Of a DNA stretch of 64,000 bases, positions 1-64,000 are shown in pieces. The stretch comes from Plumapathes pennacea (Eukaryota > Cnidaria > Anthozoa > Antipatharia > Myriopathidae): NCBI GenBank assembly GCA_964036295.1, contig OZ038470.1:7903078-7967077 (forward strand), read 5' to 3'. The notes below the pieces were generated by a model. It was not told where the DNA came from. It did not search any database and saw only the letters and a list, made by a program, of their open reading frames with translations. Numbering within the stretch: the first letter of the stretch is position 1; every line of letters begins with the position of its first letter. The translations under genes and the position numbers were made by a program.

Positions 1-393
1 TTTCGAGTCCACTTCGCCTTAGGCAATGAAAGGATTGCATACAAGACTTTTTTGTAGGGCGCCGTAATGAACATCTCTTGGATAACTCAAAGTTCACCAA
101 ACCACGTGTAATTTTCGACAAAACACAGTCCCAGTCTTCCTCTACTTAATTTTCCGTCAGCGGGCATGATGGGTAAGCAAGCCGGTTCTCAGTCATAGAT
201 TTATCGACTTACGTTCGATAAACTAACGATAACAAAACTCGTTCTCGAATAAATCAATCACAAAGAGCGGTACACAGTATTTAGACACGGGTCCTGCCAA
301 AGGTCGGGACCACCCCACAACTCTTGATAAAAACTTTTGATAACATTTAGGCTTGATCAACCTATTTGGATTAAGTTCTTGTGTTCTAATCTT
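1..393. other. 3' flank of the DDHD1-like gene, no gene seen
   Basis: No coding exon, RNA gene or repeat is recognisable here. The stretch lies just downstream of the minus-strand phospholipase stop codon and probably holds its 3' untranslated region, but no convincing minus-strand polyadenylation hexamer was picked out. Confidence 0.4.
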
Positions 394-3300
394 TTATGAT
401 TGCTGAGCGTTCTCGTTTGTCTCCACGGAATTCTCGAGTATGAACCTCGCTACGTCACAGGAGCCCCAATATGATATGTGTGAGGTAACTGCTGACCAGT
501 AGTTACTCTCCATGTAGCCTTCTCTGAGGACAAAGTCCAGTCTCTCGGAGAGTGCTGAAAAAGAAGAAGAAGAAAAAAAAATTCCAGTTGAGAAGGAAGA
601 CCTGCAGCTATCATAGATAAAAAACAGCTTGAGAAGGCAGACCGTCGCGAAGATCAACGGAGACGAAAATTCAGTCGCGGAAACTTGACGGACAAACAAG
701 CAGACCCCGAGTGAACCTTTGAACTGACCTTTTTCGGGCACCTGGACGTGCTCCTCCTTCGCAGCCTCACTCTCGGGATGCGAATCCACCTTGTCACCTC
801 CCCCTTGGTCAGTGGCGGCGTTGGCTGAGGACTTTGCTTTTGACGAGCGACCGAACCAGCTTATCCAGCCACTTCTGCTGCCAGCAGACGCTCCGTCTGT
901 GGACGCCTGATTTCCCGTGCCGCTCACAGGAGCAGCAGCAGCTACAGCGCTCCTTTCACCTCCGACGCCAGGCGCATTGACGTTGTGGTCGACAATGACG
1001 ACCTCCTCGTCCTCCTCATGCGCTTCCTCTTGGTCCTCGGCGCCTGTCGCGCCATTAGCAGCATCGTCGGAGGTTTCCTCGGATCGTTTAGACTTTCTAT
1101 AACCCATCTTGGTGTAGGCCGACGCTAGCATTTTCCACGCTCCCCCGCTAGACTTGGATTTCTTCTCGTCGTTGTAGCCGGATTTCTGGCTGTCAAACCG
1201 ATGCATTTGGAGCGGTGGGATGGAGGAATAGTCTTCGCTGATGAGTGGCTCTAAACGATAGGCCTGGGAAAAATAGGATATAATTCAGCACATAAACTAT
1301 ATCCAATCGAAAGCCGTTTTTTTTAGTCAACTAACGCTCGAAGAGCAAAACAAAGAATAAAAATCCCATATACCTTTGCACGCATCGCTCCTTGCTTTGA
1401 CAGCATCCGCAATGATATGATATACATGATAAATCACATGTATTCCCGTCGAAGTTCGGATATTTTTCCGGGCTATCCTTACAACTCCTAAAGTTGCTTC
1501 ATAACCGCGAGGGTGACTTTCACTATCAGTATCCGCCATGTTGGGTCGGAATCTCCTATTTTTGCCACCATATCCGCTTTGATAGTATAAAGACTTCAAA
1601 AACTTGAGTCCAAAAGAGAAGGACTTTTTCGTTTAAGAATTATTAAGAAAATGTGCCGATGATAGACTGGATCAATTATATCGAATCTTCACTTGCCCGC
1701 ATAGGATCACGGGCCTTTTTTTTTTTTATCTTGGCTACCCACAGGGCATTGCGGTCATAATTTTGAACCGCCTGGAAGATAAAGCAATCTCGCCTCAACA
1801 ACAAAAGTTTGATACCAGCTCTTAAGAGAACTAGATTAAACTAGGTACTAGACAAAAAGGCCTTACTATGGGGTCAGCGGGGTGGTAGATGTTCACTACT
1901 CTCTTGCAGACGGACTTGGGTAACACGTGATCTTCTACGTCATCTTGTGGCCTGAGCCCTCTTAAAGCTAAAAACACAGCCAGCGGTGAACCAAGACAGT
2001 ACAGGCTCTCTACCTGCAAGAAAATGGCAACATCGATGCCTTCAGATGCGGAACCTAAAACTGCTCACAACGAAGCGCCTGTCATTGTTTCGAAAATCTA
2101 TATGATAAATCACTATAAATATTAGAGCGCTTTTCGGATGACTGTCGAAAAGCAAAACCAAAACAATCACAGAGACAATCAATGAAGCGAGCACATCCGA
2201 CCAATTAGAAGTCCGAGCAAAACCAAAACCAAGTAATTGCATCGGTTTTACAAACTAATCAGCAGTGCGGTAACACGCCATCGCGATAACAAGAAAAAAA
2301 ATCAAGTTTGATATAAGCTGACGCTCGCGTGTTGGATTGAGATGTAATGTACGCGTCATTCTTTAGCTTTTACCAATCAGATCGCGAGTACTACAAAGCG
2401 AACCAATAAAATCATGACACTTTTTCTGCCTGCAGTTTGATACGGTTTCAGAGTAACCGCTGACACGAAAACTACCGCGAAACAAGCTGCGCCACCCTCT
2501 AGCATGCGCGCATGCGTGGCACAAACCTTGAATTTTAGAGCCAATCGCTGCTCACTTGCACTGTCGCCTGCCTCCTTCCCGTGCTCCTGTTCGGTCTTAA
2601 GCTGCGCCTCAAGCTCCATGACCCTGCTCCTTGCCTTGGCCAACTCGACGCGTAAGTTCTCCTTGGGCTTCTTATCTTTGCTTGGAGGACTACATGGCGC
2701 CGAATCGGTACGAGAAAAGTTCCGCAGGAATGTGAAGCTCTCTGTCAGAAAACCAGTGCCCGCCGTTTCGTCTTGAGACAGATGTCTCTCCTCGATGTCC
2801 CACAGCGACAGAATGTCGTACGCGATGACACTGCCCAGAGAGTGCGACACGATCGATACCTTGCCGTTGTTTTCCAAGAAGGAAGGATTCCGCGCACAGA
2901 ATTTCTCGTACATACGGTTCAGTTCATCGCGCACTCCGTCGATAATCTGCGAAAAGTTAGAAACATCACACGCTTAGCCAGACCTTGGGTTGTCAGCAAA
3001 TAAGTATCGACACTTAAAGAACAGTCTGCATGGTAGTCTGGTCGTTAGTTGTTTCTGTGTTAGAAAGGCGGATGGCCGACTGAACTTGAAATCAGAACAC
3101 GATAGACAAAAATCAAGATTCTCAGTAATTTTTGCCCCTTTTATATCATATCATACTGTGTAGCCGACGAAATTTGGATCGCAAACAAATTCCCAAGAGC
3201 TCGTAAACCGATACATGGTACAAGAGGGCGAAGCAGCTTACCTCATATCGATAGAATGGACTCGTATAGTACATGATGTCCATCATGCTCGTGTTCAACG

Positions 3301-6300
3301 CTTTCCTGAGTCCTGGCACAGTGCTGGGAGTGATGCACGCGATTGTTCCTGAGTGTTATGTGCGACAAAACCTTCTTTAATCAAGGAACACAACACTGCG
3401 CAGAAATAAAAGCTTTGATCCAAATTAATCTAAGCATATAACGGGGAAAGATCCGGGGGGGGGGGGGGGGGGGGGGGGGGAGTCTGACCGATTTCCAAAA
3501 ATGTGTGACCGCCAAAGTTGCAAGCTTCTTGGGGGATTCGAAGAGTATGTTCCCTCTGATACTCCCTTGAGAAAATATTGAGTTTTTGCTCTCCACAACG
3601 CCAAATACTACTACAGTTCGGGAGGCTCAGATCTAAAATTTAAAAATTTGACCAATTTTTCGTAACTGGATCCGCCCCCTGTATAAGAGTTTCTACACGA
3701 GTTGGTTTAAGTCTCATGAAAGTTATTTTCCTGCAATTTTCGTGTACCTTCATCCAGTTTCAAGGAGGATCTCCATTCTATTGGGAAAAATTCTAGCCGC
3801 TGATCTGGCAAAAATCTTGTGCTGTGTTTCTCAAGAACCTTTGCTGTACCCCGTCGGAGACTAAGGGCAGGAAGTACGAAGTGGTTAGTGTCAATAAAAC
3901 AAAAAAAGGCAGATTTCTATCCCACTTTGTACCCACACAAGATCCAAATCTTCTAGTGTTTGAGTAGACCCCCAAAATGCGATACACAATAAATTATTCT
4001 AAGAGTGTTGCCATGACTTCAGAATTAAGTAAAGAAATATGCTGTATAAAAAGTTGACATAATCTGCATTCCTATTTCTGAGTATTTTGTTTGTAGCACC
4101 ACATATATGAAGGGGTTAATGGTGCTGCTCAGATAGACAGAGAGCCAACGAACAAGAAGTACACCTGCCTTAGCAGCAATGGCTTCATGCAAGATGCAGG
4201 TTTACTATATGAACTGGGAGCACCATCTCCCTCTGACCCTAGTGCAGTGGGTAGATGGAGTCCACTCTGGGGATTACCTCAAGACTATTTCTCAGCTGCG
4301 TGCTCTCTCTGTCAACTCCTACCAGTTTTCCCAGGTAACCATTCTACAACACCACCTGGCCTTCCATACATTGCATCATAAGAAGAGTAACAGGAGTTAT
4401 GAGAAGCCAACAAAATGAAAAGAGAATTCTTACTCTGCACAACTCTTCACAATGCTACTCATGTGCAGCAACTGTCCAATCCCATGGATCACAAAAACCA
4501 GGTGTGAAATATCAGGGGGTTTGTCATCTGGAGAGGCATTGTTGTGGTAACCACGGTGAAGGGGGCTGGAGGCTGCAAGAGGATTAGACAAGCACGTGTG
4601 ATGTTTTATGCAACTTGACACACGCGAAGGTAAGCCAATAATAATTATTAATATTATTACCAATGGTGATTATTGAAGTCCAAAGTGATTTGTTAATTAT
4701 ACCCAATCACACCCATTTCTCTCGCTGTGTGAGGAGAGGCACCGTGGAACTATGTTGTTGAGTCATCAATACATTTAGTCTTCAGAGCAGGTGGGAAAAT
4801 AGGGCCTTTATACTTATAGGTATCAACCCTTTTACTTCCAAGTGATCAACTTCAATTTTCTCCTTCAGTTTCTCACTGGAAATATATCATACAGAAAGGA
4901 GAACTTGGCTTTTGATACCTTGTTCAGATGAAAACCGATTTAACTATCAATTCTCACTACATCGTTTATACTGTTCCTTTTCAAAAGGTCAGGAGAATCT
5001 GTATTTTGAGCTTGGGAGTGAAAGGGTTAATAAATAAAATGCAGATTCTCACAATCATACAAAAAAAATGTGTGTATGACATAGTGAGAATAGATAGTTC
5101 AATCAGCTGTAATATGAGCAAACTATCAAAAGCCAAGTTCTCCATATCGAATGACATATCTCTGGTGGGGGACTGAAAAAGAAACTTAAAATTCATCACT
5201 CTTGGGAGTGAAAGGGAGATTTTAGGGTGTATTTCTTTTTAAGAATCCAAATCCGGCTCACAACCCCAAAACAGATCATCTGTTTCTTTACTGAAATCCA
5301 AATTCGAATAATGAATCCATGTGATCCACACTTCAGATGGATTCACTGGATCATATCCAAAATCTGATACTTTAGATACATGATCCGTTTATGAAACGCA
5401 CTCTTAATAGACAGCACTGATTGTGTTACCTGAAGACATCCCTATGACCCCTCGCATGATTCTGGACTTTACATCATCCCAGTATAAAGACGCATCTGAC
5501 TCATCATTCCACTCAACATGGTAACCCTTAAGCTGCAAGTGACCTAAAGCTGCAAAAATAGACCATAATATGACAAGAGATGAAACTGTGGAGTTTAACC
5601 CTTTCACTCCCAAGCTCAAAATGCAGATTCTCCCAACAATATAATAAAATAATGTAGGAGTGATATACATGTAGTGAGAATTGGTATTGAGCTTTCATCT
5701 GAGCAAGGTATCATAAAACCAAGTTCTCCACACTGTATGATATATTTCTCTTCAGAGTTGAAAGAAGGAAAATTATCAAAGTTGATTGCTCTTGGTAGTG
5801 AAACCTTGGTTAACCTAACTTTACCAAAACATGTCCAACATCTGAGTATTCATCAAGTGTTGTAGCCAGCATTCCAGCTTCATCCTGCCAACAACACCTG
5901 ATCCTTATACATCCTCCCCCCTTCCCACTCTGTTCCAAAGACGTTACAAAGATTTCCGAAGTTCCAGTTCGTCAAACACAACCTTGCCCCTTGTACTTTT
6001 TCACTCAAAAAAGCTGTCATTTACAGTACATAGATTTTTCTTTTCTCAATCAGTCCAAGTTTCCATATTTTTGAAAGTACAGTATGTCACTCAGTAAATA
6101 ATGGTGTGATAGCCAATGTTTCAGCCAGGCATGGAAAAATTGGTCCATAGGGACCAAAGTTCTCGGCCTGCAAGGGTGAGATCAATGTTTTCAGCCTGCA
6201 GGTGTGAGACTCACACCTAAGGTGTGAGAATTGGCAGGTATAAACACCCCATTGTCCCTAAAAAGCTCCATATAGACAGTTCATACTTTTATGTTAATTG

Positions 6301-7620
6301 ACATTCTTGTAGTGTACTTCACACTCATGTCCATACCATTCATATATATCCCACCCCTCAACATGTCAAGCTCTCAGTACTTCCCCAGCATTGTTTCTAC
6401 CTCTCCACCTCACCCTCCCATCCCCCTCATTTCATGCTGGTCTTCTTACTCTGCTTGCCATTATTGCCTTCTTCAACATCTTGAGATCCACTGAAACCCT
6501 GGAAGCACATTCAAAATGACTTGCATGTCACTAATGGTAATGATGACAGGCATTCAAGGTTAAGGACTGCTCTATCACCTATCACAAGTGCAAAACTTGA
6601 CTGACTGTATGCTCACAATGTGTATCTCAAAATGTAATATCAAGCTGTCATAACATTAAATCTGAGAGTGGGGATGGGGAGAAGGGGGGGGGGGGGGGGG
6701 GAGCAAAAATGTGTATGTGCCACCCTCAAGGGTATGGCTATGGAGAAGCTGTAGTTTTAGCCTGAAATAGGGTAATATGATTTTGACAGGAATGTACATG
6801 TCCCAGGAAACAAAACCATGGAACAGATACCTGGGGACAGGTCTGATAAAGGGACTATGGAAAATCCTATCTTTTGGTCTAACATAGAGACAGGGTTTTG
6901 AGAAGTATGTGACACATCCCACTCAATATGCTGGGGAAATACCACCCCTCCTCTGTTTCTGGGATAAAATATGTAATTAAATCATGCTTTCACTTACTAA
7001 AGCTCTCCAGATCGCTTGGTGCGAAGCCTCTATCTGTTCAGCATCATCCTCACAGATTGGCTGCCAGGTTTCTGGGGAACTGCCATAAAACCAAGTTCCA
7101 CGGCAAACAGGAAGACCTTTGTCTACAGATAATAACAGGTTTGACTGGTAAGACATCATGCCTTCCGTATCATACTCAGGGAGCACATACTTCCACCCAA
7201 ATGACGTCACAACCAACCTTTACCTTCCCAGTAGATAGGAATACATTCCCTCGGCACCACGTCAACTTCGTACAACCCTCCCTTAACGGTGGGAAGTTCA
7301 TAAATGGTATTTGAATTCAAAGGCTTGGAGGCGTCCTCCTTTCGTAATTCCAATTCCTGAATTCGGCGATAACATCTTTCAATGGCCAGTGAATCGCTGC
7401 CGTTAAAAGGTGTCCATTTCTTGTCTTCTTTCACAAACCAGCGAACACGTTCTTCTCTCAGGCATTGCAGGGACTCCAAATGTTGTTGAAGGCTGGACGA
7501 CTGAGGTCGAGGTAAAGCTCTCGGCGGGGGAGGCCTCGGAGGACGCTGCGAGGAGGCGACGGGCTGAGAATTTGGCGCCGTCGTTGATGCGTCGCTGCTG
7601 GCTTCTTGACTTGTAGACAT
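394..7620 (-). CDS. DDHD1: DDHD1-like phosphatidic-acid-preferring phospholipase A1, multi-exon
   Basis: Intracellular phospholipase A1 that in animals hydrolyses phosphatidic acid and related phospholipids in the cytosol and at membranes. Visible exons in coding order: 7224-7620 (ATG at 7620; Pro-rich N-terminus, then a WWE-like block with WFVKEDKKWTPFNG and GGLYEVDV), 6998-7122 (RGTWFYGSSPETWQP), 5430 to about 5549 (GYHVEWNDESDASLYWDD), 4434-4572 (HLVFVIHGIGQ), 3242-3348 (MDIMYYTSPFYR), 2527-2946 (lipase nucleophile elbow SHSLGS), 1867-2013 (YCLGSPLAVFLALRG), 729-1263 (Ser/Ala/Glu-rich variable linker) and 394-554 (RLDFVLREGYMESNYWSAV, the DDHD C-terminus). Splice phases match where checked (GEG-K to AYRLEPL, and G+CA at the last junction). 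The exon that should carry the FLPVEWR block between 3.35 and 4.43 kb was not located. The DDHD1 block order favours DDHD1 over DDHD2 or SEC23IP. Confidence 0.9.
3455..3480. repeat. 26-bp poly-G tract in a DDHD1 intron
   Basis: Uninterrupted G run on the plus strand. Similar long G or C runs occur at about 6684-6701 (G), 19925-19949 (C), 21742-21762 (G) and 43251-43266 (C). They generate proline- or glycine-rich spurious ORFs. Confidence 0.8.
4823..5217. repeat. two adjacent piggyBac-like MITE copies (4823-5030 and about 5031-5217)
   Basis: The first copy runs from near-TTAA with an ACCCTTTTACTTCCAAG end to CTTGGGAGTGAAAGGGTTAA. The second follows directly and ends in the same CTTGGGAGTGAAAGGG motif, but lacks its other terminus. 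Internal motifs (GCAGATTCTC, CATAGTGAGAAT, AAGTTCTCCATA) recur in the copies at 5595 and 26168. A TTAA target and termini starting CCCTTT fit a non-autonomous piggyBac-like family (inference). Confidence 0.65.
5223..5404. repeat. short inverted-repeat element in a DDHD1 intron
   Basis: The termini AGGGTGTATTTC and GAAACGCACTCT are imperfect inverted repeats about 180 bp apart. The interior is rich in ATCC/GGAT motifs and has no coding capacity. It is probably a MITE of unassigned family. Confidence 0.45.
5595..5813. repeat. piggyBac-like MITE copy
   Basis: TTAACCCTTTCACTCCCAAG at the left and a degraded GGTAGTGAAACCTTGGTTAA at the right, with the family interior (TGCAGATTCTCC, TCATCTGAGCAAGGTATC). 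It lies next to the DDHD1 exon at 5430-5549. Confidence 0.7.
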
Positions 7621-8310
7621 GACTGGTTAAAAGGATTAACACGAACTATTGCAGTCGTGTTAAAGGAGATTCATCATTTGCCATTAGTTGTTTTACCTCG
7701 ATTCCGGTTATTCACGGTCACCTGAGCCGAATCTTTTGTCTGTATTTTGTACTCCGAGCATCGTCATCCGCCATTTTTAAAAATACTGCGTCCCAGGACC
7801 TCCCGGCCCTCAATATTGCGCCTCGCCTCAGGCTTTTTTGACATCTTTTCACATTTTATTGAAAAATTGAAAGGAAAATAGACACAGCAACTACAATAAA
7901 ATTGTTGATGCAAACAAAAACGAAATAATATTTGGAGCAAGGGTACCTTGTGCTTTGATATGCTACTAAAGGTTTGTCAATCCACATTCAACCCAGTCCT
8001 GGTGCAGTCAGCCAGAATCCCGAGGGCACTTGAATGGCTGACAAGGGAGGGGAGGGTGGGGAACTCCTTTCATTCAACAATTCTGGGTCCTCTCAGTTCA
8101 ACGCTTACAGTATATGTTCCCTGTGTTTATTATTTGATTCATGTATTTTTGTCTACTTAGTCTTGTTTCATCATATTTCCTGGGAAACCTGACTCGAATA
8201 GTTCTTACTACTTCAGGTCTCCCAGTATTATTATTACTCATTATTGTAAACAGAAATTTATTTATTTTTATCTTTGTTACAGTCATTATTGTTACATTGT
8301 TTACCAAACC

Positions 8311-8350
<40 letters not shown>

Positions 8351-9027
8351 TGTTTATATTGTCAATTCTGCAAGCCACAAAAATATTATTGCCTTTTAAC
8401 TTTTAATTCTTTCTTCAATGCATATTTCTGTTGTGCATGGTGTATCTGATTTGTCTTCTTTCCAGAGTATTTTCTCCATTTGAAACAACATCTTGTCCAT
8501 ATGGTCGCCAATTTTCTTGGCTATGCCCACGCTTTCTCTTCTCATCTCATTTCAGGAAGTTTCATCCGATGATAACACCGCTCCGCTGTCTTGACGTGCT
8601 TTGGCCTTGATGAAGTCAAGCCTTTTTCTATCAATTGTTCTCTTTGCCAAAACGAAAGATGATATCCCAGTGGTGATCAGAATTACCCTACATAAGACAG
8701 TACAACAAAACGATAAAGCTTTCAGAAACGCCACATCATTGTGACAAGGTTTTGTGAATTCTTGACGTCAGTATCGAACGTCAGACGGCCGTCAAAACGT
8801 GTCTGCAAAAGCACATCTCCACAAAATATCTCTATAAAATGTATCTTACCATCCGAATGCAACCATTCGCATTCCAGATAAATACATTGCCATCTCCTTG
8901 CTGTTGAGCGAGTCAGTTTGTACATCATGTATGACGCATGTAATGCGCAAATAAAAGAGCCTGATGCCCAGTCGTCTGGTGAAACAGATGTTTGTTTCGC
9001 GGATTCAGTGTCACTTCCTCGACGAAC
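7621..9027. other. head-to-head spacer between DDHD1-like and SOCS-like genes
   Basis: This 1.4-kb stretch separates two divergent start codons and should hold both promoters and 5' UTRs. It contains a (TAA)n microsatellite near 8311-8349. No RNA gene or further exon was recognised. Confidence 0.5.
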
Positions 9028-10718
9028 ATGGCGGAAGGAGGATGTTCTTGTAGCAGATGCGCTCGAAGAGGGCGCTCTAACGGTGATTATGAGGGCCAGT
9101 CGAACGGTCACGGAATCCCTCAGGACACTGATGCGAATACAGAGGCAGAAGAAGCGAATACACGGTCAGAGGACCGAAGTATGGAGTTTGGGAATATAGC
9201 AGCAGCAGACGAGTTACAGTCGAACGAAGGAAACACTCAATCTACATCATACCCCACCTTTTCGTCGTTGACAAAGAGACTGTCCAGAAGACTGTCCTTC
9301 TCTCGATTAAGAGGGAACTCTGTCGAAGGGACGGAATCGTCTGCTCGCAGACAGAGAAATTCAGAAAAGCGTAAAAGTTGGAGTGGGTTTCGACTCCGAT
9401 CGAAAACAGAAGACACAGATCAAGTGGTAGCACGCAGACAGTCGACAACTACCCAGTCTCGGAGGTCGTCTTGGTATGAAAAGTTTCGCAGGGTTCTCGA
9501 TTATAAGCCAAACGAGGAGAACACAGCGAGTTCCCGTCCGTCGAGACCCCCTCCGAGGGAGCCGTTCAGCTTTCCACTAACTGAGGCAGAATTCCAACTG
9601 CTACAAAGAGAGCCCCGATTCGTGGACCGCTCGCAAGAATATAAAATGGAATACTTCCTTGTTCCTGATCTGCTGGCTGTGACTAAATGCCCTTGGTATT
9701 GGGGAAAAATCAACAGATACGAAGCAGAAAAGGTAATAATAGGTCGAAAACGAAAATTGTTGCGTTTGTGGAATTTCTTTAGGTTTAGAAGCTTATAGCT
9801 TTTTATGAAGCACTTTTAAGGACATTTCGGTGTGAACGGGGTTTAAGTTGTCATAAAAGGCTAGGAAGCATATTTGTTCATTTGTACTATTCTCGTGTCG
9901 TTTTGTTGCATGAATATATATAAATGCATGTATATTTTTCAAACACAGGTGTCGCCACATGCTCATTGTTATGCGCTCTTCTTGTTACAGTGTATTTATA
10001 GAGTAATATTGAAGACTAATAAGTTATGATCTTGTGGGCAAAATAATAACATTGTCAGGTTGGGGGCAGGTTTATAAACCATCCCTCCCCCCACCCTCTC
10101 TGAAAGTAATTGAACCTTTCAACCTATTGTACCCACATACCAACTGAAGTAGCAACAGTTCACAAAGGTTTGAGCACTTTTTACAATATGTAACTTCATT
10201 GCACTAACACCGACCATTAGATTGATGTGACTGTATCAAACATTATTTTGTTCCAGATGTTGGACGGCCATCCTGATGGGACATTCCTGTTGCGCGACAG
10301 TGCCCAGTACCATTATCTGTTCTCGGTCAGCTTCAGAAGATACTCCAGGACATACCATGCTCGCATTGAGCAGTGGAAACATCAGTATGGCTTTGACAAG
10401 CCTGGGGAACAGTCCTTCTACACCAAACATGTGTGCGACCTGGTGAAGCATTACTCACGACCAGAGCAGTGTATGTATTATGAGCCCCTTTTATTGAAGT
10501 CTCTCCCCAGAAAGAATGTGCTATCACTACAGCACCTGTGTCGAGGTGTAATCTGCAGTCGTGTGGGATTCCAAGGGGTTCTGGAGCTTCCCTTGCCAAG
10601 GTCACAGAAGGCTTACTTGAGGGAGTTTCACTACAAAGTACCAGTCAGGAGAAACACAGAAGACAAAAGTACTCAAACTATGGCACAGAGGAGAAAGTTT
10701 GGTGTGTCATGGAGCTAG
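9028..10718 (+). CDS. SOCS4/5-type suppressor of cytokine signalling (SH2 + SOCS box)
   Basis: Adaptor that binds phosphotyrosine through SH2 and recruits an elongin-cullin ubiquitin ligase through a SOCS box, damping receptor signalling. Exon 1 (9028-9732) starts at ATG MAEGG; the frame is open upstream to about 8992 but has no earlier ATG. It encodes a long Ser/Arg-rich tail with RRLSFSRLRG, then the pre-SH2 segment CPWYWGKINRYEAEK before GT at 9733. Exon 2 (10257-10718) begins after TTCCAG in the same phase with GHPDGTFLLRDSAQ, the FLLRDS phosphate-binding loop of SH2, then SVSFRRY and ARIEQW. The C-terminal block LQHLCRGVICSRV with PLPRSQKAYLREF is the SOCS box. The long N-terminal tail and the DSAQ, ARIEQW and CRxVIC matches place it with SOCS4/5 rather than CISH or SOCS1-3. 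Protein about 388 aa; it looks intact. Confidence 0.92.
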
Positions 10719-13700
10719 GTCTGTTAAAAGAGTTCTTGTGGATCCCAGATTATCCATTTAATGAATAATTATTAGTTATAATATTTATGCTTACTAGTGT
10801 CTCAAAGACCTAATTAATTAGTTTGCTTTTTTTTTCAAGGCATAGTAATGTCCCTTTGTAGTTGGAGGTCTGTGTCTCTGCAGGTAAAGTTTAACATAAC
10901 TACGGAATGACCTCCAGAAATTGCGCTGCAGTAATTTTTTTAGCAAAATGCAAGTTATTGAAGGGAAGCAGTCAGAAGTATAACAGTTTTTTTTTGAGTG
11001 GTTTTTTGATTACTGTTGAAAACCAAAACTGCTTCCTTGCATGAGAAAATTGCAATGTTTCACTTTTGTTCCTGATTGGCCGAGAATGCAACTATTTTTG
11101 GACCATTCCAAAAGCCAGAGCAATATCACATGAATAATTTTCAACAGTCACCAGAAAACTGCCCAAAGAAATGTAACTGCACTCACTAAGCTACTTTGCT
11201 GTTCATAAATATAGCGTTTCACTGGAGATTATACAAGGTTCTTTGTATCAGTATATGTTCTGTATACTATATCTCTGGTGAGAGATATTGATTGGTCTGC
11301 TATAAAATGTTAAAAATTCTCCACTACAAAATAATTAATTAATAAATGATTAATTTAATTTAATTCTCCCAACAAGTCCATAGGAAAATATGAGTCAGAT
11401 GTGGTGAGAACTGATAGTTTAGTCAACATTGTTCAATCTGATTGCCTTATGGGCTGGTAAACTTCCTCTTTCCTGATGTCTTGTGAGAGTGTAATGTACA
11501 AGTACATCAAGAGAACAATAACAATATGGGTGAAAAGAAGAGGAAGAGCATCTTTATTTGTAGCCTGTGAATACAGCCATTCTTCTGGCCTCCCATCGGG
11601 GAGGTTTGAGCCCAAAGCTGCCCAATGGGAGACATCTGCATTTACAGGCTACTATATTTCGTTATGACAGATGAGAAGAGTGTATCAGGGCTAAGAGGTC
11701 CTGAATTCAGGCTACCACACTAAGTTAGTGCTAACAAGTAATACTATATAACTACAAGTCTTGCAATATTATCGCCAGCCCAAAGTGAGGCAGCAGAAAA
11801 GTTCAAGACTGCTGCTGATTTTCTTAGTATGTAACTGTTGGACTGTGCCATATCCTGATCCATAGTAAGCACCAGTATAGTCCATCTGCCAGTGTTTAGT
11901 ATCGCTAATAACTGGAAAAAAATATTAGTTATTAGTAGTCACACTTTTGACTGTTGACATCTCTATTACTCAATCCATGTTGAATTTGATGCAGTAGACT
12001 TCCTGGAGGGTGGGGTGTCTGTTTTGAACCCTGGGTATAAAAAAAGTGTATATAAAAACGATGCTTTTTGGTATACAGCTGGCACCCCCCTCCCCCAGGT
12101 AGACTTTGAAAGTAGTCAATGCTGCTGACCAGGGTACAGAGATATGATATTAAAAGTAAAGGAACATTCACCATACATTATACTGTATACTAGAGGTTTA
12201 TATGCTTGTATGAATATTGTATAAATTAAAACATTTTTATAAAATTGTCACAAAAGGACAACTATAAAAACAATAAATATGAAAGTCTAAATTAAACAAA
12301 AAAGCTTTCTGAATAAAGAGCTTGCTTGAAGTGCATTTGCTTTACAATACTTGGTACTTGTATGGAGGATGCAGGTATGAATTCATTGACTCGTAGTTCT
12401 GGGGTGCCCCCTGAGACTGCAGACAATGGCAATGCTCAAGGGAAATCACTTACGCGCGCGCCCTAATAGCTTGAGCTGTGCTACCTCTGCCACATCAGCT
12501 CATAAATAAAAGTTCAACACTGATTTTAAACCTTAAGCAAAATTCTTTCATATCACTAATTCAAGATCATTGTAAAGCGCATTTGATCGATGATTGATTG
12601 ATACGCTACATGAATGCTAAGTCATCATAATCGTACTTCATTCAGTTCACAGAAAAATATACATAATTAATAGTGTTTTGCGAAAACCTGTCATGATACC
12701 AGCGTTTTTATGTTCTACAGTTTGAAATTCACCTGAAACTACCACTAATTTACTCAACGTAGACCAGAGCCTCCGGAACTACAGTTGCAAAGTCGCGAGA
12801 CAGTGATTGGCCACTTTAGCTGAGAACGAGCAAGATATGTCTTCCTGAACCAGTTCGCAGAAATTTCCCGGAAACTTGTCAAAATGTGGCGAGACTTCTA
12901 AATCGATTTATAATCCAGTGATCATCAGCTCTCTTCGAATTCGCAAAGACTTTCCCCTTCTGTTCAGCACGGACAGCACGCAGTCGTCGCTCGATTCCCA
13001 CGTAAAATTAGCTCCTCGTCATACAAGCAATTAGAGAACGAGTTCGAAAATTCTACCGGAAAAAAGCGCACATATAGAGGATATTACACGGCAGCGCGAA
13101 GATATGAATTTTATTTTCGAGTGGTAAAACAATATTTTACAAACGAGCGCTGCGCGAGTGAGTAAAAAATATTGTTTTTAACACGATAAAATAAAATCCA
13201 TATCTTCAAGCGGCCGTATAACTTTCTTTGTATTACAAAGACACAAGTGTTTTACAAAAAAAAAAAAAAAAAAAAAAATGCACAAACAACCGTGCAAAAA
13301 CGGGAAATGATGCCATGGAAAATACGCCATTCGGGTCCCGGATGTAGTTTCGTATGGATTTTGAGCACGATATCCATGTCTACATTATAAAAGAAACATA
13401 TTAGGTTGACCATTTCAATCGTCAGAGTGATCAAACACTTCCACCTTCGCTTTTCACCTTTTGATCTTGCTCAGATGAAAGCTGATTGAAGTATCAATTC
13501 CTACTGCTTGGTTTGCACATTTTGTTGCATTAAAAACTTAGGAGCGAAGTGGGACAAAGACTTATTCGGGGCACGGCAGTTGAGTGTGTCAAAGCGAAAT
13601 ACTTTTCTAATTTATTACACTTGCTAAGGCTCATTTTCTAGAAGGTCTAACATCGGAGTTCCTGTATTTGTCACCTTGCACATTCGTCAGTCGTCGGTAC

Positions 13701-14216
13701 GTCGCCGGCTTCGGGTCTTGCTCCCGAATGGCCCCCGCGGGTCGATCGGGTATCGATTGCACACATGGAATGCAAAGATTGCATACATAAGCGTGGATAC
13801 ACACGAGTAAGCTTTGTACGAGGAGTCTTCTCCTGTAAAAAAACTAAACCAGACGCCTTTTTGAATAAGATAAAAGTCGTGAAACAGCCATTAAAGTTCA
13901 AAAGTTCTGGTTCCGGCAGTTGGACGGGAGAGCCAGCAAACCCGTTACATTGGAGTACCTGTTGAAACAAGGTTTCTGATTGGCTGTTCGTTGCACCCCT
14001 CGAATATTTACCTGTTACAGGAAGCAAAACGAAACATTTTGAAATATTTTGAATTTGTGTACGGCCTCCGTCTCCCACGAAACATGGCAAAATTTGGCCA
14101 GTGGATTGAGAAGCCTCGGGACAAATCGGCTGATACCGTCTCAACCATGGAATAAGGAGGGTTCAACAGTTTCACTGGGGTTGCGGGATCACCTGATCCC
14201 TACATCCTTGATTAAG
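10719..14216. other. spacer with degraded short repeats
   Basis: No gene recognised. It holds a short inverted-repeat element at 11560-11651 (GTAGCCTGTGAATACAG against CTGCATTTACAGGCTAC), decayed piggyBac-like MITE pieces near 11360-11440 and 13460-13545, a hairpin at 13095-13215 and a poly-A run near 13255-13280. Open frames around 13671-14144 do not resemble a protein family. Confidence 0.5.
13095..13215. repeat. AT-rich hairpin element
   Basis: GAAGATATGAATTTTATTTT is mirrored by AAAATAAAATCCATATCTTC, and AAAACAATATTTTAC by GTAAAAAATATTGTTTT, around a short GC-rich loop. It resembles a foldback MITE core. Confidence 0.55.
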
Positions 14217-17200
14217 ATGAGTGAGAAGGAGAGGACAGCCGAGGGTTCTATAAGTCCTGATCCCACCGACCCAAGAGCCCCGCTTGGATTTGAAGAGATC
14301 CTTCATGAGTCCTGTCAGTCACTCCAAGATAAGGAACTCTCACCACGCGGGGCCGCAGAGACCAAGGACCCAAGCAAGATCCACAAGCTAAAGTCATCCC
14401 CCATCTTTAAGAAACTCCTCCAAGGACTACTGAACTGCTTGAGACCGATTTGGCTAATCATCGGGAAAGCGACGCACCTCAAAAAATCGGTCAAAAACAG
14501 AGGAGAGGTGGAGATCAGATGGGTGATACCGCTAGACGAGATTTCAGGGCTACGCTGGCTCGGCTCTGGTTCCCAAGGGGCTGTCTTCTGGGGAATTTAC
14601 AGAGGAGAGGAAGTCGCGGTAAAGAAAGTCGCACACAAAAAGGACACCGAGATCAGTTGTTTGAAGAAACTGGACCACCCCAACGTCATTAAGTTCAGGT
14701 CAGTGAATAAATTGACGAAAGGCTTAGGGTACATCCGCGCCCTGTTCGCGCACCAAGGCCAGCAAGCGCTGGGTGGGGGCGGCTGGAGGGGGCTTAACTT
14801 TTGATCTGGATTCTGGTTTTTACAATATGAAATACTAGTCCCTGTAGGCGAAACTCTGAGCTTCCTGAGTTATAAGTTGAATCAAGCTCGCTAAACGCGA
14901 TCGAATTCAAACGTTGCCACTCGTCAGAGAAATAGGCAATGCGATTGCTACCGAAAGTACTGAAGAGTGAAGACGATAACTAAAAACAGGAAATACAGCG
15001 GGAGAGATTACACAAGACTAACTTCTAGTAAGCTGATTGTATTCAACGATGAAAGTTCTTGAAAGCAGCGCTCGAACCACAGACCGTTTACCACAAGCAT
15101 ATTTGTTCTGGGTGGAAGATACGCTCCGCTGAAAATGTGAGCCATTCAAGCGCTTAAACTAATTAAACAACGCCTTTAGTTCGCTTTCACATCACATATC
15201 TTGTGCTCGAGTGATTCTTGGTGAACTCCTAAAGTCCAGAGAGTGGCTTTCAAAACTGAGAATTGACGCATATAATTTCTCAACACAAATATTCACGTGA
15301 TACTGCTTGTTTTTAATTTGTTGTTATTCTTGTAGTTTCACACACACATACAAAAATATTAAAATATTAAAATCAAATTTTACGACTGAAAAAATTAGAG
15401 TCAAACTCTGACGAAGGGCTTCACTCAAAACGTCAGTCAAATTATTTTCGGTTTTCAAATTAACAAATTGACGTCAGTTTTTTATGTGTCTGTCCTCTTA
15501 TTGATCATGAAACGCGTCATAACATTGTCAAAAAGTTGTGGATCCACGAGGCGCTTCGCCTCGTGGATCCACAACTTTTTGACAATGTTATGACGCGTTT
15601 CATGATCAATAAGAGGACAGACACATAAAAAACTGACGTCAATTTGTTTTTTACAATAACAAAACTAAAGCGACGACGCGGGAAAAACACGCAAGAAAAC
15701 TGGATTTTGTTCGATTCGACCGAAATGTTGTCAACAGCTTTTCCCGCTTTCTAATTGGTCGAGGTTGAAATTCAAGACATTTCATTGGCCAAAAAGTGAC
15801 AGCTTGACGTGAGCATTTCGCGCGTGCAAAATAAAATTTTGTCAAAGAAGTTGGAAAGAAATGAAACTAGACGCTTTTCTGCTGCGGTTTTCTCGACAAT
15901 TTCAAGACTCTAAACACTTCTGGTTCTCTACTTCAAATGCCGAATGTCGCTTTTGCAAGAACTGAGGTAAATTTGAAGCTGAATTCACCTTCTTCGTCCA
16001 AATCACTGTCGTCAGCACTCGATTTTATGTGTCTGTCCTCTTATTGATAATGAAAATTAGCCAATCACAAAGCGAGAAACTGACGTGTTATTGTAAAAAC
16101 TGAAATACACACCAACCTCACGCCGGCCGAAAAGTCTACATGATTTTAATCAAGCAATCAACTTCTCAGTGTAATTTGCACGTTTCATGTTCTTACTCGC
16201 AGGGGAATTTGCAGACAGTCTCCAGTGTACTGCATAGTTATGGAGTACTGCCCCAACGGACAGCTCTACGAAGTACTCAAGAAAGGGCGTCAAGTAACAC
16301 CACACTTACTGGTGTTCTGGGCAACCCAGATAGCAGATGGTATACAGTACATACACAGCCATAAAATTGTACACAGGGACTTGAAATCTCCAAAGTAAGC
16401 CACAGTGTATATTTGATGCTTGTTCTCGTCAGTTCGTGCTCGTGCTCGGGTTCGGGTTTGGATTTATGCCTGTGCTCGTGCCCGGACTCGGGTTTATGCT
16501 CGTGCTCCTAGTTGTGTAATTCGCTAGTTTGTATTCGGGTTCGGGTTCATGCCCGTGCTCGTAGTTGTGTTCGTGTTTGGGTTCATGTTCGTGCTCGGAT
16601 TCGGGTCCGAGTGCTCGTAGTCGTGTTCGGGTTCGGGTTCGGCTTCGGGTTCGGGTTCATGCCCGTGCTCATACTCGGATTCGGGTCCATGCCTGTGCTC
16701 GTAATCGGGTTCGGGTTCATGTTCGTGCTCGGATTCGGGTCCGGGTCCGGGTGCTTGTAGTCGTGTTCGGGTTCGGGTTCATGCCCGCATGCTCGGGTTA
16801 GGGTTCAGTACTCGTGCTCGTAGTCGTGTTCGGGTTCGGTGTGTAAAAGACTCCGACGGGAGGCTGAAAACAACATGTTTCACGCCTTCTTTTAAAATCC
16901 ACATGGCATCAACTATCGACTATTCCTTGCTGACTGTCACGCCGAGTATGCAGCCCAACAGCAGTTTTCAGTACAAACGGACTACAAAGTAGCATTCCAT
17001 AACCCATCAATGCTAATATATCCCCTGTTTTATTTCTTGTTATTCAGTATCTTGGTTTCGCGGAATGACGTGTTAAAAATCTCCGACTTTGGAACGTGTA
17101 AGAAATTCAGCGAGAAAAGCGTCAAGATGAGTTTTGCGGGTACGGTGGCTTGGATGGCGCCAGAAGTGATCAGAAACGAGCCGTGCTCCGAGAAAGTGGA

Positions 17201-20188
17201 TGTCTGGTGAGATTTTACGAGAGGAAACTTGTCAGACAGATTTGCGAGCATATGATGGTGCTGTTCAGTTGTGGAAATCAAAACTAGCATAAAACGAGCT
17301 TTTTTTTCTCGCAGGTCTTTTGGTGTACTTCTCTGGGAACTTCTGACGGGTGAAATGCCGTACAAAGTGAGGACTGTTTTGACTCAATGATTTGAAATCA
17401 TTCAACTCTCACATAGACAGCTGATTCCGGAGCTTGCGGCGATCACAAGACCTCTTACAACTTATTCCGTTTTTCCTTTTTGGCGTTCAACCATTTTCTC
17501 TTCACGAGCGACACAAACGCGAAAATCGAGGGCAAGAACACTAGAGTCGTTCTTGCACAGTGAAAACAGACTCGACGCAAAGCGCAAACAGAAGAATCAC
17601 ATGTTTTTCTTTTTCTTGTGCTTTCGTCGCTCGTTTCCACTTGTTACAAACGCAAGCAATGTTTGAACGTCAAACGCAAACACACGGAGAATAGCCGAAA
17701 ACATTTCATTCTAGTGCGCTTGTCTTATACGGTCGTAGAAAGAGCATAAAAAAAATGTAGACTTGTAAAATTTGAGGTCTATAGTCGCATTAAAACATCG
17801 AATTTGACAGCATTTTGAAGTTCAGAAATATTTTTAAATATTTTAAAAAAAGATTTGCATGGGAAAAGTTACTGGAGGGCAAGGTTTTCCTATAGTAGTA
17901 TCGACAAACGTCATGCTTTAATGCTATGGACCTTATTTTTTCAAGTCTTTTCAAGTATATTTTGGTGCTCTTAAAAACAAGTTCTCGTTAACGTGGTTAA
18001 TTTGGGTCACGTGACCTACCGATTGTTTACCCATTCTCACTTTGTCACTCATACAATTTGTTCTGAATCATTGTTGAGAGTAAAGGGGCTTAAAGTGGCT
18101 CATTAATTCTGCGTCTTTCATTTGTAGGGAGTAGATTCATCCGCCATCATTTGGGGAGTTGGAAGCAATAGTTTGCATCTACCAGTCCCCTCATCTTGCC
18201 CCGAGGGTTTCAACATGATCATGAAACTCTGTTGGTGAGGACTTATCAAATTTTAAGGGAATTTCATCAGGAAAGTCCACTTTTATTTCGCCAGAAATAA
18301 ATTTGGGGCGAAATTAAGCTGTCCCTGTCCCTGTCAGAATTAATCTGGGTCGGCGTACAGATATATAACGTACACAGTCAACTCTCTCAAGCGGACACCC
18401 CTTTAAAGCGGACACCTCTCTAAGGCGGACAGCATGCAGATTTAGCCCTTGCCGATTTTCACTTCGTTCTCTGTAACTGAACTCTATCTAAGGTGGACAC
18501 CTCTCTAAGGCGGACAGCATGCACATTTAGTCCTTGCCGATTTTCACTTCGTTCTCTGTAACTGAACTCTATCTAAGGTGGACACCTCTCTAAGGCGGAC
18601 AGCATGCACATTTAGTCCTTGCCGATTTTCACTTCGTTCTCTGTAACTGAACTCTATCTAAGGTGGACACCTCTCTGAGGCGGACATTAAGTGCTAGTCC
18701 AGAGGGTGTCCTCCTTACAGACAGTTCACTGTAATGTTTCAACTCCAAGGTTGATACAGATAAGCTAAACGCCGTAAAAGTGGTTTCTGACGTTTTGAGG
18801 TTAGTCACTTGTCGGAGTAAGTAAAAACTAGTACTGGTCAGCGTCGACGCGACAGGAAGTCATAAAATGTATCATCGTAAGTCTGATGTGGATTTGCCGA
18901 CTGACGTTTCAAGCGTCATCCCTTCAGGTCAAACGTCGAATTTTGCATGAGCCGAACTCAATGCAAATGAGCAAAAGCTATGGTTTGATCTAATTTGCAT
19001 TGAGTTCGACTCGGGCCCTAAGTTCACCACAACGACTAAATTAAAATGTGCTCTGCACAAAACAAGTGGGAGGCGAAGAGAGAAACATAACACGAGACAT
19101 GAAAACATAGCCTGTCTCGTCAACTGAATAATATTAATAATAATTCTCATAAAATGTTATGTGTCCCTTTTTAGGAAAAAGGAACCCAGGAGCAGACCTT
19201 CATTCAGTCAACTTTTACTCCACTTGGAAACTGCTGCTGCCGAAATACTCGCCACACCACTTGAAGCTTATTTTGATCAGAAGGTAAACGTTAAGTGACT
19301 GTCCTATTCATGAAAGCAGCCATTTACCGCCCCGACACTTAGCCGTGCGGTCACGTTATTTTTGAGCCAGCGGTCATTGCACAAAACTGTGGATTCAAGT
19401 CAGTGCAGATTTTTTAGCCAGTGCATCGCTCGTAAAACTTCAAGACGGGCAAGAAACTCTATACGTACTCAACTATAAGTTAGTTATATTGTTCTACAGC
19501 ATTTAAGCTGTGCACAAGAAAACCGGGGCTTGCAAAATTTTACCTTGATTTAGAAGAAGTCAGATAGCCGTACGCTGACCAACGGAATAGACTTCAAGAA
19601 CATATTTCCGCTGGGTCCAATGGGTATAAAAATCCGCAACCTCCTTCTTTAATTAGATGAGCTGGAAAGGAGAAATCAAAGCAGCATTTGAGAAGATGAG
19701 AAACGAAAGTACTCAGTTACAGAGCATGGAAAACGTGCAAGAACTCAACGACAAGCTCATCGAAGAACGAAACAAGGAGCTCAGGTAAAAATCTGTACTC
19801 CAACCACAAATATAAACTAAACCGTGGGAGGGTACTCCTCGTAATTTTGGGTGGGAGTATGTTGCCCGGGTCTGAAAACTATAATCCCATCTCAGACTAA
19901 AATATGCAATTTTCACTGGCTATACCCCCCCCCCCCCCCCCCCCCCCCCAAGTATAACATTCTGGACGTAGTACGTATGTTCGCCGGCGTTGTTTTTAAA
20001 ATTTTGTAGATGCAGATGTATATCAAAGTTCGATGAGGGCAGAGTAAGGTGGTGACGATCTTGTGTTGCAGGCACGCGCATAATGCTCGGATTGAGTATG
20101 AACAGAAAATGGAACGAGCGAATCATCTGTACCGCGAACTGAACATGTGCATGCAGCAACTGAAGTCACGTGAAAAGGAACTCACGAG
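14217..20188 (+). CDS. DLK/LZK-type mixed-lineage MAP3K (MAP3K12/13 family)
   Basis: Ser/Thr kinase upstream of JNK/p38 in neuronal injury and stress signalling (family knowledge). Exons: 14217-14698 ([13 protein letters not shown]; Gly-rich loop [15 protein letters not shown] lysine in EEVAVKKV), 16203-16394 ([17 protein letters not shown]; catalytic loop HRDLKSPK), 17048-17206 (DFG in [14 protein letters not shown] in [13 protein letters not shown]), 17315-17366 ([17 protein letters not shown]), 18128-18234 ([20 protein letters not shown]), 19175-19283 ([12 protein letters not shown]), 19657-19784 and 20072-20188 (leucine-zipper/coiled coil with [15 protein letters not shown]). Splice phases stay in frame throughout. 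Tail: a candidate terminal exon at 22139-22217 (after TTCTCTGCAG, phase matched, about 26 codons to TAA, AATAAA near 22329) would close the gene at about 475 aa, shorter than vertebrate homologues. The introns host the palindrome, TTCGGG minisatellite and 85-bp repeats. Confidence 0.92.
15462..15648. repeat. perfect 187-bp palindrome in a MAP3K intron
   Basis: Two 92-bp arms (15462-15553 and 15557-15648) are exact reverse complements around a 3-nt CTT loop. Arm motifs are GACGTCAGTTTTTTATGTG, GTCCTCTTATTGATCATGAA and GTGGATCCACGAGGCG. A diverged single arm recurs at about 16023-16100, and TTTTTACAATAACA near 15649 faces TGTTATTGTAAAAAC near 16087, suggesting a foldback transposon family. Confidence 0.9.
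16426..16850 (+). repeat. TTCGGG-rich minisatellite
   Basis: Degenerate array of GTTCGGGTTCGGGTTC, ATGCCCGTGCTCG and GTAGTCGTG units within the intron after the second MAP3K exon. It makes long Arg/Val-rich spurious ORFs in two frames. It contains one GGGTTAGGGTTC, a telomere-like hexamer pair. Confidence 0.85.
18400..18690 (+). repeat. 85-bp tandem repeat (about 3.5 units)
   Basis: The landmark AGGCGGACAGCATGCA or its variant recurs at 18421, 18506, 18591 and 18676, exactly 85 bp apart. The unit includes TTAGTCCTTGCCGATTTTCA and TGTAACTGAACTC. It lies in the intron between the MAP3K exons at 18128 and 19175. Confidence 0.9.
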
Positions 20189-20320
20189 GTCAGTGTACAA
20201 TACAGGGACACAAAGACAGGGACTGGAGGCAAGAGTCATATACGTACAGTGACAGACAGATAGAGAGGACAGAAACAAACAGGCAGACGGGTAGGGGTGG
20301 GGGTGGGGGTTGAACACTAA

Positions 20321-20797
20321 AGCCCCGTTTATACGGAGAAAAATTGCCCCGAGTATCCGAGACAACCCTCTCCCCGAGACAACTTTACCGAGCGTTTACG
20401 GAAAAATGTTGTCCTGGGTAAACTTAGTCAAAGCTGGCTCTCTCGGTTAGAGACTGGGAAGAATTTCTAAAACTCAGTTTAAAATGCCTTATCATTGATT
20501 TCTGTTCTCTTGTAGTTTCAGTCATGCCGAAATTTTGTTTTTAAGCCGGCGCGAAACAAGCTTCCGTAACCCGAGTTGTTCCAAGCCAAAGTGTTTATAT
20601 GTGAAAAGCTGTCCCGCCTGCCAGGGTTACCCACCCTGCCAAGGCGAGACAACTCGCCCTCCCGAGTTGTCTCGCCTCGTGTAAATCGTTGGTTGAATTT
20701 TTCAAAGGTATAAGTGAAAAGTTAGCTCGCCTCGGGTAACTCGGGAGTCGGGTTGTCTCGGGTACCCGGGACAACTTTTTTCTATATAAACGGGGCC
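20321..20797. mobile_element. non-autonomous DNA element with TAA duplication
   Basis: The left end AGCCCCGTTTATA and right end TATAAACGGGGCC are inverted repeats, and both ends are flanked by TAA (20318-20320 and 20798-20800). The interior repeats CCCGAG/GAGACAAC motifs and codes for nothing. A three-base TAA duplication would suit a Harbinger-type MITE (inference). Confidence 0.7.
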
Positions 20798-21273
20798 TAA
20801 GGGCAAGGCAAAACAAGGACACAATGTGGCGGGGACAATGTGTCCTTCGATGTTTCCAGGATGTGAAAACGTGCGGCAATATTCCTGATCCCAGCACGGT
20901 CGCACAATTTTTTTGAAGATTTTTAACAAATGTTTCGCACGAGCGAAACGGTATTGTCAGATTTTGTTTCTCTGTTGAAAGTCTATTTCATCAAACAATC
21001 GTAATACAGGTTATTGCTGTATCTAAAGCCAGTGGTAGTGACTCAAAATAGTTTGCTGGTGGTTTAAACGTGGGCTCTGCGCATCTTTAGACGGGAACAA
21101 CAACTCGCAAGGTGTTCAACGAGTCCAAAGGGAACAAGTGGAAAACTTAATTTGAAAAAACAAACAGAAAAGAATCCTTCCTGGCTTTGGTGAGTCTAAG
21201 CATTCTCTGAATTTGCTCATGATCAGAGTCGCGGAACATTGGGAATGCGCTAATTTGTAGGGAGGGCCATGTT

Positions 21274-21498
21274 AAGGCCATGCCACCCGAGCCAATTTTC
21301 CCTGCAAGTTGTCTCGCAACACTCTGATGACAGGCCGACAGCATCGCAAGACAACTTGCAAAGCACATGTTACAAATTGTAGCAAAACTACGCAATGCTG
21401 CGAAAAGTAGAAGGCCGTTCAACTTTTCCTGCCAAGTTGTCTCGCAACGGTGTTGCGTTGCAAGTTGCAAGAAAAATTGCCCCGTGTGACATGGCCTT
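21274..21498. repeat. MITE with about 38-bp inverted termini
   Basis: AAGGCCATGCCACCCGAGCC at the left pairs with the complement of GGGGCAATTTTT..CATGGCCTT at the right. The interior repeats GCAAGTTGTCTCGCAAC. No coding sequence and no clear target duplication. Confidence 0.65.
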
Positions 21499-22428
21499 CT
21501 CCGGCCACAACTTGATACTGTTTTTCAGCTATTTGTTTCACATTCCCTTTTTCTAGTTTTTTTTTTTTTTTTTTTTTTTTTCTAATTTGTCTCCACAACT
21601 GTGTAATTTAAGAAAGGTGTGCAGGGGCCAATTCAGTAAACATTCACACGTGTATTTTACACGTTGGACACTATTCAATACTCGATAAACGGACTCTAGT
21701 ATTTGACTTGCAAAATACTGTTGTAAATTGGCTCCAGTCCCGGGGGGGGGGGGGGGGGGGGGTTCTCCTTATAGTGGACTATACGGGGAGGCTCCGACCG
21801 AAAGGGGTACCTTTTTCAGGTTGGGGTGCCCCAGTATTCCAAGAAAATTGACTGTAGTTTGTGTTCACAGTTACAAATGCACAAACAGCTCTGTTTGAAC
21901 GCGCTTTGTAGCAGCGCTTCCGTACCACCTGGAATGAAACTTCCCCTTGCTGTGGCTTCGGGAGACAAACAACGATTTTAAAAGAAAGATTCAAAGATGA
22001 ACGAAGCTTTAAGACAGCGAGTGCTGGGCACCCGTTTATACAAACTTCCAAAAAGAGTCCCCACCCTCCCTTCCTCACCTGTAAACACTTGGATCCAGTG
22101 GGGTAGGCAGGGATGCGTTTCTCTCCTTTTCTCTGCAGACATGCCGACGACCTCCTAGAGAGTACGAAGAAAAGAGTTTTTGTTTTTCAACGTATTGCAT
22201 ATCAACTATCGATTTAAACAAAATGCAGGGACTCACGAAAGGACTACTAGATATTATAAGCGTGCTCATCAGTTCAAAAAAAAACAAACAAACAAACAAA
22301 AAAACACATGTTCTGCTTAAATTTTACAATAAAAGTTAAAGATGGGCGTATTTTCTGTAGTCTCTTCATCTCCCCCTTCCCCCACAATACCTTGCGGCGC
22401 ACGTCAGACCGTGTGACACGTATTCACA

Positions 22429-24317
22429 ATGGACGTTGACACGGTTCTAACTGAAATAATCGGCGAATTTGGCCGCTCTCAGAAGAGGATCTTCATACTA
22501 GTGAACCTGCTTTGCTTCTCTGCATTTGCCCAGTGGTTAGTGCTCGTTTTTGTGGCTGCTTCCCCTCAATGGACGTGTCCAAATTCACCAGACCCGTTAC
22601 GTCTGTGTGACTCTTCCCTCGAAGGTTGCTGCAATCCAGACGGCTCTGTCTGCTCCTTGGCTGTGTTTGCATCGAACTTCACATCGATCGCGACTGAATG
22701 GGGCCTGGTTTGTGACCGTACGTACAAAAACGAACTCGTACAGTCTTTCTTCATGGCGGGTTCTATGGTCGGAGCTCCGTTGTTTGGAAGTTGGGCTGAC
22801 AAATATGGCCGCAAGAGAGTGTGGGTCGGCACTTTTGTTGCTGGTTCAATCGCGTCGGTTCTTTCTGCGTTTGCAACGTCGTACAACCTTTTTCTGATTT
22901 TTCGGTGTTTGGCGGGTTTTCTTGTCGGAGGTTGCACGCTGGTCACGTTTGTGTATTCTACGGAATCCGCTGGACCGTCGTACCGAGGTGAGTGTGACAG
23001 CTTTGCGTTTGCTCCCTTTCGGATCACCCTGGTTCCCAGATCTCCAAACGGAACCAGGGTACTTCTGGATTGGTCTAAAACCAGGTTTTATTAGCAGCAT
23101 TCTTTATCAATCAGGATGATTGAAAACCTAAACCAACTGCAATGTGCTCATTAGCAAAACAAGCAAGTGGTCATGGTGACATTGATTGGTCCCTTCTTAA
23201 GTATTTGCAGCCTCTGTGATTGGCATTTGTTATGAAACCTCTACTGATCTGATAACCTTCCATTGCTTTCCCAACCCATCCTTAGAGGGCAAATATTGGG
23301 GAAGGGAGGCTGGTTGGAAAATGTTGATAAAAGTTGCCTACCTACATGGGTATCTCCTGACAAAGATTCGTTTTCCATCTTTCAGGCTTTGTAGGGACAG
23401 TACAACCGATGTTCTTCTCTGTCAGTATTGCACTTCTTGGTTTGCTTGCTTATCTTGTCAGAGACTGGAGGATGCTCATTTTGATGTCAATCATCCCATC
23501 AGCATTTGGTCCATTTTGTTTCCGTATGCTTCCAGAGTCCCCCAGATGGCTTGCATCTCGGGGGAGGACTGATGAAGCTGAAGCAGTTTTGCGGCAAATG
23601 GGCATCGAGAATGGTCGCAGAAGTGATCGGCCCATCGTCCTCAAAAGAGCAACCCACTCTAGCCAGTCTTCACAGTCAAAGAGTTATGGACTTCTAGATT
23701 TACTAAGCAACAAATCTCTCTGCTCTATCACAGTTATTTTGATTGTGAATTGGTTCGTAAGCAGTTTGGTGTATTATGGCTTGTCTCTGAATATCAAAAA
23801 CCTTGGGGGAAATATCTACGGGAACTTCATCTTTGCAGGACTGGTTGAAATCCCATCTTATATCCTTACCATGGTGTTGATCGCTTGTTTAGGTCGGAGG
23901 AAATCCTTGTTCTGCTTCATGATGGGCTCCATGATAGCATGCTACACCTGCATGAAAATACAAGATGCTAATTACAGTGCCATGCTGTTATCCATGGCAG
24001 CCATGACAGGAAAGTTCTGTATTTCTGCAGCATTTGCAGTGGTCTATATTTTTGCTGCAGAACTCTTTCCCACGGTTGTACGGAATGTTGGTATGGGTGT
24101 GGTCACTTTTGCAGCTCGACTTGGTGGTGTTCTTTGCCCATTTGTGGTGCTTTTAGGGGTGCAGAACAAGTCATTGCCGATGTTTGTGTTTGCAATGGCT
24201 GCAGCTGCTGCTGGAGTCCTTGGCCTGAAACTTCCAGAAACCAAGGGGCATCCAATGCCAGAAGCCATTGAAGATGTGGAAAAACTTACTAAAGGCACAG
24301 GTGCTTCTCAAGTATAA
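22429..24317 (+). CDS. SLC22-family organic cation/carnitine-type transporter
   Basis: Plasma-membrane major facilitator moving organic ions or zwitterions. Two exons: 22429-22987 (ATG MDVDTVLTEIIGEFGR; donor GTGAGT) and 23386-24317 (after TTTCAG), joined in phase to give about 496 aa. Features in order: first membrane helix FILVNLLCFSAFAQWLV, an extracellular Cys-containing loop (CNPDGSVC, WGLVCDR), the MFS motif GSWADKYGRKRV after helix 2, the SLC22 signature PESPRWL after helix 6, VEIPSYILT and GRRKSLF in the second half, and AELFPTVVRN before the last helices. The loop is shorter than in mammalian OCTs, and the C-terminus has no clear PDZ ligand. The substrate cannot be told from sequence; the overall pattern suits the OCT/OCTN branch. 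The frame is intact. Confidence 0.93.
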
Positions 24318-26634
24318 CTTAGTAGCATTGCTATACACTCAGCTTGGTTAACAAGGAACTATTTTAATTTGGAGTTGACCCTTTACTTCCAAAATCAAAC
24401 TTCAGGGATACTCCGAACCTTTTAAGGTTATGCTGGACCTCCAAAATCATTATATATGGATTTATTAAAAGTGTATGCATGAACTGTTCTGAATCATAGC
24501 AACATGTACATATTTATGTTCACAGACTTTTCTGGGAGATTGATGAAAGAGTTGCAATTAGCATTATATTGCATAAAATAAAAAATATAATGTTTTGAGA
24601 TGGAAGAGCTTCAGAAATTGAAATACTTTACTTTTGGTGTCCCAAAACATAGCTACTCTTTAGGATGTGATGAACTGATATTTCACAGAGATAAGCTAGA
24701 TTGATTGTGTTTTGCTACTTTGGAATCAAATTTTTGAAACAAGGCTTCAGAACAAAAATGGAAACCATCAAACTTGAACATGGCCCATTTATGTTACTTC
24801 TCATATTGCCAAGATGAACAAAATCTAGCTCTAAGGTAAAACAGAAGATTTTATACTAGACAATTTAGTGAAAAAATGAACAGGCCAAATAAAATACTCA
24901 GGCTATATTTTGGGACACCAATTTCTGTTTTACAGAATATTATCTTAAGTGATGTATACAATCGAAATATAGTGCAATCTGCTCTTTTAACGGCAATAAT
25001 AGTAATATTCTGTGATGTTTTAGCACAATTATTTTGAAAACTTCAGAGATTTCATGCCTTGAAAAGTACTACCTTTGATGAATTTTTGCCTCGTTAAATA
25101 TGCATGACCTTGCGTCGTGACGTAGAGAATTGAAGGTTTGGTCAGCTTTCATCTAAGCAAGTATTAAAAGTGATACCTTTTGGAGATGAACTGCAGGAGA
25201 AAATTGAAGTTGGCTTACTCTTGGGAGTGAAAGGCTTAACTTGATACAATCTAGTAGCTTCAAATGTGAATCAAAGGCATTGTGGCATAAGAGCATAGAA
25301 AAGCATAGCCAAGAGCAAACTCTGCTCAAAGGATTCTAATTATTTCAATCTGTGTTAATAAGGTCCTAATGTGATGGCTCCATTAATGGTTTATGTGTTA
25401 TGTGTAATGGTTTACTCAGATATAAGTAGGAACACAAGGCACAGGTTGGCATGATGGGAACACACCCCTGCAGTAGGTCTTAATTCAGCTTCCGGCTGTA
25501 TGACAAGTTATTTTTTTTAAGCTTATCTCCCCAATATACTTGGGGATATTTTAATAGATTAGAGTATGCCTATGGGTAAAAATGTAAGTAGAAGAGCCTT
25601 ACCTACCTCTCCAGCACTGAGTTGCTGGATATTTATATTGTAATACATGTACTCAAATTATAGTACAATAATAATGATTTATTGACAGTGTGTTTTGCTA
25701 TGGCAGCTGGTAAATGGGCAGTTTATCTTTACAGAAGGCACACACAGTGTTCCTAAACTGTGTTATAGAGCACACTTGGGGTTCTGAGGCAAAATGTGTT
25801 CTTTCCAATATCAATTGGAAGATAGGAGGGCCATATATAGTTGGCTATATATTGTCTTAAAATTTTAGGAAGGTGCCAGTCCCTTCTCATTTAACTGGTA
25901 ACCACCTGCACTAATACATTAACATGTATTGCTGTGGCAAACTGGACACAGGACGTCTGCACGCAGGCTAACTGAACCCAATGTGTGAGCAGTGCACAAG
26001 AAATTTCAGGGTTGGTAAGCTGACAGTGTCACAGTAATCTAACTCAGTTGCAAAGGATTAAAATGTTTTGGCAAGGTGTTTGTGCAACTTTTAAAGTTCT
26101 TTAGTTTATGCACTATGCAGGATTTCAATACCTGGCTGATGTGCTGATCCCACTTCAAATTTGATTTTTAACCCTTTCACTCCCAAATTCAAAATGCAGA
26201 TTCTCCTAACCCTTCAAGAAAAAATTAAATGAGAGACATAGTGAGAATATTGATACTTCAATCAGTTCTCATCTGACCAAGATAACAAAAGCAAAGTTCT
26301 CCATACCGTATGATAGAACTCGGGTGCGGACTGAAGGAGAAAATTGAAGTTGGTCACTCTTGGGAGTAAAAGGGTTAATGTTCACTAAAGTAAACCCCAG
26401 CAGCTCGGTTGCCCGTATGCGTTCAAGATTTATTGAACAGGACGGCTGAAAACTGAAAAGTCCATAAAAAAGGGGGAGGGTGGGGCCTTGAATAGCGAAG
26501 ACTTGTTCGTTTTCTTTTGCCGCTCTCTCGATCCCAGCCGCTCGCGCACACGTTCTATGGCTACGTACATAGTTTTACATCACAAACAACGGCAGTGACA
26601 TAACCGAAGTTTCAGTTGTGTGAAAATCGTCAAG
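24318..26634. other. 3' UTR and spacer with two piggyBac-like MITEs
   Basis: The proximal part, with ATAAAATAAAAAATA near 24571, probably contains the SLC22 3' UTR and its polyadenylation site. A partial MITE lies at about 25130-25240 and a full one at 26168-26378. Nothing else recognised. Confidence 0.5.
26168..26378 (+). mobile_element. best-preserved piggyBac-like MITE of the family
   Basis: TTAACCCTTTCACTCCCAA at the left and TTGGGAGTAAAAGGGTTAA at the right are inverted repeats about 19 bp long, both bounded by TTAA. The interior is about 170 bp without an ORF. Related copies: 4823-5030, about 5031-5217, 5595-5813, and pieces near 11360, 13460 and 25130. Confidence 0.75.
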
Positions 26635-29600
26635 ATGCACGGACCCACAATGATGAGTGAAGAATATTTTTGGGGATTGTTTATGACAACATCATTTCTA
26701 GCGTTCTCGTTCATGCAGGCAGGTAAGAAAACCATTCTCGTCACACACTGGGAGTTTACACGGCGCGCCCGAATGATTTCTCTGTTAGTAAAAACATTTG
26801 CAGCGCCAACGAACCTGATTCTTGTGCCTACTCCTGCATAGCTTCTCGATTCAAAAATGCAATCTTCAAATCACTAAAAGTGATATTTTCTTGCAACTCT
26901 TTTTGGGAGGACAGTTTATTGGAAAGAAACCGACACTTAATACATCTATTACGGAGAGAAAAAATACCCGAATGATAGCGCTTACCTATATTTAACAATG
27001 GATAAACAGAATCTTACGAACGGCACAAAAACTAAGGTGGAAAGCCGACAATTCGAGTAACGAATGCGGCTTAGGAACTGGCATTGTATATTGTCCGTAC
27101 GTGTAACTGAGTAAACATTGAAAATAAAATACAATAACAACATTTTCTATTTTCTATTTCCACACTTCAAACCATTATTCGAGTTTACGTTTTCCTGAAA
27201 ACAATTTTACTAAGTTACATAACTTGGGTGGGCTGTTGGAAAGGAAAATAATTAGACTAAAAACACCTCTGTTTAGTAGCCTTTAGTTGACGAGAACCAT
27301 ATTAAGCTGCCCATTGAAATCTGAAGACAGATTACTTCGATAAAGACTAGTGGATTAAAGCAGTCCTCCCGGCAATTAAAAGATTTGAAAGATTTGAAAT
27401 TTGTCACAAACCTGGCATGCACCTCCTCCATGACACCTGAAGAAACTTGAAGATGTTTCTGTTTCCCCTTGTGTCGCCAGACTAACAGCTTCCACGAAGT
27501 TTTGTTAGTAGGCTGGAAACCATTCAACTGGACGTTGTTCAGTTATTCCACTTTTCGATAAGAAATGCGGTCTTGCAGATTCCACGTTTGTTGGTATTGA
27601 CTGTGAACAGTCTTTAGCCACAATTCAACACAATTCACCTTCCTGTAGTTTTAAGCTGTTTCCCGTGTGTACACATGACAACGCTTTTCATCGAGTAAGC
27701 ACTGTCTCCTCATACCGTAACCCAAGAGTTATTGACAGTGAACTTTTCTTTGGGATTTGTTCTTCAGAGTTTCTCTCACTCACAGCAGACAATGATTTGA
27801 TTGGCTGGTTTAGGACAAGGCAATGTAATGAGAGCTGAAACTTTCATCGCGACACTACACACCTTTTTTACGACAAAAATTATCTATCGTCGCTTCTGAT
27901 TGGCTCCCTAACCGTGATCCAGAAGCCCACCGGCACGCTGACGTGAACATCGCGCAGGGACTGAAAGTTTAGTTGTGTTTTCAGTGCGTTCCAAATTGGT
28001 AATAAATGCTTTTTTCGGAGACCTGAATGAAGAGTGTCCGTTGCTGAAAGAAACCTTTGTATTTTGCGACGAGGCAAGAAATCGGCGGTGAGTTTGGAAC
28101 TGTGTAACTTTCTTGGATTGCTATTCAAGTGTCGATCGGCCGTTGCCAACAGAAATGATTTTGCGCTTATTATTCCTTCTACACTTTATGCTTCCTGCAA
28201 TAACTGTATGCAGCATTAATGTCTTTGATAAAATAAAATTGTCATTTTGAATGAAGCTGTGTTTGTTCTCAAAGAGTTAAAGTCGCCAAGAGTTTGATTT
28301 GAATCGGCACTCGTGACTGAGTTGTTCACTAAATGTTTAGTGTCGCTTTCACAGTCACCTACATCAAAATTCGACTTTAATATAAATGTTTGAATAGGTT
28401 ATCTCCTATTTTCCTCTCATATTCGAGTTGACGAAATTGAAAAAGCCATGACTGCGAATTTTTTGGCGAAACGTTCCCAACTAAGGAAGAGTACAGCGAT
28501 CCGTGAGAAATCAGTCACAATGGTAAAAATCGATCTAAAAAATATCACCCGATCTACTGATAATGACTACTGATAATGTTTTGTTCATTGGCAGATGGGT
28601 TTACAAGCAGCTTCGGTCTGGCAAATTTGTTTGGAAACAGCAGACAGACAGGGTAAGACATTTCCGTCGTCAAAGTCATTAAACATCCAAAAATACTCCC
28701 ACATTGCGAGGTAACACAAGAGGACTTTGTATTCTAAACGGAAGTCTTCTTTTCATTATAAAACGCAGATCCACAGAGTAAAGGAGCGGGAAAAGCTATA
28801 AGCACTGGAGGAAAAGCCAAGTAAATTGTGCAAATTCAGCACAACAACCAGGAGGAAATCCACAGGTCTCCGGTAAAAAAAGATGGCGCTTATGGAAAGA
28901 GTCCTCCCCAACCTCGTTAAAGAAGCCTGGGGACAAGGCTGAGTCACCCCAAGCTGAGAAAAGCACAAAGTGGTGGCGCATATGGAAAAATTCCTCCCCA
29001 ACCTCGTTAAAGAAGCCTGGCAACGATGTTGAGTCACCCCAAGCTAAAAAAGGCACAAAGTGGTGGAGGTGCTGGGCGAAGGAGCAAAATGATGTCACGC
29101 CTTATGTTCCTACGTCTCCTGTAGTCAAGTTAACTCCAGATCTTGAGACAGTTTGTGTTCCAGAATTACCTTCTGTTCCTGAGTTAGCTTCAGGTCGCAA
29201 GTCGGTACCAGATTCCAAGGCTCGAGTTACTGTTCCGGCGTCATCGGTTTTTGACCCCGAGTCGACTCCAAAGCCGAATCCAAAGCCGACTTCTGTTGTG
29301 GAGTCCGTAGAGGAGAAACATCAGATAAAGCTGGGCGCTAGGGTGCACAAGCGCGCTATAAAAATAAGACGACGGAATGCGAAAAATCCATGTAATCAAA
29401 CTAGAAGACCCATTCATGACCGCACACCGCCGCCTGATTTGCCTAAAGTGCACTACAAGAACTTATGGAGACCACCAGCGCCCAGGAAGGGCAAAAATCC
29501 CGTAGAACCTGCGCCCAGAAAGATTCCAGCGAAGGACATGAGCGACGAAAGAATGATGAAACTCTTCCACAAGCGCTACTGGAGTCCCGAGGCTGGAATA

Positions 29601-30515
29601 TCAGGAGTTGAGGAACGTGACATAATAGAAGTGTGGCCCACTATCACAGAAGATGTGACTTACCCCGAAAACCCACGCGTCGTTAACGTACGAGGAACAA
29701 TGGAAAGATGGTACATATTTTATGGCGACCAGTTCCAGGAAGCAGAAAATCTCGAGGAGGAGGTAATAATTATACAAATAAAAGTTAGTAGGCTTAACCA
29801 AAGTGCACTCCGCACTTAAAACTTATGTCTGCGTATCCGGGTACCGCAGACCTCCCCTCACGCTATTTTTTTGGGCATTCAATCAGATACACAGTGAAGC
29901 TACACCGCGCGATAACGCTTTGAAAACTCAGGGAGAGGGTGGTCTTATTACACTGTGTATCTGCGTATGTACCCCATCTAATGCTTCTAAAGCTCAAGGG
30001 GAGGGGTGGTTACTTTCTGCTGCGCCGCGTATTCACTTCATAAAATCCTTTTAAAACTTCAACAATTTCAGTACGTATCCGCCGTTTTCAAGGGGAACCT
30101 TAAAATTGCGGGGTATCATGTACTCACTCAAGTTGTGGAACGCAGAGATGGCTTTTTTCTATCATTTTTTCTTTTTTTTTTGGAGGGGAGGGATGAGAGT
30201 TTCATCGGCTAGTGGAGCATTGTCACAAAGCAGTACTTTGAAGATTTTGTTTTTCTATAATTTGTTTTCGTTCGCAAACAATCAAAAACGATTAAAGTCA
30301 ATAAAATGTAGTGATCAAGCTGTTGAGTTGATTTTTTTTCAAACTGTGAAACAGTTCTTTTTTCCACTGGGACTACGTCAAGGAAAACGCACGGTCTGGG
30401 GAAGCAACGGAATCAATTTGCTAATTCTCACCTAAGAATAACTTTAATATTTCAGGATTTCACCGACGAAATACGGGCAATAGATGAAGCCGTGGCAAGG
30501 GCCTCGCTGCACTAA
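26635..30515 (+). CDS. orphan gene with N-terminal hydrophobic segment and internal repeat
   Basis: Not recognised. Model: exon 1 26635-26722 (ATG MHGPTMMSEEYFWG, then a hydrophobic LFMTTSFLAFSFMQA stretch that could be a signal peptide), exon 2 28595-28652 (GFTSSFGLANLFG), exon 3 28784-29762 and exon 4 30456-30515 (DFTDEIRAIDEAVARASLH, TAA). The frame is continuous and gives about 394 aa. Exon 3 holds a tandem repeat of about 36 residues (KKRWRLWKESSPTSLKKPG, then TKWWRIWKNSSPTSLKKPG, then TKWWRCW), a Pro/Val/Ser-rich stretch, a basic RRRNAKNPCNQTRRP segment, and the conserved-looking MKLFHKRYWSPEAG and GTMERWYIFYGDQFQEAE. The exon 3 acceptor (TAAAG) is weak, but it is the only nearby one that avoids an in-frame stop. 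The acidic tail and basic centre suggest a binding protein, but no function is assigned. Confidence 0.6.
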
Positions 30516-31201
30516 GGTTAGCAAAAAAAGTTTATGCTTTTCTTAGTTTGTATGTCTTCACCAGAGACAGAAAATACAAGAATACCACAAGACACCAAGG
30601 AGTTCGACACCGGCAATATTACTTTCAATCCAAATAAGTGCGTTCCATAATATGCTCAAGTAATTGTTGTTTACCGCAAATTTAACGTTTCTATGCATTT
30701 ATCATCGACAGGTGCTGAGAAACAAGAAACACGAATCAATTTGCTGAAAGAAAGTTTAAACATGGATTATGCCAGACTATGCCTGTATTAAAAGTAGTTT
30801 GGTCTGACCAATTCGGACAAAATGCCTCGCTTTCATGTTATGTAAATATAGTCATTAGCATTCAAGGTGACGTGTCTAGGTAATCGATATGCATAGATTA
30901 TTATGGGTAAATTTTAAAGATTTAAATATTAATTTAGTTAGGGATAATTTTGGCGCCAAATTGGTTGGCGCGTTCGATACGTAATATCTTGCGTTTCTAA
31001 GGTCAACATGTGGTTTCTAGGTAACCAGTTGGGACAGATTGCCTCGCTTTCATGTTATGATTGATTGATCAATTTGAGATGCAGGGTAGTTATGGGACGG
31101 GTACCGTGGGGAAATTGAAATGAAAATGCACAACAAAGTGATATTGAAAAACATTTTTAATGAACAAAGATATGTGTTATGAAATTTTACATGTAGCAAT
31201 G
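30516..31201. other. left flank of the Polinton-like module
   Basis: No gene. A block of about 38 bp containing TGCCTCGCTTTCATGTTATG occurs twice in direct orientation (about 30803-30840 and 31025-31062) with few mismatches. No terminal inverted repeat matching the right flank of the module was found. Confidence 0.4.
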
Positions 31202-31510
31202 TTAATGTTTTATATTGTCAACAATTCCTTTGAGCGCTTGTTTGCCAAGAAGCTTAGCCATTGATCCAAATGTAGGATTTGGTCCACTAAGGAACATCGA
31301 CATAACTTCGGCGACATCGTCAATTTTGCGTCTTTTGTATTTTCGGACAGCGCCACCCTTCATTCCTCCACTGTCTTTTCTTCCTCGTTTCCGTCTTTGA
31401 CATCGTGTGGTGACTGTTTGGAATCTGGACGATCGCATAGTGTTAGTTCGCCTATGGCTCTTGTTATCTCCTCTATGTCTCTTTCTAGTTCGTCTTCGTT
31501 TGATGACCAT
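31202..31510 (-). CDS. small highly basic ORF of the Polinton-like module
   Basis: 102 aa from ATG. The first 60 residues are Arg/Lys-rich (RRRTRKRHRG, RKYKRRKIDD), followed by a short amphipathic tail (FGSMAKLLGKQALKGIVDNI). The layout resembles small DNA-binding core proteins of adenovirus-like capsids, but no family was recognised. It overlaps the acidic ORF at 31360-31674 by about 150 nt in another frame. Confidence 0.55.
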   Translation of the reverse strand: MVIKRRRTRKRHRGDNKSHRRTNTMRSSRFQTVTTRCQRRKRGRKDSGGMKGGAVRKYKRRKIDDVAEVMSMFLSGPNPTFGSMAKLLGKQALKGIVDNIKH

Positions 31511-31674
31511 TTTGCATTAAAATCTTTGCAGTGCTTCTCTACTTTATACAGATCTTGATTATTATGTAGATCTTCCAAGTGTTCTAAGATGTGACCATCA
31601 TCCCTTTTATCATCATTTACAGTCATACTCGTTGAACCGTCCAACACGTTCAGAGAGCTGGATGAAATGAACAT
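31360..31674 (-). CDS. acidic coiled-coil-like ORF overlapping the basic ORF
   Basis: About 104 aa from the first ATG (31674); the open frame extends upstream only with non-ATG codons. Rich in Asp/Glu (NEDELERDIEEITRAIGEL), probably helical. Not recognised. Its 3' end lies inside the basic ORF in a different frame, so the two could be separate proteins, alternative products, or a frameshifted single gene. Confidence 0.5.
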   Translation of the reverse strand: MFISSSSLNVLDGSTSMTVNDDKRDDGHILEHLEDLHNNQDLYKVEKHCKDFNAKWSSNEDELERDIEEITRAIGELTLCDRPDSKQSPHDVKDGNEEEKTVEE

Positions 31675-31714
31675 TTGAGTTTGTATTGTTGTATACTTAA
31701 TAAAAGGTTTGTGT

Positions 31715-31786
31715 CGCCTGTCAATCAAAGAAGTGAGATTGACATATGTCAATCAAACAATAAAACTATTAATAGATTATTACGTA
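31715..31786. promoter_or_regulatory. duplicated intergenic control block, copy 1
   Basis: About 72 bp, nearly identical in the same orientation to 33059-33129. It contains TGTCAATCAAAGAAGTGA, the perfect palindrome ATTGACATATGTCAAT (with an E-box CATATG at its centre) and ACTATTAATAGATTATTACG. It lies between the divergent ORFs starting at 31674 (minus) and 31903 (plus), about 115 bp before the latter. Confidence 0.65.
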
Positions 31787-31902
31787 AACTGTTATAGTGT
31801 TAATAAAAGCAGGCAAAATTAGCTATGCAAAAAAAGAAAAAAAGGTATTCACGGTTTACCGAGTGACACTTAAAGAGTTGAGAGAGGGGGAAAAAAAAAA
31901 AG

Positions 31903-32370
31903 ATGAGTATGTGGAGAAGTTTTTGGCGTGATCGACTTGTTCGGACTGATCAAATTCCGACAAGATTTGATCCAGCAAACCAAACCATCTGGGCAGAATG
32001 TGTGAAGAATAGTGAACCTATGGATACGTCTGAACCTCTTGACCAGCCTTGGCCTATTTCCCAAATGTGTCAAACTGTTTCCTTCGGGAAGAACGATGGA
32101 TATTTTCGACGTGAACAAGATGCTCGGACAGATCAAATTCCGACAAGATTTGATCCAGCAAACCAAACCATCTGGGCAGAATGTGTGAAGAATAGTGAAC
32201 CTATGGATACGTCTGAATCTCCTGATGTGTCTTGGCCGAATCCAAAAGTAGGTCAACCAGATCCGTTCCAGAAAGCACTTTTTGAGCAAGTTCACAGTCA
32301 AGGGCCTTCTTTTTGGACAAATCCCAAACCTGTACCGTCCCGTTGGAAATATCCTGTACACCGAGCTTAG
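31903..32370 (+). CDS. ORF with an internal 31-residue duplication
   Basis: 155 aa from ATG. A segment with DQIPTRFDPANQTIWAECV and KNSEPMDTSE is present twice, 61 codons apart, and is almost identical at DNA level (31941-32035 and 32124-32218). Trp/Pro-rich overall, no known domain. In this position adintoviruses often carry fast-evolving accessory genes (family knowledge), but no specific relation is visible. Confidence 0.6.
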   Translation: MSMWRSFWRDRLVRTDQIPTRFDPANQTIWAECVKNSEPMDTSEPLDQPWPISQMCQTVSFGKNDGYFRREQDARTDQIPTRFDPANQTIWAECVKNSEPMDTSESPDVSWPNPKVGQPDPFQKALFEQVHSQGPSFWTNPKPVPSRWKYPVHRA

Positions 32371-32473
32371 ACATTGTCTTTTGCACCCACCCCATAAATG
32401 TGGAGAACAGATAAGAACAATGTTTGTGGATGAAACAAGACAACACAAAATGTACATTCTCTGTTTTTATTGA

Positions 32474-32968
32474 TTAAACTTGAAAAACGTTTCCTTGTTT
32501 GTTCTTCGGGGTATAGCTAGGTACAAAGTCTTTTTCTTTCTGTGAGAAGCAGCTGAAGTACATGAATCCATATTCTCGGTTGTCGGACATCGGCAATCCA
32601 CATACTTTGTTCTTTATGTCCAAATGATCGAGAATGAGAGCGACTTTCTTGGATTTGTATCCTCGCAGAGACCATCGTGGGTTTTCATATGGTTCCTGAA
32701 TATCTTCCTCTTTCAGACCATCCTCGATCGTTTTAATGCTGAGGTTTGTGATGAATTGATTACATCTGAGTGAGTCACAGAAGATCTTTTCCTGGATGCG
32801 AGGGAGTTGGAAGACCAAGCAGACGCTGTATGTGGAGTTAAATATCGCATAGTTCTTGCACTGACAATGACGAATGAGGTATCCAACAACTATATATGCA
32901 GCTTGGTAGGAGTTTGAATCGAAGAAAACTTTACACCATCGTGTATCATTTCCCATTATTGGAGACAT
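32474..32968 (-). CDS. unrecognised 164-aa ORF of the module
   Basis: ATG at 32968. Mixed alpha/beta-looking sequence with several Cys (HCQCKNY, DSLRCNQF, CFSQKEKDF) and no membrane segment. It converges on the ORF at 31903-32370 and diverges from the one at 33240; the second control block lies between. No family recognised. Confidence 0.55.
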   Translation of the reverse strand: MSPIMGNDTRWCKVFFDSNSYQAAYIVVGYLIRHCQCKNYAIFNSTYSVCLVFQLPRIQEKIFCDSLRCNQFITNLSIKTIEDGLKEEDIQEPYENPRWSLRGYKSKKVALILDHLDIKNKVCGLPMSDNREYGFMYFSCFSQKEKDFVPSYTPKNKQGNVFQV

Positions 32969-33058
32969 TTTATTTGTTGTTGTTGTCGTTGTAGAAGCAA
33001 AGAGATCAAATGCAGAAAAAGGAGATTGTTAATGTTTTAAATTATGAATGCTCACGTC

Positions 33059-33129
33059 ACCTGTCAATCAAAGAAGTGACATTGACAGATGTCAATCAAA
33101 CAATGAAACTATTAATAGATTATTACGTA
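33059..33129. promoter_or_regulatory. duplicated intergenic control block, copy 2
   Basis: Same block as 31715-31786: TGTCAATCAAAGAAGTGA, the near-palindrome ATTGACAGATGTCAAT and ACTATTAATAGATTATTACG, ending about 110 bp before the ATG at 33240. A CATAAATAGCC sequence near 33148 could be a TATA-like element. It sits between divergent genes, so it may act in both directions. Confidence 0.65.
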
Positions 33130-33239
33130 TAGATGATCGAATAGACATACATAAATAGCCAGGAGAATATACTGAATTTGTCGAGTGTTTTTGATTCAAG
33201 AGAGAGAGAGAGGAAGTAGGAGCAAACAATACGATAATT

Positions 33240-34154
33240 ATGGCCCAAGCACAGATAGAAGCAAGAAAGCGTTCTCTTATAGACCAAGCCTGGAATGATA
33301 GCATTGCTCATATGGGTGAGAAGAAATGGAGAGTAAAGGAAGGAGAGAAGACAGAAGTTATTGTCGAGAAGAAGAAGACCAAGTCAAAACCTAGACCACA
33401 AAAGTCAAAACCTAAGATTGAGAAGAGGAAGAAAAAGAGTTTAAAGGCAAAGTCGAAAGTAGAACCTCTCCTCCCAAAGTTGTGCATCAGCAGCAGTATA
33501 GAACCGAGGAAGGAAGAGATGATGACAGTATGCGATGAGTCATTTTACCCTTTGGCTGATTGTCCAGACGGTATACCAGGCTGTGAAGTCTTGCATGGGG
33601 TTCGACTGAAAGATGTGTGTGAAGAACAGTTTAACCACAGAGCCACTGAGCCTAATGAGATCCAACCTCACGATGTAATCATGCGACGAGGGAAGTTGTC
33701 TGTGATACAGTGTTATTGGTCAATCGTTGTTGATGTGGTTTGCGCAGCTCTTGTCCGATATTGCAAGGAAATCTGTGAAGGATGCAAAACTAATAGCCTA
33801 AAGAGACATGACTTGTGTGATTTGACTGTAAAAGTAGTGTGGGTGCAGAATCGTGCTGCGATTCTTCGATTAGTGGATATCCCTTCCTTGGCGGGAAGAT
33901 GGGTGTCCGCCACATATTCCAGCTGTGGATTATGTTCTAGTGAGGTGGAAAAAATATTTGGGTTGTTCAATCCTGTTGAAATGATCACAAGAGGGCTTCC
34001 GGATGGAATGTTTGGTGACTGTTATGTGTATGATGACACTGCAAAATGGATGGAACAATTGGATGAACGCATGGTAAAGATTGATCACCCAGCCAGTTAC
34101 TGCAGTTTTGACTCGGCTTTGATACCAACGTTGCAAGAACGTCATATAATTTAG
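33240..34154 (+). CDS. basic-tailed ORF with Cys/His cluster, Polinton-like accessory protein
   Basis: 304 aa from ATG. Residues about 30-80 are Lys-rich (KSKPRPQKSKPKIEKRKKK). The C-terminal 180 residues form a globular domain with CKEICEGCKTNSLKRHDLC, a Cys/His spacing that could bind zinc, and later Cys residues (YSSCGLCSSEVEK). Similar CxGC-containing proteins accompany cnidarian and mollusc Polinton ORFs as far as I recall, but no function is known to me. Preceded by control block copy 2. Confidence 0.6.
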   Translation: MAQAQIEARKRSLIDQAWNDSIAHMGEKKWRVKEGEKTEVIVEKKKTKSKPRPQKSKPKIEKRKKKSLKAKSKVEPLLPKLCISSSIEPRKEEMMTVCDESFYPLADCPDGIPGCEVLHGVRLKDVCEEQFNHRATEPNEIQPHDVIMRRGKLSVIQCYWSIVVDVVCAALVRYCKEICEGCKTNSLKRHDLCDLTVKVVWVQNRAAILRLVDIPSLAGRWVSATYSSCGLCSSEVEKIFGLFNPVEMITRGLPDGMFGDCYVYDDTAKWMEQLDERMVKIDHPASYCSFDSALIPTLQERHII

Positions 34155-34196
34155 GACGTATTAAGACTGGAGACATTTATGCTATTTACATGTATT

Positions 34197-35072
34197 TTAT
34201 TTTTTATTGACTCGTGCGATGTGTACATGTCTTCTACATTTGTATTTATTAAACGATACATATTGAAATGGAGACTCCTTTCGCTTGAATCCTTTACCCA
34301 CTTGTGGTTTTTGTTGCACTTTACTTCTGGTTCGTTTGCCTATGGCTTCAGGAGTGGCAAATCCTGCCTCTGTAAAGAGTTTGGCTATAGGGTGGGCTGG
34401 GGCATACTCCTTTTTCTTTTGACGTTTTGGAGTTGGTTTCAGTTTTCCTTTAACAGCTTTGTTTAGTTCATCTAAAAAGTTGTCAGAGTCTGATGAATGA
34501 AGAGGTGTGGCAGGGTGTGAAGATGGTTTAAGCTGACTGGTGATTGTGGATAGCAGATCAGATGTCATGGGTGGATGTGTTTTGGGTGATTTCATGGCAG
34601 AGGAGTATGTGGGTGGCGGTGGTAGTAATGGTGGTGGTGGTGGTGGTGGTGGTGGTGGTACAGGTGACGTTAATGAGTTATCTCTGGACTGATGTAAGGT
34701 TGCGTTGTGGATTGGTGTTTGGTTGACGCCTATGGCTGGGGAAGGATGAGGCAAGCGTCCAGCAATGCTCAACATATCGACGTTTTGATAGTCTTTGCTT
34801 TTTGGGTTTCCTTTAGCTTTAAGTCTAAAAGCGGGTGGTTTGCTCAAGTGTTGACGATTGAAGTCGTTAAACTCGCCCAATTCATTGAGGAAATCAGAGC
34901 GTTTGTTAACAGTGTCTTGATTTGGGCTAGCTAGGGTATCGTGAAGTCGTTGACCCGCGGCGGCAGGATTGAAGTGTCGTTGTGAAGGCTTCATGCTAAG
35001 TTGATTAATCCATTCTTGAGAGAGGAAGGAGGCAGGGACGACAACCATTGAGGTTCCTTGTGAACTAGTCAT
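34197..35072 (-). CDS. proline-rich ORF of the capsid module
   Basis: 291 aa from ATG at 35072. Its start overlaps the stop of the pX-like gene by 8 nt (ATGACTAG), which implies coupled expression. It carries a poly-proline run from a GGT repeat at about 34613-34660 and a basic C-terminus. Position and coupling suggest a virion protein; no family recognised. Confidence 0.6.
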   Translation of the reverse strand: MTSSQGTSMVVVPASFLSQEWINQLSMKPSQRHFNPAAAGQRLHDTLASPNQDTVNKRSDFLNELGEFNDFNRQHLSKPPAFRLKAKGNPKSKDYQNVDMLSIAGRLPHPSPAIGVNQTPIHNATLHQSRDNSLTSPVPPPPPPPPPPLLPPPPTYSSAMKSPKTHPPMTSDLLSTITSQLKPSSHPATPLHSSDSDNFLDELNKAVKGKLKPTPKRQKKKEYAPAHPIAKLFTEAGFATPEAIGKRTRSKVQQKPQVGKGFKRKESPFQYVSFNKYKCRRHVHIARVNKK

Positions 35073-35451
35073 GTTTCTTTTCGCTTATCCGATCGTATAG
35101 GAAGTTTAGTGCAATAGGTATGGCAAATCTTGCTAGGGCCGCTAGTGGGAATCCTCCTGTTTGATTATTACCAGCTAAGAGGGCTTTGATTCGTCTTGGA
35201 CCCGTCCTGTGACAACAGATCGTTGAAAGTCCTTTGCCGATTTGATGGCGAGGGATGCCTTTTATTATCTTTGGTGGAACGGGAATGTTTCCCATCTTAA
35301 CATTTTGCAAGACTTCTTGGATGGCTTGTAATTGACTTGTGCCTGCTCTTTGGAGAAGATTAGGCTGTGTCACGACGCGTCGTAGAAAAGTGGCATGACG
35401 TCGAAGGAGAGGTGTTGGACCATGTCGAAGACGTGTACGTTTTTGTTGCAT
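35065..35451 (-). CDS. pX-like small basic virion protein
   Basis: 128 aa from ATG. Very basic N-terminal part (KRTRLRHGPTPLLRRHATF, GPRRIKALLAG), then a hydrophobic C-terminal segment with GGFPLAALARFAIPIALNFL. A basic peptide followed by a GGF-type hydrophobic stretch is typical of adenovirus pX and its adintovirus counterparts, which condense DNA in the particle. Intact; overlaps the next gene by 8 nt. Confidence 0.65.
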   Translation of the reverse strand: MQQKRTRLRHGPTPLLRRHATFLRRVVTQPNLLQRAGTSQLQAIQEVLQNVKMGNIPVPPKIIKGIPRHQIGKGLSTICCHRTGPRRIKALLAGNNQTGGFPLAALARFAIPIALNFLYDRISEKKHD

Positions 35452-35503
35452 GATTTGTCTTTTTATGCGAGATGATTGAAAGTTTCGTTTTATTTATAGG
35501 TTT

Positions 35504-36286
35504 TTATCCAAACGATGGTACAAAGACTTGTGTGAATCCTCTCTCAGTGTTTGGTATGATATTAATACGAAGACGATGTTCATCGTTAGTACTCATGTCG
35601 AAGTCGATCATAAAATTTGAGTATGGTTTTCCGTGGGTTTTTTCTTGCAACCAAGCCATGATTTGCCGTACTTGTCTCTTGTAGTAACTGGACTGTAGAA
35701 AACGTTCAACAACCCGTATATTTCGCATTTCAATAATAAAGATGGCTACAGACACATTGCGAGTAATATCGACAGAATGACGTCCTTGATGATATAGATT
35801 TTGTGTTAACATAAATGCTGTTATGTTTTTATGATGAGACCATTTAGTGAATATATCTAGGACATGACTATCTTGGCTGGCTTCTTTCATGAAATCGTCT
35901 AGAACCAGGATCTGTGTTTCGTCCGATGACACTGTATAGGGGAAATCGCTTTCGATCGACTCTGGTAATCCTTCACGAAGTGTCACCCCCATTTGCGCTA
36001 ACTTAGCATAACCAGGCTGATAGACACCATAATACCACACAACCCGGGTGACGGGATGATGGAAGAAGGTTTGACAGTGATGTATGATATTCATCACTAG
36101 CGTTGTTTTACCACTGTTGGAGGGACCACATACTAAAATGCGTGCAGGATGTTTGAAACGCAGGTTTATTGGCTTAATGAGCTCTGCACCAGGGAGAGAT
36201 GTATCTAAGGGAGGAGTCCTGTAGCGTTTCAGATCATTAGTTTTGATATTGGATGATCCAGATTCAATACTTCGCTTCCGCTTCAT
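35504..36286 (-). CDS. A32/FtsK-HerA-type genome-packaging ATPase
   Basis: About 260 aa from ATG at 36286 (one GTG codon lies upstream). Walker A GPSNSGKTT near residue 53, Walker B ILVLDDFM near 125, and a sensor-like LTQNLYHQGRH shortly after. This is the motor that pumps DNA into the capsid in Polintons and adintoviruses. The first 33 residues resemble the start of the major capsid protein (SGxSxIK, PPxDTSLxG). The frame is intact. It is flanked by the pX-like and protease genes, as expected for this module. Confidence 0.88.
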   Translation of the reverse strand: MKRKRSIESGSSNIKTNDLKRYRTPPLDTSLPGAELIKPINLRFKHPARILVCGPSNSGKTTLVMNIIHHCQTFFHHPVTRVVWYYGVYQPGYAKLAQMGVTLREGLPESIESDFPYTVSSDETQILVLDDFMKEASQDSHVLDIFTKWSHHKNITAFMLTQNLYHQGRHSVDITRNVSVAIFIIEMRNIRVVERFLQSSYYKRQVRQIMAWLQEKTHGKPYSNFMIDFDMSTNDEHRLRINIIPNTERGFTQVFVPSFG

Positions 36287-36365
36287 CACGAGAGGTAGGT
36301 GATACTCGAGTTTAAATGACGATCACAAATGATAGAGTGAGACGATAGAGTAACAACATTTTTAT

Positions 36366-36935
36366 TTATAGCTTGTGAACATAGCTACAACAGCATTGCC
36401 CTGTACGAGTCGAATCTAAAATGACATTTTGTATATCTAGGCAGACTGATGCAATATGGGCTACTATTGCATCGTTTTGAGCAAAGAAACGATTTGGTAT
36501 AATATCTGGAAGGGTTTCAAAAGAACCCGTTTGACCATATTGAGATGCTACATATATGCAATAATGTCCACAAACATTCGAGTTCAAACTTTGATACGTG
36601 TTTCTGTTTTGTCCCAATGTCTGAAACCGTCGTGCTAAATCCTGAAACCATCGGTTTGCGTAGTTGGTTTGAAAGTCTAATCCATAACTGTCAAAGACTT
36701 GCAAATGTGTGGGGGTGTCTGCCCCCAGTAGAAGCCAATGTTCACATGGAGATGTGGAGGGTTGTGTATTGACCACCATTATCCATGGCCGAAATCGTCC
36801 AGTACGATTGGTTGTGTGGGGATTAGGGATTTGATCACAACCATATGTCCCTCGGAACAGGGAACGGGTTGATGGGAGCGCAGAAAGTACTTGATTCAAT
36901 TGATTCGTCCATAGAGCAGGAATTTTTTGAGACAT
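36366..36935 (-). CDS. adenain-like cysteine protease (maturation protease)
   Basis: 189 aa from ATG. Family C5 catalytic residues are visible: His in CEHWLLLGAD, Asp in QVFDSYGLDF and the nucleophile Cys in NVCGHYCIYVASQ. In adenoviruses and relatives this enzyme cuts precursor virion proteins during maturation. Normal length and no break. It lies directly downstream of the major capsid gene. Confidence 0.9.
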   Translation of the reverse strand: MSQKIPALWTNQLNQVLSALPSTRSLFRGTYGCDQIPNPHTTNRTGRFRPWIMVVNTQPSTSPCEHWLLLGADTPTHLQVFDSYGLDFQTNYANRWFQDLARRFQTLGQNRNTYQSLNSNVCGHYCIYVASQYGQTGSFETLPDIIPNRFFAQNDAIVAHIASVCLDIQNVILDSTRTGQCCCSYVHKL

Positions 36936-36940
36936 GATTT

Positions 36941-38312
36941 CTATGCAGATACGGTGTCATCAAAAAGCACAGAGCCAAGCATGTCAAGTTGAAGTACTGA
37001 GGTGTAGAACAGTAGGAATATGGCTTTCGTCTGGTTTGATGTGACCGGCTCAAATCGCAGTGTGAAGCGTTGGCTACCGTGCGGGAGTTTATAGAGAACG
37101 GGGTCTGTGTAATCATCTCCAGGCGTAAAGTCAAATATATACATGTTTTAGCGTGTGTTAAATGTCTTTTTATCGATTCGGATACCATGCCCTGTGGCCT
37201 CAAACATCTTGATGAAACGTCGATAGGATTCCAAGGGGTCTTTCACTAGATCGATTTCATCCCATCCTCCATCTCCATCGGTCTCAATTTTAACCAGATT
37301 GTTTCTCGTAAAGTGAAAGGGGTTAAGTGATTTGCCATCATTGTTGAAGGGTTTCTCAAAGTATTTCTGTGGTTGTAACATCAAAACAATTCTTTTGGGC
37401 ATAGGGCCTGGAGGAACCACGTCAGCCAAATGATGTTGTCGAAGATTGTCTGGGATTGTAAAGTCTCGCATGACAACATTATCTAATACATAACGGGCTT
37501 TTCCACCCGAGGCACTGGCCAATCGCTTTTCCAATCGTAGGGCATAGGAGGGATTGATCATTGGATGATACAGCATCAGGTAGGGTTTCTCAGCTGTACT
37601 TACGCTTGCTGTGATGTTAAGGGCATTTGTCATCATCAGTGGCCAATTGTTGCCAAATGGATAGAATTTAATATTGATATTGACTTGAGGTGGGATGTAC
37701 TTGTGGGTGGCAAATACAGGAATTTGATTCAGAGGTAGAATAAAGGGTTTGTCACCAGTGTATCCAGGTTCACCGTCACCTCTATCATCAGCTGTAAAGA
37801 TTTTGCGCTGGTTGAACCCATCATTATCCCCTATATCATCATGTGCCGTGTCAATGGGGAGGTAGCCCTGCAGCGCTCCCCATGTTTTCTTGTCGTCGTC
37901 TGACAAGTTAAAGAAAGCTTGAAACCATTGAATGAAAGCAAAGGATTTGGGTGAAGGGGTGGTGACTTGACGTCCATTGATTTTTATCTCTATGTGAGAG
38001 AACACAGAGAAGGCCATGTTGTTGATCATGCCAACCTTATCGTCACCCCATTCGCCCCCCATTTTTGTCAGGTGAATGTGGAAGTACAAATCGTGTCAAA
38101 TCCATCCATCTCTCCCGGCTGTCTAGATCAAATTCGATCGGATTGATTGCATCATTTATCGGGTACACTTTGCGAGGCTCTACACCAAATAGAGAGGTAT
38201 CTACAGGAGGGTCAGTGAAAAAATCTAATCCGTCAGTTTGGATCTTAGCCCCCTTGATCTTGGATGCTCCAGAACCAGTAACTTGCTCAACATGTCGAAT
38301 ACTCCGCTTCAT
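36941..38312 (-). pseudogene. major capsid protein (hexon-like double jelly roll), broken twice
   Basis: Three consecutive open segments together cover a protein of the usual Polinton length (roughly 460-470 aa): an N-terminal part (38312 to about 38085; ATG; DPPVDTSLFG), the main body (about 38089-37148; with NGRQVTTPSPKSFAFIQW and LMLYHPMINPSYALRL) and a C-terminal beta-strand part (37144-36941). The first two are in different frames, so there is a frameshift at about 38080-38090. The second and third are in the same frame, separated by one TAA (37148-37150). Neighbouring genes are intact, so this copy seems decayed specifically here, or has assembly errors. Confidence 0.82.
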
Positions 38313-38442
38313 TGTCAGATGATAATGATGTATGAGATTAAAGGATCGTCTTATTTTATACCTTCTCCCTCCGATTCAAATACAAAAGACACATACAAGG
38401 ATTGGAAGAACAAAAACAATTTTATTTCCTCATATATGTTAT

Positions 38443-38907
38443 TTACATGAATACGTTGTTATCCCAAGATCCTACAAATGGTGGAGGGCGTTGGACATTT
38501 ACTGTTTTTCTGCCAGACCTTTTAAGACCTTTAGAACCTTTTCGACCTGATCCTGACTGCATCGCTATCTTTAAAGCCTTTGTTAGGTTTGCTTTCCCAA
38601 TGTTAAGTGTCCGTTTTCCTAGACGTTTAGCTCTGGTTTTAATCGTTCTTTTTATTGGTGCCCCACCAACAACATCATGGATGGCACCCTGTGCTTCTGA
38701 CAAACCAGCCTTCAATAGTTGTTTACCCACGTCTTTCGCTAAAGGTACAAACCGACGCCCCGCACGACGTGCAAATGATCCTAGCCCTCGGCCCCGTTGA
38801 GGTGTTACGGTAATGGGGCCTTGGGTTAGAAAAGGTCGCATTCCACGACCCAGCTGAGGGTAAGCAATTACGCCAACGTGACGGTTATATCTGTTCATTG
38901 ACCTCAT
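38443..38907 (-). CDS. pVI/core-like basic virion protein
   Basis: About 154 aa from ATG MRSMNRYNRHVGV; the frame continues upstream into the penton-like gene, but this start avoids overlap. Gly/Arg/Lys-rich (RGRGLGSFARRAGRRFVPLA, KGSKGLKRSGRKTVNV) with amphipathic stretches, as in adenovirus-type minor core or pVI proteins. Lies between the penton-like and major capsid genes. Confidence 0.6.
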   Translation of the reverse strand: MRSMNRYNRHVGVIAYPQLGRGMRPFLTQGPITVTPQRGRGLGSFARRAGRRFVPLAKDVGKQLLKAGLSEAQGAIHDVVGGAPIKRTIKTRAKRLGKRTLNIGKANLTKALKIAMQSGSGRKGSKGLKRSGRKTVNVQRPPPFVGSWDNNVFM

Positions 38908-38941
38908 TGTGATAACAATACGAGTTCTGTTAGATGTGATC

Positions 38942-39796
38942 TTAGTTATATAGTCTGTGTCGGTCCCACCCTTGACGTCTTCTAAAATGAAGCAGAATAT
39001 TAACACTTCCCCAACTGAAACTCATAGGATTGTCATGATCGTCTCGAAGCCATACATGTAAATGCTGTATCATCATAGGCTTGACAGGAATGTACAGAGG
39101 AATGGGATAGTTAATTATATGAGTCAGGGTAGTCCTCTTTATTATCAATCCAGGATTATGAACCGATGCTAGCAATGGACGTTTGGCCCCATTCACAATC
39201 CGATCCTGGATAAAGTCGGCATAGAGAAAGAAACGCTGAATCTGATTCGTAGGGTCTATGGTCAGATCTGGTTTGTGATCTAAATGGATAGCATTTTCGG
39301 GTGAGATCGTTTGTGACGACTTTGTTTGATGGCTGAGGGGTCTGAAAACATCATCTAACTTTGTTGGATTATAGATATCATATCGTTTCAATCCATCTTT
39401 ACTTGCATCATTTTCTAACATTGTCCCATCGAGACTTCTATGTGCTGATGGAAATAGAAGGACCGAATATGTGGGAATAGTTGATCCATAAGGGTCTTGC
39501 TGTGCGTAATGGAGGGCCTGACAGAGGCGGGCATTGGCAAAGATAGTTGCCTTATTATTAACCTCATGTATAAGAATTCGTTGTGGTGTACTTTCAAAGG
39601 TTTTATAGACCCACACAGGCCAGTTGAACTCAGGGTAAGAAAACGCAGCATCAGTCTGTTTTTTAATTTGCTCCACTATCTCTTCAGATGTATCGTAAAT
39701 TCCGGACTGAAGGGTGAAAAGAAGGCTACGATGTCCATGGCCAACCCACTGAGCGTGAGAACCAGTGATCACTTTATTCCAATGAGTAAAGGGCAT
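38942..39796 (-). CDS. penton-like minor capsid protein (single jelly roll)
   Basis: About 284 aa from the first ATG (39796; an upstream GTG at 39817 is less likely). The C-terminal half has the recurrent features of Polinton/adintovirus vertex proteins: INYPIPLYIPVKP, HVWLRDDHDNP and SWGSVNILLHFRR. It forms the fivefold vertices in related particles (family knowledge). Intact, and the outermost gene at this end of the module. Confidence 0.8.
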   Translation of the reverse strand: MPFTHWNKVITGSHAQWVGHGHRSLLFTLQSGIYDTSEEIVEQIKKQTDAAFSYPEFNWPVWVYKTFESTPQRILIHEVNNKATIFANARLCQALHYAQQDPYGSTIPTYSVLLFPSAHRSLDGTMLENDASKDGLKRYDIYNPTKLDDVFRPLSHQTKSSQTISPENAIHLDHKPDLTIDPTNQIQRFFLYADFIQDRIVNGAKRPLLASVHNPGLIIKRTTLTHIINYPIPLYIPVKPMMIQHLHVWLRDDHDNPMSFSWGSVNILLHFRRRQGWDRHRLYN

Positions 39797-39817
39797 CTCA
39801 TTTTTACTATAAGTCAC

Positions 39818-42076
39818 GGCCGCGGTTTTGATACAAAAACTTTACCTACCCCAAATCCGAAATTTTCGTGTAAATTATTGTGGGCGCGGCATGCGCCTAC
39901 AAATGTATCTAGAGGGTGATACATGTCGCACAGCTCGACCAAAAGTTTTTTTATAGTTGTTTGCTGTGTATGCCACTATAATTTCAAAGGATGAGACATT
40001 AATTGGACGACGGATATATTTTTTAAATTCGAGTGGAATGGTGGCCCACCTTTTTTTTTTCATTTATAGATCGATCAAAAACAGGTTTTTCACCGCTTTG
40101 CCGAAGATGCATGCGCTAATACAGCATCGGTGAAAGTCAAAGGACAAGAGACAGAGATATTTGCTAAATTCGAGTGTAATGATGCTGGAGTTGATCAAAA
40201 ATTGCGTTTCTTGGAGTACGGCTAGGTCACAGCCACGACAATTTTTCCCCAACCCCCACACCCTCACAAACCAAATATGACGGCATCATTAACCCTTGTT
40301 CAAGTCGTGCTAGGAAGAGTTTGGACAATCCTGAAACGATTTACGGTATGTACATTTCTCATACAATATACTTCAGGCAAATATAGCGTTTGTGACTACC
40401 TGATTATGTAGTCGCATAAATTGTTGGTATTTCCTTTCAGTGGGGTAGGGTGAGGACTGGCGGTGCGAACTTGTCGATTTTTGCTCGAGAAAAGGGATGA
40501 AATGCCTTTTCTTCAGACGCTACAGTGTACAAAACACGGAAAGAACCGCATAGAGCGTAGAAAATGGATTTGAGCGTTGTATGCGAAATAGTCGTTTTTT
40601 GCAATGAACCGGGTGAGACTCGTTGAGTTTAGACGCTACAGTGCAGGAAATATAGACAAATGCGCATAAAAATGAAAAAGAAGGCGATGAAGCAGCAGTT
40701 ATAGAAAATAATCACGTTTCTTGCTTTGAACCAGATGAAACTTTCTGCTATTACATACTACACTGACCGAAACACGGGCAAAATCGCACAAAACGCTGAA
40801 ATGATGAATTAGAGTCTAAATTGGCGGGTAAGAAACTTTCAGAAAGTTTGAGGACATTACTTTGGTCCTCAGCATTTATACCATACGCTAGGGGACTAGA
40901 CTCTATTGAGTATTCTCGTAATGTAGATTGGAATGCTTATGGATGTGTAGGGGTTTCCTACTCTCCGTCCATCTGGCACAGTTTACAGCCACCGGGTATG
41001 TGCTTTACTATAATAAACAAATAATCAGTCAGAAAACTGCAGCTTTTGTAAATCTTATTGCTTTAAAGCTGTTGATATCACCAAAGAAATAAGGAATTAT
41101 TTTGACTACTTCTTGCAAATAGTAGGTTGACCAGCCGGCGACATATACGTGGCTAGGGGATGTCCGTGTAATATAGCAAGGCGTGACCTTTTTAAACGCA
41201 AAATTCTTCAAGAACAATCTTGCTCTAAAGACATCAAGAGCGATCACACCTTTGAGTTCCTCGTGAGCATTTATTAAGCATTAATTGTACTGAAGTTATC
41301 AGGTTCAAGATTTCCGAGGGCTTGACTTTTGAGTATGGGTACAGTTTATCAATTCATTGCCGGCAACCGATGCCGGATTACCGGCTTACGACTGATTGAA
41401 GGAAATTGGCCCAAAACAAGGGCGCCACCTTCGAGCTTATGATGGTGAGAATCCAATAAAACTAAGTCACTAAAACCAAGGCTATAGCAAACAAATCTGA
41501 CTTCCCCTCAAATATATATCAACCAAATGCCACTTGCGAGGTTGCAAAAAATATAACAAAACTGCGCAAGGTGTCAAGCAATGTGCTTTGGGATGTGGGG
41601 ATCTTCAATTCTTACTGACACAGTGAAGCATCTACCTTAACATCCACAGAACCTTCCAGCATATTTGCGGCTTCTGTTGCGGACAAAAAGCGGATTTGAA
41701 GGTTGCTACGCGCGTAATATCAGACAACATTCTCCAACCTTTGCACCATAAGGTACTCCCAAGAAGCTGACAGAGCTATTTTCCACGGGCATGAAACATT
41801 GAAACAGCAAACAAGGTGGCAATGAAGCTACAGGCCTACCTGACTGATAACTATTGGAAAAAGCCAGGGTGATTGTGAACAAGTTGAACTAGTCGGCAAG
41901 TGGTCGGTAACGTGGTCAGTAACGTGGTCGGTATGTGGCTGGTAAGATTTAGTGGTCGGTAAGTGGTCGGTAGTGTTTTTCATTTCGGATAACGTTTATT
42001 TGAAGCGCTAAATGAATCATTCACTTTTATTAACGTGGTGGCTCTTAAGAGAGCCGTTGTTTTGAGTGGCAGGCCA
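39818..42076. other. repeat-rich flank to the right of the capsid module
   Basis: No gene recognised and no polymerase or integrase motif seen. Contents: two diverged sequences sharing TTAAATTCGAGTG (about 40022 and 40165), three degenerate copies of about 120 bp at 40500-40800 and a GGTCGGTAA-type simple repeat at about 41886-41975. Confidence 0.45.
40500..40800 (+). repeat. degenerate tandem repeat of about 120 bp
   Basis: GACGCTACAGTG at two places and a variant TACATACTACACTG at a third are each followed by ..ACGGAAAG/ATAGACAA.. and CGCATA/CGCACA. The units end in GAACCGGGTGAGACT or GAACCAGATGAAACT. Strongly diverged. Confidence 0.5.
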
Positions 42077-42256
42077 TTAGTAGCCCGCGGCGATGTCTTG
42101 GATGATTGCAAGGAGCCAGTCGGCTTGGCTAAATTGTCGTTTCCACATGAACTCGTCAAGGTACTCTGGGATGTGATCGTAGCGAGTGCCGTTCATCCGC
42201 TTCAGCTTTCGCTTCACAGCACTCCAGAGGCATTCGACAATGTTGGTTATGCACAC
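42077..42256 (-). CDS. terminal exon of a Merlin/IS1595-type (ISXO2-like) transposase
   Basis: Fragment of 59 residues plus TAA, preceded by an acceptor (CCCTTTCACAG) in phase 0. The residues NIVECLWSAVKRKLKRMNGT and IPEYLDEFMWKRQF match the C-terminal part of the DDE/DDN transposase of Merlin elements, with the last catalytic position in the NxVExxW motif and the YLDEFMW signature. The upstream exon with the first two acidic residues was not found. It may be a decayed insertion or a host gene derived from a transposase; the clean splice site allows either. Confidence 0.7.
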   Translation of the reverse strand: MCITNIVECLWSAVKRKLKRMNGTRYDHIPEYLDEFMWKRQFSQADWLLAIIQDIAAGY

Positions 42257-44030
42257 CTGTGAAAGGGTTAACGAAGCTTTCAGAGTGGTTCACCCCCCCC
42301 CTCCCCCTCCATTACTATGTGTACAGAAAGGCACTATAACTGGCAGTTTCTCTTTCATTTTCTGTAGAGGGCACAGCAGCAGAGATCAATAACGAAGTCG
42401 TTCCACTATCACTGGTCTTGTCGTCAAAGGGCATCGTCTTCAAGGGCAGAGAGGAACTCCTGTAGGTTGTAGGAACTCGCTTCACCATTCAGAACATCCG
42501 TTCTTTTGGATTCTACAATTGGATCTTGGTTCTTTTGGATCCTCCCACTTGTGACCTACAAAGAGATCCCACAACCTTTTTTTGGTAAATATACGCAGTG
42601 TTCAAGCAGTAAACTGTTTGCAAAAAGCATCGGCATGACAGCACCCACTTGGAATACAAGGCAAATCTAGTTTTTTTCTCCCACACTGAGTCAGTGTACA
42701 AACAAAAAAAGTAGTCCTATTTTGCACCAAAGCCTAAAACTCGTACAGGGTTCAGATAAGTTCGTCATTCTCATTTATACACCAAGTAGCCATAAGTATT
42801 AGCCATCAGTCCAAATTTCCTGATTTTGCAAGGCAACCAAAAATTGCACCATATTCAAGACACTATTGCAAAATGCTTTATTCCACGTAATTTTCCTTAG
42901 GCAACAGAGCCGTCTGCATTTACGCGGCAATACACATCAGGTACAAAACTCCTTGTAACAAATACGTCTTGTCAAATGCTATCATATAGACAAAGTGATG
43001 GCAAGATAAACATTATGTGAAAAGGTTGATTACAAATCATTTAATGTAATCGCAATTCTTGTTGCGCAGAGCAAGAGTTCAAGCCAAAGCAGGAGTTTAA
43101 GTTAGTTGAGTGTGGGAGTTAAGTTCCCTGTTTAAGACACGAAAATGTAAAATCATATACCATGTTTAAGCCAGCTGGAGGACCCTGAAAACTATATCCT
43201 ATCCAGCAGAACGTCCCTATAGGAAATATAGGGGATAACTCTGCCCCCCACCCCCCCCCCCCCCCCAGCCAGTTGCCAAGTTTTACTGACAAGCCCTGTC
43301 AATAAATAAAGATAAACTAAAAAATTTAGTTTATTTTTATTTAGTTATCTTTATTTAGCAAATACAATAATCATTCTATTTAATATATGTATGTGAGACT
43401 ATTTTGTTGACACATGTCATTCTACATGCCAAGGTTTCCTTTCTCTGTTGCTTGCAGCATATTGGGTTGGCTTTTGCGATCAATATCAAGGTCTTCTCAA
43501 CCTGTGTAGTAAATCTACAGCAACAAATGATACTACTGTAGCTCTACATGTACCAGTGTTGGTACTAGATGCTTCATGGACACATTAATATCACTATGAT
43601 GGCTCAAGTGAAATATAATCCTCATTGTTTGCTGCAAACATGGTATTATAATATAATCATATTATTATAGTTGTAGCATAGCCCAGAATTTAATATAAAC
43701 ACATTATAGCATTAATCTGTTCAGTAAAATGATATGCACCGACTGATTGTGAAATAAGTCTGTAATGGTACCAAAATAGAGTCAATATATGAGTTGAGAT
43801 GTTGCAATGAAGTCAGCTGTAAGAGTAACATCTGCGTGTTGAGATCGTTCTCACACTACGAACCAAAGTTCCACGCTGACCAACAACGAACCAGGTAAAT
43901 GCTACATAGTAATGGATTTGTACTATTCTGAAGAGTAGCAAACAGTTTTAAAACCCTGATTTAATAAGAACCTACTTAAGAACCAAAACAGCCTGATTTA
44001 ATTCCCACTGAACACCCGATATATAAGAAC
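42257..44030. other. AT-rich spacer
   Basis: No exon, RNA gene or transposon end recognised. A C run lies at 43251-43266 and an AT-rich TTTATTTAGTTATC stretch near 43330. Any upstream part of the Merlin-type gene would have to lie here. Confidence 0.35.
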
Positions 44031-44929
44031 CTATTCGTCAATATTAAATTCGGAAGATGAAAACTGCGACGGTTCCGACCATTCTGTCAACTGCGACGGA
44101 GGGTAATAACATTCTGTAGATGGAATGGTGCTGTTGAGGAAAAGAAAGATTGGTTGTGAATGATTTGTTGAAACTGTGTATACGGCTTTGAGAACAAAAG
44201 TCAAGAGAAACGAAAGAACAATCAAGATTGATTAACTTACCTCTCCGCAATGCTGGATGACGCCGTTGGCGTATGGTGCTGTGGTATGGTGCTGTTGAGG
44301 AAAAAAAGAAAGATATTTTGTGAATGATTTGTTTAAACTGTGTATACGGCTTTGAGAACAAAAGTCAAGCGAAACAAAAAAACAGTCAAGATTGCTTGTG
44401 AATAATTTGTTGAAACTGTGTATACGGCTTTGAGAACAAAAGTCAAGCGAAACGAAAGAACAATCAAGATTGATTAACTTACCTCTCCGCAATGCTGGAT
44501 AACGCCGTTGGCGTATGGTGCTGTGGTATGGTGCTGTTGAGGAAAAAGAAAGATATTTTGTGAATGATTTGTTTAAAACTGTGTATACGGCTTTGAGAAC
44601 AAAGTCAAGTGAAACAGAAAAAACATTCAAGATTGCTTGTTAACTTACCTGCCTGCATCGGGACAATTACTATCCCCGTCTTCCATGTCGTCGTCATCGT
44701 CTTCTGGTTCAGGTCCGCCCAACCCGCACATGATTACGGTTATCATATTACATATGGAATTATGTAATGGAATGTCCTTCTCTTGTGGGGTCAGTTTCTT
44801 CATGTCGCTTAGCACGACAGATGACTTTTGATGGAGTGTCTCCGTTTCATCTCGAACCGGGATCGGTTCTTCGCCGATGCGTTTTATCAATTCTTCGATT
44901 GCAGTGATATTCTCGTTGAACAGAGGCAT
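44031..44929 (-). CDS. small acidic four-exon gene (MPLFNEN gene, copy A) with duplicated exon
   Basis: Not recognised. Exons in coding order: 44649-44929 (ATG MPLFNENITAIEELIKRIG; helical, then a DDDDDMEDGDSN acidic patch; donor GTAAGT), 44483-44533, 44241-44291 and 44031-44130 (TAG). Exons 2 and 3 are 51 nt each, nearly identical, flanked by CTCAACAG acceptors and GTAAGT donors, and add STIPQHHTPTA(S/L)SSIAE. The last exon begins with the same acceptor and CACCAT start, giving STIPSTECYYPPSQLTEW. All junctions are phase 2, so exon copies can be gained or lost without frame change. Total 160 aa. A TATAAATATA box lies about 75 bp before the ATG. The start and upstream region are repeated in inverted orientation at 63853-64000. 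Confidence 0.75.
44140..44640. repeat. tandem exon-intron duplication (about 240-bp unit)
   Basis: The intron sequence GTATACGGCTTTGAGAACAA occurs near 44179, 44342, 44419 and 44583 with the same surroundings (GTGAATGATTTGTT, CAAGATTGATTAAC). The unit carries one 51-nt exon, so the exon duplication arose by tandem copying of exon plus intron. Confidence 0.8.
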
Positions 44930-45053
44930 GTTGATGAGCTTTTTTCACGTTTGCGAACAAAAGATTAAAGTGAAAATACGCGCAGCTTTGCTAATATATT
45001 TATAGCTGTAAAATTCATTAGTTTTAATTATTACATGATTCTTTCTTAAATTT
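44930..45053 (-). promoter_or_regulatory. upstream region of copy A, inverted match to copy B
   Basis: About 124 bp matching the complement of 63853-63978 almost base for base. Includes a TATAAATATATTAG box and GAAAATACGCGCAGC on the coding-strand complement. Homology stops abruptly at 45053, where the GC-rich array begins. Confidence 0.75.
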
Positions 45054-45055
45054 GC

Positions 45056-45760
45056 TTACCCTTGTGTCAGAAGCCTGGCCAAAAGCCCGGCTAGGCCGGA
45101 AAAGCCTGGCCTGACCAGGCTTGCCGGGCTTGAAACCAGGGTAACCGGGCTAGCGCGGCCTGGTAAGCCTGGCAAAAGCCCGGCACTTACAAATTGGGGC
45201 CGGGCTTTGCTGGCTACCATGGCTGCTAAAGCTCGGCTTACTTGGCCAATCACTTTAGGCCAGGCTTTCTTGGCTACCCCGGCTTGGCCAAAGTATGGTA
45301 AGCCCGGCCAACCATTACTAGGCCAGGCTTTGCCAGCTACCACGGCTCGGCCATAGTCTGGTAAGCCCGGCCAAACACTTCAGGCCAGGCTCTCTCGGCT
45401 ACCCCGGCTTGGCCAAAGTATGGTAAGCCCGGCCAACCATTATTAGGTCAGGCTTTGCTGGCTATCACAGCTCGGCCAAAGTCTGGTAAGCCCGGCCAAA
45501 CACTTCAGGCCAGGCTCCCTCAGCTACCCCGGCTTGGCCAAAGTATGGTAAGCCTGGCTAACCATTATTAGGCCAGGCTTTGCCGGCTACCATGGCTCGG
45601 CCAAAGTCTGGTAAGCCTGGCTAAAAACTTCAGGTCAGGTTTTCTTAGCTACGCCAGCTGCACCCAAAGTCTCATAAGCCCAGCCAAACATTCTCAGGCT
45701 AGGCTTTCCTGACTTACCTTGGCTGGACCCAATTCTGGTAAGCCAGCCAAGTAATTTAGG
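45056..45760. repeat. GC-rich array with 125-bp period
   Basis: AGCCCGGCCAACCATTA or its variant recurs at 45301, 45426 and 45551, exactly 125 bp apart. Each unit is a dimer of about 62 bp ending in (C/T)GGCTTGGCCAAAGTATGG or GGCTCGGCCAAAGTCTGG. It decays toward 45760. Related motifs occur at 54471-54595. An ORF at 45056-45343 is a by-product. Confidence 0.85.
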
Positions 45761-48736
45761 CCACTCAGATACACCAAAAATAATACCTGCATTGATAGTA
45801 CATTATAATGCTAATGTCACAAGAGCCATTTGAATGTGTTAACTGATCCAGATTAGATGAAATTCATTTTAAAAAGTCCCTGGAACAATTAGCACTATTC
45901 TGTTAACCCATATTCTGTTCTGTTCTGTTCCTATTCTGTTAACCCATATAATTATGTCCATTTTCATATCTGTCACTGAAATGGCAATATTACTACACAT
46001 GTCTGCAGATACAACCTTAGATGGCACTAGTTATTCAACTCAAAGATCTCAGTAATTGGTCAGAAATTTGTACTCATGGATGTATGTGCCAACCTCAAAG
46101 ATCATAAACAAATCATAAAGATCATAAAGAGTAAAGTATACCATTACATTGAAATTTGAATTGGCAAAATTCTCAGGAAAATCTGGTTTACAAATTAGAC
46201 TCTGGTAAAACTGCTGACTGTGAAATAATGTCAAAAACTGTTTTATTACATTTGTCACTCTAGCAACTAAAGCAGAAAAATCAACTTAACATTAACAATA
46301 ATATATCAGTATCTTTTCTTTGTGTACCTGTCCTCCTCTTAGTGGTAGTGAAATGAGGTATCATAAAAATATACATTAAAAACCTGTGGTCCATTAGGCG
46401 AACCCAAATTGTTGTCACTTAACTTTTCCCGCTTTGTAATTTAAATGGTTAATGGTGAGTTTCAAAGACATTTGACCATTTGATAACATGCACAATTAAG
46501 AAATGTGAACAACGTGTTATCTTCTGGTACTGCAGTTTTCTCAGCAATATTTTATAACACCAAGCTTAAAAATTTTTATTTTAATTGTTTTGAACATGTT
46601 CAGTTTGTCAGTGCTTGGGAGCTGGCACTCGAGAGAACAGTCCCTCTTGCAAGAATTGAGATAAAATTGAATTTAGCATATTTACAAACTTAATAAAATT
46701 AAAGAATCATATAACGTGCCAAAACTCTGAGCAGCTACACAGAGTGAAGGCAAAAAGCTGAGTCATCCATTATAGCCAGTGCTAATAACTGTTAGCTTTT
46801 GTACCATTAATAAGTTCACTATTAACATTACTTGACATTGACAAAGTCAATTTGGGACTCTCCAGACCAGCATCATTCCACATTAGAGGAAAAATGAAGG
46901 CAAACAAAATTAAGTCAGTGTCATGCACCAGTGAATTTCAACTGCTTGGCAATATTGAACATTTTAAATTAAAGCAAAACCACTCAATTTACTGTTGATC
47001 TGTTGTGTAAAGCAAATGATACCATAAATATTTCAGTTACTGAAAACAAGCTGTTTGGGAAATTCTCAGTCTACAGTATTCATTTATATCTAAACTTTCT
47101 TGTTGAAAAGCTAAATTTGTTCACAAAACGACTTCTTCCACTTTGCTTAGTTAAGAAGATTTTTACAACCATATGCTTTTCGAAAAATGTATACGGTCCA
47201 GTAATTACTGTAAAATAAAAGTCGTTCACACAAGTATTTCGGAGGAAATTGTTTATTAAGTATCTGTGTATTCATCAGTTCAGTTCATACATGAATGTTT
47301 TACCTCAAGCTGACTCGACTAACCTCGATCTCCAAAGTCGACTCTTCCTCTGAATTACAAGACTTTAAACCATTTTTATTTTGTGGCGATTCCTAGCAGT
47401 TCCAAACGTGTGCTAACCTTGTCCTTGGCTCCTATATTTTTGTGGCAGTAATATTTACAGTGACATAAGTACCTGAACATAATTCAATATGGCTGCCAAG
47501 ATTACCACCACGAAAATAATTCATTGCATACAGTAGCTTACATGTGGCAGATACTCCTTGAGCGTGCAGACTGCATAACATGTCGATGAAAGGGTCGTAA
47601 TCATGTGGTAAAATCAATAGCTTTAGTTTGAAACAGCCAGGAAAACAACTCAATGACCAACGTTGGCATTTCCACGGTACACAACGTGTGACGTCAAACC
47701 AAATGGCCGAGTGGAAACTGGAAAACGGTCACATGGTGCATGTCAAACCAACCAAGGCGGGAAATTGCGCGGCGCGGAATCGGCGTACATTTCTGTCTTC
47801 CCGAGCAAAAGCGGTCGTCACGAGGATCTTGCAAGTTTGAAGCCAATTTTAAGCGTACTGAAATGGAAAGGAGATTGCCTTTGATAGTCTTGTGGAACGG
47901 TTATCCTGCAGGAACTGTGAATACTCCCCAGAATACTCCCGGACGAAGCACGAACTGTTATTTAGGTAAGACAAAATTTGAAACTACCTAGACATACGAA
48001 AAGCAATCTATTTACTAAACAAAGCAAACAGATGACAGATAATTTATTTTACTCATTGTGGACTGTAAGTTAAAGATAATTTATCGGCTTCATGGTGAAC
48101 TGTAAGTTGACAATTCTTTGACATGTGTGTGTGAAGCGTATTGCGATAAATTTAAGAAATCCGATACGGCGAAAGTAAGCATTTTTATTGCACACGCGGT
48201 TACCGCTAATCTGATCTTGATTTTTACAACAGTTTCGGTTTTAAGTATTGTATTTATGGCTGGCCTTCGGGGTAAAAAAATGTACTAGGAAACGATCAGT
48301 TTCTAGGCAAGTTGACAAAATTTGAGAATGAGGAAAAGATACAACATTTCTGATCACATATGAATTTATTCTAAAGTCTCAGCATCTCGCTTCGAGGGCC
48401 GAGATAGAGAGACTCAACAAAAATATATATTAGGTTCCCAGATATGAATGACCTGCTCGAGGGTGCAGCAAAATAATGCATAGAAACACAGCAAGTAATC
48501 AACTGCCTTTGATGGTTTTTGTGAACAACATTCAGCCTGCAGCGTACTCAGGGGCTGGCCTTTTTGTGATAATAATATAAACATAGAAAAAAGTCTACCA
48601 CATTTCAACAGGTTTGTTGAGTACTCGTACCTGTATGGTAATATTATGACATACGAAAATTGTTGAGAACTAAATTTTGACTTTGCTTTTGGGTAAATTA
48701 ATTTTCTCCTGTGTTTTACTTGTATAGTACAATTAT
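45761..48736. other. AT-rich spacer with one possible first exon
   Basis: Mostly AT-rich DNA without recognised genes. A CpG-rich patch at about 47640-47840 followed by ATG at 47861, a 35-codon open stretch (MERRLPLIVLWNGYPAGTVN) and a GTAAGA donor near 47966 could be the promoter and first exon of an unknown plus-strand gene. No downstream exon was found. Confidence 0.3.
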
Positions 48737-48855
48737 ATAACAAAGGTAAACGGTCTTTATTCCTAACACAACACTGTTCTCTCGATTTCTCCATGTGCTC
48801 CGAAATCTCAACCCTGATTGCGCGTGCGCGCTAAGTTCGGACCCAGTCTCCTACA
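48737..48855 (-). repeat. 3' LTR
   Basis: 119 bp, identical base for base to 53826-53944. On the element strand it starts TGTAGGAGACTGGG and ends CCTTTGTTAT. Unusually short for Ty3/gypsy. Confidence 0.93.
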
Positions 48856-48886
48856 CTACTCCCTCTCTTTCAGTCTGTTGTACAAT

Positions 48887-51800
48887 TTATAATTCAAATT
48901 GTTCATATCTGCGAGGGATGTGGATCTGTCTCCCACTGCGTGTCCTCTGTTCTGTACATCTGGTCGGATTTGGTATCCTGATGTCTGCGGGTTCTGGGGG
49001 TCCTGTATCGATCGTTGCATCAGGGCCACCATCAAGATGGACAGTTACTTGTGCTCCTCCTTCTGGAACCTCTTTTGAGCATACATCCTGTCCTCGGTGG
49101 TTCCCACTTCTCTCATCTGTGGTGTTTTGAGTGCCGAAACACGGTTTCAACCGATCATAGTGAACTATTAATCTTCTCTTTCCTCCTTCCAACTTAATTC
49201 TGTAGGTCACACCAATGTCGCCCCTGTCGTCAAATCGCTTTTTGACAATGTAGGGTCCTACCCAAGGGAGTACAGTTTTGTTTGCTCGACCTTTGCGCAC
49301 TGTTGGATCTAACAGCCAAACACGAGCTCCTACAGAGTATGCATGTTCTTTGGCCCACTTGTCATACCCATGTTTCTGTCGTTTCCGTGCTCCATCCAAA
49401 TTTCTGTTGGCTACTTCAAAGGCATCCCGCAAAACCTTCTTGAGATTCCTTGCATAGCTGGTGGCAGAGCTGTACGGCAGATGGTTAGGGGGATCCACCG
49501 TAATCATAAGATCCACAGGCAGCCGCATTTCCCTACCACGTGAGAGGAAGAAAGGTGTGTAACCAGTACTGTCATGGTCAACTGAGTTGTATGTCATAGC
49601 AATGAACCCTAACTGTTTGTCCCAGTCGTCTGGATGCTCTTCCGTGTGTTTGGCAATCATAGCTATGACAGTTCGATTGAACCTTTCAATCAGTCCATTA
49701 GACTGTGGATGGTAGCCTGTTGTTCTTGTCTTCCTAATCTGGAGGCTTTCACATACTTCTCGCACCAATTTAGCATCAAAGGATCCACCTTGATCAGTAT
49801 GTAACTGTGTGATGACTCCATGCTCCGGCATGTACTGGTGGAAAATAACATCTGCAATAGTGTCGGCTCGTTGGTTCTGTACAGGGTACAGGTTCACAAA
49901 CTTTGTGAATGCATCCATCAATGCTAACACATACTTGTTGCCACTGGCTGTCTTAGGTAGTTCAAGCAGGTCAGCATGGACAACTTCTCCTGGACGAGTA
50001 ACCACCATCTGCCGTAGGAAAGCACGCCTTCTTGGAGTGGGACCTTGTCTCCGTTGGCAGATGTTGCACTCTTTGCACCATCTGTCAATATCAGATGTCA
50101 TTCCTGGCCAATAGTACCTCGTCCGAGCTCTGCAGAGGGTTTTCTGATATCCCATGTGGCACAATTCATCATGTAGTTCCTGGAATATTTTCTTGGTGCA
50201 ACTCTTTGGCAGAACTATTTGGTGGTGGACATTGTTTCTTCCAGGACTCTGATATGTCCGGTACAGAATTCCATCGATCACCAGGAGTTTTTTGTTTTGG
50301 AACTCTCGATGCAATGTTCTCAGAGTGCGGCTCTCGATCTCTGAGGGTCTGAGAAGATTGTTGGGACTGTCGAACCATGTGAAAACCTGGGTGATGTCTT
50401 CATCATTTCTCTGAAGTTCCTTTATGTCAAATGTTGGTTGCCCCAGTGAATCTGTCTCAGATGGACTTATGTTCCGTACATGTACTGGTGTTGGCTGAAA
50501 TTCTGGCAATGAATTGGCTTCTGTTTCGTCCATTTGAGGGCTGGCATTTCCCTCAATTTTCTCTGTTTGACAAGTCTTATCTTGGACCAGTTTCTGAGGT
50601 GACCTTTGTTCTTCATGTTTGTCGAAGCCAAGACGACTCAAAGCATCTGCAAGGGTGTTCTGTGTGCCATCAATGTGCTGGATGATGAAATCATATTCTT
50701 CGATGTCCGTCAGCAGTCTCCCACGTCGACCATATGGGTCCTTCATTTCTCTCAGGTAGAGAAGTGGTTTGTGATCTGTCTTCAAAACGAACTGATTTCC
50801 AAGCAGGTAATGTCTGAAGTGCTGTATAGTGTCCCGTATGGCAATGGCCTCTCTGTCATACGTTGAGTATCCCCGTTCTCGCTTTGACAGAGCTCTGCTG
50901 AAGTAAGCGATTGGGCGTAGTTGGCCAGTGTTGTCTTCTTGCAGTAGGGCACCGCCAATTGCTACATTGGAGGCATCCGTTGTGACCAGGAACTTCTTGT
51001 CTGGGTCCGGGTGAGCAAGTACTGGTGCAGTGGTAAGACAATGCTTGAGTTTCTGGAAGGCTGTGTCCACTTGATCATTCCACTCAACCTTGTCTTTCTC
51101 CAGTAGCTGGTAAAGAGGCTTTGTGATCTGGGCGTAGTTAGGAATAAACTTGCGCCACCAACCACATACACCCAGGAACTGCTGTACTTCCTTGACATCT
51201 CGAAGGGTACTCCATTGACACACAGCAGCCGTCTTCTCTGCATCTGGGCTGATGCCTGTTTTGCTCACTCTATGTCCAAGCCAGATGACTTCATCCATGG
51301 CAAGGTGACACTTCTTTGCCTTGACTTTCAATCCATGTTGTCTCAAACAGTTGAAAATTTCTTCCAGTCTCTGGATGTGTTCGTCAAAAGTCTTGGATAT
51401 AACACAAATGTCATCCATGTACAAGAGGAGGCGGTCTTGGGGAATGGTGTTGAAAACTCTTTGCATGAGTCGACACCAAGTGGCTGGACTATTCCGCAGT
51501 CCTTGTGGCATCCTTGTCCATTGCCATAGGCCAGTTGGGGACCGAAAGGCAGTCTTCTCTCTGTCTTCTGGTGTTAGGGGAACCTGCATGTAGCCTTGTG
51601 CCAAGTCAATGGTGCTGAAGTAGTTGGCATCGTTCAGTTTGTTTAAACAGTCCTGAATATTTCCAGTTGGAAAGGAGTCTGGTTTTGTTACTTTATTCAA
51701 GGGTCTGTAGTCTACACAGATGCGGACAGTTCCATCTTTCTTTTTGACTGGCACGATTGGAAATGCCCACGGAGAATGTGATGGTTCAATCTTCCCTTCT

Positions 51801-52840
51801 TGATGTAACATGTCAACTTTCTTGTTCACCTCTTCAACACTTCCCAATGGGAGACGCCTTGGAGGGCAGTTTATTGGGGGTCCTGAAGAATCAATGCGAT
51901 GATGAATGGTATTTGTGAGGCCTTGGTTCCCCGGTGATTCAAACACATCTGCATTCTTCCGCAAGAAGGATTTCATTTGAGAAGTCTGCTCTTCAGACAA
52001 ATTCACACCTAACTGTATATCTTCCAGTGGATCATATGCAGGTGTTTCTGAGGGGGGGCAATGAACTGTCGCTTCAGCGGCATTCTCTGTAGGAACATCT
52101 TGGACTTCAAAGAGTTCTGCCACTGCCTGGCACCTCCAAACTTTGATGGGGTGATCCCAAACATTTGTGACACATATGGGAATATGTGTCTGACCTTCTT
52201 GCACTTTAACTGCTGCGACTGCTAAGCCTGTGCGACCCACAAACTCGGGAGTAGGTTCTACCACTCCAGTGAAGGGAGTGGTTGTAGCAGTATCATCCAA
52301 ACGAGTGAACAGGAATCGTTCTTGTCCTGGGTGGATTACTGTTGATTCCATTAATCGTACTTTGCATACCTTTGCTGTTGTCAACGTTGCTGTTGTGGGG
52401 CAGGGTTCCATATTGTTCATGATAATATTGTCAATTTGAATGGTTCTTGCAGCACAGTCAATGTTTGCCCCAAGCTGACTCAGCAGGGGAAAACTCAGAA
52501 TTCCATATTCGATGCCCTTAACTGCATAAAACTTCACATGTTCAAGTCTCTTTGTTTGAGCAACATGGATGGTTGTGGTTGTGACCCCTAAACAGCGAAC
52601 AGGGGTCTGATCTACACTGACAGGTTGAACTCCACTGACAGGAGTAAGGGAAAAACAGTGTTTCTCTGCAAACTCAGCAGGTAAAAGATTCACTTCTGCT
52701 CCTGTGTCACACAGACATTTCAACTTCCGGTTGTTGATAAAAAGATCTGCCATTAATAATTGTGTTTGGGCTGAGAGAGTGCTGTGTATCATTGGCTGTT
52801 CAGTTACTGTCTCTTCTCTCTCAGCCCTCTCCTGTTTAAA
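48887..52840 (-). CDS. Ty3/gypsy pol polyprotein
   Basis: About 1,317 residues, read after a -1 frameshift from gag. Domains in order: aspartic protease (CLCDTGAEVNLLP, about residue 46), reverse transcriptase (VRICVDYRPLN, FSTIDLAQGYMQ, catalytic YMDDI near residue 480), RNase H (FLVTTDASNVAIGGALLQ; DHKPLLYLRE), integrase with HHCC zinc finger (HDELCHMGYQKT, CKECNICQRR), a DDE core (VHADLLELPK, LHTDQGGSFDA, HPQSNGLIERF) and a GPY/F-type C-terminal module (LPWVGPYIVKKRF). No stop within the frame. The protein has no own ATG near its start; the first codons overlap the end of gag. Confidence 0.95.
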   Translation of the reverse strand, partial: FKQERAEREETVTEQPMIHSTLSAQTQLLMADLFINNRKLKCLCDTGAEVNLLPAEFAEKHCFSLTPVSGVQPVSVDQTPVRCLGVTTTTIHVAQTKRLEHVKFYAVKGIEYGILSFPLLSQLGANIDCAARTIQIDNIIMNNMEPCPTTATLTTAKVCKVRLMESTVIHPGQERFLFTRLDDTATTTPFTGVVEPTPEFVGRTGLAVAAVKVQEGQTHIPICVTNVWDHPIKVWRCQAVAELFEVQDVPTENAAEATVHCPPSETPAYDPLEDIQLGVNLSEEQTSQMKSFLRKNADVFESPGNQGLTNTIHHRIDSSGPPINCPPRRLPLGSVEEVNKKVDMLHQEGKIEPSHSPWAFPIVPVKKKDGTVRICVDYRPLNKVTKPDSFPTGNIQDCLNKLNDANYFSTIDLAQGYMQVPLTPEDREKTAFRSPTGLWQWTRMPQGLRNSPATWCRLMQRVFNTIPQDRLLLYMDDICVISKTFDEHIQRLEEIFNCLRQHGLKVKAKKCHLAMDEVIWLGHRVSKTGISPDAEKTAAVCQWSTLRDVKEVQQFLGVCGWWRKFIPNYAQITKPLYQLLEKDKVEWNDQVDTAFQKLKHCLTTAPVLAHPDPDKKFLVTTDASNVAIGGALLQEDNTGQLRPIAYFSRALSKRERGYSTYDREAIAIRDTIQHFRHYLLGNQFVLKTDHKPLLYLREMKDPYGRRGRLLTDIEEYDFIIQHIDGTQNTLADALSRLGFDKHEEQRSPQKLVQDKTCQTEKIEGNASPQMDETEANSLPEFQPTPVHVRNISPSETDSLGQPTFDIKELQRNDEDITQVFTWFDSPNNLLRPSEIESRTLRTLHREFQNKKLLVIDGILYRTYQSPGRNNVHHQIVLPKSCTKKIFQELHDELCHMGYQKTLCRARTRYYWPGMTSDIDRWCKECNICQRRQGPTPRRRAFLRQMVVTRPGEVVHADLLELPKTASGNKYVLALMDAFTKFVNLYPVQNQRADTIADVIFHQYMPEHGVITQLHTDQGGSFDAKLVREVCESLQIRKTRTTGYHPQSNGLIERFNRTVIAMIAKHTEEHPDDWDKQLGFIAMTYNSVDHDSTGYTPFFLSRGREMRLPVDLMITVDPPNHLPYSSATSYARNLKKVLRDAFEVANRNLDGARKRQKHGYDKWAKEHAYSVGARVWLLDPTVRKGRANKTVLPWVGPYIVKKRFDDRGDIGVTYRIKLEGGKRRLIVHYDRLKPCFGTQNTTDERSGNHRGQDVCSKEVPEGGAQVTVHLDGGPDATIDTGPPEPADIRIPNPTRCTEQRTRSGRQIHIPRRYEQFEL

Positions 52841-53805
52841 GGACACTCAACAGGCATGGGTGCAGGGCAATTTCGAGTTAGATGACCATCCTGCCAACAC
52901 CTTTTACAGGCTTTTCTGTATTGGCATGCTTTGGCCAGATGTTGTGTTGACCCACAGGTAAAACAGCTTTTGATCTCTGGCCGAGATGTGGTACCACTGG
53001 TAGAGGGGTTCCTGTTCCGGGAGTAGTTTGCATTTGGGTGCACTGTTGGATAGCCTGGGTGATGGGGTGCCTGGGTGGATTGGGCAGGAGTGTTATAGAG
53101 TTGTGGTGCTTGATGAAGTGCTGCCACAACACGGTCCACAATCCGTTCTTCCATCTCCTCCAGATCCCGTGTTCACATCACGTCATCTGATGTGACAGTG
53201 CAAACAGACTTGCTTTTTCCTCTCTCTGTCTTAGTGATCCGTGGTTGGAGGTCGCAGGCTGCCTTGAGTATGAGCTTTGGGTCCGTGATGTCCAACTTGT
53301 GCAATTGTAAATGCTGTCCTAAGCTGGCATCAATCGAGTTAATCCCTGACATTAAAGCTCTGATAAAATGTTCGGTAATCTGTACTTTGTGTTCTCCAGC
53401 GTCTAGGTCGGCTGTTGGGAAAGCTTTCTGATATTTCTTTTTAATCCTGCCCATCAGTACGTCCAGTGGTTCATCAGTGTCCCGAGTGATGGTTGTGAGG
53501 TCCGTAAGGTGTTCGCCTACGGTCTTCCGCTCACCGAACTCGTGAGTGAATTTCTCCTTGAAGGTTTTCCAGTCTTTCACCACTGTTTCGATTGTCTCCC
53601 AAAAATCATCTGCTCGGCCAGTAAGGAGAAGAGGAGCCTGAGCTATCAACTGTTCGTCGGTCCACTTCTTCGCTCGCTGAACCTTTTCCAACTGTCGTAA
53701 CCACGGTTTTGGATCACTTGATCCGTCGTACGTAGAGAGTACGATTTTGAGGCCATCCGATTTGGAGTTGGCGTTATTACCTCCTTGTTGCTCTTGGTCC
53801 GGCAT
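52804..53805 (-). pseudogene. gypsy gag with one in-frame TGA
   Basis: The frame opens at ATG MPDQEQQGGNN (53805) and is also open upstream through the primer-binding site into the LTR. It encodes a capsid-like segment (DPKPWLRQLEKVQRAKKW, LLLTGRADDFWETI) up to a TGA at 53173-53175, then continues in the same frame to two CCHC-type knuckles (CFTCGSTQHLAKAC, CKRCWQDGHLTRNC) and stops at 52804. Because the LTRs are identical, the TGA is recent, a sequencing error, or a readthrough signal; the sequence does not decide. Confidence 0.8.
52834..52840 (-). promoter_or_regulatory. -1 ribosomal frameshift site between gag and pol
   Basis: On the element strand the heptamer TTTAAAC lies in the gag frame as CCT TTA AAC, the canonical X XXY YYZ layout. 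Slipping back one base leads directly into the pol frame. The gag stop follows about 30 nt later. A downstream stem or pseudoknot was not modelled. Confidence 0.8.
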
Positions 53806-53825
53806 ATCCCACCGTTGCCACCAGT

Positions 53826-53944
53826 ATAACAAAGGTAAACGGTCTTTATTCCTAACACAACACTGTTCTCTCGATTTCTCCATGTGCTCCGAAATCTCAA
53901 CCCTGATTGCGCGTGCGCGCTAAGTTCGGACCCAGTCTCCTACA
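53826..53944 (-). repeat. 5' LTR
   Basis: 119 bp, identical to 48737-48855. It contains ATGGAGAAATCGAG, from which the gag frame is already open. Confidence 0.93.
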
Positions 53945-53949
53945 ATTAT

Positions 53950-54596
53950 TGTCTATGATCTGAATCGTTGTGGCATTTAATTTTGTTTTAATAATATTTA
54001 CATGTACACTGATGTATTATACATCCTGCACATAACTGATCTGTTTGCATGTTTTGGTAGTTGACATCTCAACATGGTGGCATCTCTGCATGATTGAAGG
54101 GAGACCTTGGCACAATGCTCAGCATGCTTTATTCGACTGAGGTAATCTATCAAGTGACTTCAAAGTTTGGATGGAGATGGTTTAAGTGCACAGGACAAGA
54201 AGCTAGTAAGTTGAATAGCATTATAACTGTCAGTGGACATGCAGGAAAATTAGGACAAAATAAATGTTTGAATGTAATATTGTAGTAATGCTTTGGTTTG
54301 CTTTTGTATTGCTTTCCAATTACCCAATACCATTTTAGCAGCATTCTTGGCTGTCATCCTTAAATCCCCATTTTTCTGATATCCCATAGCTTCAAGGCAC
54401 TCAAAGCCTGAGGCCTTAATTGGGACTGCAGGCTAAAACTCCAACCAATCCCAGACATTTATCCTGTTAGCGGCCACAACCAGGCAAGCCTTGACCAGGG
54501 TTACCCCGGTTTCTACTTTTTATAGCCTGGTCAAAGCTGGCTACAACTAGCCTGACCTAGACTAGGGTTACCCCGGTTTAACTAAAGCCTTTTACC
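53950..54596. other. spacer with array-related remnants
   Basis: AT-rich up to about 54440. The stretch 54471-54595 has AGGGTTACCCCGGTTT twice and GCCTGGTCAAAGCTGG, related to the array at 45056-45760. No gene recognised. Confidence 0.45.
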
Positions 54597-54598
54597 TA

Positions 54599-54964
54599 AA
54601 GCCAACACTAAGCAAGAACCCACAGCGAATTGTTCTCCATGTGGGAACAAACGATTTGCATGGCAAGTTAAAGTCAAGTCCCAACCAAATAGCTGAGAGC
54701 ATTATCGACTTAGCAAGAATGATCGAGAATGAATCTGACGCGGAAGTCATAATATCTGAGATAGTAACAAGATCAGACAAAACACCGGAGGATCATATCA
54801 CAGCTGTAAACAAACTCCTACACAAGTATTGCAGCCAGAATGGATGGGGACTGATAAAACACAACAGGATCACGAAGACACACCTCAATGAAGGAGGATT
54901 GCACCTCAATGAGCAAGGTGTGTCCATCTTAGTAAGTAATTTAGTTAAATTTTTATCTGAATGA
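54599..54964 (+). CDS. LINE ORF1, C-terminal SGNH/GDSL esterase-like domain (truncated)
   Basis: Open from the truncation point to TGA. It shows block III IVLHVGTNDLHGK and block V HLNEGGLHLNEQG, the Asn- and His-bearing motifs of SGNH hydrolases found in ORF1 of CR1/L2 elements. The block I Ser is missing with the N-terminus. The first ATG in frame would be a GTG/ATG inside block III, so no complete protein is made from this copy. Confidence 0.75.
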   Translation, partial: KPTLSKNPQRIVLHVGTNDLHGKLKSSPNQIAESIIDLARMIENESDAEVIISEIVTRSDKTPEDHITAVNKLLHKYCSQNGWGLIKHNRITKTHLNEGGLHLNEQGVSILVSNLVKFLSE

Positions 54965-55099
54965 TGTTTTATATATAGTTCCAGAGAACCGCTTCCCACC
55001 CCACAAGTTCATCCACTGTCTGATCTATCAATCTCAAACAATACAGCTATAAGTAACTCAAGCCCAACTCTTGGTCTTCCTAAGACCAGAGGGTTTAAA

Positions 55100-57898
55100 A
55101 TGGCTGAAATTAACATAACTAGTCTCCCAAAATATATTGACCAACTCAGAGTCTATATGCTCACTAAACCAGTGGATGTTCTTGCTATAAATGAAACCCG
55201 CCTGGATAACAGTATTAGTAGCGAAGAAATGAGTATACCCGGCTATGTGCTTGAAAGAAAGGACCGAAATAGAAATGGAGGGGGCGTGGCACTATACATC
55301 AGGAATGTTATTGATTACGATTGTGATAACACACTAACTCTGAGTGGGCTAGACCTGGAATGGCTCTGTGTTAAAATCAAGAAACCAAAAGCCAAACCCT
55401 TCTTAATTGCAACATGGTATAGGCCCCCAAGCTCACAAATAAATTTGATGGACACATTTGAGTGCCTCCTAGAAAAACTAGAATCACAAGAGATTGAAGT
55501 TAACATTCTTGGTGATTTAAACTGCGATGTTAGTGCCACTCCCTATGACCACCATACATCACGATTACTTGAAATATGCAATACTCTCCAATACCAGCAG
55601 CTTATAAGACAGCCAACACGAGTCACAAAAGAGACATCTACCACAATAGACCTTTTTTTGACAAATGAAACTGCAAAATTTTCTCATCATGGAGTATCAG
55701 AGATTGGTATCAGTGATCATAATCTAATATATGCTATACGAAAAATACCGTCCCTGAAGTCGAGTCCTAAGATCATTGAATCAAGACAATATAGAAACTT
55801 TGATCAAAATAGATTTAGGGAGGATCTTATGTTGATCCCATGGGAAAATATAGAAAATTACAACGATCCCAATTTTGCCTGGCAAACATGGAAAGAAACT
55901 TTCCTTTCTGTTTGTAACCATCATGCTCCACTAAGACGCAAAAGGGTACGAGCCAAGCCAGCCCCTTGGTTAACATCAGAACTTAAAAGCCTCATGTTTG
56001 AAAGGGATAAGATAAAGAGGATAGCTAAAAGGCTCAATACAGGAAACAGTTGGTTGGAGTATAAACATATTAAAAATAGAGTCAATTATAGTATTAAATC
56101 TGCTAAAGAGGAATACTATAATTTGTACTTCAGAGAAAATTCTAAGAATATAAAACAAACATGGAAAGGCATTAATAACTTACTGGGCAGCAGAGTTAAT
56201 ACAATATCTATTAAAAATATCATATATAATGATATAAACCATACTACCCCAGAGGAAATCAGTAATGCTCTAAACTCCCATTTTACTGAAATTGGGCCAA
56301 AGCTAGCTTCTCGACTGCCACCCTCTTCAAGGCAGTTCTCAAACTATATCACTCCTACTGAACACTCCTTCAGTATTAAAGAGACATCAAATACAGAGGT
56401 TATTGAGTTGATAAAAGCTCTACCAACAAATAAAGCTTGCGGTTTAGATGGTATCAGCACTAGGCTGTTAAAGGAGGCAGACACAATAATAGCCCCATCT
56501 CTTACCTTTTTATTTAACCTTTCTATTAGAACTATGACCTTCCCAAATGATTGGAAAATTGCTAGAGTGACACCATTATACAAAGATGATAAGAAGTGCA
56601 TTCCAGATAATTATAGACCTATTTCAGTTCTGCCAGCTGTCACTAAGCTCATAGAAAGGATTATCTTTAACCAACTTTACAGTTATCTTACAGAACATGG
56701 CATACTTACAGATTCACAATCAGGTTTCCGACCCCTACATTCCACATTGACGGCTCTACTAGATGCCACAAATGACTGGTACCAAAATATAGATAAGGGT
56801 CTTCTAAACGGAGTTATTTTTCTGGACCTAAAAAAGGCCTTTGACACCATGGACCACAAAATTCTGTTAGGTAAACTGAAACTTTATGGTGTCGACCAAG
56901 CAAGCCTAAACTGGTTTGCTTCATACCTTACAGAACGAAAACAAAAAACTTTTGTTGATGGTGTGCTGTCAGATAGCTGTACAATAAAATGTGGAATACC
57001 CCAAGGTTCTATCCTTGGTCCGCTACTCTTTATAATCTATATAAATGACCTTCCAAATTGTGATCTCTACTCTAAAGTACGGATGTATGCAGATGATACT
57101 AGCTTAACTATCGCAAACTCAGACGAGAAAATACTAGAACAACAGATGAATCATGACCTATGCAAAGTACATACATGGCTAAAAGCAAATAAACTGAGCC
57201 TGAATGTGGTCAAGACAAAATATATGATAATAGCTAGTCAATATAAGATAAAGCATCTTGAGCATCAGTTTCAAGTACTGGTAGATCACAAACCCCTGCT
57301 AAGGGAAACAACATATAATTGTCTAGAAGTTGAGATAGACCAATCATTAACTTGGAAGGAGCAACTAGACAAAATTTTAAAGAAAGCATCAGGGGGGATT
57401 GGAGCTCTAAGGCGTGTCAGACATCTTGTACCATATGATACATTACTCACGATGTACAGCTCTCTTGTACTACCATATTTCGATTACTGTAGTTCAGTAT
57501 GGGGAAGCTGTGCGAAAGGGATGGCTGACAAACTACAAACCCTCCAAAACAGAGCTGCCAGGGTGGTGACCCTCTCAAATTATGATAGGCGGTCAGTTGA
57601 CACACTGGATGAACTAAAGTGGGATAATCTTGGGACACGAAGGTCAAAACAGTTAGCTATATTAATGTACAAGTCAATTAATGAAATTGTACCAAACTAT
57701 TTGACCCAAATCTTTGATAGTACAAACTCTGTACATTGCTATAATTTAAGAAACTCATCATATAACATATTTGTACCAAGACCACACACTGAAGCAGGGA
57801 AACATAGCTTCCATTATAGAGGGGCGGTTCTCTGGAATAACCTATCGAATGACCTTAGAAGTCAGACAAATTTAAGATCCTTTTTAAATCTTTTATAA
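55100..57898 (+). CDS. LINE ORF2: AP endonuclease and reverse transcriptase
   Basis: 932 aa from ATG, uninterrupted. N-terminal apurinic endonuclease: AINETRLDNS, GGGVALYIRN, WYRPPSSQ, ILGDLNCDV and GISDHNLIYA (catalytic Asp-His). Central reverse transcriptase: KACGLDGISTRLLKEA, NYRPISVLPAVTKLIERI, SQSGFRPLHST, FLDLKKAFDTMDH, GIPQGSILGPLLFIIYINDL and catalytic YADDTSL. The C-terminal extension contains YFDYCSSVWG. The order and motifs place it in the CR1/L2/Rex1 group. The intact frame suggests a fairly recent insertion. Confidence 0.93.
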   Translation: MAEINITSLPKYIDQLRVYMLTKPVDVLAINETRLDNSISSEEMSIPGYVLERKDRNRNGGGVALYIRNVIDYDCDNTLTLSGLDLEWLCVKIKKPKAKPFLIATWYRPPSSQINLMDTFECLLEKLESQEIEVNILGDLNCDVSATPYDHHTSRLLEICNTLQYQQLIRQPTRVTKETSTTIDLFLTNETAKFSHHGVSEIGISDHNLIYAIRKIPSLKSSPKIIESRQYRNFDQNRFREDLMLIPWENIENYNDPNFAWQTWKETFLSVCNHHAPLRRKRVRAKPAPWLTSELKSLMFERDKIKRIAKRLNTGNSWLEYKHIKNRVNYSIKSAKEEYYNLYFRENSKNIKQTWKGINNLLGSRVNTISIKNIIYNDINHTTPEEISNALNSHFTEIGPKLASRLPPSSRQFSNYITPTEHSFSIKETSNTEVIELIKALPTNKACGLDGISTRLLKEADTIIAPSLTFLFNLSIRTMTFPNDWKIARVTPLYKDDKKCIPDNYRPISVLPAVTKLIERIIFNQLYSYLTEHGILTDSQSGFRPLHSTLTALLDATNDWYQNIDKGLLNGVIFLDLKKAFDTMDHKILLGKLKLYGVDQASLNWFASYLTERKQKTFVDGVLSDSCTIKCGIPQGSILGPLLFIIYINDLPNCDLYSKVRMYADDTSLTIANSDEKILEQQMNHDLCKVHTWLKANKLSLNVVKTKYMIIASQYKIKHLEHQFQVLVDHKPLLRETTYNCLEVEIDQSLTWKEQLDKILKKASGGIGALRRVRHLVPYDTLLTMYSSLVLPYFDYCSSVWGSCAKGMADKLQTLQNRAARVVTLSNYDRRSVDTLDELKWDNLGTRRSKQLAILMYKSINEIVPNYLTQIFDSTNSVHCYNLRNSSYNIFVPRPHTEAGKHSFHYRGAVLWNNLSNDLRSQTNLRSFLNLL

Positions 57899-58036
57899 CC
57901 ATTTTAGTCTTCATAGTTTTTAATAGGACAATAACTTTAGGGGAACTTTTATACTAGGATATAATGTATTTTTTAGAATTTAAATGATTGTATGTAATAC
58001 ATTTTTAGCGTTTTGAAATACTTGCAATTATTATAA

Positions 58037-58086
<50 letters not shown>

Positions 58087-58184
58087 TATTATTATCAATT
58101 AGTATAGGTTATACGGATTTCTAGAAGAGCATTTATATGAGAGAAATACCGTGTTTAAATAAAGATTGATGATGATAACTGGGG

Positions 58185-58235
58185 TTGTCAGTAGTAACTA
58201 GGAAGAACAGGCCATTGTATGCGTTTGAGCTATGA
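58185..58235 (+). repeat. 51-bp perfect inverted repeat (left arm)
   Basis: Exact reverse complement of 63790-63840; contains TTGTCAGTAGTAACTAGGAA. The arms bracket the Kolobok element at about 5.5 kb distance. The left arm starts just after the LINE 3' tail. Confidence 0.9.
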
Positions 58236-58264
58236 TTGTTGGCGTTTAATTGCGTTTTGCTGGG

Positions 58265-58400
58265 ATTGAAGCTGCCAAAACTTTCAATGCATAGCGATGG
58301 ACAGCGTTTGTTTGAAGCTGTCAAACTGTCAATGCATAGAGACGGACAGCGTTTGAAGCTGTCAAAACTGTCAATGCATAGCGAAGAACAATGTTTGAAA
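58265..58400 (+). repeat. short tandem repeat, three units of 41-47 bp
   Basis: GAAGCTGTCAAAACTGTCAA with TGCATAGCGA and GGACAGCGTTT recurs from 58267, 58314 and 58355. It gives a Cys/Ser-rich spurious ORF on the minus strand. Confidence 0.75.
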
Positions 58401-58412
58401 ATAGGATGACAT

Positions 58413-58848
58413 ATGAGTGATACGGAACTGAGAGGTTTCAAAAATCGTACGAAGTCGAAAGAAAAGGAGTTAATCAATTACAATATGGCTCAAGCGTTTG
58501 TCGTAAGTATCGCTTATATGATTGTATGTGTTGTATTTTCTCTATATCTCTTTGCATGCTTGTACGTTTAGTGTTTCTAAAAAGAACCAAAACATTTTAT
58601 GTTCTTTTAGGATCTCATGAAAGGAAAGTAGGAGAGAACGACGTGGAGAAAGTTGCGCCCAGGAGACGTATCGAGTTTGAGGTAAGCGTCTCCGGAAAAA
58701 GATGTATTTTTATACCCTACTTCTGTTAATATATATATTTTGCTTGGACAGACGTTACCCGACTCGACGACCTTCCAGCCTTTTTGCCCAAACGAACAAA
58801 CTTCATCTGTGGCAGCAGCAGATGCAGATGTGGCTACTGATGTAAATG
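58413..58848 (+). other. possible broken small gene upstream of the Kolobok element
   Basis: ATG at 58413 opens MSDTELRGFKNRTKSKEKEL to a GTAAGT donor at 58503. Two exon-like stretches follow, bounded by AG and GTAAGC/GTGAGT (58611-58682, 58752-58848; HERKVGENDVEKVAPRRR and TLPDSTTFQPFCPNEQ). The last two join in phase. The first does not join the second in the open frame (it meets TAG after six codons). It may be a decayed gene interrupted by the transposon, or a wrong model. Confidence 0.3.
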
Positions 58849-58918
58849 TGAGTGAGAAATTGTTCTATTTTGCTTCTGATGTACAATGAAAGTGCTTTTA
58901 TTTTCACGCTCACTTTAA

Positions 58919-59113
58919 AGGGGAACTCAAGGGTAATTTGAAGTAAATTTCCTATCCCTCTAAATGCTGTTTAGACTCAGTTTTGGTAGGTATTTTTGAA
59001 AACGTCTCAGTATTTTTGAAAGAAAACCTATCGGAAGCTGGCTGCCATCTTGCTTATCATCGCGGGAGCAGAAACAGTCAGCGGACTACGTTTGTGACGT
59101 CATATCGTCAAAG
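58919..59113 (+). repeat. left terminal inverted repeat of the Kolobok-type element
   Basis: Starts AGGGGAACTCAAGGGTAATT and ends near TGACGTCATATCGTCAAAG. The reverse complement of 63313-63515 matches it over the whole length with a small number of substitutions and a short length difference. Confidence 0.9.
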
Positions 59114-59182
59114 GTGAGTCGCGTCGCTTTTCACATCCATCACTTGCTGTGGTTGTTATAACTGCATAAAAATACAGTCGAG

Positions 59183-60165
59183 ATGTCTTCTGACGGGGAA
59201 CTAACTTCGGACTCTAGTCAATCTAGCCTCTCAAGTGTAAGCGACGATGAAGAAATTTCTATACCTGTCGGTGTTATCGAACCGTACCGATTTGAACCGG
59301 AGTACTCGACATCATCTGAAGGAGACGCCGAATCGGGCGAAGAAGACGCTCATGAAGAAGAAGAGGCAGGGGAAGATCGGAGAGCAAATTTAGATTGGTA
59401 GGACTTTCGAATATGTTTTTCTTATGTTTTTCTTCGTCTTTTGGTTCGATTTGAGCATTTTGTGGCACCACCGACAGAAGCATTTTGAAGATTTTGCAGC
59501 TTGCGCGTATTTGTCAGTTGTCACATGTTTGTTGTCAAAGTCGCAATAAAGTTGACGGATTGTCGAGAATTGTTCATTTGTTTATTGCCTAGCAGATACG
59601 CTGTTAGGTATTTTAGTGAGATTAGACAAACATGTTTTCTTATTTCATTGTTTTGTTGTGGTTGTTGTTGTCGTTTTTTTCACGGAGATTTACTGTGTAC
59701 ATATTGAGAAAATCTGACAGAAACATTTGATTGGGTACACTTCTTTTCTGGTAATGTTATTCTAGGTGCAGGTGCGATAATTGTCAAATTATGGACCGAG
59801 TTGAAGAGAACAAATGCTGCCTTGAAATGGATAGGATAACTGATAAGAATAGTGAAGTTGCAGAGCCTCCACCTTGCATTACGCAACACCCTGGCTTTGC
59901 ACCTGTATGTCTAAACAAATGGGTTTTACAGACAGCTTGGTATCAATATAGGCAGCAGTATCCTAACAGATATGAGGGGCCTGAGCATAAATTGAACAGG
60001 CACATTGCATACAGACAGCTAGTGAGGTGGTGTTGGGGAGTTCTGGGGAAAGAAATAAGGGTTGTTTTGCCAGCTTGTGCAGTGAGCTGTATACGTGCAC
60101 ACTTTCCTCCCCCAGGACTGGAAGTGGACTTCATTTTTGAAGGATTCCGTTTTGCAGATGAATGA
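59183..60165 (+). CDS. P2X7-type cytoplasmic ballast domain protein carried by the transposon
   Basis: Two exons: 59183-59397 (ATG MSSDGELTSDSSQSSLSSV; Ser/Asp/Glu-rich and disordered) and 59766-60165 (TGA), joined in phase 2. About 204 aa. The second exon carries the Cys-rich core of the vertebrate P2X7 C-terminal ballast: WCRCDNCQIM, ENKCCLEMDRI, CITQHPGFAPVCLNKWVLQ, WYQYRQQYPNRY, AYRQLVRWCWGVLGKEIRVV and LPACAVSCIRAHFP. In P2X7 this region binds zinc through Cys/His residues and guanine nucleotide (established for the vertebrate protein). No membrane segment or channel domain is present. The frame is intact while the neighbouring transposase is broken. The role in the element is unknown; nucleic-acid or nucleotide binding is a guess. 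Confidence 0.88.
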
Positions 60166-60537
60166 GTTGTGGGTGCTGTAAAAAGCATCACTTTGTAATG
60201 GAACAGCAAAATCTTAAGCACCATATAATCAAATAAAAAATCAAGTACATTTGTTTTTAACTTACATGCTGATTCAGAAGTAAATTATGTACTCTTGCCT
60301 GAGTGTTCAGTTTTGTTAATGTCATTTCTGATATGGCTGCTGCCTCTTTTTGAAATTGAATGAGAAGCCCAGTACAAGACGTTTCTTACGAAAGTGAGTT
60401 TGATTTGCATGAACATCAACATGCAAGTGAAATTAATTTTCATAAAAAACATTTCATACTATGCCTTGTTTTGAAACAGCGGCAACAGTCATCTTGAAAT
60501 GGCTTATTAAACATTTACTGTAATTGGTGTATTTGCT

Positions 60538-62455
60538 CTATCTTGTGAAACGTGACCTTTGTAGTTGTATGAGTTCCTCTTTGCTTGGTGCAGGTGTGGT
60601 TGCAATATTTTTGGGGAGGTTTCTTCCAACAGGCTCCTGAAGTACCTCTCCTTCAAGGCAAGCATCGACTACATCACCCATTAGGCCTTTTATGTGGTTG
60701 TAGGATTTTGCCTCTTTGATGGGCTTAGCAATCCAATGCTTCTGTGCCTTAGGGAAACTGACTTTGTACCGCAGCTCTCCAGAACTTGCCACTGCTTGCT
60801 GTCTTTCGGCATGAGCATTGTGGTCAAGGGCTGTCAGCTGAGTGCGAGCCAGCATACCCCCAAATGAAAAGTGCTCACGCTTGGGGCAATATTTCAACAT
60901 CAAAGAGTGGTAGACCTCCAGCTCACCAGTGTGGCAAAACTCTGTAAGCTTTCTAATGTCCTTCAGAAGCCTGGGATTGGTCACAATCTCCTCCAGTGCA
61001 ATATGGGGTGCAGATCCTGCCACCAACCATTTCTTTTTTCTCAACTGGCGTGCAGACAAGGTGGGATGTGAGCAGCTGTGAATGTGAGTACAGCCATTCC
61101 ACGTGTGCTTGTTGGTGACATGGTGAAGAACTGACACCCACTTCTCTTGTAGCACATCTGCACTGCCCCCACAAGTTGCTGAGCTCCACCACAGATGATT
61201 AGAGACTGACCTAATCCAAGGATTTAGGTCTTCACAAGCCTTAACTTTCGCTTTTGCCCTCAACTTTTTTACCACCCACTTAGAGACATGCCAGACATCA
61301 TACTGGTGAGAAATGTCCCGGTGATCCTTCTCCATTACACTACAAATAGAAGTATGCCTGTCAGTAGCAATCCTATTGACAATCACTCCTTCCTCCGTCA
61401 GCTCCCGAAGGCATCTTTGGAATCCCTCCTTCTCCATGGCATTTGATGATGTGACTTCGGTTACCTGAACTAGGCTAAAGGTGGTTACTTTACCTTCATC
61501 ACTCATCATAGTGTATGTGCCATATTTGGCACTGTGACCAGGGCTGTCACTTCGCCCATCACCAACTAAATTTACAGGTCCCCCATCCCTTGTGGCTTGG
61601 AGAACCTCTCTCTTTGCCTCAGTCCAAGCCTTGTTCACCACTGGAAACATATTTGTTCTGAATATCATAGAATGTTGTATGGCTGAAGAACTGTAGATTT
61701 AGAAAGGAGGCAAGCTGACTCACTCTATAATATGTGTTCCCACTGAATAGAATGGCTGCAGATGTCAAAAGATTTCCAGCAGGCATCCTGTTGAATAGTG
61801 GTTGAGAGTTCCAAAGTGTTTCATGCCCACTCAAGCAAAACAGCTTTACTGATAACATGCTGCCACAGGTTGACTCTCTAAGACTTGTTACAGTGTTACC
61901 ACAGCTTGGGCAGTATGTCAACAGGGAGTGTAGGCAGGACTTAAATACTAAGTACTTTGGTTCATCGTCGGCCTCACCTGCATCCACTGAATTATTATCA
62001 GATGTGACAGAATGATCTGAACTACATGTATCTGACAGTTCATATTCATTTTCATGACATGGTGATGTAATTGGGGATGATGGGGGTTCAGTGTCGACAT
62101 CAGATGGGTAGCACTGGTCAAACATTGTTTCCCTTTTTCTCCTTTTACCACAATTTAATCCATCAACCTGCACTCCTTTATCAGAGAGAACCTTGGATTC
62201 TGTTTGAGCAGCAACAGTCTTTGTCACAACATATCTTGCCCCCACACAACACTGGGTTCCAATTTCTCTCGTAGATGGGGCCTGGCTAGATGCAGTGCTA
62301 CTACCAGAATTATCAGTGCCATACTCATCATGGACTAACTCTTCCACTGAACTATCTCTACTGGTAGAGCTAGCATTTTGTTGCAGATGATGCAAAACCT
62401 TATGATAAATAACAAATGTATGCAGTTGACAAGGAAAGCATGCAAGCTATGTTAT

Positions 62456-62486
<31 letters not shown>

Positions 62487-63267
62487 TAACAGTTCTTGTA
62501 CGCATTTTGCAAAGCCTCAATATTGATAGTAAATTTACATAGTCATATGACTGTCCTTGTAGTATAAAACATCAGACCAGCAAATATATTAATATATACC
62601 AAACTTGAGACAGCTGCATGTCTAAAACTCTTGACCACTACTGTATATGAGATAGATTCCTTTTAAATTATATCATTCCATCTTTAAGAGGTTGCTAACA
62701 ATGAACAATTTTCGATCTAAATTTTTCAGTTCATGGCAACCGGTCAGTATGAAGAGAAATAATCATCCAAATATAAAGAGAAATGAGAACCTTACTGAAG
62801 CACAAAAAACGGCAAGGGATATTGAAACAAACAAAGAGCACTTTATACCATCACTAAAACTTTTATTTGGTTCAAATACACGCAGGAAGCATACATGTGC
62901 GGCATATGCGCTATCAAAAACTCACCTCTTCGTGCTGACGTTGGTTCGCACGCTTCTCGCTAGCTATTCTACTTTGCTTCAGCTGCGGTCCAAAAGGAAA
63001 CACTGACGGTACAGCTTCTCGTTTAAGGCGCCTTTTTGTTTTTTGCCCGACCAATAATTGTGCCTTTAAATCGGACTCAAAACAATCTTCGCTGAAATGC
63101 TCGCTGCACACATAGCAGTTCTCGTGTGGAGGCAAATTATCTCGACGAAGTCTAGCGATCCACGATTTTCTCAGGCCTTTCTCCTTTGGAATGCGGTGGT
63201 AACTAATTCTTTTATCGGATGACTTTGAAGAGTAATTCGTGCAGCCAGGGACACAACAATGAACCAT
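60538..63267 (-). pseudogene. Kolobok-type transposase with N-terminal THAP domain, one frameshift
   Basis: Exon 1 (62926-63267, ATG MVHCCVPGCTNYSS) is a THAP zinc finger: the Cys pair in CCVPGC, CSEHF supplying Cys and His, and the AVPSVFPF end motif; donor GTGAGT. Exon 2 begins at 62398 in phase and holds a Ser/Thr-rich linker, CPSCGNTVTSLRE, then a transposase core. The core has NLVGDGRSDSPGHSAKYGTY, ATDRHTSICSVM and HQYDVWHVSKWV, with conserved acidic residues expected of a DDE enzyme. The frame shifts by one base at about 61640-61650, where the segment ending FYDIQNKY meets the one continuing FPVVNKAW. Otherwise open to TAG-type stop at 60538. This copy is probably inactive unless the shift is an error. 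Confidence 0.82.
62455..62486 (+). repeat. (TAA)n microsatellite
   Basis: About ten TAA units in the intron between the THAP exon and the main transposase exon. Confidence 0.85.
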
Positions 63268-63312
63268 GATTACTTCAAACAAATACTTGAAGCTCTTCAG
63301 ACCGAAACGTGG

Positions 63313-63515
63313 TTTGACGATATGACGTCACATATCAAACCGCTGACTGTTTCTGTTCCCGCGATGAATAAGCAAGATGGCGGCAGGTTTCCTGTTCCTC
63401 CGATGGGTTTTCTTTAAAAAATACTGAGACTTTTTCAAAAATACTCACCAAAACTGAGTCTAAACAGCATTTAGAAGAATAGGAAATTTACTTCAAATTA
63501 CCCCTGAGTTCCCCT
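63313..63515 (-). repeat. right terminal inverted repeat of the Kolobok-type element
   Basis: Ends GAGTTCCCCT followed by the TTAA duplication. The THAP start codon lies about 45 bp inside it, so the repeat probably includes the transposase promoter. Confidence 0.9.
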
Positions 63516-63519
63516 TTAA

Positions 63520-63789
63520 AACTTGTCCCCCATTCCACGCTCATATTAAAACTAGTTCCCATTCCACGCTCACTTTAACACTAGTTCCCATTCCACGCTC
63601 ATATTAAGGGGGAGGGGGAGGGGGAGGACTAAGTTTCGGAAACAGGAGCCACTTTCGTTGTTCAACAAGGAGTGGTGGTGAAAACATAGCATTTTTTCAG
63701 AGTGTCCCACATACTTTTGGCCAGGATTGTAGTTCCATTCCACGCTCACTTTAAAACTTGTCCCCATTCCACGCTCACTTTAGTCTTTT
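63520..63789 (+). repeat. minisatellite flank with Tc1-like remnant
   Basis: ATTCCACGCTCACTTTAA or its ATATTAA variant, followed by AACTTGTCCCC or AACTAGTTCCC, recurs about every 30 bp at 63532-63606 and again at 63733-63782. Between them, about 63684-63731, CCCACATACTTTTGGCCAGG resembles Tc1/mariner termini. The same minisatellite motif (CACGCTCACTTTAA) abuts the left end of the Kolobok element. Confidence 0.65.
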
Positions 63790-63840
63790 TCATAGCTCAA
63801 ACGCATACAATGGCCTGTTCTTCCTAGTTACTACTGACAA
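63790..63840 (-). repeat. 51-bp perfect inverted repeat (right arm)
   Basis: Reverse complement of 58185-58235 without mismatch. Lies 12 bp before the block shared with copy A of the small gene. Confidence 0.9.
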
Positions 63841-63852
63841 GCCTTTTGATAA

Positions 63853-63978
63853 GCAAATTTAAGAAAGAATCATGTAATAATTAAAACTAATGAATTTTAC
63901 AGCTATAAATATATTAGCAAAGCTGCGCGTATTTTCACTTTAATCTTTTGTTCGCAAACGTGAAAAAAGCTCATCAAC
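63853..63978 (+). promoter_or_regulatory. promoter region of MPLFNEN gene copy B
   Basis: Complement of 44930-45053. TATAAATATATTAG lies at about 63903, some 75 bp before the ATG, compatible with a TATA box and a short 5' UTR. Confidence 0.6.
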
Positions 63979-64000
63979 ATGCCTCTGTTCAACGAGAATA
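63979..64000 (+). CDS. MPLFNEN gene copy B, 5' end only
   Basis: The window ends after 22 nt of coding sequence, which read MPLFNEN and are identical to the start of copy A (44929 downward). Copy B runs in the opposite direction, so the two copies are head-to-head with about 19 kb of nested mobile DNA between them. Confidence 0.75.

What the first reader, a model, noticed from the sequence alone, without database searches (positions are those of the whole stretch)
58919..63515. DNA transposon carrying a P2X7-type ballast domain gene opposite a THAP transposase
Seen: TTAA duplications, ~195-bp inverted termini, an intact two-exon gene with the unmistakable P2X7 C-terminal Cys-rich core, and a THAP + Kolobok-like transposase converging on it, all inside one element. 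Known: the vertebrate P2X7 ballast is thought to have been captured by a P2X gene from a free-standing domain. Inference: Kolobok-type transposons may be a reservoir and vehicle of this domain, and the domain may serve transposition, for example as a zinc- or nucleotide-binding partner of the transposase.
Basis: partly seen in the sequence, partly recalled or inferred. Interest (0 to 1): 0.88.

Follow-up and report, generated by a model that had tools for sequence, protein, structure and literature searches.

The report
Kolobok transposon carrying P2X7 ballast gene
This is a jumping gene that carries, next to its own transposase, the same small zinc-binding domain that vertebrates later attached to the P2X7 immune receptor; the link was published in 2022, so this is a well-preserved new example, with one fresh clue about how its two genes may be switched on together.

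Summary
Window 58919-63515 is a 4,597-bp DNA transposon flanked by TTAA, with about 200-bp inverted termini. It has an open two-exon gene for a P2X7-type ballast protein and, tail to tail with it, a THAP + DDE transposase (frameshifted in this copy). A near-identical copy sits at another TTAA on another contig. In 20 of the 20 next-best ballast loci of this genome, THAP or transposase sequence converges on the ballast as here.

It is not new in kind. Kojima and Bao (2022, PMC9587614) described this protein as KolX of the Kol0 lineage of Kolobok transposons, and derived P2X7 from a P2X4-like gene fused to KolX. So 'reservoir and vehicle' is supported but already in print.

Not found in print in my searches: the palindrome TGACGTCA (CRE/ATF-type) lies about 172-199 bp inside both ends of 10 of 12 mapped elements (five families), just upstream of both start codons here; some other families lack it. 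KolX is closer between families than the transposase in 129 of 136 pairs, and keeps three of five residues that bind GDP in rat P2X7. I read KolX as a co-expressed transposition cofactor; its biochemistry is inferred.

The parts
58915..58918 (.). TTAA target-site duplication, left
   Evidence: sequence; same arrangement at the L011 copy
58919..59112 (.). left terminal inverted repeat (AGGGGAACTC...)
   Evidence: 100% identical to the C1 copy over the 195-bp query
59044..59052 (.). GCCATCTTG, YY1-like motif (name recalled), mirrored in the right TIR
   Evidence: 8-mer GCCATCTT
59095..59102 (.). TGACGTCA palindrome (CRE/ATF-type; name recalled), 177 bp from the left end
59183..59397 (+). KolX exon 1: acidic, with PYRFEP motif
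59766..60165 (+). KolX exon 2: ballast domain (P2RX7_C) and stop codon
60538..61698 (-). transposase frame, C-terminal part: GDGRSDSPG, TDRH, DVWH, C-x-H, LEVYHS
   Evidence: overlaps the next frame out of register (2-bp difference near 61648)
61619..62446 (-). transposase frame, middle part (exon from about 62398 by inspection)
62926..63267 (-). THAP exon of the transposase (ATG 63267; GT donor after 62926, phase 0 to the next exon, by inspection)
63323..63330 (.). TGACGTCA palindrome, 186 bp from the right end, 56 bp before the THAP ATG
63373..63381 (.). CAAGATGGC, mirror of the left YY1-like motif
63313..63515 (.). right terminal inverted repeat
63516..63519 (.). TTAA target-site duplication, right
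   Evidence: sequence

Best explanation
A recently mobile Kolobok DNA transposon of the KolX-bearing (Kol0) type. Shown: TTAA flanks, long inverted termini, two convergent genes, a THAP/DDE-type transposase with the Kolobok signature, a KolX protein homologous in sequence and predicted fold to the P2X7 ballast, recurrence of the pair in about ten diverged transposase lineages of the genome, and a TGACGTCA palindrome mirrored in both termini. Inferred (about 0.6): the termini act as mirrored promoters, so KolX and transposase are made together from one set of host factors. Inferred (about 0.5): THAP binds the element's ends while KolX, an acidic tail plus two-zinc globule with a partly conserved guanine-nucleotide pocket, is a trans-acting cofactor that contacts something conserved (a transposase surface, a nucleotide or a host protein) rather than the fast-changing DNA ends.
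Against: No expression, binding or transposition data. The transposase frame of this copy and of its sister is interrupted as assembled. Pfam found no transposase catalytic domain in either frame, so the Kolobok assignment rests on motifs, THAP, TTAA and KolX; placement inside Kol0 was not tested by a tree. Some copies lack KolX or the transposase. In L025 and L026 a second transposase lies upstream on the ballast's own strand; in L025 it faces its own ballast, in L026 none was found for it. L019, L021, L022, L023, L025 and L039 show no TGACGTCA near the pair. Ballast and THAP distances correlate more weakly (r 0.34 over 12 loci, 70 of 2000 permutations). L039 is an exception to the slower ballast (5 of the 7 exceptions). 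Transposase rows are made of matched pieces only, which favours its conserved parts.
Confidence: 0.9

Rival explanations
1. Chance capture: a host ballast gene was picked up by one Kolobok element as passenger cargo.
For: Some copies lack the ballast (L033, L034, L035) and one divergent ballast locus lacks a transposase in the 7 kb fetched (L040).
Against: The same convergent pair recurs in about ten transposase lineages, whose distances correlate with those of the ballast; the ballast frame looks to be under purifying selection between families; the pairing is published for other animals.
Confidence: 0.03
2. KolX acts outside transposition, for example as an anti-silencing or host-manipulating protein that protects the element from host defence.
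For: Its exon-2 frame shows no nuclease or DNA-binding Pfam domain; it is closer between families than the transposase in 129 of 136 pairs; it remains open in the transposase-less L014/L016 derivative, which lies at two places with the same deletion.
Against: The L014/L016 copies are young (ballast dS 0.038), so an open frame there is weak evidence; copies without the transposase were found through the ballast, a biased search.
Confidence: 0.25
3. The ballast genes are ordinary host 'P2X7-like' genes and the transposons lie beside them by chance.
For: Public annotation names several such coral proteins 'P2X purinoceptor 7-like'.
Against: TTAA-bounded inverted termini enclose gene and transposase together; two near-identical copies at different sites; convergent orientation in 20 of 20 loci.
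Confidence: 0.02
4. The mirrored TGACGTCA site is a transposase or KolX binding site at the ends, not a promoter element.
For: It is present in both ends at a near-fixed distance from the terminus.
Against: It lies some 180 bp inside, shortly before both start codons here, and about 25 bp before an ATG (MADD...) on the ballast side of L029 whose role was not tested; it matches a widespread animal promoter element (recalled).
Confidence: 0.3

Closest known systems
Kolobok DNA transposons, Kol0 lineage with KolX (Kojima and Bao 2022, PMC9587614)
   Same: TTAA duplication, 5'-RR/YY-3' ends, DDD/E transposase with (C/D)xxH and zinc finger, second protein KolX with the P2X7 ballast and its cysteines.
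   Different: Nothing that separates it was found. The words promoter, CREB, TGACGTCA and guanosine do not occur in that paper's main text, nor does THAP. Position in their tree not tested.
P2X7 receptor cytoplasmic ballast (PF20478; PDB 6u9v, 8trb, 9e3m)
   Same: Seven zinc cysteines, predicted fold, RH-x-AYR motif, R578.
   Different: No P2X channel part; R574 is V and K583 is P; an acidic N-terminal exon instead of the receptor part.
ProtoRAG transposon of lancelet (PMC7481187)
   Same: Transposase gene plus accessory gene, with transcription starts near or in the two terminal repeats, which have promoter activity (passages).
   Different: Unrelated transposase and accessory protein (recalled); there promoter activity was measured, here it is inferred.
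Nanor / free ballast proteins (Rump et al. 2020, PMC7016195)
   Same: Short protein with a C-terminal ballast.
   Different: Described there as fewer than 10 genes per species and without H547 in invertebrates; here the genome gives 113 exon-level matches and H547 is invariant in two alignments of close relatives, though not in L036-L040.

Membership tests
Kolobok superfamily | TTAA target-site duplication | tested here: met
   58915-58918 / 63516-63519; on both sides also at L011, L013, L014, L015, L016, L020, L029, L032, L033; on one side only at L017 and L031
Kolobok superfamily | termini 5'-RR ... YY-3' | tested here: met
   AG...CT; definition from PMC9587614
Kolobok superfamily | DDD/E catalytic residues with (C/D)xxH motif | tested here: met
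   first D 16 of 18 covered rows, second D 17 of 18, DxWH 17 of 18; E 19 of 19 covered rows. Which residues are catalytic is judged by motif; no structure, and no Pfam transposase match.
Kolobok superfamily | zinc finger between second D and E with an extremely conserved third C | tested here: met
   C-x-H in 19 of 19 rows; definition; that this C is the third one is judged by motif
Kol0 lineage | second gene encoding KolX, similar to P2X7 476-595 | tested here: met
Kol0 lineage | transposase branches with published Kol0 families | not tested
   published transposase alignments were not available to me
P2X7 ballast / ZCD domain | seven conserved zinc cysteines in three clusters | tested here: met
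   all seven in the window; 21 of 30 loci rows (window included) have all seven, the nine others are L012, L019, L026, L029, L030 and the decayed or truncated L031-L034; zinc binding itself not tested
P2X7 ballast / ZCD domain | guanine-nucleotide contacts R546 H547 R574 R578 K583 (rat) | tested here: inconclusive
   three of five kept in the window protein; list of residues from PMC7016195
P2X receptor | P2X channel domain | tested here: not met
   only P2RX7_C in the exon-2 frame; exon 1 (72 aa) was not scanned, but the 204-aa protein has no room for the channel part
piggyBac superfamily | piggyBac transposase (also TTAA) | tested here: inconclusive
   no piggyBac Pfam match in either transposase frame at E up to 1, but no other transposase match either; THAP and Kolobok motifs speak against it

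The most novel reading that the evidence does not exclude
KolX-bearing Kolobok elements are two-protein transposition machines built like ProtoRAG: mirrored CRE-type promoters in the termini co-express a THAP transposase and a zinc/guanine-nucleotide cofactor under stronger constraint than the transposase itself. The P2X7 ballast would then be a retooled transposition cofactor whose nucleotide site predates the receptor.
Probability: 0.3. Interest if true: 0.65.

Novelty: new member of a known kind. Interest (0 to 1): 0.38.

Why it matters
It gives a well-preserved, recently mobile animal element family in which KolX could be studied directly, which makes a testable question of what the P2X7 ballast was for before it joined a receptor. 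It also cautions that expanded 'P2X7-like' gene families in animal annotations may be transposon genes: a giant-clam paper counts P2X purinoceptor expansions among immune families (passages in PMC11700175; whether those genes are KolX was not tested).

Tried and rejected
A host gene or chance capture was considered and rejected on the recurrence of the pair. A single-sequence search of PDB chains with the ballast found nothing at E up to 0.01; the profile did. VIA-align compared only Foldseek's own 50 best chains, so other folds are not excluded. Rfam found nothing in 58600-63950 at E up to 1. The YY1-like motif is in both ends of only 5 of 12 elements (WIN, L011, L020, L032, L033) and I draw little from it. 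The PYxFEP motif was found in 11 of 18 proteins with a long N-terminus (11 of the 13 that show W before CxC; the other two have near variants) and upstream of the ballast in 12 of 30 loci: common, not universal. dN/dS among close copies rests on few substitutions and is not tested for significance. Whether the near-constant ballast distance between many families (about 0.3-0.6) reflects constraint or exchange between elements was not resolved. One search looked for transposase downstream of the ballast within 6.5 kb only; upstream ones were seen (L025, L026).

Literature: searches for P2X7 + ballast + transpos, Kolobok + P2X, KolX, five ballast/Kolobok/guanosine terms, coral P2X7-like terms, Kolobok + THAP + accessory, P2X purinoceptor 7-like expansion, terminal repeat + CREB terms (15 of 126 papers listed), Kolobok + CREB (one paper, listing only) and Kolobok + TGACGTCA (none). 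None showed a report of this palindrome in Kolobok ends, but most subscription papers are not held. Seen: PMC9587614 abstract, section 10 and passages; PMC7016195 abstract and sections 9, 11, 13; PMC9859053 passages; PMC7481187 start of abstract and passages; PMC11700175 and PMC10620158 passages.
Full report
WHAT IS THERE. The element runs from 58919 (AGGGGAACTC...) to 63515 (...GAGTTCCCCT), 4,597 bp, between TTAA at 58915-58918 and 63516-63519. The termini are inverted repeats of about 200 bp, 86% alike. On the plus strand a two-exon gene (59183-59397, 59766-60165) encodes 204 aa; splicing creates the WCRCDNC cluster. Its second exon matches Pfam P2RX7_C well above the cut-off. On the minus strand a THAP exon (63267-62926) joins in phase 0, by inspection, to the next exon (from about 62398), and the transposase frame ends at 60538. 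The transposase frame breaks near 61648, where the sister copy has 2 bp more; the sister itself lacks 8 bp near 61886. As assembled, neither is uninterrupted.

RECENT MOVEMENT. A second copy on contig C1 (L011) differs inside the element by 10 substitutions and six indels over 4.6 kb and lies at a different TTAA. In the TIR search the other family members are older or deleted: three on C3 (L031-L033), C2:23352651 (L034: transposase with five stops in the comparison row, 25 aa of ballast left) and C1:12535928 (L035: no ballast in the stretch fetched).

THE PAIR RECURS. The own-genome search gave 113 ballast matches (exon by exon, best candidates only). I fetched ranks 2-21 as L011-L030 and five more divergent ones as L036-L040. 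In 20 of 20 THAP or transposase sequence, and in 4 of 5 transposase sequence, lies downstream on the opposite strand within 6.5 kb; no same-strand transposase match lies downstream in that range. A transposase match as such was present in 16 of 20; L014, L015, L016 and L023 have only the THAP part. L040 has neither in the 7 kb fetched. In L025 and L026 a second transposase lies upstream on the ballast's strand; in L025 it faces a second ballast. L014 and L016 share one deletion (95% alike over 2,296 columns) and lie about 7.8 Mb apart, so a transposase-less derivative with an open ballast frame has spread; both were found through the ballast, so this is no unbiased sample, and the TIR search with that family also shows a 1.2-kb copy without a ballast match.

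CO-INHERITANCE. For 17 loci with both proteins, ballast and transposase distances correlate (r 0.46; 0 of 2000 permutations as high; r 0.41 without two near-duplicates, again 0). Ballast against THAP is weaker (12 loci, r 0.34, 70 of 2000). Seven close pairs agree in both trees; deeper nodes of the ballast tree are poorly supported. The ballast is mostly the slower protein: window against L018, for example, 0.36 against 1.17 in Kimura distance, and lower in 129 of 136 pairs; five of the seven exceptions involve L039 and the other two are near-identical pairs. In five between-family pairs synonymous sites are saturated, with dN 0.17-0.24 for ballast and 0.26-0.43 for transposase, ballast lower in 5 of 5.

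MIRRORED SITE. TGACGTCA lies about 172-199 bp from the terminus at both ends in 10 of 12 elements with mapped termini (five families), at one end in L032, at neither in L033, and in none of the 12 interiors (termini set to within a few bases). Over one element of each of the five families it is in 10 of 10 ends and is, with its two overlapping 8-mers, the only 8-mer shared by all, although those left ends are only 36-62% alike; in 1000 shuffles no 8-mer was shared by all five left ends. L012, L018 and L028 show it at both ends too, 159-186 bp from a TTAAAG. L019, L021, L022, L023, L025 and L039 show none near the pair. In the window the site ends 81 bp before the KolX ATG and 56 bp before the THAP ATG. 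I read it as a CRE/ATF-type promoter element (recalled name). ProtoRAG of lancelet is a measured precedent for terminal repeats that drive a transposase gene and an accessory gene (passages).

WHAT IS KNOWN. Kojima and Bao 2022 identified KolX of the Kol0 lineage as a ballast protein, noted that earlier work had not pointed out that such proteins are part of Kolobok, and concluded that P2X7 arose by fusion of a P2X4-like gene and KolX. The finding is therefore a new member of a known kind. Among the 120 listed homologues the named ones are mostly coral, sea-anemone and soft-coral proteins called 'P2X purinoceptor 7-like' or uncharacterised; most of the 120 have no name. The window's species was not identified; it is probably an anthozoan (inference).

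MECHANISM. Shown: structure, pairing, constraint on KolX, conserved end-proximal palindrome. Inferred: co-expression from the termini (0.6); KolX as transposition cofactor with a conserved partner (0.5); alternative role against host silencing (0.25).

Noticed in passing
window 59095-59102 and 63323-63330; L011-L018, L020, L028, L029, L031: TGACGTCA palindrome at a near-fixed distance inside both element ends across diverged families.
   Followed up: yes
L014, L016 (C1:17640187-17642442, C1:25432416-25434691): Transposase-deleted derivative with one shared deletion at two sites about 7.8 Mb apart, both with an open ballast frame.
   Followed up: partly
window 63608-63738: A roughly 120-bp stretch in the right flank matches at least 39 other places at 97-100%, including a run on C11 spaced exactly 2,005 bp; no Rfam match.
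   Followed up: no
window 58182-58235 and 63790-63843: 54-bp inverted arms, 98% complementary, outside the element: it may sit inside an older element.
   Followed up: no
window 35504-39841: Cluster of minus-strand frames, one with a Pox_A32 match (E 7.2e-6); looks like a Polinton/Maverick (label recalled).
   Followed up: no
window 48887-52846 and 54965-57898: LTR-retrotransposon-type polyprotein (RT, RNase H, integrase) and a LINE-type endonuclease-RT frame.
   Followed up: no
window 42015-42060, minus strand: Histone 3' UTR stem-loop, just above the gathering score.
   Followed up: no
L025: Two ballast genes about 0.8 kb apart on opposite strands, each converging on its own THAP/transposase: two neighbouring elements.
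   Followed up: no
L040 3195-3773: Divergent ballast without a THAP/transposase match in the 7 kb fetched; possible stand-alone gene or remnant among other transposon frames.
   Followed up: partly
window KolX exon 1; P0001, P0003, P0009 and others: Acidic N-terminal part with a recurrent PYxFEP motif, function unknown.
   Followed up: partly
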